Origin: Psychrobium sp. MM17-31
GTDB taxonomy: Bacteria > Pseudomonadota > Gammaproteobacteria > Enterobacterales > Psychrobiaceae
DNA: 64,000 nucleotides
Assembly: GCF_022347785.1 (NCBI RefSeq)
Contig: NZ_JAKRGA010000002.1
Span: 558,001-622,000, forward strand
Direction of reading: 5' to 3'
In this document: positions 1 to 64,000 of the stretch, one piece after another
Numbering within the stretch: the first letter of the stretch is position 1
Layout: each line of letters begins with the position of its first letter
Translations under genes and position numbers: made by a program
Notes under the pieces: model-generated
What the model was told of the DNA's origin: nothing
Seen by the model: only the letters and a program-made list of their open reading frames with translations
The model's database searches: none

Positions 1-293
1 ACATTTGGCTCATTGGCGAACGCGCACTAACATGGCATGTTGATGCTCGTTATGAGAGTGACCAATACCTCGATGTGTTCCAAGACGACTTAGTACAACG
101 CGATTCAAATGTAGTGATTAATACTCGTCTAAACTATGAAATTAACGATGATATGACAGTGTCAGCTTGGGTACGTAACCTAACCGACGAAGAAGTTGTG
201 CAATCGTCTATCCGCGCCGACAACCTAATTGGTACCGCAAACTTCTATGCGCCGCCACGTACGTTCGGCCTAACGTTAGATTGGAGCTTCTAA
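1..293 (+). CDS. TonB-dependent receptor, C-terminal fragment (5' end outside window)
   Basis: The frame is open from base 3 to a TAA at 291-293, so this is the 3' end of a longer gene. The visible ~96 residues have alternating polar/hydrophobic strands, an 'NLTDEEV' element typical of the last strands of TonB-dependent outer-membrane receptors, an 'APPRTFGLTL' segment and a terminal WSF. A C-terminal phenylalanine is the usual Bam recognition signal of outer-membrane barrels. Family membership is inferred from these last strands only; the plug domain, TonB box and substrate are not visible. The next gene begins one base after the stop, so the receptor and the hydrolase are probably co-transcribed. 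Confidence 0.8.
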   Translation, partial: IWLIGERALTWHVDARYESDQYLDVFQDDLVQRDSNVVINTRLNYEINDDMTVSAWVRNLTDEEVVQSSIRADNLIGTANFYAPPRTFGLTLDWSF

Positions 294-294
294 T

Positions 295-1083
295 ATGATC
301 TCCCCAACCGCAAAGCAGTATGAATTTAAATTGGGAGCCGCCAGCTTGGCGGTAACCCGAGGTGGTCCCAATACCGACACCAGCATCTGTTTTATTCCCG
401 GCTGGGGTGGCGACCACTGGTTGTGGCAACAACACTTTGAGCAGTGTAGTCAAACCCACGACACCCTAATTGTCGATTTACCGGGTTTTGGTCGCTCGCA
501 AGTACCACTGTCACAACTCACTGTTGAAGCCTCAGCGCAATTAGTTTCCGCTGCGTTAACCGATGCAGGCATCAAGCAATGTGTGTTAGTCGGCCATTCA
601 CTCGGCGGTGCTATTTCATTGGCCATCGCAGCATTGTTGGGCGATAAAGCGCAAGCAGTTATTGGCGTAGATTCATTAGCATTTAATGTTATCTACCCCG
701 CAACCTCGCAAGAAGGCATCGACGAAATGGTCAACCCATTTCGCTGTGATTATACTGCTGCAATTAACGGCTTGGCAGATGCCTATATGAGCGAAAACAC
801 GCCAGCAGGCGCACGAGATAAAATTGCTGCTGATATGCTTAGCAATGATCAGAAAACAGGTGTAACAGTGTTAGAAACCTATTTGGCGTGGGACAGAGAC
901 GCAGATTTAAAGCGTTATCAAGGTCCAGTTTACGGCTTGTTAGCTCAGGTACATGAACCCATTATCGACCATCGCGTAACCGACAGAATCGATATCGAAA
1001 TCGTCGATGGCACCGGTCATTACATCATGCTCGACCAACCTGATGCCCTACACAAAAAAATAGACGAAGTACTCAACTCATAA
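295..1083 (+). CDS. alpha/beta hydrolase (BioH/esterase-like)
   Basis: A 262-residue single-domain alpha/beta hydrolase, probably cytoplasmic because no signal peptide is seen. The oxyanion-side loop is 'PGWGGDHW' (about residues 36-43), the nucleophile elbow is GHSLGG with Ser102, and the catalytic His is His242 in 'GTGHYIML'. The acid residue is not obvious; the usual G-x-x-D loop after strand 6 reads 'AQVHEPIID'. The size and motifs fit carboxylesterases of the BioH/MhpC group. It starts one base after the receptor stop, so translational coupling is likely and a role in processing the imported ligand is a reasonable inference. It could instead be a stand-alone BioH-like esterase; no biotin genes are adjacent. 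Confidence 0.82.
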   Translation: MISPTAKQYEFKLGAASLAVTRGGPNTDTSICFIPGWGGDHWLWQQHFEQCSQTHDTLIVDLPGFGRSQVPLSQLTVEASAQLVSAALTDAGIKQCVLVGHSLGGAISLAIAALLGDKAQAVIGVDSLAFNVIYPATSQEGIDEMVNPFRCDYTAAINGLADAYMSENTPAGARDKIAADMLSNDQKTGVTVLETYLAWDRDADLKRYQGPVYGLLAQVHEPIIDHRVTDRIDIEIVDGTGHYIMLDQPDALHKKIDEVLNS

Positions 1084-1112
1084 GTACTCCGCCTAAAAAT
1101 TTATCTCTCATT

Positions 1113-1136
1113 GGGGACTGTGAAGTCCCCTTTTTT
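1113..1136 (+). terminator. Rho-independent terminator after the receptor/hydrolase pair
   Basis: A 7-bp GC-rich stem (ggggact/agtcccc) with a GTGA loop is followed by six T residues. It lies 29 bases past the hydrolase stop and before the convergent aldehyde dehydrogenase. Confidence 0.88.
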
Positions 1137-1154
1137 GTACGTTAGTTATCTAAC

Positions 1155-2672
1155 TTAAAAGAATCCCAATGGATTAATATCATGACTTACCAGCATGTTT
1201 TTAGTTTGCTGATAGTGATCTAACATCATCTTATGGTTTTCACGGCCAATCCCCGATTGCTTGTAACCGCCGAAGGCTGCATGTGCTGGGTAGAGGTGAT
1301 AACAGTTAGTCCACACACGACCCGCTTCAATGCCACGCCCCATGCGATACGCACGGTTAATATCGCGCGTCCATAAACCAGCACCTAGACCGAATTGGGT
1401 GTCGTTAGCAATGGCCAAGGCTTCAGCTTCATCTTTAAAGGTAGTGATGCTAATGACCGGACCAAAGATTTCTTCTTGGAACACGCGCATGTCATTGGTA
1501 CCTTTAAGCAGCGTTGGCTGAATGTAATAACCATCGTTTAAGCCATCAACCTTTTCGTAGTCACCGCCAGAAAGCACTTGCGCACCTTCGTCACGGCCGA
1601 TGTTAATATAAGACATAATGCGATCGAACTGCTCTTTTGATACTTGTGCACCAACTTGACTGCCCATGTCTAACGGGTTGCCTTGAGTAATGGTTTTAGT
1701 GCGCTCGACAAGGCGTTTAATGAATTCATCGGCGATTGATTCTTGGACTAAAAGACGCGATGGACAAGTACACACTTCACCTTGGTTAAAGAAGGCTAAG
1801 GTTGCACCTTCTAAACATTTATTGATGTATTCATCTTCTTGATCAAGTACGTCTTCGAAGAAAATATTTGGCGATTTACCACCAAGCTCTACGGTCGATG
1901 GGATCATGTTATCTGCAGCGCATTTTAGAATGTGTTTACCAACAGGGCTTGAACCCGTGAAGGCCACCTTAGCAATGCGCGATGACGTTGCTAGCGCTTG
2001 GCCGGCTTCGGCGCCAAAACCATGCACCACGTTTAGTACTCCCGGCGGCAATAAATCACCAATAAGCTCCATTAAGAACACAATTGATAGCGGTGTTTGC
2101 TCTGCTGGTTTAAGGACGATACAGTTACCTGTTGCTAATGCAGGTGGAATTTTCCACGCCGCCATCAGTAATGGGAAGTTCCAAGGAATGATTTGCCCCA
2201 CTACGCCGATTGGTTCGTGGAAATGATAAGCAACGGTATTATTGTCGATTTCACCAATAGAGCCTTCTTGGGCGCGAATACAACCTGCGAAATATCTAAA
2301 ATGGTCGACTGCTAATGGCACGTCTGCGCCCATGGTTTCACGGATACACTTACCGTTATCCCACGTTTCCACCAGCGCTAATGTTTCAAGATTTTGTTCG
2401 ATGCGATCGGCAATTTTAAGCAGAATATTAGATCGCTCAGTCACCGACGTTTTGCCCCATGCATCTTTAGCAGCATGTGCGGCATCAAGGGCTAGGTTGA
2501 TATCGTCTTCATCTGAGCGCGCGACTTCACACACAGACTCGCCTGTTACGGGCGTAGTGTTAGTAAAGTACTTACCATTGACGGGAGCGACCCATTCGCC
2601 ATTGATATAATTGTCGTACTTCGCTTTGAACGATACGCTAGATTCACTTGTCCCAGGGTTTGGATAGATCAT
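1155..2672 (-). CDS. aldB: AldB/ExaC-type NAD(P)+-dependent aldehyde dehydrogenase
   Basis: A 505-residue aldehyde dehydrogenase, close to the usual length of E. coli AldB (512). It oxidises acetaldehyde and other short aldehydes to acids in the cytoplasm. Cys301 is the catalytic cysteine in '[11 protein letters not shown]', and '[11 protein letters not shown]' carries the general-base Glu. The segments '[12 protein letters not shown]', '[12 protein letters not shown]' and 'FQEEIFGPV' are cofactor and oligomer motifs. The N-terminal '[15 protein letters not shown]' and C-terminal '[10 protein letters not shown]' closely match AldB. The ATG at 2672 is preceded by AGAGGTG. It is divergent from an AraC-family gene, which probably controls it. 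Confidence 0.9.
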
Positions 2673-2754
2673 AAAACACCTCTAAATTATTTTTATTGTT
2701 TAATGGTTGTTGAGCTGTATATTATTCATCCTAAGTTCAAATTTTTGATGCGCA

Positions 2755-2784
2755 TGACTGACAATTCACATTAGTTGACTGACA
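2755..2784 (+). promoter_or_regulatory. Direct-repeat operator candidate for the AraC-family regulator
   Basis: Two exact copies of TGACTGACA occupy 2755-2763 and 2776-2784, with a 21-bp repeat period. AraC/XylS proteins typically bind direct repeats spaced about two helical turns apart on one DNA face. The site lies in the 130-bp divergent region between aldB and the regulator, close to the regulator's start codon. It could therefore serve autoregulation as well as aldB activation. The repeats are seen in the sequence; the binding is inferred. Confidence 0.5.
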
Positions 2785-2802
2785 GTCCAATTCGACGGAG
2801 AT

Positions 2803-3762
2803 ATGGCTGATATGATCAAGGAACGCCTTCATTTACAACGCAAAGATCCTCAGGTTTTGGTGGAAAATAAATTGTCTTTTGCGGGTGAAGAATCAGAGCT
2901 GAGTATTTACGATACTTTTGAGCAAGCCAATGCCATAGATTTAGTGTCAGACCAATTGATGTTTTGCGGCATGGTGACAGGGAAAAAAGTCATGCACGGT
3001 GACGCGGGCAACTTTAATTGCGACTTTTATCCCCACGAATCTTTTGTGATGGCACCTAATCAACCCGTCGCCATCGATTTTCCTACCGCCAGTCTAAATG
3101 AGCCAACCACCTGCATCGCTATCGAAATGAGCGATGAGCGCATTAAACAAGTATGTGACGGTTTGAACGTCGCTGCGCCGCTTGAGAGCTATCAGCAAGA
3201 ATGGCATTACCGCGAAACTGTGGTTCACACGCATCACAATGCCCAAACCCAAGCATTGCTAGATCGCATGGTGACGATCTTTACCGAAAACCATCAAGAT
3301 CGCAGCTTTATGATCGATTTAGCGGTGAGAGAGTTAATCGCGCGGTTGCTGCGTCACCAAACCCGCGATTTTATTATTAATCACTCCCTATCTCAGCCTG
3401 ATCATAGTGGCCTTAACGCCGCTATCGATTATTTACATCACAATCTGAAAGATGAAATTGATATTGACCATCTGTGTAAACTCGCCTGCATGAGCCGCAC
3501 CAAGTTCTATAGCGAATTTAAACAACACCTAGGAAGTTCGCCAGCCGAGTTTTTATTCCAGCAACGCCTAAAACAAGCCGCCCAGTTGCTAAGTCAAAAT
3601 CAGTCAGTTACCCAAGCTTGCTTTGGCAGTGGCTTTAAAGATACCAGTCACTTTAGCCGCAGTTTCAAACGCTTTTATGGCCTATCTCCACTGCAATATA
3701 AAACACGGCATCAAGAACTCCCACCACAAACAAGCACCAAAGTACTACCAACTCAAAAATAA
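2803..3762 (+). CDS. AraC-family transcriptional regulator
   Basis: A 319-residue regulator. The N-terminal ~190 residues look like the AraC_N-type sensing domain, with no recognised ligand motif. The C-terminal ~100 residues (about 205-305) hold the double helix-turn-helix: first HTH 'IDHLCKLACMSRTKFYSEFK', second around 'SVTQACFGSGFKDTSHFSRS' and the family signature end 'FKRFYGLSPLQYK'. It is divergent from aldB, so control of aldehyde or alcohol catabolism is the likely role. The start is uncertain: GGAG at 2797-2800 is only two bases before the ATG at 2803, and an in-frame ATG follows at 2812. Confidence 0.88.
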   Translation: MADMIKERLHLQRKDPQVLVENKLSFAGEESELSIYDTFEQANAIDLVSDQLMFCGMVTGKKVMHGDAGNFNCDFYPHESFVMAPNQPVAIDFPTASLNEPTTCIAIEMSDERIKQVCDGLNVAAPLESYQQEWHYRETVVHTHHNAQTQALLDRMVTIFTENHQDRSFMIDLAVRELIARLLRHQTRDFIINHSLSQPDHSGLNAAIDYLHHNLKDEIDIDHLCKLACMSRTKFYSEFKQHLGSSPAEFLFQQRLKQAAQLLSQNQSVTQACFGSGFKDTSHFSRSFKRFYGLSPLQYKTRHQELPPQTSTKVLPTQK

Positions 3763-3882
3763 AGCACCTTTTCATTATTTAACAATAAGTTAAAGGTTAT
3801 TATTTGGATATTTAGTCTGTTCATTTTAAGCTGCTGAGCTATCTTTAAGTAGTCAGCTAATCCACTTTACACGGAGTTTGAA

Positions 3883-6800
3883 ATGAACCTTCACCAACGC
3901 GCCTATTTTCTTATGCAGCGCCTGTTTTTGATTATTGGCATTGTTGCAATCAGTGCTTGTAATGACGGACCTGAAACGAATCAATCCAAGACCAAACCAA
4001 CAACTCCTGATTTAGCTGCTAATGCAGTTGGTGAATTTATGGTAATCGATGACGAGCAGCAGCCTGTCAGCGATGCCATCTTTGTATTAAAAGTGGAAAG
4101 TGACGCTGCAATTACGCTGGGAATGAGTGACGCTGACGGTAACTTTTCATCACATGTTTTTCCCAGAGGCAAATCAGCCAATTTAACCGTCAGTAAAGAA
4201 GGATTTCTCGATACTGTTATTAGCTATGATGCGATTCCCAATCTTGATACGCTCGAATTACAAAACGTTGTACTTTCATCAAGCACACCAAAGCCTGAGC
4301 CAACAACCTCTTACGCTTCTTTCGTAGTAAAAGACGAAAGCGGTCAAGCACTCACTGATGCCTCTGTCACTCTATCTATTGAGCAACAAGCACCAATTGA
4401 TATTGGCAACACTGATAGCGAAGGCAAATTTTCCTATAGCGACTTCCCTAACGGCAAAAGTGTCAAAGTAACCTTTTCAAAAGCGGGTTATTTACCACAA
4501 ATTATTGAATTTAACGTGCCAGAGAAATCGCAAACACTCGATCCCAAATCGCTCACATTAACAAAAGAAGTACCGGAGCCAACAACCTCAACCGCATCCT
4601 TCTTTATTCAAACTCCTCAAGGCGTTGCTATTGATGAAGCAACTTTGACCCTGAATATTGCAGATAAAGAACCTGTTTCTCTAGGAAAAACCAATGCATC
4701 TGGTTTTCTGGCATCTAGTGTATTCCCCAACGGTAAAGCTGTTTCAATTGCCGTGACTAAATCTGGATTTGCCAATCAAGTTATTCAATTTGAAGTGCCA
4801 GACACTAGCCAACAAATCAGTCCACAAACCATTACCCTTCTTGAACGCGTTGCCGCAAAAACTTTTGATGGCTCGCAGGACAGCGAAGTGAAAGGCGATG
4901 ACGGGGCCCAAGTCGCCGTTAAAGCAAATGCCTTTGAAAATGCGCAAGGCGAGACGATAAGCGGTGACATTAAATTGCATATCACGCCAGTTGATGTTTC
5001 AAATGATTCTGCCGAGCAAGGCGGTTTCCCAGGTTCATTCTCAGGCATTACCGACGATGATGAAACTGTCAACATTGTGACCTACGGTACTACCGAATTT
5101 GTATTTACTGACGATAATGGCAATGAATTACAACTTAAAGATGGTGAAAATGCCGATATTTTATTACCAATCTATTTAACCCAGCACATGGATGGCACAC
5201 CAATCAAAGCTGGCGATAAGATCCCCTTATGGCACCTTAATGAGGAAACAGGTATTTGGCTCCAAGAAGGCGAAGGTGAAGTAGTTGTGTCAAGCAGCTC
5301 ACCGACAGGCTGGGCATTATCTGGCACAGTCAGTCACTTTACGTGGTGGAATGTTGATGTCGCGCCACCAGAGCAGCAAGAAGGCCTCACTTTCGAGTTA
5401 AATATAGATACTCAGCTGGATAATGACTACCGCGTTACCTACCGTGTCGCGCCACTCAATAGCCGTGCGTCAACAGCTATTGACACTTTTGAAGTAACCA
5501 ACGAACAAGTTAAAGCAGGCACCATAGTAAACGCGTACCCGGTATTTATGAATATTCAATTGATTGTCGATATTTATATCGATCGATTAATTGATGATGA
5601 AGGATCCTTTATTCCTGTTTATCGCGACACTCGTTCTATTCGCGTCCCACGCAATATTCCAAAAACTATCACCATCGATATCGAGGACACGCAAGAAGCA
5701 CCGAAGGTATTTTTACTCGATGATGAGCCTCGCGAATCATTACCAAACGTTGACGACGCAATTACGTTGTTTGATGGAAAATTCAATAAAGTTAAATTTT
5801 TAGGCACAGAAGATTTTGTTGTTTGCATCGATTGCAGTGAGCAAGATGAGCTAAAAGTGACTGTGGTGCAAAGTGACATCAGTGATGAGCAATGGGACAA
5901 CCTAAAAATAAAGTTTGATTATCAAGAGCGCACCTTTTCATTGTTAGGTGAACTGCCGCACCGCGCCGCGCCTTATACGATGACATTAAAAATAAGTGAT
6001 GGCGCAAATAACGAAGTTACCACTGAGCCAATTGCGATCAAAGTAGTCGGAACACCAACACTATCTTTCGCTAGCGATAGTATCGATTTAAAAGTTGGTG
6101 AAGAGTTATCTTGGCAAGACATTGTAGTCAATCAAGGTCGTGCACCATTTAAGTACTTTATCGAGAGCATTTCGAATGCTGACCAACTCACTACCTCAAT
6201 CGATAATTTAGTCTTTAGTAGTCAAGGAGCGTTAACTGGTATTGCTGCATCACCGTTAACAGATCTAACGATGACATTTTACGCTACCGATGCTAACGGC
6301 TTAAAAAGTCCGACATCAGCACCTCTAACTATCAATATTGAAGCCGTAGGTGTTGCGCCAAGCTTTGCGAACGCCACCAGCAACGTCACATTAAAGTTAA
6401 ATGATAATTGGCAGTCAAACAGCACGTTAAGTGGAAGTCCGGTGACCAGTTATGAAATTGATGGCGAACTCCCTCGCGGTTTAAGTCTCAACGACAACAC
6501 GGGCGTAATTAACGGTGACATTGACGTTGTCGGCCAATACAGCTTTAAACTTGTGGCTAAAAATGAGTTTGGACAAGCGAGTAAGACTTTCTCACTTGAT
6601 GTCGCCATAGATACATTGACCCAAGGAGACGCTTTTTCATTTGCGTTAAATGATTATACCCAAGGTACTGATAGCGCTTGGACCTTAATTGGACAGCTAC
6701 CTGCTGGTTTTGTGTTTGATGGTGCATCAGGCGAGTTCTCCGGCATCAGCTACGCCACGGGTAACTTCCCTATCACGCTTACTCAAGGCAGTGACCTCAC

Positions 6801-9402
6801 TGTTAAATTAACATTGGTGTTGCAAAGCGCAGACAATCAGCCGCCTATAATTACTTCACTAACGCCATTGACTGTCACTCATGGCCAACAAACCGAGCTT
6901 GCTGTAAGCGCAAGCGATCCCGAAAACGGCGCTTTAACCTATGCAATAAGTCTTGTTGAAGATGTTACTGGTGTATCTCTAGTTGACGACGATAGTGATA
7001 CGCCGAGTCTAGATGTCGATTTATCGGTGGTTGCCAACACACAAGTTAAAGTAAAAGTGGAAGTCAGCGACCGTTTTGGCGTTGAAACCGAAAAGACTTT
7101 TGACGTTACTATTGCCCAACAGCCGGTTACGCTTGGTTTACAAGACGCATATTTGCCAACAGCAGAACCCTTTAGGATCAGAAATTTTGATGATGTATGT
7201 TATCTAATTGGTGGCCGCGATAATGATATATTCACGCTTGGCATCGACAGTAAATGGCAACGCATAGCGAACCAAGGCACGGCAGAAATCAACCAGTTTA
7301 GTGTGACTGATGTGATTAAACTGTCTAATGGTACTGTGCTGTGGACTGGTGAAAATAGATTAAATACTGCTGGTGCTGGCCTTGGAAAACTCAACGATGA
7401 TGGCACACTAGCGTCCTTTGCAAACTTGCCTGTGATTGATAACGGTAAACACGCTGCATTTTCAACGTTAATTTCTAACGGTAGTACTGTGATTGCAGCG
7501 GGGCACAATCAAATCCTTTACAGCAATAATGATGGTGAGACATGGCTGCGCAGTGATATGACTGCTGGTGCTAGACCTGTAATTACTAGCGATAAGCATA
7601 GTTTCACCATTCTAGACGGGGTTTATGCAGCAGGTAATTTCACGCTAGTTGGTGAGTTTTCCGATACCACTGACGAATCAAATCGCCAAGCTGGCTATCT
7701 AATCATTAGCAGCAGTGACAACGGCGCAACATGGACACCAGTAGTTACGGATTTACAAACCATTGCCAAAGATGTGAGCGATGATTTTGGCGAATTCGAC
7801 TTCACGCCACGACAAACTGAATTGCAGCGCATTGGAAAAATAACCAACCATACTAGCGTTCACAATGGTCGATTAAACGCCATCGCCTTTGATTCTACCA
7901 ATAATAAGTTTATTGCAGTAGGTTCTCCCCAGTATCGCGGTTATGCCGAAGGTTTAGAATTGCCAATATCGAACGCGGTCTACAGTAGTGACAATGGCAC
8001 CGAGTGGACTAAGGTTGCAATGACTCCCCGCGATGTTCAACGCGGTGCGAACGATAACGACTATATTACCCGCTCAGGTTTATCGAGTGTAACTCATCAT
8101 CCAACCCTCGGCTGGCTAGCTACCGACAACACGCTAAAAAACGGCCAAGGCTTGCTTGCGAGTGTTGATGGAGTAACGTGGCAAACAGAGCAACAAATTG
8201 CACTGAACACCATTGCCCGCTGTGATAATTCGCAACAGCAACGCTGGCTCGCCGCGGGAAATAATTACAACGAGTTGGTGATTAATGACGCCGCGATCAC
8301 CGTCAATAATCAGCAAAATGCGCTATTAATCCAAAAGACTTTTATCACTAACAATAATACAACGTTCACCGCTTTTGGTATTGAACTTCCCGTCGAGCAA
8401 GAAGTCATGCTTCGCTCAACCGACAGTGGAAAAACGTGGAGCCGTGCGCCAATTGTTATCGCTGACAATCCAAATGGCGAACGCGTTGAATTTATCGACA
8501 TGGTTAAAATCAACGATAATAGCTGGTTGTCGCTAAGTGCTAATTCCTATCATTCATCTGATGGTGTGAACTGGACTAAAGTAGTCAGTCCTAATATGGT
8601 GAATGGAAAGTTCTCTGCATACTTTCAACTATTTAGTAGTGACAACAAGGCTCATGTTATCGTCGAGCAAGAAGATAACCTTGGCAATGCCCATTTCTTC
8701 TATCGCAATACCAATAACGGTTCAATTTGGTCAGATCCCGTTGCCATCGATATTGGCGATTTCTCGGGTTTTACGAGAGGATCACTACGCTTTAGCGAAG
8801 ACAGTAGCAAGCCTTGGCACATGACCAATGTGAACAGTAATCAGAGTATTGCAATTTCTACTGCAGACGCTGTTGGAGAATGGCAGTTAACCGCTGAAGA
8901 TGTGTGTAGCAATGAAGCAGAATGTGATATCGAAGAAGTTAATGTTCGAGCAGCACCGCTATCGACCACCGAGTTATTTAGCATGCAATACAGCGAAACT
9001 TATAGCGAACAATTAGATACAACCTGTTTCGCCAGCGACTTAAAGTGGTGGCACAAACAAGACGACGATAGCTGGTTATCAACTGATACCAACTTGGCGT
9101 CACTAACCCGAAATCAAGGCTGTAATGACGAACAACCAGCACCGCTACAAGTATTAAGTCACAATAACGGTAACTTGGTAGAGCTGCGTACTGAAAATGG
9201 ACGCAATAGCTATTTTAGTGAAGATAAAAGCTCTTGGCGCAGTTTTAACTTTGCTAACTTCCCACTACAACAGGTTAGCTACTCACCCACGGCAGTATTA
9301 GCGACCATAGACACCTCTGACAGCGGCCAGTTCTTGTTTAAGCATTCAGCTAGCTTGCTGGGCGTATCCAATCATCGACTAGTGGTGGTTGAGACGGAGT
9401 AA
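3883..9402 (+). CDS. Very large multidomain lipoprotein with CarboxypepD_reg-like repeats, Ig-like modules and Asp-box (BNR) repeats
   Basis: This 1839-residue protein has a lipoprotein signal (hydrophobic stretch then ISAC, lipidated Cys26), so it is probably anchored in the outer membrane. Residues ~47-135, ~143-231 and ~234-321 are three repeats of a carboxypeptidase-regulatory-like beta-sandwich, each with a 'FPNGK'-type turn and a 'SKAGY'-type strand. A ZU5/beta-rich segment follows, then Ig/cadherin-like putative modules (~640-1080). The last third has sialidase-type Asp-boxes: SNNDGETW (~1214), SSDNGATW (~1277), SSDNGTEW (~1368), STDSGKTW (~1512) and SSDGVNW (~1558), implying a beta-propeller. 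No catalytic motif was recognised. Adhesion, glycan binding or a secreted-scaffold role are all possible. It is monocistronic; Met11 is an alternative start. Confidence 0.82.
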   Translation: MNLHQRAYFLMQRLFLIIGIVAISACNDGPETNQSKTKPTTPDLAANAVGEFMVIDDEQQPVSDAIFVLKVESDAAITLGMSDADGNFSSHVFPRGKSANLTVSKEGFLDTVISYDAIPNLDTLELQNVVLSSSTPKPEPTTSYASFVVKDESGQALTDASVTLSIEQQAPIDIGNTDSEGKFSYSDFPNGKSVKVTFSKAGYLPQIIEFNVPEKSQTLDPKSLTLTKEVPEPTTSTASFFIQTPQGVAIDEATLTLNIADKEPVSLGKTNASGFLASSVFPNGKAVSIAVTKSGFANQVIQFEVPDTSQQISPQTITLLERVAAKTFDGSQDSEVKGDDGAQVAVKANAFENAQGETISGDIKLHITPVDVSNDSAEQGGFPGSFSGITDDDETVNIVTYGTTEFVFTDDNGNELQLKDGENADILLPIYLTQHMDGTPIKAGDKIPLWHLNEETGIWLQEGEGEVVVSSSSPTGWALSGTVSHFTWWNVDVAPPEQQEGLTFELNIDTQLDNDYRVTYRVAPLNSRASTAIDTFEVTNEQVKAGTIVNAYPVFMNIQLIVDIYIDRLIDDEGSFIPVYRDTRSIRVPRNIPKTITIDIEDTQEAPKVFLLDDEPRESLPNVDDAITLFDGKFNKVKFLGTEDFVVCIDCSEQDELKVTVVQSDISDEQWDNLKIKFDYQERTFSLLGELPHRAAPYTMTLKISDGANNEVTTEPIAIKVVGTPTLSFASDSIDLKVGEELSWQDIVVNQGRAPFKYFIESISNADQLTTSIDNLVFSSQGALTGIAASPLTDLTMTFYATDANGLKSPTSAPLTINIEAVGVAPSFANATSNVTLKLNDNWQSNSTLSGSPVTSYEIDGELPRGLSLNDNTGVINGDIDVVGQYSFKLVAKNEFGQASKTFSLDVAIDTLTQGDAFSFALNDYTQGTDSAWTLIGQLPAGFVFDGASGEFSGISYATGNFPITLTQGSDLTVKLTLVLQSADNQPPIITSLTPLTVTHGQQTELAVSASDPENGALTYAISLVEDVTGVSLVDDDSDTPSLDVDLSVVANTQVKVKVEVSDRFGVETEKTFDVTIAQQPVTLGLQDAYLPTAEPFRIRNFDDVCYLIGGRDNDIFTLGIDSKWQRIANQGTAEINQFSVTDVIKLSNGTVLWTGENRLNTAGAGLGKLNDDGTLASFANLPVIDNGKHAAFSTLISNGSTVIAAGHNQILYSNNDGETWLRSDMTAGARPVITSDKHSFTILDGVYAAGNFTLVGEFSDTTDESNRQAGYLIISSSDNGATWTPVVTDLQTIAKDVSDDFGEFDFTPRQTELQRIGKITNHTSVHNGRLNAIAFDSTNNKFIAVGSPQYRGYAEGLELPISNAVYSSDNGTEWTKVAMTPRDVQRGANDNDYITRSGLSSVTHHPTLGWLATDNTLKNGQGLLASVDGVTWQTEQQIALNTIARCDNSQQQRWLAAGNNYNELVINDAAITVNNQQNALLIQKTFITNNNTTFTAFGIELPVEQEVMLRSTDSGKTWSRAPIVIADNPNGERVEFIDMVKINDNSWLSLSANSYHSSDGVNWTKVVSPNMVNGKFSAYFQLFSSDNKAHVIVEQEDNLGNAHFFYRNTNNGSIWSDPVAIDIGDFSGFTRGSLRFSEDSSKPWHMTNVNSNQSIAISTADAVGEWQLTAEDVCSNEAECDIEEVNVRAAPLSTTELFSMQYSETYSEQLDTTCFASDLKWWHKQDDDSWLSTDTNLASLTRNQGCNDEQPAPLQVLSHNNGNLVELRTENGRNSYFSEDKSSWRSFNFANFPLQQVSYSPTAVLATIDTSDSGQFLFKHSASLLGVSNHRLVVVETE

Positions 9403-9494
9403 TACCTCAATAAATTGTCCCCAAGAGCAAGCAACTTCGCTACTTGGGAACATTTTGATTCTTTGCCAAAAACTAAACGGCAATCAGACAACAA

Positions 9495-9528
9495 AAAGCC
9501 CCGCCTATCAATCGATAAGCGGGGCTTT
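9495..9528. terminator. Bidirectional terminator between the large lipoprotein and the long AcnB gene
   Basis: AAAGCCCCGC pairs with GCGGGGCTTT, extended by TATC/GATA after one mismatch. Both flanks carry A/T runs. It sits between convergent genes and can serve both strands. Confidence 0.85.
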
Positions 9529-9549
9529 AAACGCTCTAAGAACTAACGA

Positions 9550-12354
9550 TTAAACGCGTTTTACAGGAACTGCAGCATCGTATTTAGTTGTCATTTCTTC
9601 TGTAGGCGGAGTAAAGCGTGTTAGGTCGATGCCTTCAACTGCTGACTTGTACTCGTCCATAGTTGGGAAACGACCAAGCACTGTTGAAAGAACTACTAAC
9701 GGTGTAGAACCTAGTAGTGATTCACCTTTCTTATCGCTTGCATCAGCTACAACACGGCCTTGGAATAGACGTGTTGAAGTAGCGATTACAGTGTCACCTG
9801 GTTCAGCTTTCTCTTGGTTACCCATACATAGGTTACAACCAGGACGCTCTAGGTACATGATGTTGTCGTACTTAGTACGTGCTGCTTCTTTCGGGTTAGT
9901 ATCGTCGAATACGAAACCAGAGTACTTAGCTAGGATATCCCAGTCGCCTTCAGCTTTTAGCTCATCAACGATGTTGTACGTTGGTGGAGCAACAACTAAT
10001 GGTGCTTTGAATTCGATAGCACCGTTTTGCTTCTCAAGGTTACGGAACATTTGCGCGATGATTTGCATATCGCCTTTGTGAACCATACAAGAACCTACGA
10101 AACCTAAATCTACTGGCTTGCCATCGTAGTAAGAAACTGGACGAATAACATCGTGAGTGTAGCGCTTAGATACGTCTTCGTTGTTTACGTCTGGATCGGC
10201 AATCATTGGCTCAGCAATAGCGTCTAAGTCAATTTCAACTTCAGCGTAGTACTTAGCGTTGTCATCTGGTGCTAGTGCTGGTTGCTCGCCAGACTTGATG
10301 CCTGCGATACGCTCGTCAGCTAGCTTGATTAAGCCACCTAGCATGCCTGCTTCGTTTTCCATACCCTTGTCGATCATGATTTGGATACGGCTCTTAGCAA
10401 GTTCGATAGACTCGATTAACGTCTCGTTGTTTGAGATACAGATAGACGCTTTCGCTTTCATTTCTGCAGACCAGTCAGTGAACGTGAACGCTTGGTCAGC
10501 TAGAAGAGTACCGATGTGTACTTCGATGATGCGACCTTGGAATACGTTTTCACCGTCGAACTGCTTAAGCATTTGTGCTTGTGTAGCATGTACGATATCA
10601 CGGAAGTCCATGTGACCAGCCATGTTGCCTTTGAACGTAACTTTTACCGACTCTGGAATTGGCATTGCCGATTCACCTGTTGCAAGCGCAATTGCAACCG
10701 TACCTGAGTCAGCACCGAATGCTACACCTTTAGACATACGCGTGTGAGAGTCACCACCGATAATGATTGCGCGATCATCGATAGTGATGTCGTTCAATAC
10801 TTTATGGATAACGTCAGTCATTGAGTGGTAAACGCCTTTTGGATCACGTGCTGTGATAACACCAAATGCGTTCATGAATGCCATTAGCTTAGGCGTGTTA
10901 GCTTTTGCTTTGTTGTCCCATACAGAAGCTGTGTGACAACCAGATTGGAAAGCACCGTCAACGCTTGTTGAGATAGTAGAAGCAGCCATAGCTTCTAATT
11001 CCTGACAAGTCATTGGACCCGTAGTATCTTGAGAACCAACGATGTTTACTTTAACACGTACGTCAGAACCGGCGTGTAGCGGCGCGTCGGAAGCAACACC
11101 TACTGCGTTGCGGTTAAAGATCTTCTCAACAGCAGTTAGGCCTTGGCCTTCATGAGAAATTTCTTTTGATTGTGCGTAAACGGCTGGCGCATCAACACCT
11201 AGCGTTTCCGCTGCGAAAGTTTGTAGCTTCTTACCGAAAGTAACAGCATAAGAACCGCCAGCTTTCATGAACTCCATTTTTTGTGGAGTGAATGCCGAAG
11301 AAATGTCTGCTAATTCGTCGCCGCCGTTGAATAATTTCTTCGCTTTCGTGTCGATAGTTAACACAGTACCTGTAGCAACTGAGTATGCTTCTTCTAGTAC
11401 TGGGTCGCCGTTAGCATCTGTTACTGTGTTGCCGTCTGCGTCTACTTTCTTAACCCAGTTTTTAAGGTCAAGACCGATACCACCTGTTACGTCAACAGTA
11501 GTTAGGAAGATAGGTGCGATACCGTTTGTACCAGCAACAACTGGTGCAATGTTAATGAATGGAACGTAAGGAGACGCTTGCTCACCAGCCCATAGTGCAA
11601 CGTTGTTAACACCTGACATACGAGAAGAACCAACACCCATGGTGCCTTTTTCAGCAACAAGCATAACTTTCTTGCCTGGGTGCTGCTCTTGAAGAGCAAC
11701 GATTTCTTGCTGTGCTTCAGGTGTAATCATACACTGGCCGTGTAATTCACGGTCCGCACGTGAGTGAGATTGGTGACCTGGAGATAATAAGTCAGTTGAG
11801 ATATCACCAACACCAGCGATGTAAGTAACAACTTCAATTTTCTCTTGAACTTCAGGAAGTTTAGTGAAGAACTCAGCGTTTGCGTAGCTTTCTAAAATGT
11901 CTTTTGCTACAGCATTACCCGCTTTGAATGCATCTTGTAAACGTGCAGTGTCAGCGTCGTATAAGAATACTTGCGTCTTAAGTACTGTTGCCGCTTGTGT
12001 TGCTAGTTCAGCATTATCACCTAGTGCTAAGTCTAGAAGTGCTGCGATTGATGGACCACCTTTCATGTGAGAAAGCAATTCGAAGGCAAACTCTACTGAA
12101 ATTTCAGCAACAGTTTCTTGGCCTGTGATGATTTCTTTTAGGAAAGCGGCTTTAACACCTGCAGCACTTGTTGTACCTGGCAGAGTGTTGTAAATGAAGA
12201 ATTTTAAAGACTCTTCGCGGTGCTCGTTACCAGTATCTTTGATTTGAGCGATGATTTCAGATAACAGCTCTGCGCTGTCGATTGGCTTTGGCGCAAGACC
12301 TAGTTCGGTTTTACGGCTTTCAATTTCTGCTAAATAATCTAAATACAGACTCAT
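9550..12354 (-). CDS. acnB: Aconitate hydratase B / 2-methylisocitrate dehydratase, long form
   Basis: A 934-residue AcnB-family [4Fe-4S] dehydratase, about 70 residues longer than the canonical form. The cluster ligands are Cys756 (in 'FVGSCMVHKGD'), Cys840 and Cys843 (in 'GCNLCMGNQ'). Active-site segments 'GSQDTTGPM' and 'IIGGDSHTRMS' are intact. Part of the extra length is an insertion around 'KKVDADGNTVTDANGDP' in the middle of the protein. It should interconvert citrate and isocitrate, possibly hydrating 2-methylaconitate as well. The long form resembles AcnB proteins I associate with Bacteroidota, so transfer is possible but untested. It is divergent from a second, canonical acnB 460 bp away. 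Upstream GAGAG supports the ATG at 12354. Confidence 0.88.
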   Translation of the reverse strand: MSLYLDYLAEIESRKTELGLAPKPIDSAELLSEIIAQIKDTGNEHREESLKFFIYNTLPGTTSAAGVKAAFLKEIITGQETVAEISVEFAFELLSHMKGGPSIAALLDLALGDNAELATQAATVLKTQVFLYDADTARLQDAFKAGNAVAKDILESYANAEFFTKLPEVQEKIEVVTYIAGVGDISTDLLSPGHQSHSRADRELHGQCMITPEAQQEIVALQEQHPGKKVMLVAEKGTMGVGSSRMSGVNNVALWAGEQASPYVPFINIAPVVAGTNGIAPIFLTTVDVTGGIGLDLKNWVKKVDADGNTVTDANGDPVLEEAYSVATGTVLTIDTKAKKLFNGGDELADISSAFTPQKMEFMKAGGSYAVTFGKKLQTFAAETLGVDAPAVYAQSKEISHEGQGLTAVEKIFNRNAVGVASDAPLHAGSDVRVKVNIVGSQDTTGPMTCQELEAMAASTISTSVDGAFQSGCHTASVWDNKAKANTPKLMAFMNAFGVITARDPKGVYHSMTDVIHKVLNDITIDDRAIIIGGDSHTRMSKGVAFGADSGTVAIALATGESAMPIPESVKVTFKGNMAGHMDFRDIVHATQAQMLKQFDGENVFQGRIIEVHIGTLLADQAFTFTDWSAEMKAKASICISNNETLIESIELAKSRIQIMIDKGMENEAGMLGGLIKLADERIAGIKSGEQPALAPDDNAKYYAEVEIDLDAIAEPMIADPDVNNEDVSKRYTHDVIRPVSYYDGKPVDLGFVGSCMVHKGDMQIIAQMFRNLEKQNGAIEFKAPLVVAPPTYNIVDELKAEGDWDILAKYSGFVFDDTNPKEAARTKYDNIMYLERPGCNLCMGNQEKAEPGDTVIATSTRLFQGRVVADASDKKGESLLGSTPLVVLSTVLGRFPTMDEYKSAVEGIDLTRFTPPTEEMTTKYDAAVPVKRV

Positions 12355-12814
12355 TGGACACTCTCTCGCTATCTAACGCTAATGCTCATTGTCATTAGCT
12401 GGGAATAATTTTGCGGCACATTTTACCTGATTTTTTGTTTACTATAAATCCTTTGAATGCGCAAACGACATTCATGCAGATTATGGTTAACATAAATAAT
12501 TCATATACAAGTGTAGCACTCATATCAATTGTGACAACGTGTTAAATCTTCGGCAAATTATCCTGCAATTTCACTCGTTAATTAGTCGTACAACTAACTT
12601 TACCGAAATATATAACCAACTGATATTTAATAACTATCAACAGCGTACATAATGAGGATTAACAATCTACACCCTAAGTCGAGTCAACAAATTTGATTAT
12701 TTCCGTAAGATGGTGATTAAAAATCAATCGTTGTTGGTTAACGTATCGTGAGAGATTTGTAGTACTAAGAAATAAGCTCTCCACCAACACTTATAATAAT
12801 AAGAGGTAATCACT
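12355..12814. other. 460-bp divergent intergenic region between two acnB genes
   Basis: AT-rich and without a convincing ORF, RNA or terminator. It must carry the promoters of both aconitase genes. A TATAAT at 12792-12797 is too close to the canonical acnB start (12815) to be confidently a -10 box. A clear ribosome-binding sequence AAGAGGT lies at 12801-12807. No regulator site was recognised. Confidence 0.6.
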
Positions 12815-15400
12815 GTGCTTGAACAATACCGTAAACACATCGAAGAGCGCGCCGCAGAAGGCGTTGTTCCTAAACCATTAGATGCAGCGCAAGTTGCTGA
12901 ATTAGTCGAGTTAGTTAAACAGCCACCAGCGGGCGAAGAAGAATTAGTCTTAGATTTACTTACCAATCGCGTGCCACCGGGCGTTGATGAAGCGGCTTAT
13001 GTTAAAGCAGGCTTTTTAGCCGCGGTTGCTAAAGGCGATACTAGCTCTCCTATTTTATCTAGTGAACGCGCGACTGAACTTCTTGGCACCATGCTCGGCG
13101 GCTATAACATCGCACCGATGATCGATTTATTGGATTCTGATCTTGCCGATACCGCCGCCGCTGGCTTAAAGAAAACGCTGTTAATGTTCGATGCCTTCTT
13201 TGATGTAAAAGAAAAAGCCGATGCGGGTAACGCAGCCGCTAAATCAGTAATACAATCATGGGCAGATGCCGAATGGTTTACTTCTCGCAATAAAGTGAGC
13301 GAAAAAATCACCGTTAAGGTGTTTAAAGTCACTGGTGAAACCAATACCGATGATCTCTCCCCTGCCCCAGACGCGTGGTCGCGTCCTGATATTCCAGTGC
13401 ACGCTAAAGCCATGTTAAAGATGGAGCGCGATGGCATTACTCCTGATGATGCTGGTCATGTTGGACCAATCAAGCAAATCGAAGCACTGCAACAAGACGA
13501 CATTCCACTGGCTTATGTCGGCGATGTTGTCGGCACAGGCTCTTCACGTAAATCCGCTACCAATTCAGTATTGTGGTTTATGGGAGAGGACATTCCGTTT
13601 GTGCCTAACAAGCGCACAGGCGGTGTCTGTTTAGGCGGAAAAATCGCACCAATTTTCTACAACACTATGGAAGACTCTGGCGCGCTGCCAATCGAGCTTG
13701 ACGTACAGCAAATGCATATGGGAGATATTATCGATATTTACCCGTATGAAGGTGTGGTCAAAAAAGGCGACGAAGTCATCTCAACCTTTGAGCTAAGTCC
13801 AGTATTGCTTGATGAAGTGCGTGCAGGCGGTCGTATTCCTTTAATCATTGGCCGCGGCCTAACAAGCCGCGCTCGCGAAGCCCTTGGCTTAGGCGAAACC
13901 GACTTATTTGCTAAACCTGTTGATGCAACAGACACCGGTAAGGGTTATACGCTAGCGCAGAAAATGGTGGGGAAAGCGTGCGGCGTTGAAGGGGTTCGTG
14001 CAGGTCAATACTGCGAGCCTAAGATGACAACTGTTGGCTCACAAGACACCACAGGGCCTATGACACGTGACGAGCTTAAAGATCTTGCCTGTCTTGGCTT
14101 TTCAGCAGATTTAACCATGCAATCTTTCTGTCACACATCTGCTTATCCAAAACCAGTGGACGTAAACACCCATCACACGCTACCTGATTTCATGATGAAT
14201 CGCGGCGGCGTGTCTCTGCGCCCCGGCGATGGTGTTATTCACTCATGGCTCAATCGTATGTTATTGCCTGATACTGTGGGTACAGGCGGCGATTCTCATA
14301 CTCGCTTCCCGCTCGGTATTTCTTTCCCAGCAGGCTCTGGTCTAGTGGCATTTGCCGCTGCAACTGGCGTGATGCCGCTTGACATGCCGGAGTCAGTATT
14401 AGTGCGCTTTAAAGGCGAGATGCAACCGGGGATTACGCTACGCGATCTAGTACACGCGATCCCTTATTACGGTATTAAAGCGGGAATTCTCACGGTAGAA
14501 AAAGCAGGTAAAGTGAACGAGTTTTCTGGTCGCGTATTAGAAATTGAAGGTCTTAAGGGGCTTACCGTCGAGCAAGCTTTTGAATTATCTGACGCCTCAG
14601 CTGAACGCTCAGCAGCAGGCTGTACTATCAAACTTGAAGAAGACGCGGTAAAAGAATATCTAGAATCAAACATTGTGATGCTCAAATGGATGATTTCTGA
14701 AGGCTATGGTGATGTGCGTACCATCGAGCGCCGTATCGCTGGCATGAAAGAATGGCTTGCCAATCCATCACTAATGACAGCCGATAGTGACGCCGAATAC
14801 GCTCATGTACTAGAAATCGACCTTAATGACATTAAAGAGCCTATCGTTTGTTGTCCTAATGATCCTGACGATGCCAAGCTATTATCAGAAGTTCACGGCG
14901 CTAAAGTCGACGAAGTCTTTATCGGCTCTTGTATGACTAACATTGGCCACTTCCGCGCGGCGGGTAAACTGATTGATGCTGCTAACACCACCTTACCAAC
15001 ACGCATGTGGGTGGCACCACCAACTAAAATGGATGCGCAGCAACTCACCAACGAAGGTTACTACAATATTTATGGCCGCGCTGGCGCACGCATCGAATCG
15101 CCGGGTTGTTCACTGTGTATGGGGAACCAAGCTCGCGTTGCGGAAAAATCAACGGTACTCTCAACTTCAACCCGCAACTTCCCGAATCGTTTAGGTACCG
15201 GCGCCAATGTCTACCTAACATCGGCAGAGCTCGCTGGTGTTGGCGCGATTTTAGGTAAGCTACCAAGTCCTGAAGAGTATATGGAATACGCCAAGCAAAT
15301 CGATGCGACGGCAGCTGATACTTATCGCTATCTCAACTTCCATCAAATGGAGAGTTACACCAAGAAAGCAGAAGGCGTTATTTTACAGCAACCTGCGTAA
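12815..15400 (+). CDS. acnB: Aconitate hydratase B, canonical form
   Basis: An 861-residue AcnB, matching the E. coli enzyme (865) from the first residues ('[15 protein letters not shown]') to the end. The [4Fe-4S] ligands are Cys706 ('[11 protein letters not shown]'), Cys765 and Cys768 ('GCSLCMGNQ'). These correspond to E. coli Cys710, 769 and 772 with a constant offset of four. '[12 protein letters not shown]' is the active-site Ser/His segment. It is the TCA-cycle aconitase and, by family knowledge, also a 2-methylisocitrate dehydratase. The start codon is GTG, supported by AAGAGGT eight bases upstream and by the conserved N-terminus. It is monocistronic, ending at a strong terminator. Confidence 0.95.
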
Positions 15401-15424
15401 TTAAAGTTTCTACAACTTAATCTG

Positions 15425-15456
15425 AACGGCGTGATAGCAATATCACGCCGTTTTTC
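15425..15456 (+). terminator. Rho-independent terminator of canonical acnB
   Basis: A perfect 12-bp stem AACGGCGTGATA / TATCACGCCGTT with a GCAA tetraloop is followed by a T run. It lies 24 bases after the acnB stop. Confidence 0.93.
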
Positions 15457-15591
15457 TTTGCCTTATTGAAGCTAAATATAAAGACAAAAAGTAGTCACAA
15501 CTGTTATAACTGCTCATAAAATGGTATATACATTAGTCGCAATTCTCACTGTCCACATACAGACAGCACAGAACAATAATAAGGACTAACT

Positions 15592-17124
15592 ATGACACAA
15601 CCTTCTTTAACCCAAAGAATGCTCAATCGCGTCGAGCATTACGGGAATAAGCTGCCGGATCCGGCAGTTCTCTTCATTGCCCTCCTCGCTTTTGTTTGGG
15701 TGCTATCTTGGGCATTGTCAGGCATCGACTTTTCGGCAATCGATCCACGCACTGGTGAAAAAGTAATTATCCATAATCAGCTATCAGGCGAAGCGATCAC
15801 CAACTTGTTCTCGACTATGGTGACCAACTTCTCTCACTTCCACCCAGTAGGCGTAGTGCTAGTTGCCATGCTAGGTATTGGCGTTGCTGAGTATTCTGGT
15901 TTTATTAACGCAGGACTTCGTTCGCTACTTGCTAAAACATCAACGGCACTATTAACGCCATTAGTAATCTTGATTGGTATAGTTTCACACACTGCAGTGG
16001 ACGCGGGTTACGTGTTAGTTATTCCACTAGGTGGCGTTATGTTCTACGCCGCAGGTCGTCATCCTCTTGCTGGTATCGCAGCGGCATTTGCCGGTGTATC
16101 AGGTGGTTTCTCGGCGAACTTTGTACCATCGGCCATCGATCCTATGCTGCAAGGTATTTCACAAGCTGGTGCACAAATTCTCGATCCTAAAGTAGTGTTA
16201 AACCCATTAAATAACTACTACTTTACTGCAGCATCGTCATTACTTATCACGGGCTTGGGTTGGTTTATTACTGACAAAGTTGTTGAGCCCAAATTAGCGG
16301 ACAACAAGCTCGATGGTGATCTAGAAGATTTGCCAAAGATGGAAGCGCTAACTGAAAAGGAAGGCAAAGCACTAAGTTACGCATTGTGGTCAATTGTTGC
16401 AGCTGTGGCAGTATTAATCGCAACTGCCGTTCCGGAATCTTCACCATGGCGTGGTGCAGACGGCACGTTAACTGCGTTTACCGCACCGCTAATGAAGTCT
16501 ATTGTACCGCTTATCTTTTTGTTCTTCTTACTACCGGGATTGGTTTACGGTATCACCATAGGCAAAATTAACAGCTCTAAGAACTTTATCGAAGGCATGT
16601 CGACGGCGATGTCAGGCATGGGTTATTACCTTGTTATCATGTTCTTTATTGCCCAGTTTATTTACTCATTTGGTCAGTCAAACCTCGGTATTTTACTCGC
16701 AGTAAATGGCGCTGAATTCCTTAAAGCATTAGAACTACCAGGCGCTGTAACCATTGTCGGTATCATCGTTTTAACAGGCTTTATTAATCTGTTTGTTGGT
16801 TCAGCTTCGGCTAAATGGGCGCTGTTAGCACCTATTTTCCTACCAATGCTAATGCAACTTGGTATTTCACCAGATTTAGCCCAAGCGGCGTATCGCATCG
16901 GTGACTCGAGTACTAATATCATTACACCACTAATGCCTTACTTCCCACTAGTGGTAGTGTTCTGTCAGCGCTACGTAACCTCAGCAGGTATCGGCACGTT
17001 AACAGCAATGATGCTACCGTTCTCAATTGCCTTCATGGTGTGCTGGACTATTTTCCTACTTATCTATTGGTCAATTGGTATTCCATTAGGCCTACAAGCC
17101 ACTTACCAATACATCGGTGGTTAA
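15592..17124 (+). CDS. AbgT-family transporter
   Basis: A 510-residue polytopic inner-membrane protein with roughly 9-12 hydrophobic segments. It has the AbgT/MtrF family look: an N-terminal 'HYGNKLPDPAVLFIALL' entry, 'HTAVDAGYVLVIPLGG', the re-entrant hairpin 'GVSGGFSANFVPSAIDPML' and the second hairpin 'FVGSASAKWALLAPIFLPML'. Length matches E. coli AbgT (508). Known members import p-aminobenzoyl-glutamate or export sulfonamide-like compounds; which applies here cannot be told from sequence. No abgAB hydrolase genes are adjacent. AAGGACT precedes the ATG, and a terminator follows directly, so the gene stands alone. Confidence 0.9.
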   Translation: MTQPSLTQRMLNRVEHYGNKLPDPAVLFIALLAFVWVLSWALSGIDFSAIDPRTGEKVIIHNQLSGEAITNLFSTMVTNFSHFHPVGVVLVAMLGIGVAEYSGFINAGLRSLLAKTSTALLTPLVILIGIVSHTAVDAGYVLVIPLGGVMFYAAGRHPLAGIAAAFAGVSGGFSANFVPSAIDPMLQGISQAGAQILDPKVVLNPLNNYYFTAASSLLITGLGWFITDKVVEPKLADNKLDGDLEDLPKMEALTEKEGKALSYALWSIVAAVAVLIATAVPESSPWRGADGTLTAFTAPLMKSIVPLIFLFFLLPGLVYGITIGKINSSKNFIEGMSTAMSGMGYYLVIMFFIAQFIYSFGQSNLGILLAVNGAEFLKALELPGAVTIVGIIVLTGFINLFVGSASAKWALLAPIFLPMLMQLGISPDLAQAAYRIGDSSTNIITPLMPYFPLVVVFCQRYVTSAGIGTLTAMMLPFSIAFMVCWTIFLLIYWSIGIPLGLQATYQYIGG

Positions 17125-17147
17125 TTAATAAAACTTAACCCCAATAA

Positions 17148-17179
17148 AAAGCCCCGTGATTTTTCAATCACGGGGCTTT
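17148..17179. terminator. Bidirectional terminator between the AbgT gene and bolA
   Basis: A perfect 13-bp stem AAAGCCCCGTGAT / ATCACGGGGCTTT with a six-base loop has A/T runs on both sides. The flanking genes are convergent. Confidence 0.93.
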
Positions 17180-17199
17180 GTTCGTTTTTGGGGTACAAG

Positions 17200-17526
17200 T
17201 TACTTATCGAACTTACTGCCACCTAAGCAGTTTGGCGAGTCTGGCACATTAGCGTTTTGCCACTGTGAATTATCGAAGGTGTGGAGCGCCAGCGCGTGAA
17301 CTGGGCCAGCTAACTCTTCACTGAGCACTTTGTAAATCATTTGATGGCGCTTAACCTGACGAATGCCATCAAACGCATCACACACCAAGGTTACTTTAAA
17401 GTGAGTTTCTGAATTTGGCGGCACACTGTGCATGTGCGACTCGTTAAGAATCTCCAAAAAGCTCGGTGCAAATTCATCATTGAGCTTTTGCTCGATGGCG
17501 CGTTGAACAACTGTGTAATCACTCAT
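17200..17526 (-). CDS. bolA: BolA-family protein
   Basis: A 108-residue protein that aligns along its length with E. coli BolA (105): 'ESHMHSVPPNSETHFKV', 'RHQMIYKVLSEEL' and 'VHALALHTF'. The helix-turn-helix-like class II KH fold is typical. BolA proteins bind monothiol glutaredoxins through a glutathione-ligated [2Fe-2S] cluster and can act as transcription factors in stress and stationary phase. It starts two bases after the gshB stop and is clearly in one operon with it, which fits the glutathione link. A bidirectional terminator lies downstream. Confidence 0.92.
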   Translation of the reverse strand: MSDYTVVQRAIEQKLNDEFAPSFLEILNESHMHSVPPNSETHFKVTLVCDAFDGIRQVKRHQMIYKVLSEELAGPVHALALHTFDNSQWQNANVPDSPNCLGGSKFDK

Positions 17527-17528
17527 GC

Positions 17529-18491
17529 TTATTCCTTACCTTTAGCGGCTAGACGCGCTTCGATTGCATTCATTAATGCGCCTGTAATATCAACATCAAA
17601 GGCAGCTTCAATTTCTTTAATACAAGTCGGACTAGTGACATTAATTTCGGTCACCTTGTCACCGATAACATCTAAACCGACGAAAATTAAGCCTTTTTCT
17701 TTTAGCGTTGGACCGATACGACGAGCAATTTCCCAATCAGTATCAGATAGCGGGCGAGCTTCACCACGACCACCAGCAGCTAGGTTACCACGCGTTTCTC
17801 CTTTAGCTGGAATACGCGCTAGACAATATGGTATCGGCTCACCATCGACAATCAAAATACGCTTATCGCCATTACTAATATCAGGGACGAAGGCTTGTGC
17901 CATCGCATAAACAGTATTTAACTGAGTTAGAGTCTCAATAATCACGCCAACGTTGGCATCGCCTTCTTTAACGCGGAAGATTGATGAGCCGCCCATGCCA
18001 TCGAGTGGCTTTAAGATCATATCTTTGTGCTTGGCGTAAAACTCGCGAATTTTATCTTCACGGCGTGTCACTAAAGTTGGCGGGGTTAAATCTGCAAACC
18101 ATGCGGTGTAGAGTTTTTCGTTACAATCGCGCAGGCTTTGTGGTTTATTCACGACGAGCAAACCTTCATCTTCGGCGCGCTCTAGCAGGTAAGTGGCGTA
18201 AACAAACTCGGTATCGAATGGCGGATCTTTACGCATCAGTAATACATCTAAATCACTTAAGCGAATTTCCTGCGGCTCACCAAGTTGATAGAAATCGTTG
18301 GCATCGTCTTTAACTGAAACAGGCATGACACGAGCATAACTATGGCCTTGATCGAGATAGATGTCGTTCATTTCCATGTAAAAGAGCTCGTAGCCGCGGG
18401 CTTGCGCTTCCATTAACATGGCAAAACTACTGTCTTTTTTGATATTGATGTCCTTGATTGGATCCATCAAGATCCCTAATTTTATACTCAT
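17529..18491 (-). CDS. gshB: Glutathione synthetase
   Basis: A 320-residue ATP-grasp ligase that adds glycine to gamma-glutamylcysteine in the cytosol. It matches E. coli GshB from the start ('KLGILMDPIKDINIKKDS') through 'LLMRKDPPFDTEF', the ATP-grasp lysine/loop segment 'LKPLDGMGGSSIF', 'RGNLAAGGRGEARPL' and 'FVGLDVIGDKVTEINVTSPT'. AGAGGAAA precedes the ATG. Gene order rsmE-gshB is that of many gammaproteobacteria; here bolA, not yqgE, follows. Confidence 0.96.
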   Translation of the reverse strand: MSIKLGILMDPIKDINIKKDSSFAMLMEAQARGYELFYMEMNDIYLDQGHSYARVMPVSVKDDANDFYQLGEPQEIRLSDLDVLLMRKDPPFDTEFVYATYLLERAEDEGLLVVNKPQSLRDCNEKLYTAWFADLTPPTLVTRREDKIREFYAKHKDMILKPLDGMGGSSIFRVKEGDANVGVIIETLTQLNTVYAMAQAFVPDISNGDKRILIVDGEPIPYCLARIPAKGETRGNLAAGGRGEARPLSDTDWEIARRIGPTLKEKGLIFVGLDVIGDKVTEINVTSPTCIKEIEAAFDVDITGALMNAIEARLAAKGKE

Positions 18492-18538
18492 GCTGTTTCC
18501 TCTGATCTCTTTCTATAATTCTTCATTGTGAGCGACTA

Positions 18539-19270
18539 TTAACCCAAATCGCCAAAACGCGTTTGTAATGCACTAATGACCGTTAATCCTGCGGTTTCAG
18601 TTCGCAGTACACGTGGGCCTATTAAAATTTCCTCAAAACCGCGTTCGCTAGCGTATTCAATTTCGGTATCTGATAAACCGCCTTCTGGACCAATCACCAA
18701 GCGCACACCGTCACTAGGTTCAGCTAACCCATTGATGCCGTGGCTAGCCCGTGGATGTAAATTGAGCTTTAATTCGTTCGTTTCTTCACTCGCCCAAGTT
18801 TCAAAACTTTTCGGCTCATGAATAATCGGCAGTGTATTGCGAGCGCATTGCTCACAGGCACTAATGACGATTTTACGCCACTGATTGAGTTTCTTTTCCA
18901 ATCGCTCGCCGCTAAGCTTTACGCCGCAACGTTCGGTAAACAATGGAGTAATTTCTGTCACGCCAAGCTCAACCGCTTTTTGAATAGTAAGCTCCATTTT
19001 ATCGCCGCGAGAAATGCCTTGCCCTAAGTGAATTTTTAGCGGCGATTCGATGCACTTATCGTTAAATTCTCCCACCAGCGCCGAGACTTTCTTTTTGCCA
19101 GACTCAACCAGGGTAGCCTGATATTCACCGCCTTCGCCGTTAAATAAAATGATTGGCGCATCGGCGTTTAGCCGTAATACACGGCCAACGTGATTGGCAG
19201 CATCGCTTTCTAATTGAATGGTTTCGCCACATTTGAGTGGCAGTGGATGATATATGCGTGGGACTCTCAT
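18539..19270 (-). CDS. rsmE: 16S rRNA (uracil1498-N3)-methyltransferase
   Basis: A SPOUT methyltransferase modifying U1498 of 16S rRNA with SAM. The C-terminal knot signature is present: 'RLVIGPEGGLSDTEIEYA' and 'LIGPRVLRTETAGLTVISAL', with an N-terminal PUA-like part ('NHVGRVLRL'). I place the start at the ATG at 19270, giving 243 residues, the E. coli length, beginning 'MRVPRIYHP'; AAAGGTTGAG lies upstream. An in-frame start at 19309 would add 13 residues without family support. It precedes gshB by 47 bases. Exact 14-bp repeats (ATTGTGAGCGACTA) flank the gene on both sides. Confidence 0.93.
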   Translation of the reverse strand: MRVPRIYHPLPLKCGETIQLESDAANHVGRVLRLNADAPIILFNGEGGEYQATLVESGKKKVSALVGEFNDKCIESPLKIHLGQGISRGDKMELTIQKAVELGVTEITPLFTERCGVKLSGERLEKKLNQWRKIVISACEQCARNTLPIIHEPKSFETWASEETNELKLNLHPRASHGINGLAEPSDGVRLVIGPEGGLSDTEIEYASERGFEEILIGPRVLRTETAGLTVISALQTRFGDLG

Positions 19271-19449
19271 GAACTCAACCTTTAATTGTGAGCGACTAAT
19301 ATAACTCAAATGGTTCCATTATCGTTACTTTTCAAGCCCATTGAACAATTAAAACAACAACGAAAAGTTACAAAATAACACTGGAAAAAATCACATAATT
19401 GTATACCGTGTACAAGTTTTATTCCCGCTAATCACATTTAGGATCCCAA

Positions 19450-21750
19450 ATGAACAAGAATCGTTTATTTAAACGCCTTGCATTGACGCTTGGCTTAGGG
19501 GTTGCTTTGGGAGGCTGTCAGGCAACAAATGACACGCCGACGACTCAAGCGACTGTTGCAAAACCACTAACTCTCGAACAAATCTATAAAGACGGCGAGT
19601 TCCGCTCTGAGTGGGTCGGCCGTATTCGTTGGTTAGCCGATGGTACCGGTTATACCGCTGTTGAAAAATCTAGCTATAAAATGAAAAACGATAAAGGCGA
19701 GATGAAAACAGTAGGTCGTGACATCGTTCAATACGATCCAAAAACCAACGAGCGAACTGTACTTATTTCTGCCGAACAACTCATTCCAACAGGCAGTGAT
19801 AAACCACTATCAATCCACGATTACATTTGGTCGAAAGACCGCTCACAAGTACTTATTTACACCAACTCAAAGAAAGTATGGCGTTCAAATTCGCGTGGTG
19901 ATTACTACGTTCTTAACTTAAAGAACTCTAAATTGACGAAAATCGGCGGTAAAGATTACCAAGATAGTCGTTTAATGTTCGCTAAGTTTTCACCAGATGC
20001 TAGCAAAGTTGCTTACGTATACTTTGATAACATCTACGTTCAAGACTTAACCACTAAGAAAATTACGCAACTTACTAAAGACGCTTCAAAGTCGATTATC
20101 AATGGCGTATTTGATTGGGTTTACGAAGAAGAATTTAGTATTCGCGACGGTTTCCGCTGGAGTCCAGATGGTCAAAAGATTGCGTACTGGCAGTTAGACA
20201 CTAGCGGTTCACGTGATTTCCACATGATTAACAATACCGATGGCCTCTACCCAACAATTACTACTTTCCCTTATCCAAAAGTTGGCGAGAAGAATGCCGC
20301 GGCGAAAGTAGGCGTGGTTAACCTAGCCAATCAAAAAACAGTATGGGCGAAGTTTAAAGGCGATGCCCACAACATGTACATTCCACGAATGAGCTGGGCG
20401 GACAATAGCGATGAAATCATCGTTCAACGCATGAATCGCAAACAAGACACTAATAAAGTGTACTTGGTGTCGGCTAAAACAGGCGCGCTAAACCACATTT
20501 ACACCGAAAAAGAGAAAACATTTATAGAGTGGGTTTACGACGTTACTTGGATTGACGATGGTAAATCATTCTTGTGGATCAGCGAACAAGACGATTGGCG
20601 TCACATCTACAAAATCTCTCGCGACGGTAAAACGGTAATCGATTTAACGCCAGGCAACTTTGATATCACATCAATTCAGTCTATCGATGAGAAAAATGGC
20701 TGGGTTTACTTTATTGCCTCGCCTGACGACGTTGCACAGCGTTACCTATTCCGCGCAGCCTTAAACGGCAGCGGCAAAAAAGAGCGCGTAACTCCAGCGC
20801 AGTTTAGCGGTACTAACAGCTACTACATGGATCCTAAAGCCAACTGGGCAATTCACACCCATTCTAGCTTTAACGTGCCATCAACCAAGCGCCTAGTATC
20901 ACTTAAAACGCATAAAACTGAGCGCGTATTAACTGAAAATAAAGCACTTAAAGCTAAACTAGCCAAATTAGATTTAGGCGAAACTGAGTTCTTCCAAGTT
21001 GAAGCGCGCGACGGCGTGGTATTAGATGGTTACATCACGACACCAGCAGATTTTGATCCAAACAAGAAATACCCAATCATCTTATATGTTTACGGCGAAC
21101 CTGCTGGCCAGACAGTAAAAGATAGCTGGCGTGGTAGCTCTTACCTATGGGATCAACTGCTAACTCAAAAAGGCTTTATCGTTGCCTCTATCGACAACCG
21201 CGGCACCAAAGCGCCAAAAGGTCGTGCATGGCGTAAATCGATTTATGCAAAAGCTGGCGTAATTCCATCACGCGATCAATACGATGCGCTAATGGCAATG
21301 CAACAAAAGTTCCCATTCATCGATAAAAATCGCGTCGGTATTTGGGGTCACTCTGGCGGCGGTACATCAACGCTAAACGCACTGTTCCGCTACCCAGATC
21401 ACTACAAAGTAGGCATCGCCAACGCGCCTGTACCAGATATTCGTTTATACGATACTATCTATCAAGAGCGCTACTCAGGTCTGCTAGAAGACAATAAAGA
21501 AAACTACGAGCAAAGCGTTGCCATCAACTTCGCAAAAAACCTCAAAGGTAAATTGCTACTAGTTCACGGTACTGGTGATGACAACGTACATTATCAAGGT
21601 AGTGAGCGTTTGATTAACGAATTAATCAAGCACAACAAGCAGTTCGACTTTATGTCTTATCCAAACCGCAGCCACGGCCTGTGGGAAGGTGAAGGCACAA
21701 CACTGCACCTTAAAACCATGATGACAGAATATTTCTTAGATAATCTGTAA
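19450..21750 (+). CDS. S9-family dipeptidyl peptidase IV-like lipoprotein
   Basis: A 766-residue prolyl-oligopeptidase-family serine peptidase with a lipoprotein signal (LGGC, Cys23), so it is a membrane-anchored cell-envelope enzyme. The N-terminal half is a beta-propeller containing the DPP4-type double-Glu segment 'DWVYEEEFSIRDGFRWSPDG', which binds the substrate N-terminus. The C-terminal hydrolase triad is Ser635 (GHSGGG), Asp710 ('HGTGDDNVH') and His742 ('NRSHGLWEG'), with near-identical spacing to human DPP4 (630/708/740). It probably releases X-Pro dipeptides from imported or surface peptides. The nucleophile elbow is GHSGGG rather than the GWSYGG of classic DPP4. It is monocistronic with its own terminator. 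Confidence 0.92.
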   Translation: MNKNRLFKRLALTLGLGVALGGCQATNDTPTTQATVAKPLTLEQIYKDGEFRSEWVGRIRWLADGTGYTAVEKSSYKMKNDKGEMKTVGRDIVQYDPKTNERTVLISAEQLIPTGSDKPLSIHDYIWSKDRSQVLIYTNSKKVWRSNSRGDYYVLNLKNSKLTKIGGKDYQDSRLMFAKFSPDASKVAYVYFDNIYVQDLTTKKITQLTKDASKSIINGVFDWVYEEEFSIRDGFRWSPDGQKIAYWQLDTSGSRDFHMINNTDGLYPTITTFPYPKVGEKNAAAKVGVVNLANQKTVWAKFKGDAHNMYIPRMSWADNSDEIIVQRMNRKQDTNKVYLVSAKTGALNHIYTEKEKTFIEWVYDVTWIDDGKSFLWISEQDDWRHIYKISRDGKTVIDLTPGNFDITSIQSIDEKNGWVYFIASPDDVAQRYLFRAALNGSGKKERVTPAQFSGTNSYYMDPKANWAIHTHSSFNVPSTKRLVSLKTHKTERVLTENKALKAKLAKLDLGETEFFQVEARDGVVLDGYITTPADFDPNKKYPIILYVYGEPAGQTVKDSWRGSSYLWDQLLTQKGFIVASIDNRGTKAPKGRAWRKSIYAKAGVIPSRDQYDALMAMQQKFPFIDKNRVGIWGHSGGGTSTLNALFRYPDHYKVGIANAPVPDIRLYDTIYQERYSGLLEDNKENYEQSVAINFAKNLKGKLLLVHGTGDDNVHYQGSERLINELIKHNKQFDFMSYPNRSHGLWEGEGTTLHLKTMMTEYFLDNL

Positions 21751-21772
21751 TGATTAAGTGATTTGACTGAAC

Positions 21773-21799
21773 AAGCCTGCAACTCGCAGGCTTTTTTAT
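21773..21799 (+). terminator. Rho-independent terminator after the DPP4-like gene
   Basis: AAGCCTGC pairs with GCAGGCTT around an AACTC loop and is followed by a T-rich tract. It lies 22 bases downstream of the stop. Confidence 0.9.
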
Positions 21800-21839
21800 T
21801 CAAAAGTTCATATTGGGCACGACAATTCCCCGCTATTTA

Positions 21840-22130
21840 TCGCCTTAAATTAATGATTGCTCAATACAAAAATCAGGACGATTTTGATTCGTACAGTCCA
21901 TGTACTCACCTCTACGAGGCCAGCTAAAGCAGTTAAAGTTTGTTCCAGACAAGCTTTTGAGTATTTACCGCAGGCGCCTGCATGGACGCAGAAGGTAGAG
22001 CAACGCAGGAGCAGTTGCCGAAACGCGGATCAAATACGGTATTGAATTAGCAATTAATAATTTAAGAGTAAGCGATAAATCTGCGGGCCGCTTTTTTGGT
22101 TACTTTTTTGGCGGTTTAAAAAAGTAACTA
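21840..22130. repeat. Structured non-coding intergenic element, candidate dispersed repeat
   Basis: About 290 bases with no supported gene but strong secondary-structure potential. It holds a perfect 12-bp palindrome GCAGGCGCCTGC (21970-21981), a GCAAC/GTTGC hairpin (22000-22018) and an 11-bp perfect hairpin GTTACTTTTTT/AAAAAAGTAAC (22099-22128). It is GC-richer in its middle than the flanks. The composition and the 'GTAGAGCAACGCAGGAGCAG' block recall intergenic repeats scattered in Alteromonadales genomes; only one copy is in this window, so repeat status is inferred. Confidence 0.4.
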
Positions 22131-22213
22131 ATGTGCTATCGCAATAGTTAAAGAGATTGACGTAATTCAAAAGCACATTACAAGGAAGTGACTTTCTAAT
22201 TTAATTCATCTAG

Positions 22214-23716
22214 TTATCGTTGTGACAAAAACTCATCAATCACCACTTCATACCGCTGCCAGTCAAACTCTTCTTCTAAACTATCTGCCAATGCATTGAT
22301 ACTTTGCTCTCGCAGCGCTTCATAATCAACACTCTCAAATGAATCGCCATCGCTGGCCCAGTGTAGTATCGCATCTAATGCCGAAGGCTTATCCATCAAG
22401 CCGTGCCAATAGCTAGCGAATATTTGTTTGTCTTTCGATAAGAAACCAGCGCCAGTATTTGCTGCATTATCGTCATCGCTTACAACTGAAATAATTTCAT
22501 TTTGCGCGTACTGTGTTTGCCCTGCGTGAATTTCATAACCGCTAATTTCACAAGGCTCTTGATTTGGTAGCGTGATAATCCCCTGCTTTAAGGTAAGCTC
22601 TTTCGCTGTTGTCATTTGCGTATTAAGTGGTAAATAACCTAAACCTTGTGACGCTTCACCTGTTGGTGATTCAATACATTGCGGATCTTCGATTAGCTGC
22701 CCAAGCATTTGCATACCACCGCAAATAGCTATTACCTTGCCGCCATAACGTAAATGTTTGGCAAGGGTTTTATCCCAGCCTTGCGCTTTAAACCACGCCA
22801 AGTCTGCTTGAGTGTTTTTCGAGCCCATTAACACAATGACATCACACGCTGGGTGATTTGGTGTCAGTTGCGGACCAACTAATTCGACATTAACCTGCGG
22901 ATGCGCGCGCAGTGCATCGAGATCGTTATGATTGCTTATCCGAGGGTACACAGGCACGACAACGTTGAGCTTGGTGTTTTGCTTAACTTGCTCTGTGGCA
23001 ACTGCATCTTCACTATCTAAATACAAACCTTGTAAATAGGGTAAAACAGCTAATACAGGCTTACCTGTTTTCTGCTCAAGCCATTCATTACCCGAGGTTA
23101 ACAATGAGCGATCGCCGCGGAATTTGTTAATTACAAAACCGATTACGCGATCTTGTTCAGATTGACTCAAACACTCCAGCGTACCAGTGAGATGCGCAAA
23201 GACGCCCCCGCGATCAATGTCAGCCACTAAAATTACTGGGCAATCAACTTCTTCTGCAAAGCCCATATTGGCAATATCGCGATCCCGCAGATTGATTTCC
23301 GCGGGGCTGCCGGCCCCTTCGACAACCACCAGTTCAAACTCATCGCGTAGTCGCTGATGAGCTGCTAACACAGCTTTCATCGCTGTCGGTTTATAGTCGT
23401 GATAATTTTTTGCATCAAGCTGCGCCGCTACCTTGCCGTTAATAATCACCTGACAACCAATCTCTGAGCTCGGCTTGAGTAAGACAGGATTAAAATCACA
23501 GATAGGTTCAAGGTTACAGGCTTGTGCTTGTAGCGCTTGAGCACGACCGATTTCACCGCCATCAATAGTCACCGCACTATTAAGCGCCATATTTTGCGGC
23601 TTAAACGGAGCAACTTTAACGCCGCGTCTTTTAAATGCCCGCGCTAAGGCACACACCAAAGTCGATTTTCCGGCATCAGAGGTTGTGCCCTGAACCATCA
23701 AGGTTAACTGATTCAT
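22214..23716 (-). CDS. cobQ: Cobyric acid synthase
   Basis: A 500-residue glutamine-dependent amidotransferase that amidates adenosylcobyrinic acid a,c-diamide at four positions in cobalamin synthesis. The N-terminal synthetase domain has the P-loop-like 'GTTSDAGKSTL' (residues 10-20), 'PFKPQNMALNSAVT' and 'VVVEGAGSPAEINL'. The C-terminal class I-type glutaminase domain has nucleophile Cys332 ('ICGGMQMLG') and His438 ('SYWHG'). Length is normal for CobQ. Its start overlaps the end of the DUF2956 gene by four bases (ATGA), so it is the third gene of gph-DUF2956-cobQ. No other cobalamin gene is in the window. Confidence 0.95.
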   Translation of the reverse strand: MNQLTLMVQGTTSDAGKSTLVCALARAFKRRGVKVAPFKPQNMALNSAVTIDGGEIGRAQALQAQACNLEPICDFNPVLLKPSSEIGCQVIINGKVAAQLDAKNYHDYKPTAMKAVLAAHQRLRDEFELVVVEGAGSPAEINLRDRDIANMGFAEEVDCPVILVADIDRGGVFAHLTGTLECLSQSEQDRVIGFVINKFRGDRSLLTSGNEWLEQKTGKPVLAVLPYLQGLYLDSEDAVATEQVKQNTKLNVVVPVYPRISNHNDLDALRAHPQVNVELVGPQLTPNHPACDVIVLMGSKNTQADLAWFKAQGWDKTLAKHLRYGGKVIAICGGMQMLGQLIEDPQCIESPTGEASQGLGYLPLNTQMTTAKELTLKQGIITLPNQEPCEISGYEIHAGQTQYAQNEIISVVSDDDNAANTGAGFLSKDKQIFASYWHGLMDKPSALDAILHWASDGDSFESVDYEALREQSINALADSLEEEFDWQRYEVVIDEFLSQR

Positions 23717-24033
23717 AGACTTGTGATGACCTCAAAAGCAATGAAACCAAGCCATGACAAGGCCAGTAACAGCCAAGGTAATTTAGTTGGTGTAGTGCTT
23801 TCACTACTAACAGGCTGGCTCACGGCAACAGTTTCTTGTGCCTTCTCCTTGCGCAGCTTCTTCTTAGCTTTATCGGCTTGTCGTTGTTTGGCTTTGTGCT
23901 GTTTTTTATATTCGCTAATGCCCTTTTCGATACCCGCCGCAATTAGTTTGGTTTGCTCTTTCGTTTGTCCTGGACGTTGCGTCGCTTTGGCAACAGATAA
24001 CGCTTCGTCTTTTGTTTGCTGTGAACTACTCAT
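23713..24033 (-). CDS. DUF2956-family protein with C-terminal membrane anchor
   Basis: A 106-residue protein of unknown function. The N-terminal part carries 'ATQRPGQTKEQTKLIAAGIEKG', recognisable as the DUF2956 family of Vibrio, Shewanella and relatives. Residues ~45-70 are very Lys/Gln-rich and probably coiled-coil. The C-terminus is one hydrophobic segment ('LPWLLLALSWLGFIAFEV'), suggesting a tail-anchored inner-membrane protein. It starts four bases after the gph stop and overlaps cobQ by four bases. Confidence 0.8.
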   Translation of the reverse strand: MSSSQQTKDEALSVAKATQRPGQTKEQTKLIAAGIEKGISEYKKQHKAKQRQADKAKKKLRKEKAQETVAVSQPVSSESTTPTKLPWLLLALSWLGFIAFEVITSL

Positions 24034-24037
24034 CTAA

Positions 24038-24748
24038 TTAACTCACATTTTTAACTGGTGGCAGAATATCGAGTAGTTGTTCAAAATGATCGAAAATAGC
24101 CGTTGGCTGATGTAACCCGATATTTTCGCCATAGTTATATCCGTAAGTAAGGCCGACACTGTCCATAGGTGCAGCATTAGCGGCAAGCACATCGTTATGA
24201 GAATCTCCCACCATCACACAGCTTTCCAAACTAACCTTTTGCTCGTTAGCAATGTGTAATAACGGCATTGGATGAGGTTTTTTCTCTGCTAATGAATCAG
24301 CACCCAATACATGCTTAAAATAAGAATCGATTCCAAGATTTTCGAGAATAGGCGCTACAAAAACCAAAGGCTTATTAGTGACTATATGTAGTTGATAACC
24401 GCCCTGTTTGAGCTCTGCTAAAGTTTTTTTAACATTGGGATAAAGCACCGTATCGACACAAGCATGTTGCTGATACGCATCGAGAAAAATAGCCAGCGCC
24501 TTAGCAGCATAATCAGCATCAAGATCAGAGGCTATATCTCGCTGACCACTCAGCGCTCGTTCAACCAAGGTCTTTGCGCCATTGCCAACCCAGCTGCGAA
24601 TAATCTCCTCGCTAAAATGCTCTCGCTCTAGTTGCGTTAGCATCACATTAACTGCCGAAGCAAGATCGGGAACACTATCAACCAGAGTACCATCGAGATC
24701 AAAGAGAATATCGGATTTACCTTGAAAAACTACATTGCGTTGCGCCAT
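24038..24748 (-). CDS. gph: Phosphoglycolate phosphatase-like HAD hydrolase
   Basis: A 236-residue HAD-superfamily phosphatase. Motif I is 'DLDGTLVDS' with nucleophile Asp17 and acid/base Asp19, motif II is 'HIVTNKP' (Thr), motif III Lys lies around 'SLAEKKPHP', and motif IV is 'MVGDSHNDV'. The alpha-helical cap is inserted after motif I. The family is Gph, which dephosphorylates 2-phosphoglycolate from DNA repair or oxidative metabolism. It is first in gph-DUF2956-cobQ. Related HAD enzymes with other substrates cannot be excluded. Confidence 0.87.
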   Translation of the reverse strand: MAQRNVVFQGKSDILFDLDGTLVDSVPDLASAVNVMLTQLEREHFSEEIIRSWVGNGAKTLVERALSGQRDIASDLDADYAAKALAIFLDAYQQHACVDTVLYPNVKKTLAELKQGGYQLHIVTNKPLVFVAPILENLGIDSYFKHVLGADSLAEKKPHPMPLLHIANEQKVSLESCVMVGDSHNDVLAANAAPMDSVGLTYGYNYGENIGLHQPTAIFDHFEQLLDILPPVKNVS

Positions 24749-24897
24749 TGAAACAAACCTACATCACAGATAAAAATAATTGAAAATGTGTTTTATCATG
24801 TATCGCTTTTTAGTGATATATATCTCTGATTAAATCAATCGAAATAGTGTATTATGCGCGCTGTTTGATAGGTTAATACAAATCCACGGTGCATTAG

Positions 24898-26067
24898 GTG
24901 AGTTCTAAAACAATAGCGATTGGCGATTTAAAAGTAGGCATGTTCTTACTGGCATTTCACGATGCCAAACAAAAGATTGCTGTTAAAAAACCGGGACGCG
25001 TGCCTAGTCAACAAGTTATCGACAAGCTAATTAACGACGGTATTATCGAAGTGACCGTCGATTTTGAACGTTCAACTTTTACTACCAAAATTGAGCCAGC
25101 CTCATGGAAACGTGATAAATCAAAGCTGGTCGCCTTTGATAACGAAATAACTCGTGCCCATCGCTTGCTTAAAGAATCAAAAGCCACCGTCAATAAAATG
25201 CTTGAAAATGTATTTGCTGAGCAAGCAGTAGATTTAGAGCCCATTAATAAAGCTGCCGACGATATCGTTGAGTCCTTATCAAATAACAGCGATGCCTTGC
25301 ATTCATTGTCAGCACTGCGCACCAAAGACGCCTATTTGGCAGAGCACTCGTTGAATGTCGGCGTGTTACTGGCAACTTTTGGTAAATATTTAGGCTGGCC
25401 TCGCTCCGATTTAGCACAGCTAATTGTCGGTGGTATTGTGCACGATATAGGTAAAACACGCGTTAAACTTGAAATATTAAACAAACCGGGTCGCCTAGAG
25501 CCTGAAGAGTTCGAGCACATGAAATTGCATCAGGTTTATTCGAAAAGCTTACTCAATGAAATCGAAAATCTGACGCAAATGAGCCGTGAAGTAAGCACTA
25601 TGCATCACGAAAAACTCGACGGTAATGGTTATCCGTTGGGTTTAAAAGGCGAACAAATTTCTGAAGTTGGCCGCATGTCATCCATTGTTGATATTTACGA
25701 TGCGCTTACCGCCAGCCGCTGCTACAAAAAAGCCATGTCACCGGCAGCAGCCTTAAAGATTATGATGGGGCTCAGTGGCCATCACCTCGATAGTGAGTTA
25801 CTAAAAGCCTTTATTCTGTGTATTGGCTTCTACCCAGTCGGCTCCTTAGTGGAGCTGTCAAACAACCTATTAGGCTTGGTGTGGGAGTCGAACGAAGACG
25901 ATATGAAAAAGCCACTGGTTAAAACATTTTATAACACGCAGTACAACAAGTATTACGAAGTGAAGATGATAGATTTAGCCACCAGCAATCTAACCATTAA
26001 ACGCGGCGTCAATCCATTTGAATACAACATTGATATCGACGCCTATCGCCATCAAGCGGCTAATTAG
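24898..26067 (+). CDS. HD-GYP domain cyclic-di-GMP phosphodiesterase with DUF3391 N-terminus
   Basis: A 389-residue protein. The N-terminal ~130 residues match the DUF3391 module ('IAIGDLKVGMF'), followed by an HD-GYP domain. Metal/catalytic residues His182-Asp183 ('HDIGKTRVKLEILNKPG'), His236-His237-Glu238 and 'DGNGYP' are intact, as is 'DIYDALTASRCYK'. HD-GYP enzymes hydrolyse c-di-GMP to pGpG or GMP, lowering biofilm and exopolysaccharide output. The C-terminal ~80 residues are a beta-rich tail common in this subfamily. The start is a GTG at 24898 with a weak ribosome-binding site; the conserved N-terminal motif supports it. It is monocistronic and convergent with a DUF481 gene. Confidence 0.9.
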   Translation: MSSKTIAIGDLKVGMFLLAFHDAKQKIAVKKPGRVPSQQVIDKLINDGIIEVTVDFERSTFTTKIEPASWKRDKSKLVAFDNEITRAHRLLKESKATVNKMLENVFAEQAVDLEPINKAADDIVESLSNNSDALHSLSALRTKDAYLAEHSLNVGVLLATFGKYLGWPRSDLAQLIVGGIVHDIGKTRVKLEILNKPGRLEPEEFEHMKLHQVYSKSLLNEIENLTQMSREVSTMHHEKLDGNGYPLGLKGEQISEVGRMSSIVDIYDALTASRCYKKAMSPAAALKIMMGLSGHHLDSELLKAFILCIGFYPVGSLVELSNNLLGLVWESNEDDMKKPLVKTFYNTQYNKYYEVKMIDLATSNLTIKRGVNPFEYNIDIDAYRHQAAN

Positions 26068-26093
26068 TCCTGATTGAATTAGTTAAAGATTAA

Positions 26094-26861
26094 TTAAAAA
26101 ATATAAACCAGCGATACAGAGGTTTCGGTATCGAGTTTTTCTTTGCCAACTTCAACGTCTGCATCGTATTTAGTGGCATAGGCAATTTTCATTTTTAGAT
26201 TTTCAACTACACTCGCAGAAAGCGATGTTTCCGAACGGTAAACATCGTATTCGTTACCATCGGTATTAAAATCCGCCACTAACTTTTGTTCAAATTCTGT
26301 AGTTTCGCTAAGGCGATATTTAAACTGAGACCCCATGTGGACAATTTTTCGCGTCGCTTCACCAGTATCCATTGTTGTACGCACGACACCGGGACCAATA
26401 TCAGCATTCCACAACATAGCTTGGTTGTCTAAAATGCGTTGAGTATAACCTGCCGCAAAGGTAATAGTCTGCGTTGCACTGGCAAACTTATCACGAGCAT
26501 ACTCGAAAATAGCAAATGAGCTACTGTGCTCATTGAAGTAGATATTGTGCTTTAAACCAGCTTTCCATTTATCGGCATTTTTCTCTTCATCAACAGATTT
26601 TTGATAAAACTGCGCCAAGTAGCTCAGACGACCACCCAAATAATCGAGTCCACCTTCTAGTTTGCCCTTAAAGGTTTGGGTATCTGTGTTGCCTGATGTC
26701 AGTGTTGCCCCAACTTCCATCGCCATATCCCATGTATTTTCACCGTCATCTTTTTTGACATCAAACGAAGATTCAGCAAATTCACTCTTTACGAGCTTAG
26801 AATCAGCAAAACAAGAAGTTGATACGATAAAAATTGACAAAAACAACACAGTAAATTTCAT
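26094..26861 (-). CDS. DUF481-family outer-membrane beta-barrel protein (paralogue 1)
   Basis: A 255-residue protein with a cleavable signal peptide ('KFTVLFLSIFIVSTSCFA'). The mature part is built of alternating beta strands and ends in 'SLVYIF', a terminal Phe typical of outer-membrane barrels. The 'GATLTSGNTDTQTFKGKLEGGLDY' type segment is the DUF481 hallmark (YdiY-like). Function is unknown. It is paralogous to the next upstream gene (26945-27661), sharing 'TSGNTDT', 'AAGY' and 'DTETSVSLVYIF'-type strands. An imperfect terminator separates the two, so separate expression is possible. Confidence 0.85.
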   Translation of the reverse strand: MKFTVLFLSIFIVSTSCFADSKLVKSEFAESSFDVKKDDGENTWDMAMEVGATLTSGNTDTQTFKGKLEGGLDYLGGRLSYLAQFYQKSVDEEKNADKWKAGLKHNIYFNEHSSSFAIFEYARDKFASATQTITFAAGYTQRILDNQAMLWNADIGPGVVRTTMDTGEATRKIVHMGSQFKYRLSETTEFEQKLVADFNTDGNEYDVYRSETSLSASVVENLKMKIAYATKYDADVEVGKEKLDTETSVSLVYIF

Positions 26862-26892
26862 GGATTACTCTAATTAAGGATCTGATAAAACA

Positions 26893-26921
26893 AAAAAACG
26901 CCAGCAAAAGCTGACGTTTTT
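26893..26921 (-). terminator. Terminator between the two DUF481 genes
   Basis: AAAAACG-C-CAGC pairs with GCTG-A-CGTTTTT (one mismatch) around an AAAA loop. T-rich tails are present on either strand; on the minus strand it follows the upstream DUF481 gene. Confidence 0.75.
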
Positions 26922-26944
26922 AGTATATCGCAAGAAAGTATTAA

Positions 26945-27661
26945 CTAAAACGTGTATAACAAGGTAATTGTTGTCTCGGTATCAACACTTTTCTTATCGT
27001 CGGCAGCATTATTGTCATGGCGAACAATAAAACCTAATTTCATCGCTAGCTCACCCATGATATTTGCCGTAATAGCAGTTTCTGAGCGAGAAATTGTCGA
27101 CTTTTCATCTTCAAATGCAATGTCACTCGTTAATACTTGAGTGAATTTAGAAGTTTCCGATAATGCATTTTCGTAGCTTAACCCTACATGAAGGATACCC
27201 GTCTTTTCTGAATCACCCTCTTTAACATCGAAAAATTTGATACCAGGACCAAGATCGGCGTCAAAAGTCGCTGTTTCAGACTTGAATAAATTCTTGCTGT
27301 AACCTGCCGCAAAGCTGCTTACTGAATCATAGGTACTGAATTCATCTTGCTCATGCTCACCTAAGATAAAGATGTTACTTGTCTCATCTAATACATAAGC
27401 GCCTTTAGCTCCGATTTTCCAACGTGATGCCGTTTTTTCGTCATCATCTTTACTGTACAGCGTGTCGAAGTAATACTCATTTTGCCATTCAGCAAGGGTA
27501 TGAGTTGCATCAAGGCGTGCCTTTAACGTCGACGTATCTGTGTTACCCGTGGTCATTGTGCCACCAAGTTCCGCCGTTGCTGCCCACGTTTTATCATCTT
27601 CGGCCATTGCTGCCGTGCTAAATAGTGACGTGATAACGCCAGCAATAAGTAGTTTTTTCAT
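26945..27661 (-). CDS. DUF481-family outer-membrane beta-barrel protein (paralogue 2)
   Basis: A 238-residue DUF481 protein with signal peptide 'KKLLIAGVITSLFSTAAMA'. The mature barrel begins near 'TAELGGTMTTGNTDTSTLKA' and ends 'TITLLYTF' with terminal Phe. I chose the ATG at 27661: GGAG lies nine bases upstream and would otherwise be inside the coding region from the in-frame ATG at 27673. It lies 14 bases after the mscS stop, so it is probably co-transcribed with the channel gene. The function of DUF481 barrels is unknown. Confidence 0.85.
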   Translation of the reverse strand: MKKLLIAGVITSLFSTAAMAEDDKTWAATAELGGTMTTGNTDTSTLKARLDATHTLAEWQNEYYFDTLYSKDDDEKTASRWKIGAKGAYVLDETSNIFILGEHEQDEFSTYDSVSSFAAGYSKNLFKSETATFDADLGPGIKFFDVKEGDSEKTGILHVGLSYENALSETSKFTQVLTSDIAFEDEKSTISRSETAITANIMGELAMKLGFIVRHDNNAADDKKSVDTETTITLLYTF

Positions 27662-27675
27662 GTTGCTCTCCATTA

Positions 27676-28494
27676 CTATGATTCTTTGTGTACATGCACA
27701 TCCATTTGCGGATATGGGATACCAATTTTTTCTTCGTCTAAACGAATCTTAATAGTTTCCATTAGGTCGAAATGCGTTGGCCAGTAATCAGCTGAATTAA
27801 CCCACGGACGAACCACAAAGTTAACACTGCTATCAGCAAGTTCAGCTACTGCAACAACTGGCTCAGGATCTTTTAGAACACTTTCGTGACCGTTAACAAT
27901 TTCTTCTAGTACTTTCTTGGCGTGTTTAATATCAGCGTCGTAGCTAACACCAATCACCAGATCAATACGACGGGTTGGTTTAGTTGAATAGTTAGTGATA
28001 GCACCACCGGTTACTGACGAGTTTGGCAGGATAATCTGCTTGTTGTCGCCACTGCGAATATAAGTAGAGAACAGTTTAATTTCTTCGACGATACCGCTTA
28101 CACCACCAGCTTCAACGAAATCACCTGACTTAAACGGACGGAACACGATAATTAACACGCCTGAAGCAAAGTTTGACAATGAGCCTTGCAGCGCTAAACC
28201 GATAGCTAAACCAGCAGCCCCTAAAACAGCGATGAAAGACGCAGTTTGAATACCGACTTGACCTAATGCGGCGATAATCACACCAGTCATTAATACGCCA
28301 TAAACAATATTCTTTAAAAAGTTAACCACGATTGAATCTAAATCGCGCTTTGCTAGTGTTTTACCAAAAGCATTACTGATCACACGAGCGATTTTACCAC
28401 CCACCCAGTAAATGATAATTGCAGTAGCAAATGCGATAACATAATTAACAAGCATTGGTGAATACTCGTTATACCATTGTTGGATCATTTCCAT
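27676..28494 (-). CDS. mscS: Small-conductance mechanosensitive channel MscS
   Basis: An inner-membrane mechanosensitive channel, 273 residues from the ATG at 28494, preceded by AGGGA (E. coli MscS is 286). Three N-terminal transmembrane segments are visible. The pore helix is 'AAGLAIGLALQGSLSNFASG', matching the Ala/Gly zipper of TM3. The beta domain has 'PFKSGDFVEAGGVSGIVEEI' and 'ILPNSSVTGGAITNYS'. It opens under hypo-osmotic shock to release solutes. An in-frame upstream start at 28557 would add a spurious hydrophobic 21 residues. It is the first gene before the two DUF481 outer-membrane genes. Confidence 0.93.
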   Translation of the reverse strand: MEMIQQWYNEYSPMLVNYVIAFATAIIIYWVGGKIARVISNAFGKTLAKRDLDSIVVNFLKNIVYGVLMTGVIIAALGQVGIQTASFIAVLGAAGLAIGLALQGSLSNFASGVLIIVFRPFKSGDFVEAGGVSGIVEEIKLFSTYIRSGDNKQIILPNSSVTGGAITNYSTKPTRRIDLVIGVSYDADIKHAKKVLEEIVNGHESVLKDPEPVVAVAELADSSVNFVVRPWVNSADYWPTHFDLMETIKIRLDEEKIGIPYPQMDVHVHKES

Positions 28495-28757
28495 GTTGTG
28501 TTCCCTGTAGTTTGTTAAAAGCGTCAATAAAATGACAATTGCGCATATGATACGCACTTCAAATAAAATCTCACAGTAATTTTTGCAAAAAAGGTGGCTT
28601 TTTCACAACTTTAATACCAGCTCTGTGCAGTTCAGCAAAGATTCATTTTAAAGTCCTGCTTTACCTGATTTATTGCCCGCTTAACTCTATATTTCAGTCA
28701 TTTATATTAAGGCTACATACAGTTTTGCAAAGATAAGCAGGTAAACTAAACAAGCAT
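28495..28757. other. Intergenic region upstream of mscS
   Basis: AT-rich, with no ORF or RNA gene recognised. With the fba terminator at its right end, the gap to fba is 315 bases. It should hold the mscS promoter; no convincing -35/-10 pair was found by eye. Confidence 0.5.
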
Positions 28758-28783
28758 AAAAAAAGCAGCCTTAGAGGCTGCTT
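28758..28783 (-). terminator. Rho-independent terminator of fba
   Basis: An AAGCAGCC/GGCTGCTT stem with a TTAGA loop (28763-28783) has an A run at 28758-28764, which reads as the U tract on the minus strand. It lies about 27 bases past the fba stop. Confidence 0.88.
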
Positions 28784-28809
28784 CTATTAGCTCATACGAT
28801 AAGGACTGC

Positions 28810-29874
28810 TTAAAGTACTTTCGCGTCTAACTCACCCGTTAGGTAACGCTGGTACATTTGCTCCATTGATAATGGCTTGATCTTACTTGCCATACCAACA
28901 CAACCAAATGCTTCGTAACGATCGATACAGATTTGCTCCATCGCTTTTTGAGCTACAGCAAAGTATTTACGTGGATCAAATTCACTTGGATTTTGCGCTA
29001 AGAAACGGCGGATAGCACCGGTTGACGCTAGACGTAAATCAGTATCGATATTTACTTTACGCACACCAAATTTAATACCCTTCACGATTTCTTCAACTGG
29101 AACACCGTAAGTTTCAGGGATTTCACCGCCAAACTCGTTGATAACAGCTAACCAATCTTGTGGTACTGATGAAGAGCCGTGCATTACTAAGTGGGTGTTA
29201 GGAATGCGTGCCGCAATTTCTTTAATACGGTCAATAGCTAGAATGTCACCAGTAGGTTTACGAGTGAACTTGTAAGCACCGTGTGAGGTACCGATAGCAA
29301 TAGCTAGTGCATCACAGTTGGTTGCTTTAACAAAGCTTGCAGCTTCATCTGGGCTTGTTAACATTTGATCGTGGCTTAAGATACCTTCAGCGCCAACGCC
29401 GTCTTCTTCACCCGCCATACCAGTTTCTAGTGAACCTAGACAACCAATTTCACCTTCAACTGATACACCACACGCATGTGAGAAATCAACCGTACGCTTG
29501 GTTACATCAACGTTGTACTCGTAGCTAGAAGGAGTTTTACCGTCAGCCATTAATGAACCATCCATCATTACTGATGAGAAACCAAGCTGGATAGAACGCT
29601 GACAAACGTCAGGATCTGTACCGTGATCTTGGTGAATACACACAGGAATATGTGGGAATTCTTCGATTGCAGCATTCATTAGCGCTTTAAGAAACGGAGC
29701 ACCGGCGTATTTACGCGCACCAGCAGAAGCTTGCACGATAACTGGGCTGTCAGTTTTGTCAGCCGCTTCCATAATAGCGCGCATTTGCTCTAGGTTATTA
29801 ACGTTAAACGCTGGAATACCATAGTTGTATTCAGCGGCATGATCCAAAAGTTGACGTAGTGAAATTAAAGCCAT
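28810..29874 (-). CDS. fba: Class II fructose-bisphosphate aldolase
   Basis: A 354-residue zinc-dependent aldolase interconverting fructose-1,6-bisphosphate with DHAP and glyceraldehyde-3-phosphate. Zinc-ligand region '[11 protein letters not shown]', '[10 protein letters not shown]', '[13 protein letters not shown]', '[10 protein letters not shown]' and '[10 protein letters not shown]' are all present, as is the C-terminal '[19 protein letters not shown]'. It resembles the long type of class II aldolase used in Calvin-cycle and many proteobacterial operons rather than E. coli FbaA. It is last in the order tkt-epd-pgk-fba. Confidence 0.95.
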
Positions 29875-29918
29875 TGTTTTGTCCTATCACGATTTTAATG
29901 GGCGAAAAATACCCGAAA

Positions 29919-29941
29919 GAGCCAGCAAAATGCACTGGCTC
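29919..29941 (-). terminator. Hairpin between pgk and fba, possible attenuator
   Basis: GAGCCAG pairs with CTGGCTC around a nine-base loop. On the minus strand only a short interrupted U tract follows, so partial termination or an mRNA processing/stability role is as likely as full termination. Confidence 0.4.
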
Positions 29942-29954
29942 AGAAAATTTAAAA

Positions 29955-31133
29955 TTAGTTAGCAGCGCGTTCTTCTAAGATCGCTACTGCCGGAAGTTTT
30001 TTCCCTTCTAAAAACTCCAAAAATGCACCGCCACCAGTGGAGATGTACGATACCTTATCGGCGATATCATATTTATCTACTGCAGCTAGTGTGTCACCGC
30101 CACCAGCAATTGAGAATGCCGAACTGTTAGCGATAGCTTGAGCGATTGCTTTGGTGCCTTCACCAAACTGATCAAACTCAAATACGCCCACAGGACCATT
30201 CCAAACGATGGTGCCTGCATTGTCTAAAATATCACACAATGCCTTAGCTGAATCAGGGCCAATATCAAAAATCATGTCTTCATTGCTAACATCGCGAACT
30301 GATTTCAATGTTGCCTCTGCACTTGGTGAAAATTCGCCCGCAACAACCACATCAGTTGGTACAGGAATATCACCGCCGTTTGCTTGTGCGTTTGCAGTAA
30401 GCTGCTTAGCGTCATCGATTAAATCGGCTTCATACAGTGATTTGCCCACTTCATGACCAGCAGCTGCGATAAAGGTATTAGCGATACCACCACCAACAAC
30501 AAGTTGATCGACCACTTTTGACAAGCTTTCAAGCACTGTTAACTTAGTCGATACTTTAGAGCCACCAACGATAGCCACCATTGGGCGCGCTGGATTATCT
30601 AGCGCCTTACCTAAGGCTTCTAACTCGCCCGCAAGTAGCGGACCAGCACAAGCAACAGGTGCGTATTTAGCCACGCCGTGAGTCGATGCTTGTGCACGAT
30701 GCGCCGTGCCAAAAGCATCCATCACAAACACATCACATAATGCCGCTAGCTTTTGTGCTAGTTCGTCATCGTTTTTCTTTTCGCCTTGGTTAAAGCGCAC
30801 GTTCTCGAAAATCACTAATTCGCCAGCGGCAACGTCAACACCGTCTAGGTAATCGCTAACTAAGCGAACATTAACGTCTAGTGCGTCGTTCAAATAATCA
30901 ACCACAGGTTGCATTGAATATTGTGCGTCAAACTCGCCTTCAGTTGGGCGGCCAAGATGAGACATTACCATCACGCTAGCGTTTTGCTCTAACGCCAATT
31001 TAATGCTAGGTAGTGCCGCACGTAAACGCGCATCAGACGTTACTACGCCATCTTTTACTGGCACGTTTAAATCTTCACGAATTAACACGCGTTTGCCGCT
31101 TAGTGCTAAATCACTCATCTTAATTACAGACAT
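29955..31133 (-). CDS. pgk: Phosphoglycerate kinase
   Basis: A 392-residue two-domain kinase producing ATP from 1,3-bisphosphoglycerate. N-domain substrate segments '[14 protein letters not shown]' and '[12 protein letters not shown]' are present, with '[11 protein letters not shown]' and nucleotide-binding '[12 protein letters not shown]' plus '[14 protein letters not shown]' in the C-domain. The start is the ATG at 31133 (AAGGAAAA upstream); the codon before it is TTG and unnecessary. It lies between epd and fba on the same strand. Confidence 0.97.
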
Positions 31134-31202
31134 CAATTTTCCTTTTACTAAACATGCGCCAACTGGCGTCTTTACATTTCATTTATATGGCTTTCGCCAA
31201 AT

Positions 31203-32225
31203 CTAATCTTTTACGCCCATAGCGATGCTGGTATCCAGCATTCGGTTAGCAAAGCCCCATTCATTATCACACCACAAAAGTAGCTTCACTAAATGGCCGT
31301 CACTTACCCGCGTTTGCGTACCGTCGACAATGCTCGAATGAGGATCGTGGTTAAAATCACAGGATACTAACGGTGCTTCGGTGTAATCCAGAACCTCACC
31401 AAGCCCATTACTGGCTTCGGCTTTTAACATGCTGTTGATCGCGTCAATATCAACGCGTTTATCAACGGTGACACTTAAATCCATCGCGGTAACATTCACC
31501 GTTGGCACACGTACAGAAATAGCTTCCATCTTGCCTTTAAGCGCAGGCAAAATACGTTCAACACCAGCGGCGAGCTTGGTATCAACTGGAATAATCGATT
31601 GACTGGCTGCGCGAGTACGGCGCAAGTCACTGTGATAAGCATCGATAACCTGCTGATCGTTCATCGATGAATGAATAGTCGTTATGGTGCCGCCTTTGAT
31701 CTTAAAGTGTTTATCTAAGGCATCGATAACTGGCACCACACAGTTGGTAGTACAAGAACCGTTAGAGACAATCACATCATCATGGGTTAACAGGTGATCG
31801 TTAATGCCAAAAATAACGGTTCTATCAACATCATTAGCGGCTGGCTGGCTAAAAAGTACTTTCTTGGCGCCAGCATCGAGATGCAGCTTGGCATCATTAC
31901 GACTGCTAAACACACCGCTACATTCAAGTACGATGTCTACAGCTAATTCCTGCCACGGCAGATCACTTGGGTTTTCTTGATGAAATAAGCGGATGCGATC
32001 ATCGCTAATCAAAAATTCGTTAGTCGACTCATCTAGTGACACTGGCAATATAAAACGGCCATGCGTACTGTCGTACTTAGTCAGATGTAGCATAGCTTCA
32101 GGCTCGGCTAACTCATTAATGGCAACCACTTCTATTTTTTCAGAATAATTACGCTCGTAAAACGCGCGCAATACACTGCGACCAATACGGCCGTAACCAT
32201 TAATAGCAACTCGTAACTTAGCCAT
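31203..32225 (-). CDS. epd: D-erythrose-4-phosphate dehydrogenase (GAPDH family)
   Basis: A 340-residue NAD-dependent dehydrogenase. The start at 32225 gives '[19 protein letters not shown]' and is preceded by AGGAGT. The catalytic Cys is in '[17 protein letters not shown]' and the catalytic His in '[16 protein letters not shown]'. The '[17 protein letters not shown]' segment and '[13 protein letters not shown]' match Epd rather than GapA. Epd oxidises erythrose-4-phosphate to 4-phosphoerythronate for pyridoxal phosphate synthesis, and may have some GAPDH activity. It lies in tkt-epd-pgk-fba, where tkt makes its substrate. Confidence 0.92.
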
Positions 32226-32321
32226 TCGACTCCTAAATACTTTCGGATTAATCTTTCTTTTATAGACTCTCAACCATTCCAACTTGACACTCATGCCAAC
32301 TTTTAAGAGCCCATAAAAGAA

Positions 32322-32343
32322 AGGGTCGCTCTATGGCGACCCT
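32322..32343 (-). terminator. Terminator after tkt
   Basis: AGGGTCGC/GCGACCCT stem with a six-base loop; on the minus strand it is followed by a T-rich stretch. It lies between the tkt stop and the epd start, so epd-pgk may have its own promoter. Confidence 0.75.
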
Positions 32344-32352
32344 AAACATCAA

Positions 32353-34347
32353 TTACAAAATCGATTTTGCAGTGCTTACTACGTTGTCGACAGTGAAGCC
32401 GAAGTGTTTGAACAACTCGCCTGCTGGTGCTGACTCACCGAAGGTGCTCATGCCAACAATCTTGCCGTTTAAGCCAACGTACTTGTACCAGAAATCGGCA
32501 CTTGCTGCTTCAACAGCTACGCGTGCTGTTACTGCACTTGGTAATACCGCTTCTTTATATGCCGCATCTTGCGCATCAAATACGTCTGTAGAAGGCATAG
32601 ATACAACGCGAACTTTTACGCCATCTTGTGCAAGTACAGCTGCTGACTCAACCGCTAGTGCTACTTCTGAGCCTGTTGCGATTAAGATAAGCTGTGGCTG
32701 ACCGTCGCAATCAACTAGTGTGTAACCACCACGTGCAGCGTCTTTAAGTTGCTGCTCGTCACGCGCTTGACCCGGAAGGTTTTGACGCGAGAAGATTAAC
32801 GATGTTGGGCCATCAGTACGCTCTACCGCATGACGCCATGCGATTGCCGACTCAACCTCGTCACATGGACGCCATGTTGACATATTTGGCGTTAAACGTA
32901 ATGACGCCATTTGCTCAACAGGTTGATGCGTTGGGCCATCTTCACCTAGACCGATAGAATCGTGGGTGTAAACAAAGATTGCTGGTTGATGCATTAATGC
33001 CGCCATACGCAATGCGTTGCGTGCGTATTCCATAAACATTAGGAACGTTGCGCCGTAAGCTTTAAAGCCACCGTGCAGTACTAAACCATTCATGATGGCT
33101 GACATACCGAACTCACGTACACCGTAGTGCAGGTAGTTACCGCTTGCATCTTCCGCCGTAATAGCTTTCGAGTCTGACCACATAGTGAGGTTAGACGGTG
33201 CTAAGTCCGCACTACCGCCGATCATTTCTGGCAATAAAGGACCAAATTTGTTTAGGGTGTTTTGCGACGCTTTACGTGATGCGATGTTACCTTGATTAGC
33301 TTGTAAATCGCTAATGTAAGCATCGATAGTTTCGTTCCAGTTATCAGGTAACTCACCAGATAGACGACGTTGTAATTCCTTAGCAAGCTCAGGATAAGCC
33401 GCTTCGTACGCTGCAAACTTATCGTTCCAAGACGCTTCTTGTGCACTGCCTTGCTCGCGGTTGTTCCAAGCATCAGCAACATCCGCTGGAATTTCAAATG
33501 GCGCGTGTGGCCAGTTTAAGAATTCGCGTGCCGCAGCAATTTCATCGTTACCTAGTGGCGCGCCGTGACAATCGTGGCTGCCGCCTTTGTTTGGTGAACC
33601 GTAACCGATAGTTGTTTTACAACAAATCATCGTTGGACGTTTAGTTTCCGCTTTAGCCGCTTCGATAGCTGCGCTAATTTGCGCACTGTCGTGACCATCT
33701 ACATCAGCGATTACGTGCCAGCCGTAAGACTCAAAACGCTTAACAGTATCGTCGGTGAACCAACCTTCTACTTCACCGTCGATTGAAATACCGTTGTCAT
33801 CCCAGAATGCTACTAGTTTGCCAAGACCCAAAGTACCAGCAAGTGAACAAGCTTCATGAGAGATACCTTCCATCAAACAACCATCGCCTAAGAAAGCGTA
33901 GGTGAAGTGATCAACAACATCGTGACCTTCGCGGTTAAACTGTGCTGCTAATGTTTTCTCAGCAATCGCCATACCTACCGCGTTAGTGATACCTTGGCCT
34001 AGTGGACCAGTGGTTGTTTCAACGCCTGGTGCGTAACCGTATTCTGGGTGACCTGGTGTCTTAGAACCCATTTGACGGAAGTTCTTTAATTCTTCGATTG
34101 GTAAATCGTAACCAGCGAGGTGTAATAGAGAATAAAGCAGCATAGAACCGTGGCCGTTTGATAGCACAAAGCGGTCGCGATCAGCCCAGTTTGGGTTTGC
34201 TGGGTTGTGCTTTAAGAAATCACGCCATAGAACTTCGGCAATATCAGCCATTCCCATAGGTGCTCCCGGATGACCAGAATTGGCCTGCTGGACAGCATCC
34301 ATACTTAAAGCGCGAATAGCATTTGCTAATTCCTTACGTGACGTCAT
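32353..34347 (-). CDS. tkt: Transketolase
   Basis: A 664-residue thiamine-diphosphate enzyme of the pentose-phosphate pathway (E. coli TktA 663). Signature segments are '[14 protein letters not shown]', '[19 protein letters not shown]', the ThDP/Mg motif '[18 protein letters not shown]...[10 protein letters not shown]' and '[18 protein letters not shown]'. The ATG at 34347 is preceded by AGGAGT; an in-frame ATG five codons upstream is less likely. It provides erythrose-4-phosphate, the substrate of the downstream epd product. Confidence 0.97.
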
Positions 34348-34610
34348 ATTGACTCCTGACAACTAAATAAATGAAATGTTTTTAGGCCGCACATTGTCCA
34401 TGAAAACACCTACTTTTACAATGGTGAAGCTCAGGTATTATGCGGAAAGTTACAGCTTTTTTACATTTACCGTAATGTAGTAAATTACCAACAAAAATAT
34501 CGATTGATTAGCGTTGTTTAAGCACAATATTTTTGACTTTTTTCCACTGGTTAAATACGTCATGGAAAAGTACACTTCATCCTTATACGTTATCAACGAA
34601 CAAGTCTTTT

Positions 34611-35003
34611 ATGACAGTAGAGCCATCAAGAAAACTCCTAGACACATTTATATCACTGCTTCGCAGTGCCTTTATCATTCTTGCTTTTTTACTGATTGGT
34701 AAATGGATTACGTATCTCATCGCTTGGTCAATTCCCGGCAGTGTCATTGGTTTGATTTTACTCTTTATTGCACTGTCGGTCCGCGTGATTCCGCTTAGTT
34801 GGGTTAAGCCCACCGGCGACTTATTACTCGGCTACATGACACTGTTTTTTGTCCCAGTCGGCGTCGCGTTATTAAATTACAGTGATTTGTTATCGCAATA
34901 TTGGTTAGCCATTTTGTTGAGCAGTATTGTGAGCACTATGGTGGTGTTATTGATAGTAGGCCTTTGTTACCAAAAGCTAATCAAGGATTCATCACATGAT
35001 TGA
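34611..35003 (+). CDS. CidA/LrgA-family membrane protein
   Basis: About 130 residues from the ATG at 34611, the normal length for the family. There are four hydrophobic segments, with the family core 'SIPGSVIGLILLF' and 'LLGYMTLFFVPVGVALLNY'. CidA/LrgA proteins are holin-like inner-membrane proteins partnered with LrgB/CidB and linked to pyruvate or solute transport and murein hydrolase control. A longer frame from 34533 exists but lacks support. The stop overlaps the LrgB-family start by eight bases, so the two are translationally coupled. Confidence 0.85.
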   Translation: MTVEPSRKLLDTFISLLRSAFIILAFLLIGKWITYLIAWSIPGSVIGLILLFIALSVRVIPLSWVKPTGDLLLGYMTLFFVPVGVALLNYSDLLSQYWLAILLSSIVSTMVVLLIVGLCYQKLIKDSSHD

Positions 35004-35682
35004 ACTGGTTTTATATAGCTTGCTCACTGTTATTACTTTTCTATTCTTAAAAAGATTATTAGCGAGATTTTCACATCCCATAGCCAATCCATTGTTGTGG
35101 AGCATAGTGCTACTCATCCCAGTATTTTTATTTACACCGCTTGATGCTAAAGCCTATCAGAGCGCTAATCACTGGCTAATAAAACTGTTAGAGCCAGCCG
35201 TTGTTGCACTCGCTATCCCCTTGTTCGTACAACTACAGCATGTAAAAAAGCAGCTTTTACCGATAATAATATGTTGTCTAGGCGGCTCAATTTTAGCGTC
35301 GGCCTCAGGCTTGTTGCTAGCTAGGCTGATCAGCAATGATGAAATCTTGCTAATGTCGTTATTACCCAAATCAATCACCTCGCCAATTGCAATGGAAATT
35401 AGCCAGCAATTTGGTGGCCTACCGCCATTAGCTGCCGGCGTGGTCATTATCGTCGGGCTAATTGGCGCGGTATTTGGTCCTGTTTTAATGAAGCTTGTTG
35501 GTATAACTCACCCACAGGCCCAAGGATTAGCAATGGGGACCAGTGCGCATGCAATCGGTACAGCAGCGGCCCTTAACCTTGGTGAACAGCAAGGAGCCTT
35601 TAGCTCTATCGCCCTTGTACTGTGTGGTATCTTCACCGCTATCTTTGCACCACTATTGGCATGGTTAATAATGTTGATTTAA
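34996..35682 (+). CDS. LrgB/CidB-family membrane protein
   Basis: A 228-residue polytopic inner-membrane protein with about six to seven hydrophobic segments. The family motifs 'LLPKSITSPIAMEISQQFGG' and 'GTSAHAIGTAAAL' are clear. It works together with the CidA/LrgA protein encoded just upstream (8-base overlap). The pair may export or import small metabolites such as pyruvate, or modulate autolysis; the sequence does not decide. Confidence 0.9.
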   Translation: MIELVLYSLLTVITFLFLKRLLARFSHPIANPLLWSIVLLIPVFLFTPLDAKAYQSANHWLIKLLEPAVVALAIPLFVQLQHVKKQLLPIIICCLGGSILASASGLLLARLISNDEILLMSLLPKSITSPIAMEISQQFGGLPPLAAGVVIIVGLIGAVFGPVLMKLVGITHPQAQGLAMGTSAHAIGTAAALNLGEQQGAFSSIALVLCGIFTAIFAPLLAWLIMLI

Positions 35683-35736
35683 GAGGGCGTTACTCGCTAC
35701 ACTCTGGCGCAATAAAATAATAAATGAGAAACTCTT

Positions 35737-37533
35737 ATGAACGAAAAGTTTATGAACAAAAAGCTTGTCGCCAGCACTATCGCTATCGCACTTGGTAGTA
35801 TCACCTTAACCGCCTGTCAATCGCCAGCTGTTGAAACGGCAGCTCCAATCGCCAAAATAAATGCCGAACAACAAGCGAAAGTATTTTCAGCTCAATTTAT
35901 CGATTCGCTATGGAAACTATCACCCACTTGGGCATTGTATAGCGGTTACACCAAATACGCTGGCGAGTTAGTTATTCCAAATGACGCGTCGCGTAAGCAA
36001 TCATTAGATTTCGTAAACACGCAACGTAAAATGCTCGACGCAATTGATACTAAGAGCGTGTCACCTAGCATGCGCATCGATTTAGCGCTAATTGCCAACA
36101 CATTAGATTCAATTGAGTGGGACATCACGACCTTTAAATCATGGCAATGGCAGCCGACACAATACAATGTCGCTGGCGGCTTCGCGCAAATTATTAATGG
36201 TAGTTACGCACCGTTAGATGAGCGTTTAGATTCAGTATTAGAACGCCTTACCTCAGTACCACAATATTACGCAGCAGCTCGCGCTAATATCGACAATCCG
36301 ACCTTAGAGCACACTAAGTTAGCCATTATGCAAAACAAAGGCGCATTAGGAATTTTCTCTGATGATTTAATCGAAAAAGCCAATAACTCTTCAATGACTG
36401 ATGATGAGAAAGCACTATTTGCAGCCCGCACACTAGAAGCACGCCAAGCGGTAATGAGCCACATTGATTGGCTAGAAAACCTTAAAACTGATTTAGAAAA
36501 GAATGGCGCTCGTAGCTTCCGCATTGGCAGCGAGTTATACGAGCAAAAATTTGCGTTAGATATTCAATCTGATTTGTCTGCTAAGCAGCTTTATAACAAA
36601 GCGCTAGCCGATAAGCAAACCGTGTTAGGTGAGATGGCTAAAATCGCCGATAAGCTTTGGCCTAAGTATTTCGCAAATACTGCCAAACCAAATAACAAGC
36701 AGGCGATGATTAGCCAGCTGATCGAAAAACTATCGGTTAAGCACGTCAAACGCGAGAACTTCGTTGAAGAAATCCGTCAGCAAATTCCAGCGCTTGAAGC
36801 CTTTGTAATGGAAAAGAACCTGATCACGCTGGATAAAGAAAAGCCTTTAGTAGTGCGTGAAACGCCAGAATATATGCGCGGTTTTGCCGGTGCATCAATT
36901 AGTGCCCCAGGCCCTTATGATAAGAAAGCCAATACTTACTACAACGTAACACCGCTCGATAACATGACTGATGAGCAAGCTGAAAGCTATCTGCGCGAAT
37001 ACAATCACTGGGTGTTACAGGTGCTTAATATTCACGAAGCTGTACCGGGACACTACACTCAGCTTGTGTATTCAAACATGGCACCAAGCTTGGTCAAAAG
37101 TCTGTTTGGCAATGGCGCAATGATCGAAGGTTGGGCGGTTTATACAGAGCGCATGATGCTTGAGGAAGGTTACGGTGATTTCGAACCTGAACTGTGGCTA
37201 ATGTACTACAAGTGGAACCTACGCGTAATCACCAACACAATTCTAGATTACGAAATCCACAACAAAGGCATCAACAAAGAGCAAGGTTTGTCATTAATGA
37301 TGGATGGCGCCTTCCAACAACGCGCCGAAGCAGAAGGCAAATGGCATCGCGCCACAGTATCGCAAGTACAGCTAACCAGCTACTACTCAGGCTACCGCGA
37401 TATCTACGACTTCCGCGATGAATACAAACAAATGAAAGGCGACGGATACAACGTCAAAGCCTTTCACGACAAATTCCTAAGCTACGGCAGCGCACCAGTG
37501 AAATTTGTGCGTGAATTGATGATGGAGAAGTAA
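35737..37533 (+). CDS. DUF885-family lipoprotein, putative metallopeptidase
   Basis: A 598-residue protein with a lipoprotein signal (LTAC, Cys27), so it is probably attached to the outer membrane facing the periplasm. The DUF885 zinc motif HEAVPGH lies at residues 433-439, followed by 'EGWAVYTERMMLEEG' with the probable third ligand Glu. 'SYYSGYRDIYDFRDEY' is another family landmark near the C-terminus. DUF885 proteins are predicted gluzincin-like peptidases of unknown substrate. Met6 at 35752 is an alternative start. It is convergent with pgi across a strong terminator. Confidence 0.88.
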   Translation: MNEKFMNKKLVASTIAIALGSITLTACQSPAVETAAPIAKINAEQQAKVFSAQFIDSLWKLSPTWALYSGYTKYAGELVIPNDASRKQSLDFVNTQRKMLDAIDTKSVSPSMRIDLALIANTLDSIEWDITTFKSWQWQPTQYNVAGGFAQIINGSYAPLDERLDSVLERLTSVPQYYAAARANIDNPTLEHTKLAIMQNKGALGIFSDDLIEKANNSSMTDDEKALFAARTLEARQAVMSHIDWLENLKTDLEKNGARSFRIGSELYEQKFALDIQSDLSAKQLYNKALADKQTVLGEMAKIADKLWPKYFANTAKPNNKQAMISQLIEKLSVKHVKRENFVEEIRQQIPALEAFVMEKNLITLDKEKPLVVRETPEYMRGFAGASISAPGPYDKKANTYYNVTPLDNMTDEQAESYLREYNHWVLQVLNIHEAVPGHYTQLVYSNMAPSLVKSLFGNGAMIEGWAVYTERMMLEEGYGDFEPELWLMYYKWNLRVITNTILDYEIHNKGINKEQGLSLMMDGAFQQRAEAEGKWHRATVSQVQLTSYYSGYRDIYDFRDEYKQMKGDGYNVKAFHDKFLSYGSAPVKFVRELMMEK

Positions 37534-37550
37534 TTACTTTTCCAAACGAA

Positions 37551-37586
37551 AAAAGGGGTTGTCATAGTGTTATGACAACCCCTTTT
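37551..37586. terminator. Bidirectional terminator between the DUF885 gene and pgi
   Basis: A perfect 16-bp stem AAAAGGGGTTGTCATA / TATGACAACCCCTTTT with a GTGT loop has A/T runs on both sides. The flanking genes are convergent. Confidence 0.95.
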
Positions 37587-37617
37587 TATTTAAATCTACG
37601 CTTGAAAAGTATTTAGA

Positions 37618-39225
37618 TTAGCTCTTTGTGTTTAGAGCTTTATATTTGGCTAAGAGTCCTTGAGTTGAAGCACTAAAATCAATCGAGCTAGCCTCACCAT
37701 TCATACTCGCAATCACATCCTTACCAATCTGCTTGCCAAGCTCAACGCCCCATTGATCAAAAGGGTTAATATCCCACATCACACCCTGAACGAATATCTT
37801 GTGCTCATAGAGCGCCATTAAACTTCCCATTGCTTGTGGTGTTAATTTGTCCATGGTAACGGTGACACTCGGCGAGTTGCCCGGCATCACTTTATGCGGT
37901 GCTAAGCGCTTTACCTCTTCTTCGGGTAAACCTTGCGTTCGAAGCTGCTCAGCAACCTCTTCTAAACTAATGCCACGCATCAAAGCTTCACTTTGCGCCA
38001 AACAATTAGCTACCATAGTTTTATGATGCTCTTCATGACCGTGATGAGGCGTCAATGGCAAAATAAACTCACTAGGAATCGGTTCTTGTCCTTGGTGCAT
38101 CATCTGCATAAAAGCATGCTGGCTATTTGTCCCCTCTTGACCAAACACCATAGGCGCCGTCGCCAGCTCCACCAACTCACCTTGATGATTAACGCGCTTG
38201 CCATTACTTTCCATATCCAATTGCTGAAGATAACCAGGAAAATCACGTAATGCGTGATCATAAGGTAATACCGCAAGACCTGAATAGCCTAAAAAGCTTC
38301 TATTCCAGACACCTAGGAGCCCAAGAATAACAGGCATATTATTTTCAAGTGGCGCTGTCTGGAAGTGCTTATCCATTTCATAAGCACCTTCTTTGAGCGC
38401 TAGATAATTATTCATACCAATGGCACAGGCTAGCGGAAAACCTACAGCCGACCATAGTGAAAAACGGCCTCCGACCCAATCCCACATTGGCAAGATATTT
38501 TCTTGCGAAACACCAAACTCAATCGCTTTGTCAGTCGCACTAGTCACAGCAATCAGATGCCTACTTAGTTGCGCTAAAGAGCAGCCACCATCAAGCAACC
38601 ACTGCTTAAAGAAGTTAGCATTCAGTAATGTTTCTTGTGTGGTAAATGTTTTAGAGATCACAACAACTAAAGTCGTTGCAGGCTCAAGTAACGCTATTTT
38701 TTCTTCGATCGCGCCGCCGTCAACATTAGCCACATAATGAACTTTGACTGCACCACTAGAGTAAGGCTTAAGTGCTTGCGCACAAATTTTAGGACCGTAA
38801 TAAGACCCACCAATACCGATAGCAACAATATCTTTGATTGGCTGCCGACTAAAACCAAGTCTTTTTCTACTGGTAATCTCCCCCACCAACGTAGACATTT
38901 TTTGCTCGGTAATAATGACCTCATCTGCTAATTCAGTGCCAAGCACTTCTTTCTTGCGTTCATCAGACGCACGTAAAACACTATGCAAAACGCTACGCTT
39001 TTCGGTGTGGTTAATTACTTCACCTAAAAACATCGCATCGCGCTTTTGCTCAAAGTTTAACTCTCGAGCCCAAGCAAATAATGTATCCAGTACCGCGTCA
39101 GAAACACTCTGCTTCGAATAATCTAATTCCAGTGATGAGCCAGCAACGGTTCTGGATATATTATTGTCAATGAAGTGCTGTTTTTGTTCTTGAGACAAAT
39201 GATTAAGTTTTGTATTTAATTCCAT
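37618..39225 (-). CDS. pgi: Glucose-6-phosphate isomerase
   Basis: About 535 residues from the ATG at 39225. Sugar isomerase motifs include 'AIGIGGSYYGPKI', 'SKTFTTQETLLNA', 'WDWVGGRFSLWSAVG', 'FGQEGTNSQHAFMQMMHQG' and the C-terminal 'DQWGVELGKQIG'. It interconverts glucose-6-P and fructose-6-P, feeding both GalU and ManB/ManC in the adjacent polysaccharide locus. The N-terminus is ~13 residues shorter than in E. coli. In-frame codons upstream to 39288 show no family similarity; the ribosome-binding site at 39225 is weak, so the start is not certain. A terminator separates it from galU. Confidence 0.93.
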   Translation of the reverse strand: MELNTKLNHLSQEQKQHFIDNNISRTVAGSSLELDYSKQSVSDAVLDTLFAWARELNFEQKRDAMFLGEVINHTEKRSVLHSVLRASDERKKEVLGTELADEVIITEQKMSTLVGEITSRKRLGFSRQPIKDIVAIGIGGSYYGPKICAQALKPYSSGAVKVHYVANVDGGAIEEKIALLEPATTLVVVISKTFTTQETLLNANFFKQWLLDGGCSLAQLSRHLIAVTSATDKAIEFGVSQENILPMWDWVGGRFSLWSAVGFPLACAIGMNNYLALKEGAYEMDKHFQTAPLENNMPVILGLLGVWNRSFLGYSGLAVLPYDHALRDFPGYLQQLDMESNGKRVNHQGELVELATAPMVFGQEGTNSQHAFMQMMHQGQEPIPSEFILPLTPHHGHEEHHKTMVANCLAQSEALMRGISLEEVAEQLRTQGLPEEEVKRLAPHKVMPGNSPSVTVTMDKLTPQAMGSLMALYEHKIFVQGVMWDINPFDQWGVELGKQIGKDVIASMNGEASSIDFSASTQGLLAKYKALNTKS

Positions 39226-39284
39226 TCTGTTTTCTACATCAGTTCTTTGCCACCCATGGCGCCACCGTATACCGTTCATCCTGA

Positions 39285-39315
39285 ACATAAAAAAATAGCG
39301 GCTAGCGCCGCTATT
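39285..39315 (-). terminator. Terminator at the end of the polysaccharide locus (after galU)
   Basis: AATAGCGGC pairs with GCCGCTATT around a TAGC loop (39294-39315). An A run at 39288-39295 reads as the U tract on the minus strand. It marks the end of the galU transcript before pgi. Confidence 0.88.
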
Positions 39316-39326
39316 AACAATTTTAG

Positions 39327-40220
39327 TTACTTTAATAATTCTTGAAGATGTTCCCTAAAATCTTGACCTAAAGTTTTATCTCGAAGACCATATTCGACAA
39401 AAGCAGTCATATAGCCAAGTTTACTCCCACAGTCATGAGACTTTCCAGTCATATGAAATGCTTCAACAGTCTCAGTTTTCATAAGTGTTGCAATTGCATC
39501 AGTTAATTGAATCTCATCACCTGCACCAGGAGGTGTAAACTCTAACAAATCCCATATAGCACTAGAGAGGACATAACGACCTACTACAGCAAGATTCGAA
39601 GGAGCTTCGTCTACAGGTGGTTTTTCAACGACAGCCGTCATGGCTTTCGACTCACTAGCTTTAAGTTCATGCCCTTCACAATCAGCGACACCATAGCTGC
39701 TTACTTGTTCCATGGGAACAGGTTCAACCATAATTTGACTATACCCAGACTCATCAAAGCGCGTAAGCATCGCAGCCATATTTTCAGTCTTTAAATTACT
39801 TGCGGCTTCATCCAATATTACATCTGGTAATACAACAGCAAATGGCTCTTCGCCTACAATAGGACGTGCTTTCAACACGGCGTGCCCAAGTCCTTTGGCT
39901 TCACCTTGACGAACATGCATAATTGTAACTCCTTTAGGGCAAATAGCTTGTACTTCATCTAAAAGCGAGCGCTTAACGCGTTTTTCGAGTGTTGTTTCAA
40001 GCTCAAATGACTTATCAAAATGATTTTCAATAGCATTTTTTGAAGAGTGAGTGACTAAAACTATCTCTTTAATGCCGGCAGCCACACACTCATCAACAAT
40101 GTATTGGATTAGCGGCTTATCTACAATAGGAAGCATTTCTTTCGGAATTGCTTTTGTTGCAGGTAGCATTCTAGTTCCTAAACCAGCTACTGGAATCACT
40201 GCCTTTTTAATTTTTTTCAT
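39327..40220 (-). CDS. galU: UTP-glucose-1-phosphate uridylyltransferase
   Basis: A 297-residue nucleotidyltransferase making UDP-glucose from UTP and glucose-1-P. '[25 protein letters not shown]' is the nucleotide-binding signature; '[16 protein letters not shown]' and '[10 protein letters not shown]' are typical of GalU. The ATG at 40220 sits one base after the manB stop, so it is coupled to it; the only in-frame extension would need a TTG at 40232. UDP-glucose feeds Ugd, encoded in the same locus. It is the last gene of the locus. Confidence 0.96.
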
Positions 40221-40221
40221 T

Positions 40222-41625
40222 TTATTTTTCAACTTTATTTGTAATAGGCAGCGACATTGACGAATCCAACATCGCTAATATTTCTTGCGTCTTATCTTTC
40301 ATAAGCTCCACATTGCCTCTAGATTCAACATTTAGCCTAACTACAGGTTCAGTATTTGACGTACGTAAATTAAAGCGCCATTGCTCATGCTCAATACTAA
40401 TACCGTCAGTATAATCGACAATCAGAGCATCCTCAGAATACTCATCAGTCACTTTTTTAATCGCCGCTTTAGGCTCGTTTAATTTACGATTAATTTCACC
40501 TGATGATGGGAATGCATTAATACGTTGCTCGACAAGAGTAGATAACGGTAACTTTTTAGCTGATAACATTTCAGCGACAAGCAGCCATGGAATCATTCCT
40601 GAATCACAATATGAAAAATCTCTAAAATAGTGATGCGCACTCATTTCACCACCATAAATCGCATCTTCGCTACGCATTCTCTCTTTAATAAAAGCATGGC
40701 CTGTCTTACATAAAATAGGCTCACCACCCGTTTGTTTGACTAAATCAATCGTATTCCACGTCATGCGAGGATCATGAATAATCTTAGCGCCCTTATTTTT
40801 TAGTAAAAACGCTTCAGCCAATAAACCAACAATGTAATAGCCCTCAATGAAATGACCTCTTTCATCGAACAAGAAACAACGATCAAAATCGCCATCCCAA
40901 GCAATTCCCATATCTGCGCCATGAGCAATTACAGCCTCACTAGTCGCGCTTCTGTTTTCTTGTAACAAAGGGTTAGGAATACCATTTGGGAAATTTCCAT
41001 CTGGTTCATGGTGAACTTTAATAAATTCAATTGGTATATTTAACTGCTTAAATTTACTCTCAATGGCATCAATCACATGGCCAGCAGCGCCATTTCCTGA
41101 ATTAACCACTAACTTTAACGGCGCAATATTACTCGGAACTATATATGTCATTAAATGTTCAATATAAGGTTTCAGATTTGACGCTTTGGTTAAATTTCCA
41201 CGCTGAACAACTTCACCAAAACTATTCTCCTCCGCTAAACGTTTAATATCCAATAGCCCTGTATCGCCACTTATCGGCTTAGAACCTTCTCGAACTAACT
41301 TCATACCGTTATAATCCATAGGGTTGTGACTAGCAGTTACTTGAATACCGCCGCAACTCCCCATAGAAGTCGTAGCATAATAAATTTCTTCAGTGCCGGT
41401 CATGCCAAGATCTATAACATCTACACCTGCATCTAATAATCCATCAGACACAGCCTCTTTTAATGCTTCAGAAGTAAGACGAATATCGCCACCAATAACA
41501 ACTGATTTAGGCGTAAGGTATTCTCCGTAGGCACGACCTATTCGATAAGCGATTGATTCATCTAGTTCTACGCCTAACTGACCACGTATATCATATGCCT
41601 TAAAGCAGGTTAATAAACTACTCAT
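40222..41625 (-). CDS. manB: Phosphomannomutase
   Basis: A 467-residue alpha-D-phosphohexomutase converting mannose-6-P to mannose-1-P. The phosphoserine is Ser99 in '[14 protein letters not shown]'. The metal loop is 'DGDFDRCF', the sugar-binding loop '[13 protein letters not shown]', and the phosphate-binding C-terminal loop '[12 protein letters not shown]'. Sequence landmarks match CpsG/ManB. It is two bases from the manC stop and one from the galU start, making a manC-manB-galU unit. Some family members also act on glucose-1-P. Confidence 0.93.
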
Positions 41626-41627
41626 AC

Positions 41628-43067
41628 CTACTCCTTAATTAGTTTTTTTTCTGCTCTACCGTAAATGTCTTCAAATCTCACTATATCATCTTCCCCAAGG
41701 TAGCCTCCAGATTGGATTTCAATAAGCTCTAAAGGTACTTTTCCAGGGTTTTCTAATGCATGAATTTCCCCAATAGGAATATAAGTAGACTGATTCTCAG
41801 TTAATAGAAACGTTTTGTCGCCATTTGTAACCTTTGCACAACCACTCACAACAATCCAATGTTCAGCTCTGTGGTGATGCATTTGCACCGATAATTTTGC
41901 CCCTGGTTTCACTGTAATACGCTTAACTTGATAACGTTTACCATTATCAATAGAGTCATACTTTCCCCAGGGGCGATAAACTTCACGGTGTACTGTAGCT
42001 TCCGAACGAGCTTTATTCTTTAACTTATTAACGACGTCTTTAACATCTTGACTCGCTTCAACGCTAGATACAAGCAATGCATCAGGAGTATCCACAATAA
42101 CAAGATCTCTTATACCTAAAGTCGTTACCAAGCGACTATCAGCATGTATATAAGTATTCTCTGTGTTGTGAGAAACAACATCACCTTTGAAACAGTTTCC
42201 TTGTTCGTCTTTAGTGGCTATATCATATAAAGATGCCCAACTACCTACGTCATTCCAACCAGCGTCAAGGGGCACAACGGCTACAGAGTTATTATTCTCT
42301 GCACACAGGGGCTCCATAACAGCATAATCAATAGATTGATCAATGCATTTTTCAAATTCTTGAGGGTCAACACGAATAAAATCTAAATCGCTCTCTAATT
42401 CGTTTATAGCTGCACGGCAAGAAGATAAGATTTGAGGATTAAATTGCTCCAGCACCTCCAAGTAACGGCTTGCTTTAAACATAAACATACCGCTATTCCA
42501 TAAGTACTGTTTTGAATCTACATATCCTTGTGCTGTAGTAGCATCAGGTTTTTCAACAAAACTATCAACACTAAATGCTCTTTCGCCTAACGCTTGTCCC
42601 TGCTTAATATAACCATAACCAGTATGAGGACTTTGAGGTACAACACCAAAAGTAACTAATCTTCCTTGCTCAACTGCTTTTTGCCCTTCAACAATTGCAC
42701 ATTGAAATTCAGCTTCATTTTGAATCACGTGATCCGCAGCTAAAACCAACAGGGTAGGATCATCGCCTTTTTCGGTTGCTACTAACGCACTCAGCGCAAC
42801 TGCTGGAGCAGTATTTTTACCTATTGGTTCTAAAATAATTTTTCCAAGCTCACCTATTTGACGCAATTGCTCAGCCACAATAAATCTGTGCTCTTCATTA
42901 CAAATAGTAATAGATGGTGCCAACTCCAGCCCTTCAAGGCGTTCTAAAGTTATCTGCAACATAGTTTGACGACCATTTAACGGTAAAAATTGCTTCGGAA
43001 ATAGTCTTCGAGAAAGGGGCCATAAGCGCGTACCTGACCCTCCGGCCATCAGTACAGGGATTAACAT
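41628..43067 (-). CDS. manC: Mannose-1-phosphate guanylyltransferase / mannose-6-phosphate isomerase
   Basis: A 479-residue bifunctional type II enzyme. The N-terminal guanylyltransferase domain has '[23 protein letters not shown]' and '[13 protein letters not shown]'. The C-terminal cupin isomerase domain has '[12 protein letters not shown]', '[24 protein letters not shown]' and '[13 protein letters not shown]'. Together with ManB it makes GDP-mannose. No gmd, fcl or rmd gene is in the window, so mannose itself is the likely product used. It precedes manB by two bases and is separated from the epimerase gene by 146 bp, where a second promoter could lie. Confidence 0.95.
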
Positions 43068-43152
43068 GTAATATCCTTGTAATTTTTAATTCTTAATAAA
43101 ATAAATTGCTAGTTTGCCATTGGTAAAAATAAGCAATAGCATAAAAACAGTT

Positions 43153-43176
43153 TATGAGTGCTGTTAACCACTCATA
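43153..43176 (-). terminator. Hairpin in the epimerase-manC gap
   Basis: TATGAGTG pairs with CACTCATA around CTGTTAAC. There is no clear U tract, so termination is doubtful. It could be an attenuator or operator in the 146-bp gap ahead of manC-manB-galU. Confidence 0.3.
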
Positions 43177-43213
43177 CATTGATGACTAAAGAATGTCATG
43201 CTTATATTAATCA

Positions 43214-44242
43214 TTACTTAGTGAGATTATAAAACTCTGAATACCACTCAACAAACTTTGATACACCATGCTCAACATTCACTTTAGCCTTATGGCCTGT
43301 AACCGAAAAGAGATCTTCTACCTCAGCATATGTTTGATATACATCACCAGCCTGCATCGGCATAAAATTCTTATTAACCTTCATTCCTAACGATCTTTCT
43401 AAAGAGTTAATAAACTCCATCAATTTGACAGGGTTTCCATTGCCAATGTTAAATATACGATACGGTGCAGAACTTTTCGCTGGAGAATTCAATTCCACTT
43501 TCCAAGATTCATCAAAAACAGGTACTTTATCTTGCACTTTAATGATGCCCTCTACAATATCATCGATATAAGTAAAGTCACGACTCATATCTCCATTGTT
43601 ATATACGTCAATTTTTTTGCCTTTGACAATTGCATCGGTAAACTTGAACAATGCCATATCAGGTCTTCCCCATGGACCATATACAGTAAAAAAACGTAAA
43701 CCAGTTGTTGGAATACCATAAAGATGGGAATATGTGTGAGACATTAATTCATTTGCTTTTTTTGTTGCAGCATATAATGAAATCGGATGGTCTACACTAT
43801 CCGCTGTAGAAAAAGGTGTTTTATTATTAAGCCCATAAACAGAACTAGACGAAGCATAAATCAAATGTTCAACTTTATTATGACGACAACCTTCTAAAAT
43901 AGTTAAATGACCAACTAAATTTGAATCTGAATACGCCATAGGGTTATCAATAGAATATCGAACTCCTGCCTGTGCAGCTAAATGAATTACTCGATTAAAC
44001 TGCTCTTTTTCGAATAAAGCTGCAATCCCTTCTCTATCAGCTAAATCTAACTTCACAAACCTGAATAGACCTTTTGAAGCCTCCGCTGAATTAGAAAGTT
44101 CCTTTAATCTGGCAAGCTTTAAATTAACATCATAGTAATCATTAAGATTATCGAGTCCAACAACTTCATAGCCCATATCACAAAGCTTTCTCGCGACATG
44201 AAATCCGATAAATCCAGCTACACCTGTAACTAAAAACTTCAT
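43214..44242 (-). CDS. UDP-glucuronate 4-epimerase (SDR family)
   Basis: A 342-residue extended SDR. The NAD motif is 'VTGVAGFIGFHVARKL', followed by 'GLDNLNDYYDVNLKLARL', which is the hallmark of bacterial UDP-glucuronate epimerases (CapI/LspL type). The catalytic 'SLYAATKKANELM' carries the YxxxK, and 'FTVYGPWGRPDMA' is the substrate loop. It should convert UDP-GlcA to UDP-GalA. It follows ugd, which makes its substrate, by 36 bases. Other hexuronate or hexose epimerase activities are less likely given this N-terminal signature. Confidence 0.9.
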   Translation of the reverse strand: MKFLVTGVAGFIGFHVARKLCDMGYEVVGLDNLNDYYDVNLKLARLKELSNSAEASKGLFRFVKLDLADREGIAALFEKEQFNRVIHLAAQAGVRYSIDNPMAYSDSNLVGHLTILEGCRHNKVEHLIYASSSSVYGLNNKTPFSTADSVDHPISLYAATKKANELMSHTYSHLYGIPTTGLRFFTVYGPWGRPDMALFKFTDAIVKGKKIDVYNNGDMSRDFTYIDDIVEGIIKVQDKVPVFDESWKVELNSPAKSSAPYRIFNIGNGNPVKLMEFINSLERSLGMKVNKNFMPMQAGDVYQTYAEVEDLFSVTGHKAKVNVEHGVSKFVEWYSEFYNLTK

Positions 44243-44278
44243 TATTATTCCTTTTAAATTATTTTAAATTATTGACAA

Positions 44279-45445
44279 CTAATCTGAGCCAAATAAGTCT
44301 CTGGTATATACTTTGTCACTAACATCATCTAGTACTTTATCCATACGATTTGAAATAATAACATCTGATATGTTCTTAAATTCATTTATGTCAGTAATTA
44401 CACGGGAATTAAAAAACTTTGATTCCTTTAATTCGGGCTCATAAACAATAACATCAATTCCCTTTGCTTTAATACGCTTCATGATTCCCTGAATAGAAGA
44501 CGCCCTAAAATTATCTGATCCAGTTTTCATTATTAAACGATAAACACCAACTACCTTAGGATTATGTTTAATAATAGAATCTGCCACATAGTCTTTTCGG
44601 GTGCTGTTAGCTTCGACAATCGCGCTAATTAGTGAGTTAGGAATATCTTTATAATTAGCGCGAAGCTGTTTAGTATCTTTAGGTAAACAATAACCACCAT
44701 AACCAAAAGATGGATTATTATAATGGGAGCCAATTCTAGGATCTAATCCAACCCCTTCTATAATATGTTTAGTATCTAAACCATGTGTTTCAGCATAAGT
44801 ATCAAGCTCATTAAAATACGCTACACGCATAGCTAAATAAGTATTAGAAAACAGTTTAACAGCTTCAGCTTCAGTTGAATCCGTTAACAAAACGGGGATA
44901 TTTTCTTTTATTGCTCCTTGGACCAATAATTCAGAAAAAACTTGAGCACGTTGAGAGTTTTCACCAACAATAATGCGTGATGGGTGTAAGTTATCATATA
45001 ACGCTCTCCCTTCACGTAAAAACTCAGGTGAAAATATGATATTATTTGAAGAAAACAGCTCCCTTATATGCTTTGTATATCCAACTGGAACAGTTGACTT
45101 TATAACCATTACTGCATTCTTATTTATTTCTAAAACTTCTCGTATAACTGATTCAACCGTAGATGTGTCAAAATAATTAGTATCAGGGTCATAGTCTGTA
45201 GGTGTTGCTATTATAATAAAATCCGCACTCCCATAGGCTTGTTTCCTATCTAAAGTTGCAGTAAATTTAAGGTTAGGCTTTAAAAGAAATGCCTCTATTT
45301 CTGCATCGACAATAGGCGACACTCGCTTATTTAATAAATTTACCCTAACTTCATCTATATCTACTGCAACAACCTCATTATGTTGCGCCAGTAACATCGC
45401 ATTAGATAAACCAACATAACCAGTTCCTACAATCGTAATTTTCAT
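44279..45445 (-). CDS. ugd: UDP-glucose 6-dehydrogenase
   Basis: A 388-residue enzyme oxidising UDP-Glc to UDP-GlcA with two NAD+. Landmarks are '[19 protein letters not shown]' (Rossmann), 'STVPVGYTK', '[24 protein letters not shown]' and the catalytic Cys253 in '[14 protein letters not shown]'. Length and sequence match the short Ugd (E. coli, 388). It lies between a GT4 gene and the epimerase; together with GalU this gives UDP-Glc, UDP-GlcA and UDP-GalA. Confidence 0.96.
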
Positions 45446-45460
45446 TCATTTTCTCTTTAA

Positions 45461-46576
45461 CTAATCTAAACAATTTTTTATCGCATTGAGATACTTATTA
45501 ATCACAATACGTTCATCAAATTCGCGCTCTACTTTAATACGACTCTTTTCTCCCATTTTGAGGCGCTCTTCGTGCGACATTTGAATTATCACATCTAATT
45601 TGTTAATCAAGCTTTCTGTAGAACGTACCTCACATAAAAAACCATTACTTCCATCTTCAACAGTTTCACGACACCCTACATTATCCGTAGTTACAATAGG
45701 CTTTCCCATCGCAGCAGCTTCTAAAAGAGATTTTGGAACACCTTCTCGATAAAACGAAGGAAGAACCATGCAGTCAACTTTTGCTATTTCCTGCTCAACA
45801 TTATTGGAAATACCTATATATCGAACAATTCCTTCAGCGACCCAATCATCCATCTGTTTTTTTGACACAGAAGAAGGGTTATCCACATCTAGAAAACCCA
45901 ATAATTGAAATTCAACACTCTCTCCATAACGAGCTCTCAATTCACGCGCGGCTTCGACATAGTGTCCAATACCTTTATCAAATAACATTCTAGCAATTAG
46001 CAAAAAGCGAATTTTTTTATCATTTGGAGCAGGAGTCAATTGAAAGCGAGCCAAATCAACGCCAGAACCAGGTAATCGCTCAGTGACTGAAGAGCGGGCT
46101 AATTTATATGAGAGAAACAACTCTCTATCATCTTCATTTTGAAAAAAAATTTTATCAGCTTTGCGCTGACTATACCTATACAGAACGCGAGCTATTTTTG
46201 ATGTTAAATTCTCTCTTATGAATAAAACACCCAATCCTGCTATATTATTGATTACCCTTGCATCGGCAACTTTTGCTGCTAAAGTGCTATAGATATTATT
46301 CTTAGGGGTGAAATTTAATACAACATTCACCCTATGCCGTTTATAAAGAATAAAAAAACTAAATAAGGTTTTTAAATCTCGAAAAGGATTCGTCCCTCCC
46401 TGATCAATATCAACGTGAAAATAGTTACAACCAAGCTCAACAAGCTTTTCAGAATACTCATCTTGAGGAGCTATAGCTAACACTGTATATCCCTTATCCA
46501 GTAGAGCAGTAATCGTGTTCTTTCGAAAGTTATATAAATACCAGCTAGTATTAGCAGAAATTACTATTGATGCCAT
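45461..46576 (-). CDS. GT4-family glycosyltransferase
   Basis: A 371-residue GT-B fold transferase. The N-terminal acceptor domain begins 'IVISANTSWYLYNFRKN'; the C-terminal donor domain has 'FLLIARMLFDKGIGHYVEAA' and the EX7E-type motif 'EGVPKSLLEAAAMGKPIVT'. It resembles PglA-like enzymes that add the second sugar to a lipid-linked monosaccharide. Sugar and acceptor cannot be assigned from sequence. It is cytoplasmic/membrane-peripheral, 46 bases downstream of the amidotransferase and 15 bases upstream of ugd. Confidence 0.87.
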   Translation of the reverse strand: MASIVISANTSWYLYNFRKNTITALLDKGYTVLAIAPQDEYSEKLVELGCNYFHVDIDQGGTNPFRDLKTLFSFFILYKRHRVNVVLNFTPKNNIYSTLAAKVADARVINNIAGLGVLFIRENLTSKIARVLYRYSQRKADKIFFQNEDDRELFLSYKLARSSVTERLPGSGVDLARFQLTPAPNDKKIRFLLIARMLFDKGIGHYVEAARELRARYGESVEFQLLGFLDVDNPSSVSKKQMDDWVAEGIVRYIGISNNVEQEIAKVDCMVLPSFYREGVPKSLLEAAAMGKPIVTTDNVGCRETVEDGSNGFLCEVRSTESLINKLDVIIQMSHEERLKMGEKSRIKVEREFDERIVINKYLNAIKNCLD

Positions 46577-46622
46577 TCTATTTTTCTACTGTAATAATTA
46601 TCAAAATATTTTTATTCATAAT

Positions 46623-48560
46623 TTAATCTAAATGCTCTTCACACCATTGAAAAAAAGTAATTAAAGTCCAAATTTGCGTCTGGTAATTTTGCCCTCCTGT
46701 CTGATGCTGCTCCCACATATTTTCTAATAATGAAGGTTCAATCACATCTTCAACTCGATGCTTATGTTTTTCTAGCATCGCAAAGCTCCAATCTTTTAAA
46801 GAGCCTCTCAGCCAACTTCCCATAGGGACTGCAAATCCCATTTTGGGTCTTTCAAAAAGCTCCCTTGGAATATACTTTTCTAAAAGCTGACGTAATATCC
46901 ACTTAGATTGATTATTTCTTATTTTTAAACCACTAGGTAAATTAACCCCAAACTCTATAACCCTCTTATCCAGAAAAGGAGCACGTGTCTCTAAGCTATT
47001 TGCCATCGCTGCGCGATCAACTTTACAAAGTACTCCATCTGCCATGTAGTTCATAAAATCAAGCACCATAAATTGCTCTGGCGATGATAACGCCTCAAAA
47101 GCATGTTTCTGAGTGCTGGATACTTGATTAAAGCCTGAATGACGAGCAATCATTCCTAATGAAGAAAACTGATTCAATATCAATTCATACATCGCCAGAT
47201 TATTTGGGGCAGAAAACGAACGAAGTGCTTTATGGGCTTTAATTCCTAATTCATTTACACGGTACTTGTAAGGAAGCATTTTCCCTAAAAGTTCATAAGT
47301 GGCAGGACTAACAGATGACAATAACTTAGCGAGAAACAACCTTACTCCAGTGGGAAAAGCTCTAGTTGCCTTATTCACTTTATTTGCCCATAAATACCGA
47401 TTATATCCACCAAAAATCTCATCACCAGCATCCCCAGTTAATGCAACTTTAACCTTCTCACTAGAAAATTGAGATACTAAATAAGTTGGTAACTGACTCA
47501 TATCAGCCATAGGCTCATCGTAAACACTTGGAAGTTTAGGAATTACATCCATAATAGCTTTATCATCAACATAAAGCGTGTGATGGCGAGTTCCAATAAA
47601 ATTGGCGACTGCTTTAGCATGTTCGGCTTCATTGTACTCCTTATCCTCAAAGCCAATTGAAAAAGTATCAACATTGCTGTCAGTTGTTTTATTCATCATC
47701 GCAACAATTAATGATGAATCTATTCCACCAGATAAAAAAGCTCCTACAGGCACATCAGAAGCTAGCTGCTCATGAACAGCGCTATTTAAGATATTATCTA
47801 ATTCATTAATATACTCGTAATCTGTACACATAGACTGACTACTAAGATTATCTTGCTCGTTACCTAATATTTCCCAGTAAGAAAACTCTTTACTTAACTG
47901 CCAGCCCCCTTGTGACAAAGTAAATTGAATCATAGTTCCAGGTCTTTGTTTTACTACGTCTTTAAAGATAGAATGACCAGAAGTAATAAAGCCGTGCAAT
48001 AAGAATTGCTTCAATGCTTCTTTGTTAAGAGCTTTATCAAAATTAGGCCACTTTAATAATGGCTTCAACTCAGAACCAAATATTAACTCACCATTCTTAT
48101 AAGAATAATACAGGGGTTTCTCACCCGCACGATCTCGAACAAGGCTTAGCTGATTTTTATGAGTATCAAATAAAGCAAAAGCAAACATTCCTCGAATATT
48201 ATTTAGAGTCGTGACTAAGCCAAACTGCTCAATATACTGAATCAACACTTCAGTATCGCTACTGCCGACAAAACGAGTCCCTATAGAGCATAGCTCTTCT
48301 CTCAGTTCCTTATAATTGTAAATTTCCCCATTGTAACTAATGATATATCTACCATTTTGGCTATGCATTGGCTGAATACCAGCATTGCTTAAATCTAAAA
48401 TAGAGAGCCTTGTATGCACCATTCCAAGCCCAAGTTTAGAATGATTAAATAATTCAATATGATCTGGCCCCCTGTGATATAGACTTTCTCCCATGTTTTT
48501 CAACACAGTAGAACCATCAAACCCCAAATCTTTTACTAAAAAGCCTGCAAAACCACACAT
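46623..48560 (-). CDS. asnB: AsnB-like glutamine-dependent amidotransferase (asparagine synthase family)
   Basis: A 645-residue protein with an N-terminal class II glutaminase domain (catalytic Cys2 in 'MCGFAGF', 'RGPDHIELF', 'YNGEIYNYKELR') and a C-terminal synthetase domain with the PP-loop 'GAFLSGGIDSSLIVAMM'. Length fits AsnB-type proteins found in polysaccharide loci (about 600-650), which often amidate uronic acids rather than aspartate. Its position beside ugd and the UDP-GlcA epimerase supports action on GalA or a GalA-containing intermediate. Ordinary asparagine synthesis remains possible. The start is two bases after the preceding GT4 gene's stop. Confidence 0.88.
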   Translation of the reverse strand: MCGFAGFLVKDLGFDGSTVLKNMGESLYHRGPDHIELFNHSKLGLGMVHTRLSILDLSNAGIQPMHSQNGRYIISYNGEIYNYKELREELCSIGTRFVGSSDTEVLIQYIEQFGLVTTLNNIRGMFAFALFDTHKNQLSLVRDRAGEKPLYYSYKNGELIFGSELKPLLKWPNFDKALNKEALKQFLLHGFITSGHSIFKDVVKQRPGTMIQFTLSQGGWQLSKEFSYWEILGNEQDNLSSQSMCTDYEYINELDNILNSAVHEQLASDVPVGAFLSGGIDSSLIVAMMNKTTDSNVDTFSIGFEDKEYNEAEHAKAVANFIGTRHHTLYVDDKAIMDVIPKLPSVYDEPMADMSQLPTYLVSQFSSEKVKVALTGDAGDEIFGGYNRYLWANKVNKATRAFPTGVRLFLAKLLSSVSPATYELLGKMLPYKYRVNELGIKAHKALRSFSAPNNLAMYELILNQFSSLGMIARHSGFNQVSSTQKHAFEALSSPEQFMVLDFMNYMADGVLCKVDRAAMANSLETRAPFLDKRVIEFGVNLPSGLKIRNNQSKWILRQLLEKYIPRELFERPKMGFAVPMGSWLRGSLKDWSFAMLEKHKHRVEDVIEPSLLENMWEQHQTGGQNYQTQIWTLITFFQWCEEHLD

Positions 48561-48562
48561 AG

Positions 48563-49678
48563 CTATGCCCCTTTACTATCGCTAAAAATACCTTTTGCAG
48601 TTTTTGACCAGGAAAAACTAGAAATAAATGAGCTATTATCTATAGTTTTATTTGACGCAAGGTACATCGAAATATCCTCTGCCAATACCTCTACCTCAAG
48701 TGTTGGCTCTAATAGTAGCCCAGTATCTGGTGTCACTTCTGGTAGAGATGATATATTGGAAGTAATAATCTTTTTATTAAAAGAAGCAGCCTCTAATATG
48801 GGTAATCCAAATCCCTCATATTTCGACAAAAAAAACAAAGACTCCATCCCACGATAATAACTATTCAACTCTTTATCTGAAACAATTCCAATTAATTCTA
48901 TATAAGGCTTATCGGAAATATAATTCTCAAGTTCTAAATCAAAATTTTTTGTCGAGCCTGCAATCAAAAATTTACCTCTGTAAGCGTGCCTGTCCTTAAG
49001 AACTTTAAATATATCAATCATTTTCTTTAAGTTCTTATGGGGGCGTCTATCTCCGATATAAAACAAATATGGAGGTACTTCGGCTACTGAAATATCGCTA
49101 TTATCTTCAATAGCCAAGCAGCTAGAAGAATGTACTGTTCGTATTTTATTATGACTAACAAATGGGAAGTACTTTCTAATATCTTTATTCGTTGACTCCG
49201 AAATAGCCACACACTTTACTCTTTTCCCCAGCAAAGAGTGCAAGCACAACCCATAAAATATCACTTTTTTTAATAATGCTTGACGGACAATGTACCCTTT
49301 AACAATTAAAGGAAAAAGATCATGAATTACGAACTGTGTTCTATTTATTATGCCAAACGGTAAATCGAAATGAGGATAAAAGTATTCATGTTCTGGATAT
49401 TTCTTCAAATACTTTCGCATTCCAAAATAATGCTTCATCGAAAAAACTTTTATTGGTACTAAATCAATCTCGATCGCCTGATGAGCAGAACTCAAACTTT
49501 TCAACTTTCGATATAAGCTATTACTTTCGTCGATTGAAGACTCCACAAGAACTATTAACGATGAGACTTCATCTATATGTGCCAGCAAACCTTCAAGTAA
49601 GTTGATACTGTAGCGGCCTAAGCCGCTAAATTCATTGCTAATATGCCGTGCATCAAATATTATTTTTTTAATAAACAT
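48563..49678 (-). CDS. GT4-family glycosyltransferase
   Basis: A 371-residue GT-B transferase with the N-terminal 'IIFDARHISNEFSGLGRYSINLLEGL' (glycine loop) and the C-terminal 'PPYLFYIGDRRPHKNLKKMI' and 'KYEGFGLPILEAASFNKKII' (EX7E). This subtype resembles mannosyl- and other hexosyltransferases of the WbaZ/MtfB kind, compatible with the GDP-mannose genes in the locus, but the donor is not proven. It overlaps the preceding GT gene by 11 bases and is two bases from asnB. Confidence 0.87.
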   Translation of the reverse strand: MFIKKIIFDARHISNEFSGLGRYSINLLEGLLAHIDEVSSLIVLVESSIDESNSLYRKLKSLSSAHQAIEIDLVPIKVFSMKHYFGMRKYLKKYPEHEYFYPHFDLPFGIINRTQFVIHDLFPLIVKGYIVRQALLKKVIFYGLCLHSLLGKRVKCVAISESTNKDIRKYFPFVSHNKIRTVHSSSCLAIEDNSDISVAEVPPYLFYIGDRRPHKNLKKMIDIFKVLKDRHAYRGKFLIAGSTKNFDLELENYISDKPYIELIGIVSDKELNSYYRGMESLFFLSKYEGFGLPILEAASFNKKIITSNISSLPEVTPDTGLLLEPTLEVEVLAEDISMYLASNKTIDNSSFISSFSWSKTAKGIFSDSKGA

Positions 49679-50696
49679 CTTTTAAAATCTTTCTAACCTT
49701 AACCTTGAAATCCTGATAACTTCTTGCGACTAAAGGTTCTTCATAATTTACTGCTTCAGGCAAGCCACCAATATTGTTAACAACACATGGAATCCCTAAA
49801 GCGAGAGACTCAGCTGCAACTCTTCCATAAGCCTCCTGACATATTGAGGGCATTACAACAAGCTTAGCGTACTTAAATGCGTGTTCAGGAGAACGAACCC
49901 AAGGCATATAGCAGATATTTTTAGCTCGTAATGGCTCTTCAACTGCACGACTAAAAATATAAAACTTTTCCAGTGGCAAATCATCAGCTAACTTCTTAAC
50001 AATGTCTACTCCCTTTATCTTCGAATCACCAAGCAAAACAATTCCTTTTTGTTCAGGAGGAATATTATCGACAACGTCAGCGAAAGCCTTTTTTAATCTA
50101 TCAGGGTCAATAAATGGATATTGGACCTTAGCCACTCTTCCAAATCGATCTTTAATCTCCTTTGCCATAAATTTAGAGTTAGCGATAACTTCGTCAGCTG
50201 ACTCAATAGCTAAACGATTATCTTTACAATAAGTTATGAAACCAGGACTATCTAAACAGTCATAAAATTTTTTAGCATATCTCTTAATACCACTAAAATA
50301 ATTAGGTCTTACATTAAGAAAGTTCTCATCTCTTGCAAAATATACAGTCCGCTTACTAAAACTATTGATTGCAACTGGTGCCCATAAATTTTGAGCCCAA
50401 AGCTCATCAAAATCAGAACATTCAGAGGTTATAAAAGCTCGTATTGTATCTCGATTTAATAAATACTCATTAAAAAAGAAACGGTTTATTAAAATTCGAG
50501 GCTGAAAAGCCGCTATGTTAAAGTTAGCCGGTAACTCTAATTTAAGTTTATGGGCATTAAAAGACTTTACACCCTGCACTGATGCCAACGTAACATTATC
50601 TGTAGGTCCTACTTTTTTTAACTCTTCGACAAGGCTGCGTTCAGCCCCCCCGACTCCGTAAACTAAATTTTTTGAAAATGCAATAATATTCGACAC
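49668..50696 (-). CDS. GT4-like glycosyltransferase
   Basis: A 342-residue GT-B-type protein. The N-terminus 'AFSKNLVYGVGGAERSLVEEL' has the glycine-rich acceptor loop. The C-terminal donor domain includes 'GIVLLGDSKIKGVDIVKKLA' and the EX7E-like 'EAYGRVAAESLALGIPCVVNN'. Substrate unknown. It is preceded by a 146-bp AT-rich gap after the Wzy-like gene, and its end overlaps the next GT gene by 11 bases. Confidence 0.82.
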   Translation of the reverse strand: MSNIIAFSKNLVYGVGGAERSLVEELKKVGPTDNVTLASVQGVKSFNAHKLKLELPANFNIAAFQPRILINRFFFNEYLLNRDTIRAFITSECSDFDELWAQNLWAPVAINSFSKRTVYFARDENFLNVRPNYFSGIKRYAKKFYDCLDSPGFITYCKDNRLAIESADEVIANSKFMAKEIKDRFGRVAKVQYPFIDPDRLKKAFADVVDNIPPEQKGIVLLGDSKIKGVDIVKKLADDLPLEKFYIFSRAVEEPLRAKNICYMPWVRSPEHAFKYAKLVVMPSICQEAYGRVAAESLALGIPCVVNNIGGLPEAVNYEEPLVARSYQDFKVKVRKILKDVY

Positions 50697-50842
50697 TAAT
50701 TTAAGCCTGCAATATAACTAAAGATAATCGAGCGAATTCCTAAAAGCTCTGCGGAATAAGTCAACCTTTAGAAGATTAGTTTTTATACTGTGATTCAATT
50801 ATTTACTCTACATAACTCCGTACCTAAGAGTAAAATTATAAA

Positions 50843-51958
50843 TTAAATAATTAAATGCTCTAAATTTCGTTGCATAGCAATAAACGCTAGAAATATAGAC
50901 AATAAAGAAAAAGCATAAATAACATTTCTGCTGCAATACTTGATCAACATGATATAAGTTATTGGTAGTAATATAACCGGAAAACGATCAGAACTTGGAA
51001 ATACTTCAACTAGCAAGAGATAATAAACAGTAGTTACTAAGGCTAATTTAATAAGTTTTTTATCCTGATGAGCCACATTTTTTTTAAATGCCCATTTTTC
51101 AATCGTCGCTATAAGTAGATAACCAATTGGAAGGATAATCAGAAGAATCACTTGGAACTTACGCCCCCATGTAAACTTCATTTCATCAGCTAATATTCGA
51201 CTATTATATATATTTTTTAGCACTTCGATATTTTGTGTCACTTGTTCGACAATAAATTTTGCAAAAAAACCAGTTGGAAAGCTAAGCAGCGATAATAAAA
51301 AACCAAAGAGGATGATCCGCAGTGGAACTAAGTAAACAGTTAATAGACATATGAAAAATAAGATAAATTGAAACTTATGGACTAATAAAACTAGAGGTAT
51401 GAAAAAGCACCATATGTATTTCCTGTCAAGAACCTTTAAATAACAATAAATCAAAAGAGATGAACAAATAAAAGAACGAATCACATTCGAATAATGGCTA
51501 AGAGCAAGCCTGTTCAAGAGAATCATACTTAACATAAAAAAGAAAAATAACAGTAAGCTCTGTGCGGGTGCTCCTTTAGAAGAAAATTTAGCAAGTGACC
51601 AAATAAAGACAACTACATAAATGCTTATTAATAAAACAAATGTACCTGGAGAATCAAATACACGAGTGAATACAAACAGAAGATAAGAAAAACCAGGATC
51701 TTTTCCCCAAAGATCTATATCAGTGTAACTGTCTAATCTTGCGACACCTTCGAACCACTTTATATACTCTAAAAAGTCGTCACTATAAGAGTAATGTAAA
51801 ACGTTAAAATAAAGTAAGAAATGCGTTATAAATAAGCAAACACCGAAAGCCAAAAATAAATCTACTATTTTCTTATTCTCACTAAACCTAACGCAATGTA
51901 ATATTATTAACTCTAAAATTGTAAAAAGCGTAAAGATAATAGAAGAAAAGCTTAGCAT
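50843..51958 (-). CDS. Wzy-like polysaccharide polymerase (EpsG-type integral membrane protein)
   Basis: A 371-residue, very hydrophobic protein with about ten transmembrane segments. The EpsG-like pattern is visible: an early loop 'HYSYSDDFLEYIKWFEGVA' then 'DPGFSYLLFVFTRVF', and 'SHYSNVIRSFICSSLLIY' with the conserved R. Sequence identity within the family is low, so the call rests on topology and context; it is the only O-antigen polymerase candidate in the locus. It would join repeat units on the periplasmic face. Its start overlaps the upstream GT stop by seven bases. Confidence 0.75.
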   Translation of the reverse strand: MLSFSSIIFTLFTILELIILHCVRFSENKKIVDLFLAFGVCLFITHFLLYFNVLHYSYSDDFLEYIKWFEGVARLDSYTDIDLWGKDPGFSYLLFVFTRVFDSPGTFVLLISIYVVVFIWSLAKFSSKGAPAQSLLLFFFFMLSMILLNRLALSHYSNVIRSFICSSLLIYCYLKVLDRKYIWCFFIPLVLLVHKFQFILFFICLLTVYLVPLRIILFGFLLSLLSFPTGFFAKFIVEQVTQNIEVLKNIYNSRILADEMKFTWGRKFQVILLIILPIGYLLIATIEKWAFKKNVAHQDKKLIKLALVTTVYYLLLVEVFPSSDRFPVILLPITYIMLIKYCSRNVIYAFSLLSIFLAFIAMQRNLEHLII

Positions 51959-53022
51959 TCAAAGATAAACCTACATATATTCTGCCCTCGTTGCTCCCAA
52001 GTATAAAGTTCAGCAACCTCCTTTAAGCATTTATTTCCAAACATACGACCCAATTCAGGACTATTAATAAACCCCTGAATAGAAGTCACTATACTTTCTT
52101 CGCTTTGAGGATCGAATTGGAAGGAGTTATCTGTATTTAAGACCTCAGTCAATGAACCTAATTTACTAGTGCATATCGGATTTCCAGTAGCCATATACTC
52201 AAATAGTTTCATTGGCGATGTGCACCACCAAATAGAAGACGCTTTTGTCATAGGTAAAAACATTAAATCTGCTGCCATTTGAAACTTTACCAATGTAGAA
52301 TTATCCTGATGACCAAAAAACTCTATATTGGAAAATTCACGATATTGACTCTTCCAATATTCAATATCCTTCTCTTTCCCTCCAACTTGAACAAAATATA
52401 ATTCTGGAAAGTTACGAATTACCGTATCAAACAATTCAGCCCCACGCCCTGAAAACAAACTACCAGTGTGCATGACAATAGTTTTATTTATCGGAAGGCC
52501 CAGTTCTTCACGTAGTAATGATTTTTCTACATTACGTAACGCATCGTATTTATCAAGAAATACGCCATCATGAGCAACAAGCACTTGTTTTTCAATAATA
52601 TTAAACTCAGCTAATAAATATTTTTTTAAAGCTTCAGAAATAGCAACAACTTTTAATTTATGCCGTAAACGATTAAATATTCGTTTATTAGTACCTGAAA
52701 TTGAATCATGAATTTCCCATACAATTTTTTTTCCAAGTAGGCTAGCAAGCCATAATACAGATAAATTTCTTGAATAAACAACATCAGATTTTAATATATC
52801 TACAACTACCTGGGAGTGAAACATAAGTTTACGTATACTGGAGCTTTCTTGCTCAATATTGCAAACCCAAATATTTTTATAGTTATCTGAACGCTCACCA
52901 ACAGCGACACACTGAAAGTCACCTCTTAGAGATTCAGAAAAAACCCGAGTATTCGCATTAATCTGAACAGAACGAGCAAAGTTACCATTTAAATTGGCAT
53001 TAACTATATATTTTAATTTCAA
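51952..53022 (-). CDS. GT4-family glycosyltransferase
   Basis: A 356-residue GT-B-type protein. The N-terminal domain carries 'VVYSRNLSVLWLASLLGKKIVWEIHD'; the donor domain has 'KTIVMHTGSLFSGRGAELFDTVI', 'FLPMTKASSIWWCTSPMKLFEY' (an SPxKxFEY motif typical of GT4) and 'GNPICTSKLGSLTEVL'. The donor sugar is unknown. It overlaps the preceding GT gene by four bases and the Wzy-like gene by seven. Confidence 0.84.
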   Translation of the reverse strand: MKLKYIVNANLNGNFARSVQINANTRVFSESLRGDFQCVAVGERSDNYKNIWVCNIEQESSSIRKLMFHSQVVVDILKSDVVYSRNLSVLWLASLLGKKIVWEIHDSISGTNKRIFNRLRHKLKVVAISEALKKYLLAEFNIIEKQVLVAHDGVFLDKYDALRNVEKSLLREELGLPINKTIVMHTGSLFSGRGAELFDTVIRNFPELYFVQVGGKEKDIEYWKSQYREFSNIEFFGHQDNSTLVKFQMAADLMFLPMTKASSIWWCTSPMKLFEYMATGNPICTSKLGSLTEVLNTDNSFQFDPQSEESIVTSIQGFINSPELGRMFGNKCLKEVAELYTWEQRGQNICRFIFEC

Positions 53023-54143
53023 GACAAATACTCACTATATATTTTATCGACATTTTGGGCATATCGTTCCCAAGAAAAAAGCCTAGAATAATTTTGAGCT
53101 GACGAGCCCATCTTCTTTATTAAATCAGGATTATCTAAAAAGAGATTTAACTTTTCAGCAATTGCAGCGGGGTTATTAATAGGAACAATAAAGCCATCAA
53201 TCTCATCCCTTACTATGCTACCAGCATTAAAAGTAGTAATAACAGGTAAACCGCAACTCATTGCTTCAAATACAGTTTTAGAAGAACCTTCAAAATATGT
53301 TGGATATACATAGATATCAGCATTCTGATATTGCTTTATAATATCGTCATTAAATCCCATTATGCAGATATTATCATTACCAGACATCAACTCTTCTAGT
53401 TCACTAGCTATACTATTATGTAAACGTCCAAATATTTTTAACTCAATCGTTTCTTTAGGAAAATAGGTAACAGCCTCTACAAGTTCTAAGACTCCCTTTG
53501 TTCGCTTCAATCCCCCTGCAAATACTATTTTTAATGGTTTACCAACACAATAATTTCTATCTTTCTGCTTGTGGACACCATAAGGAATAAACTCAACATT
53601 ATCTTTATGTATTCCCGCAAACTCCAGATTGTCATTAACCCATTCAGAAGGAGAGACAATCAAATCACTTTTTAAATAACAAGGGATGCTATGGTCATCA
53701 GATGTTTCATTATTCGAGTCAAACTTTATGCCTTCTCTTCGCATTCTTTTTAGATAATCAGGGTGAGAGAATGCTTCTATAATAACTTTTTTATTCAACC
53801 CTTTCGCATAATCGATCAATTTTTCATCGTGATAAAAAAAATGTACAACATCTGCAGACTCTATATATTTCTTAGCTCGAAAAGAAAAGGCATTAATCTC
53901 AATATTTTTAAAAAAGCTGTAAAAACAGCCATCTCCCAAGGTTTTAAGTACATACTGAGTCATTCTACTATAGAGCCTAGAACCGGGGTATGGCGTTGCA
54001 ATACTTCCTCCAGTAATTCTACTTAAATTTGCCCTACAAAATACTTTAATATCCCTAGAAGAGTTTTTAACAATTTGATAAGAGCGATAGCCCATTGTCG
54101 AAGCGAGCCCAAAATCAGAATTTAGAACATGTAATATTTTCAA
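53019..54143 (-). CDS. GT4-family glycosyltransferase
   Basis: A 374-residue GT-B-type transferase with the donor-domain strand 'PLKIVFAGGLKRTKGVLELVEAV' and the EX7E motif 'EGSSKTVFEAMSCGLPVITTF'. The N-terminus 'ILHVLNSDFGLASTMGYRSYQIV' forms the acceptor domain. Donor unknown. It lies 11 bases after the acyltransferase gene and overlaps the next GT by four, inside a tight run. Confidence 0.86.
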   Translation of the reverse strand: MKILHVLNSDFGLASTMGYRSYQIVKNSSRDIKVFCRANLSRITGGSIATPYPGSRLYSRMTQYVLKTLGDGCFYSFFKNIEINAFSFRAKKYIESADVVHFFYHDEKLIDYAKGLNKKVIIEAFSHPDYLKRMRREGIKFDSNNETSDDHSIPCYLKSDLIVSPSEWVNDNLEFAGIHKDNVEFIPYGVHKQKDRNYCVGKPLKIVFAGGLKRTKGVLELVEAVTYFPKETIELKIFGRLHNSIASELEELMSGNDNICIMGFNDDIIKQYQNADIYVYPTYFEGSSKTVFEAMSCGLPVITTFNAGSIVRDEIDGFIVPINNPAAIAEKLNLFLDNPDLIKKMGSSAQNYSRLFSWERYAQNVDKIYSEYLS

Positions 54144-54154
54144 AATTGGTTTCC

Positions 54155-55249
54155 TCAGCTACGGTGCAATGATGATTTACCCTTGCACTGCTTAGTTTCA
54201 CGCCAAGCAATAAATACCTTCGCTATTTTTACAAATTTTAATTCTATGAATTTCTCCGTGAGTAAGCTCACAAGACATGTAAGAAAAACAACAATAGCCA
54301 AAAATAACATTAATGAAATAATTCCATATCCTCTAAAGACATCTAAATAATCAGATTTTACAACATATGTAATGACGAAAAAGTGAAGTAAATACATTGA
54401 AAATGATAATTGTCCAATTCTCTGCAACCACTTCTTATTAAGAAGCACTACAGATTCAAAAATAAAAAACAAATGATAAAAAGACCAGGCAGACATTAAA
54501 GGAACAAAAGACACGTAAAATAGCGGTTTCAGTTGCCATATAATCAATGTACATAATGTTGTGCAAACAAACAGTATAAAATGGCTAATAATTGGCAATT
54601 GATTTTTTCGTTCTTTAATCGCACGATAAAGTATAATTCCGACAATAAAAACAGGTAATTGGTTTAACGGAGACCAGTATCCATATTTCCACAGGCTAGA
54701 ATAAGATGGCAATTCTAGCTGAAAATAAAGATTTTGCAGTAAACTAACTACAATAAAAAATGCAAAAATTCCCCATAAGTGCATTCTTTTATTATATTTC
54801 CTTAATAAGAAAAATAATGCAGGAAATATGAGATAAAAAATAAACTCAACGCCGATTGACCAGCCACCAGGAACAACAGCTCTAAACGCATCGACTGAAA
54901 AACCATGCAATAAAGTCACATGTAATAAGTAAAAAGAAAGAGTACTCTCAGCATTAGGAAAATGGTCAAAAACTAAAGGAGAATAAATAAAAACTCCTAA
55001 GATATACATAGGTGCAATTCTAAAGTAACGACGAATAAAAAAATTACCGACAGGATAGCGCTCTGCGCTTCGACTTTCCATTGACAGACATAACGTTAAG
55101 GCAGAAATAACAAAAAAAAGCTGAACCCCCATTCGACCATAAACAGTAAGGAACGTTGCAGTTTCCTGCAATGCTGGTCCAACATGAGTGGCAATAACCA
55201 TTAAAATTGCCACTCCTCTAAGAGAATCAATATGTTGATATTTACGCAT
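54155..55249 (-). CDS. Acyltransferase family 3 membrane protein (polysaccharide O-acyltransferase)
   Basis: 364 residues from the ATG at 55249 (GAGG upstream); the only in-frame extension needs a TTG at 55276. It has about ten transmembrane segments. The family signature 'YQHIDSLRGVAILMVIATHVG' with catalytic His is at the N-terminus, followed by 'GVQLFFVISALTLCLS' and 'FFIRRYFRIAPMYILG' (RxxR). These OafA/WecH-type enzymes move acetyl or another acyl group across the inner membrane onto a sugar. It lies between wzx and the GT cluster. Confidence 0.9.
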   Translation of the reverse strand: MRKYQHIDSLRGVAILMVIATHVGPALQETATFLTVYGRMGVQLFFVISALTLCLSMESRSAERYPVGNFFIRRYFRIAPMYILGVFIYSPLVFDHFPNAESTLSFYLLHVTLLHGFSVDAFRAVVPGGWSIGVEFIFYLIFPALFFLLRKYNKRMHLWGIFAFFIVVSLLQNLYFQLELPSYSSLWKYGYWSPLNQLPVFIVGIILYRAIKERKNQLPIISHFILFVCTTLCTLIIWQLKPLFYVSFVPLMSAWSFYHLFFIFESVVLLNKKWLQRIGQLSFSMYLLHFFVITYVVKSDYLDVFRGYGIISLMLFLAIVVFLTCLVSLLTEKFIELKFVKIAKVFIAWRETKQCKGKSSLHRS

Positions 55250-55295
55250 GCAAAGAGCCTCACAAAAAACAACCAAAAGTAAATAGGAACAGTTA

Positions 55296-56591
55296 TCAAC
55301 TACTCTTATTTATATATATTTTACCTAATAAAAACCAAACAGTAGCCAATATTAACTGCAATATAAATAATGCGAAAATGACACCATTGAGCCCCCAAAC
55401 GTAAGCGCATAATGCAACTACTAATAACTGATAAAATGATGAAAAAAGATTAATATTAACAGAGTACATCGGATTAACTGTATTCGAAAATGGACGAGCC
55501 CACCACTGCATTGAAGCAAAGACCATAGTGAAAGATATTATTAAAAAATATAAAAAATAGTTTGATACAACATTAAGCGACATAAAGCCTAATAAGGCAT
55601 CAAAGAAACCACCTGCTAGAACAATATAAGCCATTGAAAATAAAAGCACATACTTACAGACTTTAAGAATCATCATTTGTGATTGCTGCATGTTATTTTC
55701 TTCAAAGGACTTAATCATTTTAGGATAAGTGAGCATTGCAAGCGGTTGTACAATTATTGCTATTGGACTTACTAACTTCTTAACAGTTTGATAAACACCT
55801 ACAGCCTGCGCATCAACAAAATACCCTATAATCAAACTCTCAATATTTTGATTCCCAGCTTTTAAACTACTGGAAGTAAATGTCTTTAAATTAAACCTCC
55901 AGTATTCAGCCCAAATTTCTCGATTATAAGTAGTTGCATAGCCTTTATAATAACGCTGAAAATCTGCATAGAATTTCATAGACATAATTAACCACGAAAG
56001 CGCATTAGCAAACACTATAGAAATAATTAAAAACTCAAGAGTAGGAGAGAAAAAATATACAAATATACTAATAAATAAAATATTTAAAACCGCAGTCAGA
56101 GAACTAAATATATTAATAACAATAAAGTTTTCTTTCGCCTGATAAAAGCCCGTAAGAGTTCCCTTAAGAAAACCAAAAAACACCACAAAAGCATATAAAA
56201 AAAGTTCTAATGCATATTTAGCGTCTTTAAGAAAAAAACTAGAAAACCAGCCAGCTACAATATACGACAAAAGCAACAATAAAAAGGCAGTTAGAAGATC
56301 TACAAGTAGACCAGTCACAATAACAAACTTAGCACTTTCCCAATTTTCACTTAGTTCTTCTCTTTTTAAAAACCGAGTGACAGCTTCGGAACTGCGTGCA
56401 GTGACTACTGATGAAAAAATCCCTATAGTCGCTAATATAATTGAGAATTGTCCAAATATCTCAACCCCATAAAATCGATTAATTAAAAATAGCTGTATGA
56501 AGCCAGCTAAAATAGTTATCGCTTGCGTGCCATAACTAGATAGTAAATCGATAGAAAATTTGCTACTAGTTAATTTTTGTATTGAGCTCAC
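55296..56591 (-). CDS. wzx: Wzx-type oligosaccharide flippase
   Basis: A 431-residue polytopic protein with about 12 transmembrane segments, of the polysaccharide transporter/MATE-like family: 'GTQAITILAGFIQLFLINRFYGVEIFGQFSIILA' is the typical N-terminal hairpin, and 'AQAVGVYQTVKKLVSPIAIIVQPL' is characteristic of flippases. It should translocate the lipid-linked repeat unit across the inner membrane. Its start overlaps the upstream unknown gene by one base. The symbol follows function; Wzx proteins share little sequence. Confidence 0.87.
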   Translation of the reverse strand: MSSIQKLTSSKFSIDLLSSYGTQAITILAGFIQLFLINRFYGVEIFGQFSIILATIGIFSSVVTARSSEAVTRFLKREELSENWESAKFVIVTGLLVDLLTAFLLLLLSYIVAGWFSSFFLKDAKYALELFLYAFVVFFGFLKGTLTGFYQAKENFIVINIFSSLTAVLNILFISIFVYFFSPTLEFLIISIVFANALSWLIMSMKFYADFQRYYKGYATTYNREIWAEYWRFNLKTFTSSSLKAGNQNIESLIIGYFVDAQAVGVYQTVKKLVSPIAIIVQPLAMLTYPKMIKSFEENNMQQSQMMILKVCKYVLLFSMAYIVLAGGFFDALLGFMSLNVVSNYFLYFLIISFTMVFASMQWWARPFSNTVNPMYSVNINLFSSFYQLLVVALCAYVWGLNGVIFALFILQLILATVWFLLGKIYINKSS

Positions 56592-57523
56592 TATTTATTC
56601 CCAATAAATCTGGTAATCCCAAGTAGGCTTAGTATCTTTAATAGAAACGATTTAAATAATACAAATGGTAATGAAGCAGATTTGAATGGAACCGTACGTA
56701 CAAGTGAATCTTTAACTATATATTGAGAAATACGCTTAACAAGCTCTTTATTCTCATAACTTTCATTTACTACCACTTTACTTACTTTTTTACTAAATTT
56801 ATCTACCTCTTTTTGCGCATCAAAGAATACATCCTTTCCCTGCCATTCCTGCATGTATGCTTTAATATACCAATCAAACTTTAACTTAAAATCTTCGAGC
56901 GTCTCGATACCAAAAACATCAATGATATAAAATGGAAAATCTCGTTGTAAACCACCTTTCCATCCATAACGAGCACCTTTATACTCCATCACATCTACGT
57001 CAATTTTTATATCATCAACAAAGTCAAGATTTGCAATCAATGGCAGTAACGAATTGGGATAACAAACCTTGTCATATAGCTGAAAAGCTTTTGCAAAATA
57101 CCCAAAAGGCCTGCCTTCAGCTTTAATTCTCTCTAAATAAACTCGCATATTATGACTATTTTCATCATCAATATAACAATTTATTGCTGAGCAAAACAAA
57201 AAGTCCATATGCTCATTTTTAGCGACATGGAGCGAGTGATTATATGCATTATATATTTTATAAATACTAAAACACTCTACCCCTGTCTCATCCAGTTCAA
57301 AAAGAACATCATCAATGACAACTAATTCGACATTAGGAATGTTTATTTCTAAACCAATGTTTTGTCGCGTGGTACTATATAAATATACTTTATCGAAAGC
57401 TTGCGCTTGAATAGCTAAAGCATCTCTCCATATATATTGATATCCATACCGGTCTAAAGCCCCAATTGGAATACATGCAGCAACTTTTACTTCAGAACTA
57501 CTCACTACTAGATTTCCTTTCAT
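56591..57523 (-). CDS. Unknown protein of the polysaccharide locus, possibly a glycosyltransferase
   Basis: 310 residues from the ATG at 57523; the only extension uses a TTG at 57532. I do not recognise the family. The N-terminus 'VKVAACIPIGALDRYGYQYIWRDALAIQAQAFDKVYLYST' and a 'FLFCSAINCYIDDE' segment (a possible DxD-like acidic pair) are reminiscent of GT-A transferases. The C-terminal ~30 residues are basic and hydrophobic ('LPFVLFKSFLLKILSLLGITRF'), suggesting membrane association. It lies between the aminotransferase and wzx. A role in adding or handling the amino sugar is only inferred from position. Confidence 0.6.
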   Translation of the reverse strand: MKGNLVVSSSEVKVAACIPIGALDRYGYQYIWRDALAIQAQAFDKVYLYSTTRQNIGLEINIPNVELVVIDDVLFELDETGVECFSIYKIYNAYNHSLHVAKNEHMDFLFCSAINCYIDDENSHNMRVYLERIKAEGRPFGYFAKAFQLYDKVCYPNSLLPLIANLDFVDDIKIDVDVMEYKGARYGWKGGLQRDFPFYIIDVFGIETLEDFKLKFDWYIKAYMQEWQGKDVFFDAQKEVDKFSKKVSKVVVNESYENKELVKRISQYIVKDSLVRTVPFKSASLPFVLFKSFLLKILSLLGITRFIGNK

Positions 57524-57543
57524 AAAGCACAAATATGCTCAAT

Positions 57544-58647
57544 TTAACCTTCATAAGAATTTATAACCGAGATAATCTTGGATATATCGGATTCTTCCAA
57601 ATGAGCACCGATTGGCAATGATAAAATAGATCCATGAATAGCTTCAGTAGTAGGAAAATGTAAGTCACTTAAAGATTTGTAAGCTTGTTGCTTATGCGGA
57701 GGAATAGGATAATGAATTAGTGTTTGTATTCCATTTTCGTCTAAAAATTTAGCCAAATCATCTCGCTTATCTGACTGAATAACGAACAGGTGCCATACAT
57801 GCCCCGTCTTGCTAACAACATGAGGCATTGTAAGTGAAGAGTTCGTTATCTCAGCTAAATAACGCTCAGAAATTTTATTGCGCAACTCAATCTCTCTATC
57901 TAAATACTTTAACTTAACTCGAAGCATTGCAGCTTGAATTTCATCAAGCCGACTATTTACTCCTTGGTATATATTTTGATATTTTTTCTCACTGCCGTAA
58001 TTTCCAAGCACTCGAATTGTTCGAGCTAACTCATCGTCATTCGTAGTCACAGCACCAGCATCTCCCAGTGCCCCTAAATTTTTTCCCGGGTAAAAGCTAA
58101 AACCACTGGCATGTCCCCAGTTCCCCGCCTTTATGCCATTGACTTCAGCACCGTGTGCTTGTGCAGAATCTTCTAAAACCAATAAGTTGTACTTTTCTGC
58201 CACTCTCATAATAGCAGGCATATCACTTAGCTGCCCATATAAGTGTACAGGCAGTATTACTCTCGTTTTATCGGTAATAGCAGCTTCTGTGTTTAAGGGA
58301 CACAAATTAAAAGTATTAGGCTCAGGCTCTACTAAAACTGGTTTTAAGTTGTTTTCTGTTATTGCTAGAATACTGGCGATATATGTGTTCGCAGGAACTA
58401 TAACCTCGTCACCGTCTTGAATCCGGCCAAGCTCCCTCCATGCCCGTAAAGTTAGAGTTAAGGCATCTAAACCGTTAGCAACACCTATGCAATACTTGGT
58501 ACCACACCAAGAAGCAAACTCTTGTTCGAATGCCTGAGTTTCAGTTCCTTGAACATACCAACCAGACTCTATAACGCTAGCACAAGCGTTTTTTAATTCA
58601 GATTGGTATTGTTCGTTAATTTTTTTTAAATCCAGAAAGTTAATCAT
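57544..58647 (-). CDS. fdtB: DegT/DnrJ/EryC1/StrS-family sugar aminotransferase (FdtB/QdtB-like)
   Basis: A 367-residue PLP enzyme. The PLP lysine is Lys189 in '[17 protein letters not shown]'. '[11 protein letters not shown]', '[14 protein letters not shown]' and '[14 protein letters not shown]' closely resemble the 3-keto-sugar aminotransferases FdtB and QdtB. It should aminate dTDP-3-keto-6-deoxyhexose at C3 using glutamate, giving dTDP-Fuc3N or dTDP-Qui3N; sequence alone does not separate these. It follows the hexapeptide acyltransferase by nine bases, and the ketoisomerase of the same pathway is encoded upstream in the operon. Confidence 0.87.
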
Positions 58648-58656
58648 TTTATTTAG

Positions 58657-59394
58657 TTACTTTTCATTAAACCAAGATTGAATATCACTCTCGCTATAGC
58701 CACGATGAAATCTCTCTCGCCACGGGTAAGCTTTGATTTTGGGATTATCGTGCATTCGTAATACCTTTGCATCGCACATGATTTTAGAAGGATTCCCGTT
58801 AACAAGTTTTCCTTCTGGAATATCGTCCTTAACAAGCGTTCCTGCAGCAACGACAGCATCTTTTCCTATAGCTACACCTGGTAACACTAATACTTTAGCA
58901 GCCAAAACAGCAAAGTCTTCAATCGAAACTCCTAACAATGTATCACTCGGAGGCATGGGATCATTAGTTAGTAACACTTCAGGGAACAGCCAGACATAAT
59001 TGCCTATCTTAGATTGCTTCCCAATGTGAACGTCTGCATGCATTTTGGTATAATTACCAATTTCACAATCCCCTTGTATATCTCCTCTAGAGCCGATTTG
59101 GCAATGTTCTCCAATCAAACTATTCTCTCTAATTGACACATAATGACCGGAATGAAAATTAGCACCAATATCAGACCCAATATAGATAACAGAATGACTA
59201 CGAATAACTGAATTATCACCTATTTTAAGTGATTGCTTCTTAGCCAGTGCACTTGGTAACCCAATCTCACAATAATTACCGATAGTTGTATTGTCGGATA
59301 TTACAACGTGATCATGCACAATCGAAAAAGCACCGATAGTAACATTTGAACCTAATGTTGCATTTGGTGAAATAATAGCTGTTGAATGAATCAT
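58657..59394 (-). CDS. Left-handed beta-helix (hexapeptide repeat) acyltransferase
   Basis: 245 residues from the ATG at 59394 (the in-frame codon before it is TTG). Nearly all of the protein is hexapeptide repeats: 'ATLGSNVTIGAFSIV', 'NTTIGNYCEIG', 'GDCEIGNYTKMHADVHIGK', 'VLVLPGVAIGKDAVVAAGTLV'. The catalytic His is likely one in 'HADVHIGK' or 'SHSVIYIG'. Related enzymes N-acylate dTDP-amino sugars (QdtC, FdtC) or, like LpxA/LpxD, use acyl-ACP. Its position between a private ACP/reductase set and the aminotransferase suggests that it transfers the ACP-bound acyl group to the 3-amino sugar. Confidence 0.83.
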   Translation of the reverse strand: MIHSTAIISPNATLGSNVTIGAFSIVHDHVVISDNTTIGNYCEIGLPSALAKKQSLKIGDNSVIRSHSVIYIGSDIGANFHSGHYVSIRENSLIGEHCQIGSRGDIQGDCEIGNYTKMHADVHIGKQSKIGNYVWLFPEVLLTNDPMPPSDTLLGVSIEDFAVLAAKVLVLPGVAIGKDAVVAAGTLVKDDIPEGKLVNGNPSKIMCDAKVLRMHDNPKIKAYPWRERFHRGYSESDIQSWFNEK

Positions 59395-59405
59395 CAATTG
59401 TCTCT

Positions 59406-60131
59406 CTACGCGGTGCTACCGGCATCTACAGTTAAAGTTGTACCAGTTATTGATTCGGCACTGTCAGATAATAAAAACGTGATTGCCTTTGCAGCATCAT
59501 CTACTTTAGCTAACTTCCCTAAAGGACTTCTGCGCTTGATACTCGCTAACTTATCGCCTTGTAGTCCCTCTGTCATTGCTGTTTCCATATAACCGGGTGC
59601 GATGGTATTCACCGTAATATTGGCCTTACCAACTTCCCTAGACAGGGATTTTGTGAACCCCCCAAGTGCAGATTTAGTCGCTCCATATACACTCAACCCA
59701 TTAAAGCCAGTAGAACCAATTATCGATCCAACATTAACAATTCTCCCTTTCCTATTAAGTAACATAGAACGAGAAACGTATTTTGTTAAGAGTATTGGCG
59801 CTTCAATATTGACTGCTATTAACGATTTGATATCAATTTCATGCATGGTTCCTAAAACACCATCATGCCCTAATGCAGCATTATTCACTAATGCATATGG
59901 TCTTCCATGCTCTTTCACAATAATTTTGACCAATGATGATATTTCACTAGTATTATGAAAATCAAAAGCATAGAAGAAAACACTATTTCGATTAGCTTCC
60001 ATCAAGTCTGAAAATTCGACCGTTATAGAACGGCTTATCCCTACGACAATGTATCCTAACCTGATTAATTCGGCGCTAGTTGCTAGGCCAAGCCCTTTTG
60101 TTGCTCCTGTAATAATAACTACTGGCTTCAT
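59406..60131 (-). CDS. SDR-family reductase, FabG-like 3-oxoacyl-ACP reductase
   Basis: 241 residues from the ATG at 60131, which is one base past the AMP-ligase stop; a longer frame to 60161 would overlap that gene by 29 bases. The NAD(P) motif 'IITGATKGLGLATSAEL' and the catalytic 'YGATKSALGGFTKSLSRE' (YxxxK) are followed by 'VNTIAPGYMETAMTEGL' and the C-terminal 'SITGTTLTVDAGST', all typical of FabG. In this locus it may reduce a 3-oxoacyl-ACP to the (R)-3-hydroxyacyl-ACP. A sugar-ketone substrate is the alternative. Confidence 0.83.
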   Translation of the reverse strand: MKPVVIITGATKGLGLATSAELIRLGYIVVGISRSITVEFSDLMEANRNSVFFYAFDFHNTSEISSLVKIIVKEHGRPYALVNNAALGHDGVLGTMHEIDIKSLIAVNIEAPILLTKYVSRSMLLNRKGRIVNVGSIIGSTGFNGLSVYGATKSALGGFTKSLSREVGKANITVNTIAPGYMETAMTEGLQGDKLASIKRRSPLGKLAKVDDAAKAITFLLSDSAESITGTTLTVDAGSTA

Positions 60132-60132
60132 T

Positions 60133-61479
60133 CTAATTTCTCGCAATTTTTCCTGACTCATTTGTATTAATCACATCAACATTTTTTATTAATGCAGGTA
60201 CTTTATATGCCTCTAGGTGTTCCCTACAATGTCTCAATATTTGAGACTTCAACTCTTTGTTATCTAGAGACTTTGCAGTTTCATTGACTACGATTTCAGC
60301 GCAAACTAAAGTCCCTAAGACCGCACTCTTCTTACCAAATACTCTAGACAACGAAATATGCTCAAATAAATTTAATACGGCCTCGATTTCTTCTGGTATT
60401 ACTTTGCTACCACCAACATTGATTGAGCCATTTTTACGGCCACAAAAAATAACTCTATTATCTTTAATTTTAACGACATCACCAGTATCTATATAACCGA
60501 GTTCATCAACTTCTAGCTCACCTACTAATAATGTTTTCGAGCCTCTTGCAGTCTTAATCCACAAATTATCTCCCTTAACCTTCAAGCTTAGCGAAAGGTG
60601 ATTATCATTACTCAAATATGCAATGGGAAAACCTGCTTTGCCATCCTTAACAGAAAAGCCGACACCAGCCTCCGTTGACGCATAAATATGAACAATAGTT
60701 GCGTGCTGATATTGTCTTTTGAGTGCATTTAAAATTGTTTGATCAGAGATCTCTCCGCCTAGTGTTATTCTCTTAAGAGGAAGGAGTGAGCAAGCAGGAG
60801 ACATGAGTAGTTTACGCCAAAACGAAGGAGTACCTGACATTGCATTTACTGAATTAGATGAAAATAATTCAATATACGAATTTGGAGAGTCAATACCATC
60901 AGGGATTACTAAACAAGAACCAGAGCTTATACCTTGTAAATACACTTGCAGACCAGCAAATCGATTAATGTCATAACATACCCCCCAAACATATTCTTTT
61001 CCTACCTTCAGGTCTGCTTTACATGTCGATAGTAAAGATGCCAACTTATACGATGCTAACTTGGGGCTCCCTGTAGTACCTGAAGTTGCTAACAGCCAAC
61101 CTTCATGTTCTTTGTGTATAGTTTCTTTATGCTCAATCGAAGTGACGACGATGTTGTCATCAGAGATATCAACTAAGTATTCGATGCTAGCAGCTAAATA
61201 AAAATTATCGATAGCCTCTTGTGATAAATTAGCTGGTTGTAAAAATATGGCTGATGCCAGACTATCAACACAAGGAAGGTAAAGTGCCAACGAAGAATTC
61301 ACATCAGCTCTTATCGCACAACGAGCATTTTCCAAAAAAGAATATAGAGATGAAAACCTATTAATGAGCTCTTTTAACTGCCCATAATTTACGTTTTTTT
61401 TATGAGAAACAATAAAACTTCTATCAGACGGAATTAAATCAATAAGTTCAATAAGTTTATGAGGCATTGCAAGACTCAT
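60133..61479 (-). CDS. ANL-superfamily AMP-ligase (acyl-ACP or acyl-CoA synthetase-like)
   Basis: A 448-residue adenylating enzyme, short for the family (usually 500-550). The AMP-binding P-loop is 'LLATSGTTGSPKLASYK', then 'YASTEAG', 'GYIDTGDVV' and the hinge 'FCGRKNGSINVGGSKVIPEEIEAVL'. The C-terminal catalytic lysine is Lys444 in 'ESGKIARN'. It overlaps the ACP gene by 23 bases, so a role in loading a carboxylic acid onto that ACP is strongly suggested. The N-terminal region before the P-loop is shortened to ~130 residues. Met5 (61467) is an alternative start. Confidence 0.87.
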   Translation of the reverse strand: MSLAMPHKLIELIDLIPSDRSFIVSHKKNVNYGQLKELINRFSSLYSFLENARCAIRADVNSSLALYLPCVDSLASAIFLQPANLSQEAIDNFYLAASIEYLVDISDDNIVVTSIEHKETIHKEHEGWLLATSGTTGSPKLASYKLASLLSTCKADLKVGKEYVWGVCYDINRFAGLQVYLQGISSGSCLVIPDGIDSPNSYIELFSSNSVNAMSGTPSFWRKLLMSPACSLLPLKRITLGGEISDQTILNALKRQYQHATIVHIYASTEAGVGFSVKDGKAGFPIAYLSNDNHLSLSLKVKGDNLWIKTARGSKTLLVGELEVDELGYIDTGDVVKIKDNRVIFCGRKNGSINVGGSKVIPEEIEAVLNLFEHISLSRVFGKKSAVLGTLVCAEIVVNETAKSLDNKELKSQILRHCREHLEAYKVPALIKNVDVINTNESGKIARN

Positions 61480-61705
61480 AAATACTTACAAACTCACCAA
61501 ATGTTCTTGGGTAAACAGGCGTGTCCATAATCTGAAATGGATCTATATCTAATTCTTCTTCCAACAATGCAACTAAAATTGCAAACCCAAGAGAATCTAA
61601 TCCGGTCTCTAAAAGCACAGCGTCATCATTGATTTCTTCATATTGCATCGGTTTATCAGTTTGCTGCAATGCTTCATTAAATGTTTTTAAAATCACTTCT
61701 TTCAT
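61457..61705 (-). CDS. Acyl carrier protein
   Basis: An 82-residue acidic four-helix carrier protein. The phosphopantetheine attachment site is Ser38 in 'ETGLDSLGFAILVALLEEEL', the standard DSL motif. The rest ('VYPRTFGEFVSIYESC') fits helix IV. It overlaps fdtA by four bases (ATGA) and the ligase gene by 23, so it is a dedicated carrier of this operon rather than the housekeeping AcpP. A phosphopantetheinyl transferase must be supplied from elsewhere. Confidence 0.9.
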   Translation of the reverse strand: MKEVILKTFNEALQQTDKPMQYEEINDDAVLLETGLDSLGFAILVALLEEELDIDPFQIMDTPVYPRTFGEFVSIYESCNAS

Positions 61706-62112
61706 TTGTTCTCTCCTGACATAAGTTGCTTAAATACGTCGTAACCTCTAATGTAATCAGATTCATCATACCACGCGTTTGCTAGCACCATTAACACACA
61801 ATCACCACTAAAGTCATGCATTTCCCGCCATATCATCTTATCGATGAATAGCCCTACACTAGAATCAGACAATTCGACAGTTTCTTGTTGCTTACCATCA
61901 TCCATCAAAATTTTGCAACTGCCGCTAACACAAACTAATACTTGCTGAAGGTCTTTATGCGCATGAAAACCTCTTGGTTTGTCGCTTTCCATGCCATGCA
62001 TGTAATATACACGCTTAATGTCAAATGGTATGTTTTTATTGCTTTCAAGCGAAATAAGTTGCCCTCGTTCATCGCCAAGAGATTCAAATTTTATTAATTT
62101 TATTAAGCTCAC
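61702..62112 (-). CDS. fdtA: dTDP-4-keto-6-deoxyglucose 3,4-ketoisomerase (FdtA/WxcM-like cupin)
   Basis: A 136-residue cupin very similar to FdtA: '[16 protein letters not shown]', the active-site pair His50/His52 in '[16 protein letters not shown]', and '[16 protein letters not shown]' at the C-terminus. It should move the keto group of dTDP-4-keto-6-deoxyglucose (made by RfbB) from C4 to C3, giving the substrate of the aminotransferase. FdtA and QdtA differ in the C4 stereochemistry of the product, and I cannot decide between them by eye. It overlaps rfbA and the ACP gene by four bases each. Confidence 0.87.
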
Positions 62113-62984
62113 GTATTTTCCTTAGCAAGTTTCTTCAAATAGTCGCCATAACCGTTTTTCTTAAACTTATCGGCGCGATTTAAAAGCTCCTGATGAGAAA
62201 GCCAACCTTGACTCCACGCAATCTCCTCTAAGCAAGCTACTTTTAAGCCTTGTCTATGCTCTATAGTTTGAACAAAATGACTCGCCTCTAACAAACTTTC
62301 ATGAGTCCCAGTATCTAACCAGGCAAATCCACGCCCCAGTAGTTCGACATGTAAATCACCGCGTTCTAAATAAACATTATTAATGCAAGTAATTTCTAAT
62401 TCACCGCGCTCTGATGGTTTTATAGATTTCGCAATTTCTACTACATCATTGTCGTAGAAATATAGACCTGTAACAGCATAATTTGACTTCGGTTTTTCAG
62501 GCTTTTCTTCGATAGAAAGCGCCTTCATGTTGTCATTAAATTCGACAACGCCAAAGCGTTCTGGATCTTTGACTTGATAACCAAAAACAGTTGCACCGTG
62601 ATTTTTGCTAGCGGCGTTAGTTAACTTTGGAGTAAAGCCCTGTCCATAGAAAATATTATCACCCAATACTAAACAAACACTGTCATTACCGATAAATTCT
62701 TCTCCGATAATAAAAGCCTGCGCTAAACCATCTGGTGAAGGTTGAATAGCATACGAGACATTGATCCCAAATTGCTTACCATCCGCCAGAAGGCGTTGGT
62801 AACCACTAATATCCTCAGGTGTCGAAATAATTAATACATCACGAATACCGGCTAACATAAGCACAGATAACGGATAAAATATCATTGGCTTATCATAAAT
62901 TGGTAAAAGCTGCTTCGAAACTCCTTGAGTTATAGGATGTAGACGCGTACCTGAACCGCCTGCTAAAATAATTCCCTTCATCAA
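62109..62984 (-). CDS. rfbA: Glucose-1-phosphate thymidylyltransferase
   Basis: A 291-residue nucleotidyltransferase making dTDP-glucose. '[43 protein letters not shown]' is the RmlA signature; '[21 protein letters not shown]' and '[19 protein letters not shown]' complete the active site. It lies one base after rfbB and overlaps fdtA by four bases. dTDP-glucose passes to RfbB. rmlC and rmlD are not in the visible part, so rhamnose is not the evident product. Confidence 0.97.
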
Positions 62985-62985
62985 T

Positions 62986-64000
62986 CTACCCTTTTATACC
63001 TAAACGCTCTCTCGTATACGAGCCATCTAATACTCTTTTCCACCAACTTTCATTAGACAGGTACCACTGGACAGTTTTTCGAATACCACTATCAAAAGTT
63101 TCCATAGGAGACCATCCTAAATCACGCTCTATTTTTGCAGCATCGATTGCATAACGAACGTCATGACCAGGACGATCTGCGACAAAACAAATTAAATCTT
63201 CGTATTTTTCCACGTTATTAGGCTTGTTCGGCACTAACTTTTCCATTATTGAGCAAATAGCTCTAACAACATCAATATTCGCCTTTTCATTATGACCGCC
63301 AATATTATAGGTTTCGCCAACCTTTCCTTTAGTTGCAACTAAATACAGCGCTTGCGCATGGTCATCAACATATAACCAGTCTCTAATTTGCTGACCATCA
63401 CCGTATACTGGTAATGCTTTCCCTTCTAACGCATTTAATATTATCAATGGAATTAGTTTTTCTGGAAAATGAAACGGTCCATAATTATTGGAGCAATTGG
63501 TGACCACCACCGGCAAACCGTAAGTTCTGCCCCATGCTCTTACAAGATGGTCGCTAGATGCTTTTGATGCAGAATATGGACTACTTGGAGAATAACTAGT
63601 ATTCTCGGTAAATAAGTCATCTGTACCCTCTAAATCACCATATACTTCATCTGTTGAGATATGATGAAATCTGAATTTTTTTTTGTTTTCTTGAGATAGT
63701 GAAAGCCAATACTTCCTTGCCGTTTCTAGGAGTGTATATGTCCCAATTATATTAGTTTGAATAAACTCTGACGGCCCATCAATTGAGCGGTCAACATGGC
63801 TTTCTGCGGCTAAATGCATTACGACATCAGGCCTATATAAAGAGAATATCCTTTCTAACTCTTCTCCGTGACAAATATCTACTTGTTCAAAATAATATCT
63901 CGGAGATGACGATACATTAATTAAAGATTCTAAATTACCTGCATAGGTCAATTTATCTACATTAACTACTGAATCATTCGTATGCTCAATTATATGTCTA
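62986..64000 (-). CDS. rfbB: dTDP-glucose 4,6-dehydratase, 5' end beyond the window
   Basis: The frame runs into the right edge, so the N-terminal ~20-25 residues with the Rossmann glycine motif are missing. The first visible residues read '[22 protein letters not shown]', matching RmlB internal sequence, so the apparent start near 63951 (a TTG) is not real. '[17 protein letters not shown]', '[11 protein letters not shown]', '[15 protein letters not shown]' (YxxxK) and '[15 protein letters not shown]' are intact. It makes dTDP-4-keto-6-deoxyglucose for FdtA. Confidence 0.96.

Follow-up and report, generated by a model that had tools for sequence, protein, structure and literature searches.

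A candidate 4-hydroxybutanoyl amino sugar module with a private acyl carrier protein in Psychrobium sp. MM17-31

A set of six minus-strand genes, running from fdtA to an aminotransferase gene, is present in the 64,000-nucleotide stretch of Psychrobium sp. MM17-31 DNA that was analysed (the window). We predict that it makes a dTDP-3-amino-3,6-dideoxyhexose (Qui3N or Fuc3N) N-acylated with 4-hydroxybutanoate from a private acyl carrier protein (ACP), for use in a surface polysaccharide, and put the probability of this reading at about 60%. By ORF coordinates and gene families the set follows directly on rmlB-rmlA and is nearly gapless (Table 1). The rmlA/fdtA and fdtA/ACP junctions are each 4 bp overlaps; the ACP and ligase genes overlap by 23 bp and the ligase and short-chain reductase (SDR) genes by 29 bp, two overlaps that internal ATGs would shorten; gaps of 8 bp and 9 bp, respectively, separate the SDR gene from the left-handed beta-helix (LbH) acyltransferase gene and the latter from the aminotransferase gene. 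An earlier note on this DNA, which treated these genes as one unit containing no ketosynthase, was right on both counts.

Table 1. Genes of the predicted module and the two preceding rml genes, with positions in the window
Feature	Position	Strand	Remarks
rmlB-like dTDP-glucose 4,6-dehydratase	62986..63999	-	ORF open at window end, 5' end outside window; locus L008
rmlA, glucose-1-phosphate thymidylyltransferase	62109..62984	-	NCBIfam TIGR01207, 514.3 bits vs cut-off 360.65
fdtA/qdtA-type dTDP-6-deoxyhexose 3,4-ketoisomerase	61702..62112	-	Pfam PF05523, E 2.5e-49
Dedicated acyl carrier protein (ACP)	61457..61705	-	PF00550; Ser38 in GLDSL
AMP-forming acyl ligase, ANL fold; probable ACP loader	60133..61479	-	PF00501/PF13193
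MupS-type SDR reductase	59406..60161	-	MupS 4yxf is best solved relative
Left-handed beta-helix (LbH, hexapeptide) N-acyltransferase, QdtC family	58657..59397	-	QdtC 3fs8, E 1.1e-56
PLP-dependent sugar 3-aminotransferase, FdtB/QdtB type	57544..58647	-	PF01041, E 2.1e-107

The genes of a dTDP-Qui3N/Fuc3N pathway (FdtA/QdtA isomerase, 3-aminotransferase, rmlA/rmlB) are all present, and the hexapeptide acyltransferase does stand with them as had been claimed. FdtA, the sole PF05523 match in the genome, has FdtA 2pa7 as its best solved relative and QdtA as the next; the solved relatives of the aminotransferase are 5u1z, 7n63 and QdtB 3frk, and among solved proteins the acyltransferase is closest to QdtC, the match extending across residues 4-243. 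Two FdtA positions, R16 and the Arg of WREM, which we take to decide between a Fuc3N and a Qui3N product, are both Arg in the window and in loci L009 and L103 (whose FdtA is the same gene as in L168), and Arg/His in L019. Judging from characterised homologues, RmlA and RmlB would form dTDP-4-keto-6-deoxyglucose, the isomerase would shift the keto group to C3, the 3-amino group would be installed by the aminotransferase, and the hexapeptide enzyme would then transfer 4-hydroxybutanoyl to it, probably from ACP rather than CoA. The earlier note was wrong to give N-acetylation as the end of the known Fuc3N/Qui3N pathways: published accounts describe (R)-3-hydroxybutanoyl and formyl derivatives of these sugars.

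Within the sugar genes lies a trio, ACP-ligase-SDR, in line with the claim of a dedicated ACP served by a separate ligase and reductase. Ser38 of the ACP is invariant among 6 aligned homologues, and searching the Psychrobium genome with this protein gave a single match at E<=0.001. In an alignment of 29 ligases the P-loop SGT, the GG.K of motif A8 (motif names as we understand them) and Lys444 are all invariant, as is Arg173 beside the likely substrate region; the AlphaFold2 model of the window ligase (pLDDT 86.7) finds ANL enzymes as its best folds.

The prediction of the acyl group turns on the SDR, whose closest characterised relatives found are, by sequence comparison, MupS of mupirocin synthesis and its counterpart on the thiomarinol plasmid pTML1. 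A PDB search placed MupS 4yxf first, ahead of FabG by only ~5 bits. Searching 72,556 plasmid records with the SDR (tblastn, at a cut-off of our own choice, E<1e-45) gave 4 matches, among them pTML1 of Pseudoalteromonas sp. SANK 73390. There the gene order is ligase-SDR-ACP-polyketide synthase; the first three genes, which have generic names in the plasmid record, we take to be TmlQ, TmlS and TacpD. Searched against the Psychrobium genome, the pTML1 SDR ranks the window SDR 1st of 16 places (169.2 vs 138.7 bits), and the pTML1 ligase ranks the window ligase 1st of 4 (100.1 vs 58.1 bits; by blastp, 119 vs 87.8 for the next). A tree of hand-picked sequences unites 19 trio SDRs (from 14 of the 58 tandem loci described below, the window, L009, L011, L012 and the plasmid sequence QaS) with 4 Mup/Tml-type SDRs (support 98/99). 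The genome has 15 other SDRs; the 14 of them in the tree, one having been removed for length, fall outside this group. Of 58 trio SDRs, 42 show the pattern RR.[PC]L and 47 the pattern [DE]G.L.T[ML], whereas none of the 15 other SDRs scanned shows either. The pTML1 ligase, by contrast, has diverged from that of the window: a hand-picked ligase tree of 27 rows did not resolve a grouping of the two, and the substrate-side motif is RFAG in 50 of 58 trio ligases vs HIGG in the pTML1 enzyme. Against a 12-protein database, blastp with the window ACP matched the ACPs of two related plasmid cassettes (5.5e-5 and 2.3e-4) and gave no match to the pTML1 ACP at 1e-3.

The mupirocin starter set MacpD-MupQ-MupS and its pTML1 counterpart likewise consist of an ACP, an AMP-forming ligase and an SDR, the genes being adjacent on pTML1. 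MupQ, MupS and MacpD are reported to convert malonyl-CoA to 3-hydroxypropionyl-ACP, and the primer of the thiomarinol side chain is given as 4-hydroxybutanoyl (PMC10098928). Whereas pTML1 has ligase-SDR-ACP followed by a polyketide synthase, the window has ACP-ligase-SDR and no polyketide synthase, and whereas the mupirocin/thiomarinol product enters a polyketide, that of the window is predicted to enter a sugar amine. The cited text names the mupirocin set alone; for thiomarinol, the adjacent ligase, SDR and ACP of pTML1 are presumably the source of the 4-hydroxybutanoyl starter, and we infer the same group for the Psychrobium module. The ligase would activate a precursor, probably succinyl-CoA, by adenylating its free carboxylate and would load it on the private ACP, and the MupS-like SDR would, presumably in that order, convert the far end to an alcohol, yielding 4-hydroxybutanoyl-ACP. 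On the mupirocin analogy, a CoA ester of a dicarboxylic acid is thus a more probable precursor than the ready-made acid of the earlier note. The route proposed there (activation, ACP, reductase, transfer to sugar) stands in outline but its acyl group is probably wrong: since the SDR groups with MupS, the reductase of an omega-hydroxyacyl-ACP set, what it reduces is probably something other than a 3-oxo group.

The order FdtA-ACP-ligase-SDR-LbH-aminotransferase, which the note had suggested looking for elsewhere, was found in L009, L019 and L168, in each case with an rmlB homolog upstream. As the two enzymes placed in trees hardly differ between L009 and L019, the lineages with this order number three, the window included, and recurrence in these loci indicates that the order is not a matter of chance. 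The transferase follows the trio in relatives; in L045, L062 and L078 the trio adjoins sugar genes in permuted order.

Sugars of the predicted kind have been published: Quip2S3N(4Hb) is a unit of Idiomarina abyssalis KMM 227T, for which bacillosamine is also reported, 3-(4-hydroxybutyramido)-3,6-dideoxygalactose comes from a marine bacterium, and 4-hydroxybutanoyl is described on Pse. Cluster L168/L169 combines the six genes with a sulfotransferase (PF00685) and a bacillosamine-type gene set, the further genes being those for a PglD-type protein (PF17836), a sugar transferase (PF02397), a dehydratase of 641 aa (PF02719) and a second DegT aminotransferase. This gene content fits the sulfated Qui3N(4Hb) and bacillosamine reported for I. 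abyssalis KMM 227T; the host is presumably an Idiomarina. In another genus, g114, considered as a possible Idiomarina, FdtA is present in 2 of 17 genomes, each time grouped with a short LbH and an aminotransferase and with the trio not adjacent; if either were I. abyssalis, the L168/L169 match would fail. Both also have a distant ACP match at another site, which in one genome adjoins PseB-, PseC- and Maf-like genes, with neither ligase nor SDR.

Other acyl groups have to be weighed against 4-hydroxybutanoyl. The best placed, although unlikely, are further small acyl-ACPs (lactyl, glyceroyl, succinyl, dihydroxybutanoyl, aminoacyl), the SDR acting before or after loading. Published small N-acyl groups include lactyl on Fuc3N and glyceroyl on Qui4N, and the invariant Arg173 of the ligase might suit several polar acids, but kinship with MupS offers the more parsimonious account.

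Less likely again is 3-hydroxybutanoyl, which the earlier note had thought simplest: the ligase would load acetoacetate or another 3-oxo acid, and the SDR, acting as FabG, would give (R)- or (S)-3-hydroxybutanoyl-ACP for Fuc3N/Qui3N(3Hb). The SDR is FabG-like by profile (TIGR01830, 191 bits, under the cut-off of 298), and 3-hydroxybutanoyl has been published on Fuc3N, Qui3N and Pse. However, it is with MupS that this SDR groups, and the Fuc3N(R3Hb) and Qui3N(R3Hb) loci are explained by rml genes, fdtAB or qdtAB, and a single transferase (FdhC/QdhC), the available text mentioning no ACP, ligase or reductase; (R)-3-hydroxybutanoyl-ACP is an ordinary intermediate of fatty acid synthesis. The QdtA-C/FdtA-C pathways share their isomerase, 3-aminotransferase and N-acyltransferase families with the window; as the sources describe them and the FdhC/QdhC loci, the dedicated ACP, ligase and SDR set the window apart, which does not match the single-transferase type of locus. 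A blastn search of 20,395 E. coli records with the trio DNA of Yersinia ruckeri (below), moreover, found nothing, although distant copies would escape at that sensitivity.

Less probable than either is a C3 product as in mupirocin: loading and reduction of malonyl-CoA would give 3-hydroxypropionyl-ACP, and the sugar would carry 3-hydroxypropanoyl. MupS is the best solved relative of the SDR, and because the mupirocin set makes 3-hydroxypropionyl the SDR family does not fix chain length; but the published derivatives found on the same acceptor sugars carry 4-hydroxybutanoyl, one of them fitted by L168/L169. Very improbable is a transferase that uses acetyl-CoA like its closest solved relative QdtC, with the trio a passenger or serving another molecule: a search across 369 genomes of the class placed both close transferase relatives outside the window (>240 bits) in FdtA loci without the trio (L166, L167), but the trio holds the same position inside the sugar operon in three lineages and stands beside sugar genes in the permuted loci.

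The trio is also a portable cassette, often adjoining pseudaminic-acid-type genes. The context survey took the best 80 of 108 relatives (from 130 candidate stretches), ranked by ACP similarity. A ligase-SDR tandem was recognised in 58 of the 80; the other 22, in part because contigs ended or the overlap filter had removed ORFs, were excluded from the context counts, in which gene labels are, a few checked ones excepted, nearest-profile labels from our own references and not family assignments. Among plasmid records the ACP matched 2 and the ligase 196, mainly Sinorhizobium and Azospirillum; after the two trio-bearing records the best ligase matches were Azospirillum, and pTML1 was absent among the 20 listed of the 196. 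We propose tentatively, at somewhat under even odds, that a cassette kindred to the mupirocin/thiomarinol starter is a general bacterial surface-sugar tool, spread through several phyla, that serves transferases of at least three unrelated types with 4-hydroxybutanoyl-ACP: the beta-helix enzyme (Qui3N/Fuc3N), a PseH-like GNAT (flagellar pseudaminic acid) and a ~330-residue GNAT-like protein paired with a deacetylase (legionaminic-type acids).

In Y. ruckeri ATCC 29473 the trio (L024) lies, in our reading of the sequence, among apparent transposase fragments near a mutS-like frame, and outside the NeuB-bearing cluster L135, which is taken as the O1 locus. As we understand it, the O1 antigen of this species contains a 4-hydroxybutanoyl nonulosonic acid. 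The case was not used as support for 4-hydroxybutanoyl, the trio being outside the presumed O1 locus and the acyl group of the antigen not found in the available text of the literature searched. A 334-residue protein of the island gave a weak AlphaFold2 model (pLDDT 63), for which Foldseek returned an axonemal protein on top and then mainly GNAT acetyltransferases.

Partly similar systems are known. In Vibrio cholerae O1, ACP-like and ligase-like genes have been proposed for acylation of an amino sugar (perosamine tetronate), but sugar, acid and enzymes differ. In an Aeromonas system, likened to the trio by gene kind, all three kinds stand next to pseudaminic acid genes, with LuxE and LuxC in addition and no acyl group assigned in the available text (PMC7874193); our LuxC search recognised no set as Aeromonas and found only one LuxC-bearing set, in L152, with a different ACP and ligase. 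For wfpC-G of Flavobacterium psychrophilum, a private ACP, a ketoreductase and a PglD-like hexapeptide acyltransferase are proposed to put a hydroxyacyl group on a sugar amine, but the group is dihydroxyhexanoyl on Qui2NAc4N, there are two ketosynthases, the transferase acts on a 4-amino group, and the text available mentions no ligase (PMC6519341).

The literature searched, including with a focus on 4-hydroxybutanoyl, assigns in its available text no genes to 4-hydroxybutanoyl amino sugars. If our prediction is true, such decoration would become predictable from sequence by three genes, with a short enzyme list suited to direct test; it would account for the trio beside pseudaminic-acid-type genes, so far without an assigned role, and would link an antibiotic-starter system to surface and flagellar glycans.

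The six genes that the earlier note had read as one unit are borne out as such by their ORFs and by Pfam and NCBIfam matches: they encode, in order, an FdtA-type ketoisomerase, an acyl carrier protein (ACP), an AMP-forming ligase, a short-chain dehydrogenase/reductase (SDR), a hexapeptide (left-handed beta-helix, LbH) N-acyltransferase and a DegT-type aminotransferase. Neighboring genes overlap by 4-29 bp or are separated by gaps of 8-9 bp (ORF coordinates). RmlA and RmlB directly adjoin the module upstream; downstream are one flippase-like and several glycosyltransferase-like genes (as read from the frames). The module lies in an A+T-rich stretch, with a G+C content of 0.32-0.39 from position 40001 on versus 0.40-0.47 before (2-kb steps). 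A 313-residue protein encoded 3' of the aminotransferase is possibly a glycosyltransferase. As the locus also encodes a membrane acyltransferase of family PF01757, the polysaccharide may carry O-acyl groups too.

This six-gene set is a conserved module. A search for the same order in other loci, as the earlier note had proposed, found it in L009, L019 and L168. In L009 (genome G055, from another family) the order is rmlB-rmlA-FdtA-ACP-ligase-SDR-LbH-aminotransferase, with 49-76% identity to the window. L019, from an Aliivibrio-labelled MAG, has the same arrangement as the window and L009; since L009 and L019 are almost identical in both enzymes put in trees, they were counted as one lineage. 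L168 is the third lineage with this order. Three further loci (L045, L078 and L062) have a permuted version, ACP-ligase-SDR-LbH and then FdtA and the aminotransferase.

Which sugar is made? The solved structure nearest to the window isomerase is FdtA (2pa7), with QdtA second. At the two positions that would decide between Fuc3N and Qui3N, the window, L009 and L103 (the isomerase of L168) have Arg twice, and L019 has Arg and His; the sugar may be either of the two. The window aminotransferase is nearest to sugar aminotransferases, QdtB among them, and the nearest solved relative of the acyltransferase is QdtC. For the ligase an ANL fold is predicted (pLDDT 86.7), with MenE, DltA and EntE among the best matches.

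Coordinates of features in the window, in relatives' loci and on a plasmid
Feature	Location	Coordinates	Remark
Six-gene module	window, minus strand	62112-57544	
313-residue protein	window	56591-57532	no Pfam or NCBIfam match
Membrane acyltransferase	window	54155-55276	PF01757
FdtA plus aminotransferase	L062	5639-7156	one 505-residue frame, adjoining ligase-SDR-LbH
QdtC-type transferase, no trio	L166	6272-7436	MaoC-like gene alongside
MaoC domain fused to PseH-like GNAT	L010	6685-7599	
~330-residue protein and deacetylase set	L024 (Yersinia ruckeri ATCC 29473)	11282-13245	
Ligase	L021	9227-10581	frame split in two
~330-residue protein	L021	11212-12286	frame split in two
Legionaminic-like locus	L152 (G126)	6403-14036	
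MupS-type match directly beside ligase match	NZ_CP059450.1 (Azospirillum)	768135-769780	

The reductase of the module is kindred to those of the mupirocin and thiomarinol starter sets. Among solved structures it comes closest to MupS from the mupirocin pathway, with FabG about 5 bits behind; among 72,556 plasmid records it has four matches at E<1e-45. Two of these are carriers of the ACP-ligase-SDR trio, one is a Burkholderia record in which a small gene lies downstream of a ligase and an SDR, and one is pTML1 of Pseudoalteromonas sp. SANK 73390, known as the thiomarinol plasmid. The gene order on pTML1 is ligase, SDR, ACP, polyketide synthase, and the first three presumably make the 4-hydroxybutanoyl starter of thiomarinol. 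When the pTML1 proteins were searched against the genome of the window, the window SDR ranked first of 16 places (169.2 vs 138.7 bits) and the window ligase first of 4 (100.1 vs 58.1 bits). In the SDR tree, 19 trio SDRs group with 4 of mupirocin/thiomarinol type, with support 98/99, apart from 14 other SDRs of the window's genome. The ligase tree gave no decision on whether trio and pTML1 ligases group, and the pTML1 ligase differs from the trio ligases in its substrate-side motif. In a plasmid search with the window ligase, Azospirillum came next, among the matches listed, after two trio-bearing records. Several Azospirillum plasmids have a MupS-type match adjoining the ligase match, indicating that further ligase-SDR pairs exist beyond those studied.

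The earlier note had predicted a 3-hydroxyacyl group, for example 3-hydroxybutanoyl, as the simplest acyl substituent. In the parts of the literature used here, 3-hydroxybutanoyl loci for Fuc3N and Qui3N are accounted for by rml together with fdtAB or qdtAB and a single transferase (PMC4869667), and a five-gene set is described for Fuc3N(R3Hb) (PMC3726653). The private ACP, ligase and reductase therefore point to another acid, and 3-hydroxybutanoyl is not favoured. According to PMC10098928, MupQ, MupS and MacpD convert malonyl-CoA to 3-hydroxypropionyl-ACP in the mupirocin pathway, and the primer of the thiomarinol side chain is 4-hydroxybutanoyl. Other papers report 4-hydroxybutanoyl on 3-amino-3,6-dideoxygalactose (PMC3210612), on pseudaminic acid (Pse) and, in Idiomarina abyssalis KMM 227T, on a sulfated Qui3N (both PMC9912281); the antigen of this I. 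abyssalis strain also contains N,N'-diacetylbacillosamine (PMC8074265). We accordingly predict that the 3-amino sugar of the window carries 4-hydroxybutanoyl (probability about 0.6).

L168/L169 (G651, 2.7 Mb) has, besides the six genes, a sulfotransferase, a PglD-type acetyltransferase, a bacterial sugar transferase and a second DegT aminotransferase; a 641-residue dehydratase is encoded about 8 kb further on. In gene content this locus fits the structure reported for I. abyssalis. Within the genus of G651 the ACP occurs in 1 of 19 genomes, G651 only; of the 17 genomes in a different genus of its family, two encode FdtA, each next to a short LbH protein and without the trio alongside. Across 369 genomes of the class, the window transferase has two close relatives outside the window, L166 and L167, both in FdtA loci without the trio. 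This transferase family can thus do without the trio, which counts against the 4-hydroxybutanoyl model, as does the undecided ligase tree; the MaoC-like gene at L166 may represent a different way of making a hydroxyacyl donor.

The trio is a portable cassette as well. Among 98 genomes drawn as relatives, 6 have its ACP, as do 11 of the 394 examined from the order (the window's own included in each count); in one other family, 63 of 395 have it. A scan of named genomes gave 130 candidate stretches and 108 relatives, of which the best 80 were kept as loci; to judge from record titles, these 80 represent several phyla, and in 58 of them the ligase gene is directly paired with the SDR gene. When the genes of these 58 tandem loci were labelled by nearest profile, 15 loci showed three or more core genes of pseudaminic-acid type and 22 showed two or more; a PseH-like GNAT was present in 21, a gene for flagellin, FliD or Maf in 12, and a free FdtA in 3. 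Trio-bearing loci include L076 and L080, from Rheinheimera or Alishewanella. In L010, Pfam supports both NeuB and a GNAT domain; in L011 it supports a GNAT, and in L012 NeuB and a Maf glycosyltransferase, with a sub-threshold GNAT match. The MaoC-GNAT fusion of L010 lies in a Pse-type operon, together with the trio and an Antibiotic_NAT-type protein.

Elsewhere the gene after the trio encodes a ~330-residue protein that has no Pfam match and a weak GNAT-like structure model. A polysaccharide deacetylase accompanies it in L020 and L024 (Y. ruckeri) and in L021 (Vibrio maritimus, some frames split), and is lacking in L023. In Y. ruckeri this set stands apart from the NeuB-bearing cluster; in L034 the ACP and the ~330-residue protein/deacetylase pair lie, as read, alongside NeuB- and NeuC-like genes. 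L152 has relatives of the ~330-residue protein (32%) and the deacetylase (63%) with, as read, a different ACP and ligase, a LuxE-like gene and a LuxC-bearing gene, a set that recalls Aeromonas Group II islands. For Aeromonas AH-3, the 376.14 Da flagellin linking sugar given in PMC7874193 equals Pse bearing an acetyl and a dihydroxybutanoyl group (calculated mass 376.148), and the unassigned unit of 102 Da corresponds to C4H6O3 (calculated mass 102.032). A Pse residue with an acetyl and a hydroxybutanoyl group, whether 3- or 4-hydroxy, would have a calculated mass of 360.153 Da.

The different proteins that follow the trio suggest that one acyl-ACP may supply several acceptors. That a kit kindred to the mupirocin/thiomarinol starter set serves as a general sugar-acylation cassette is a tentative proposal, to which we give slightly less than even odds.
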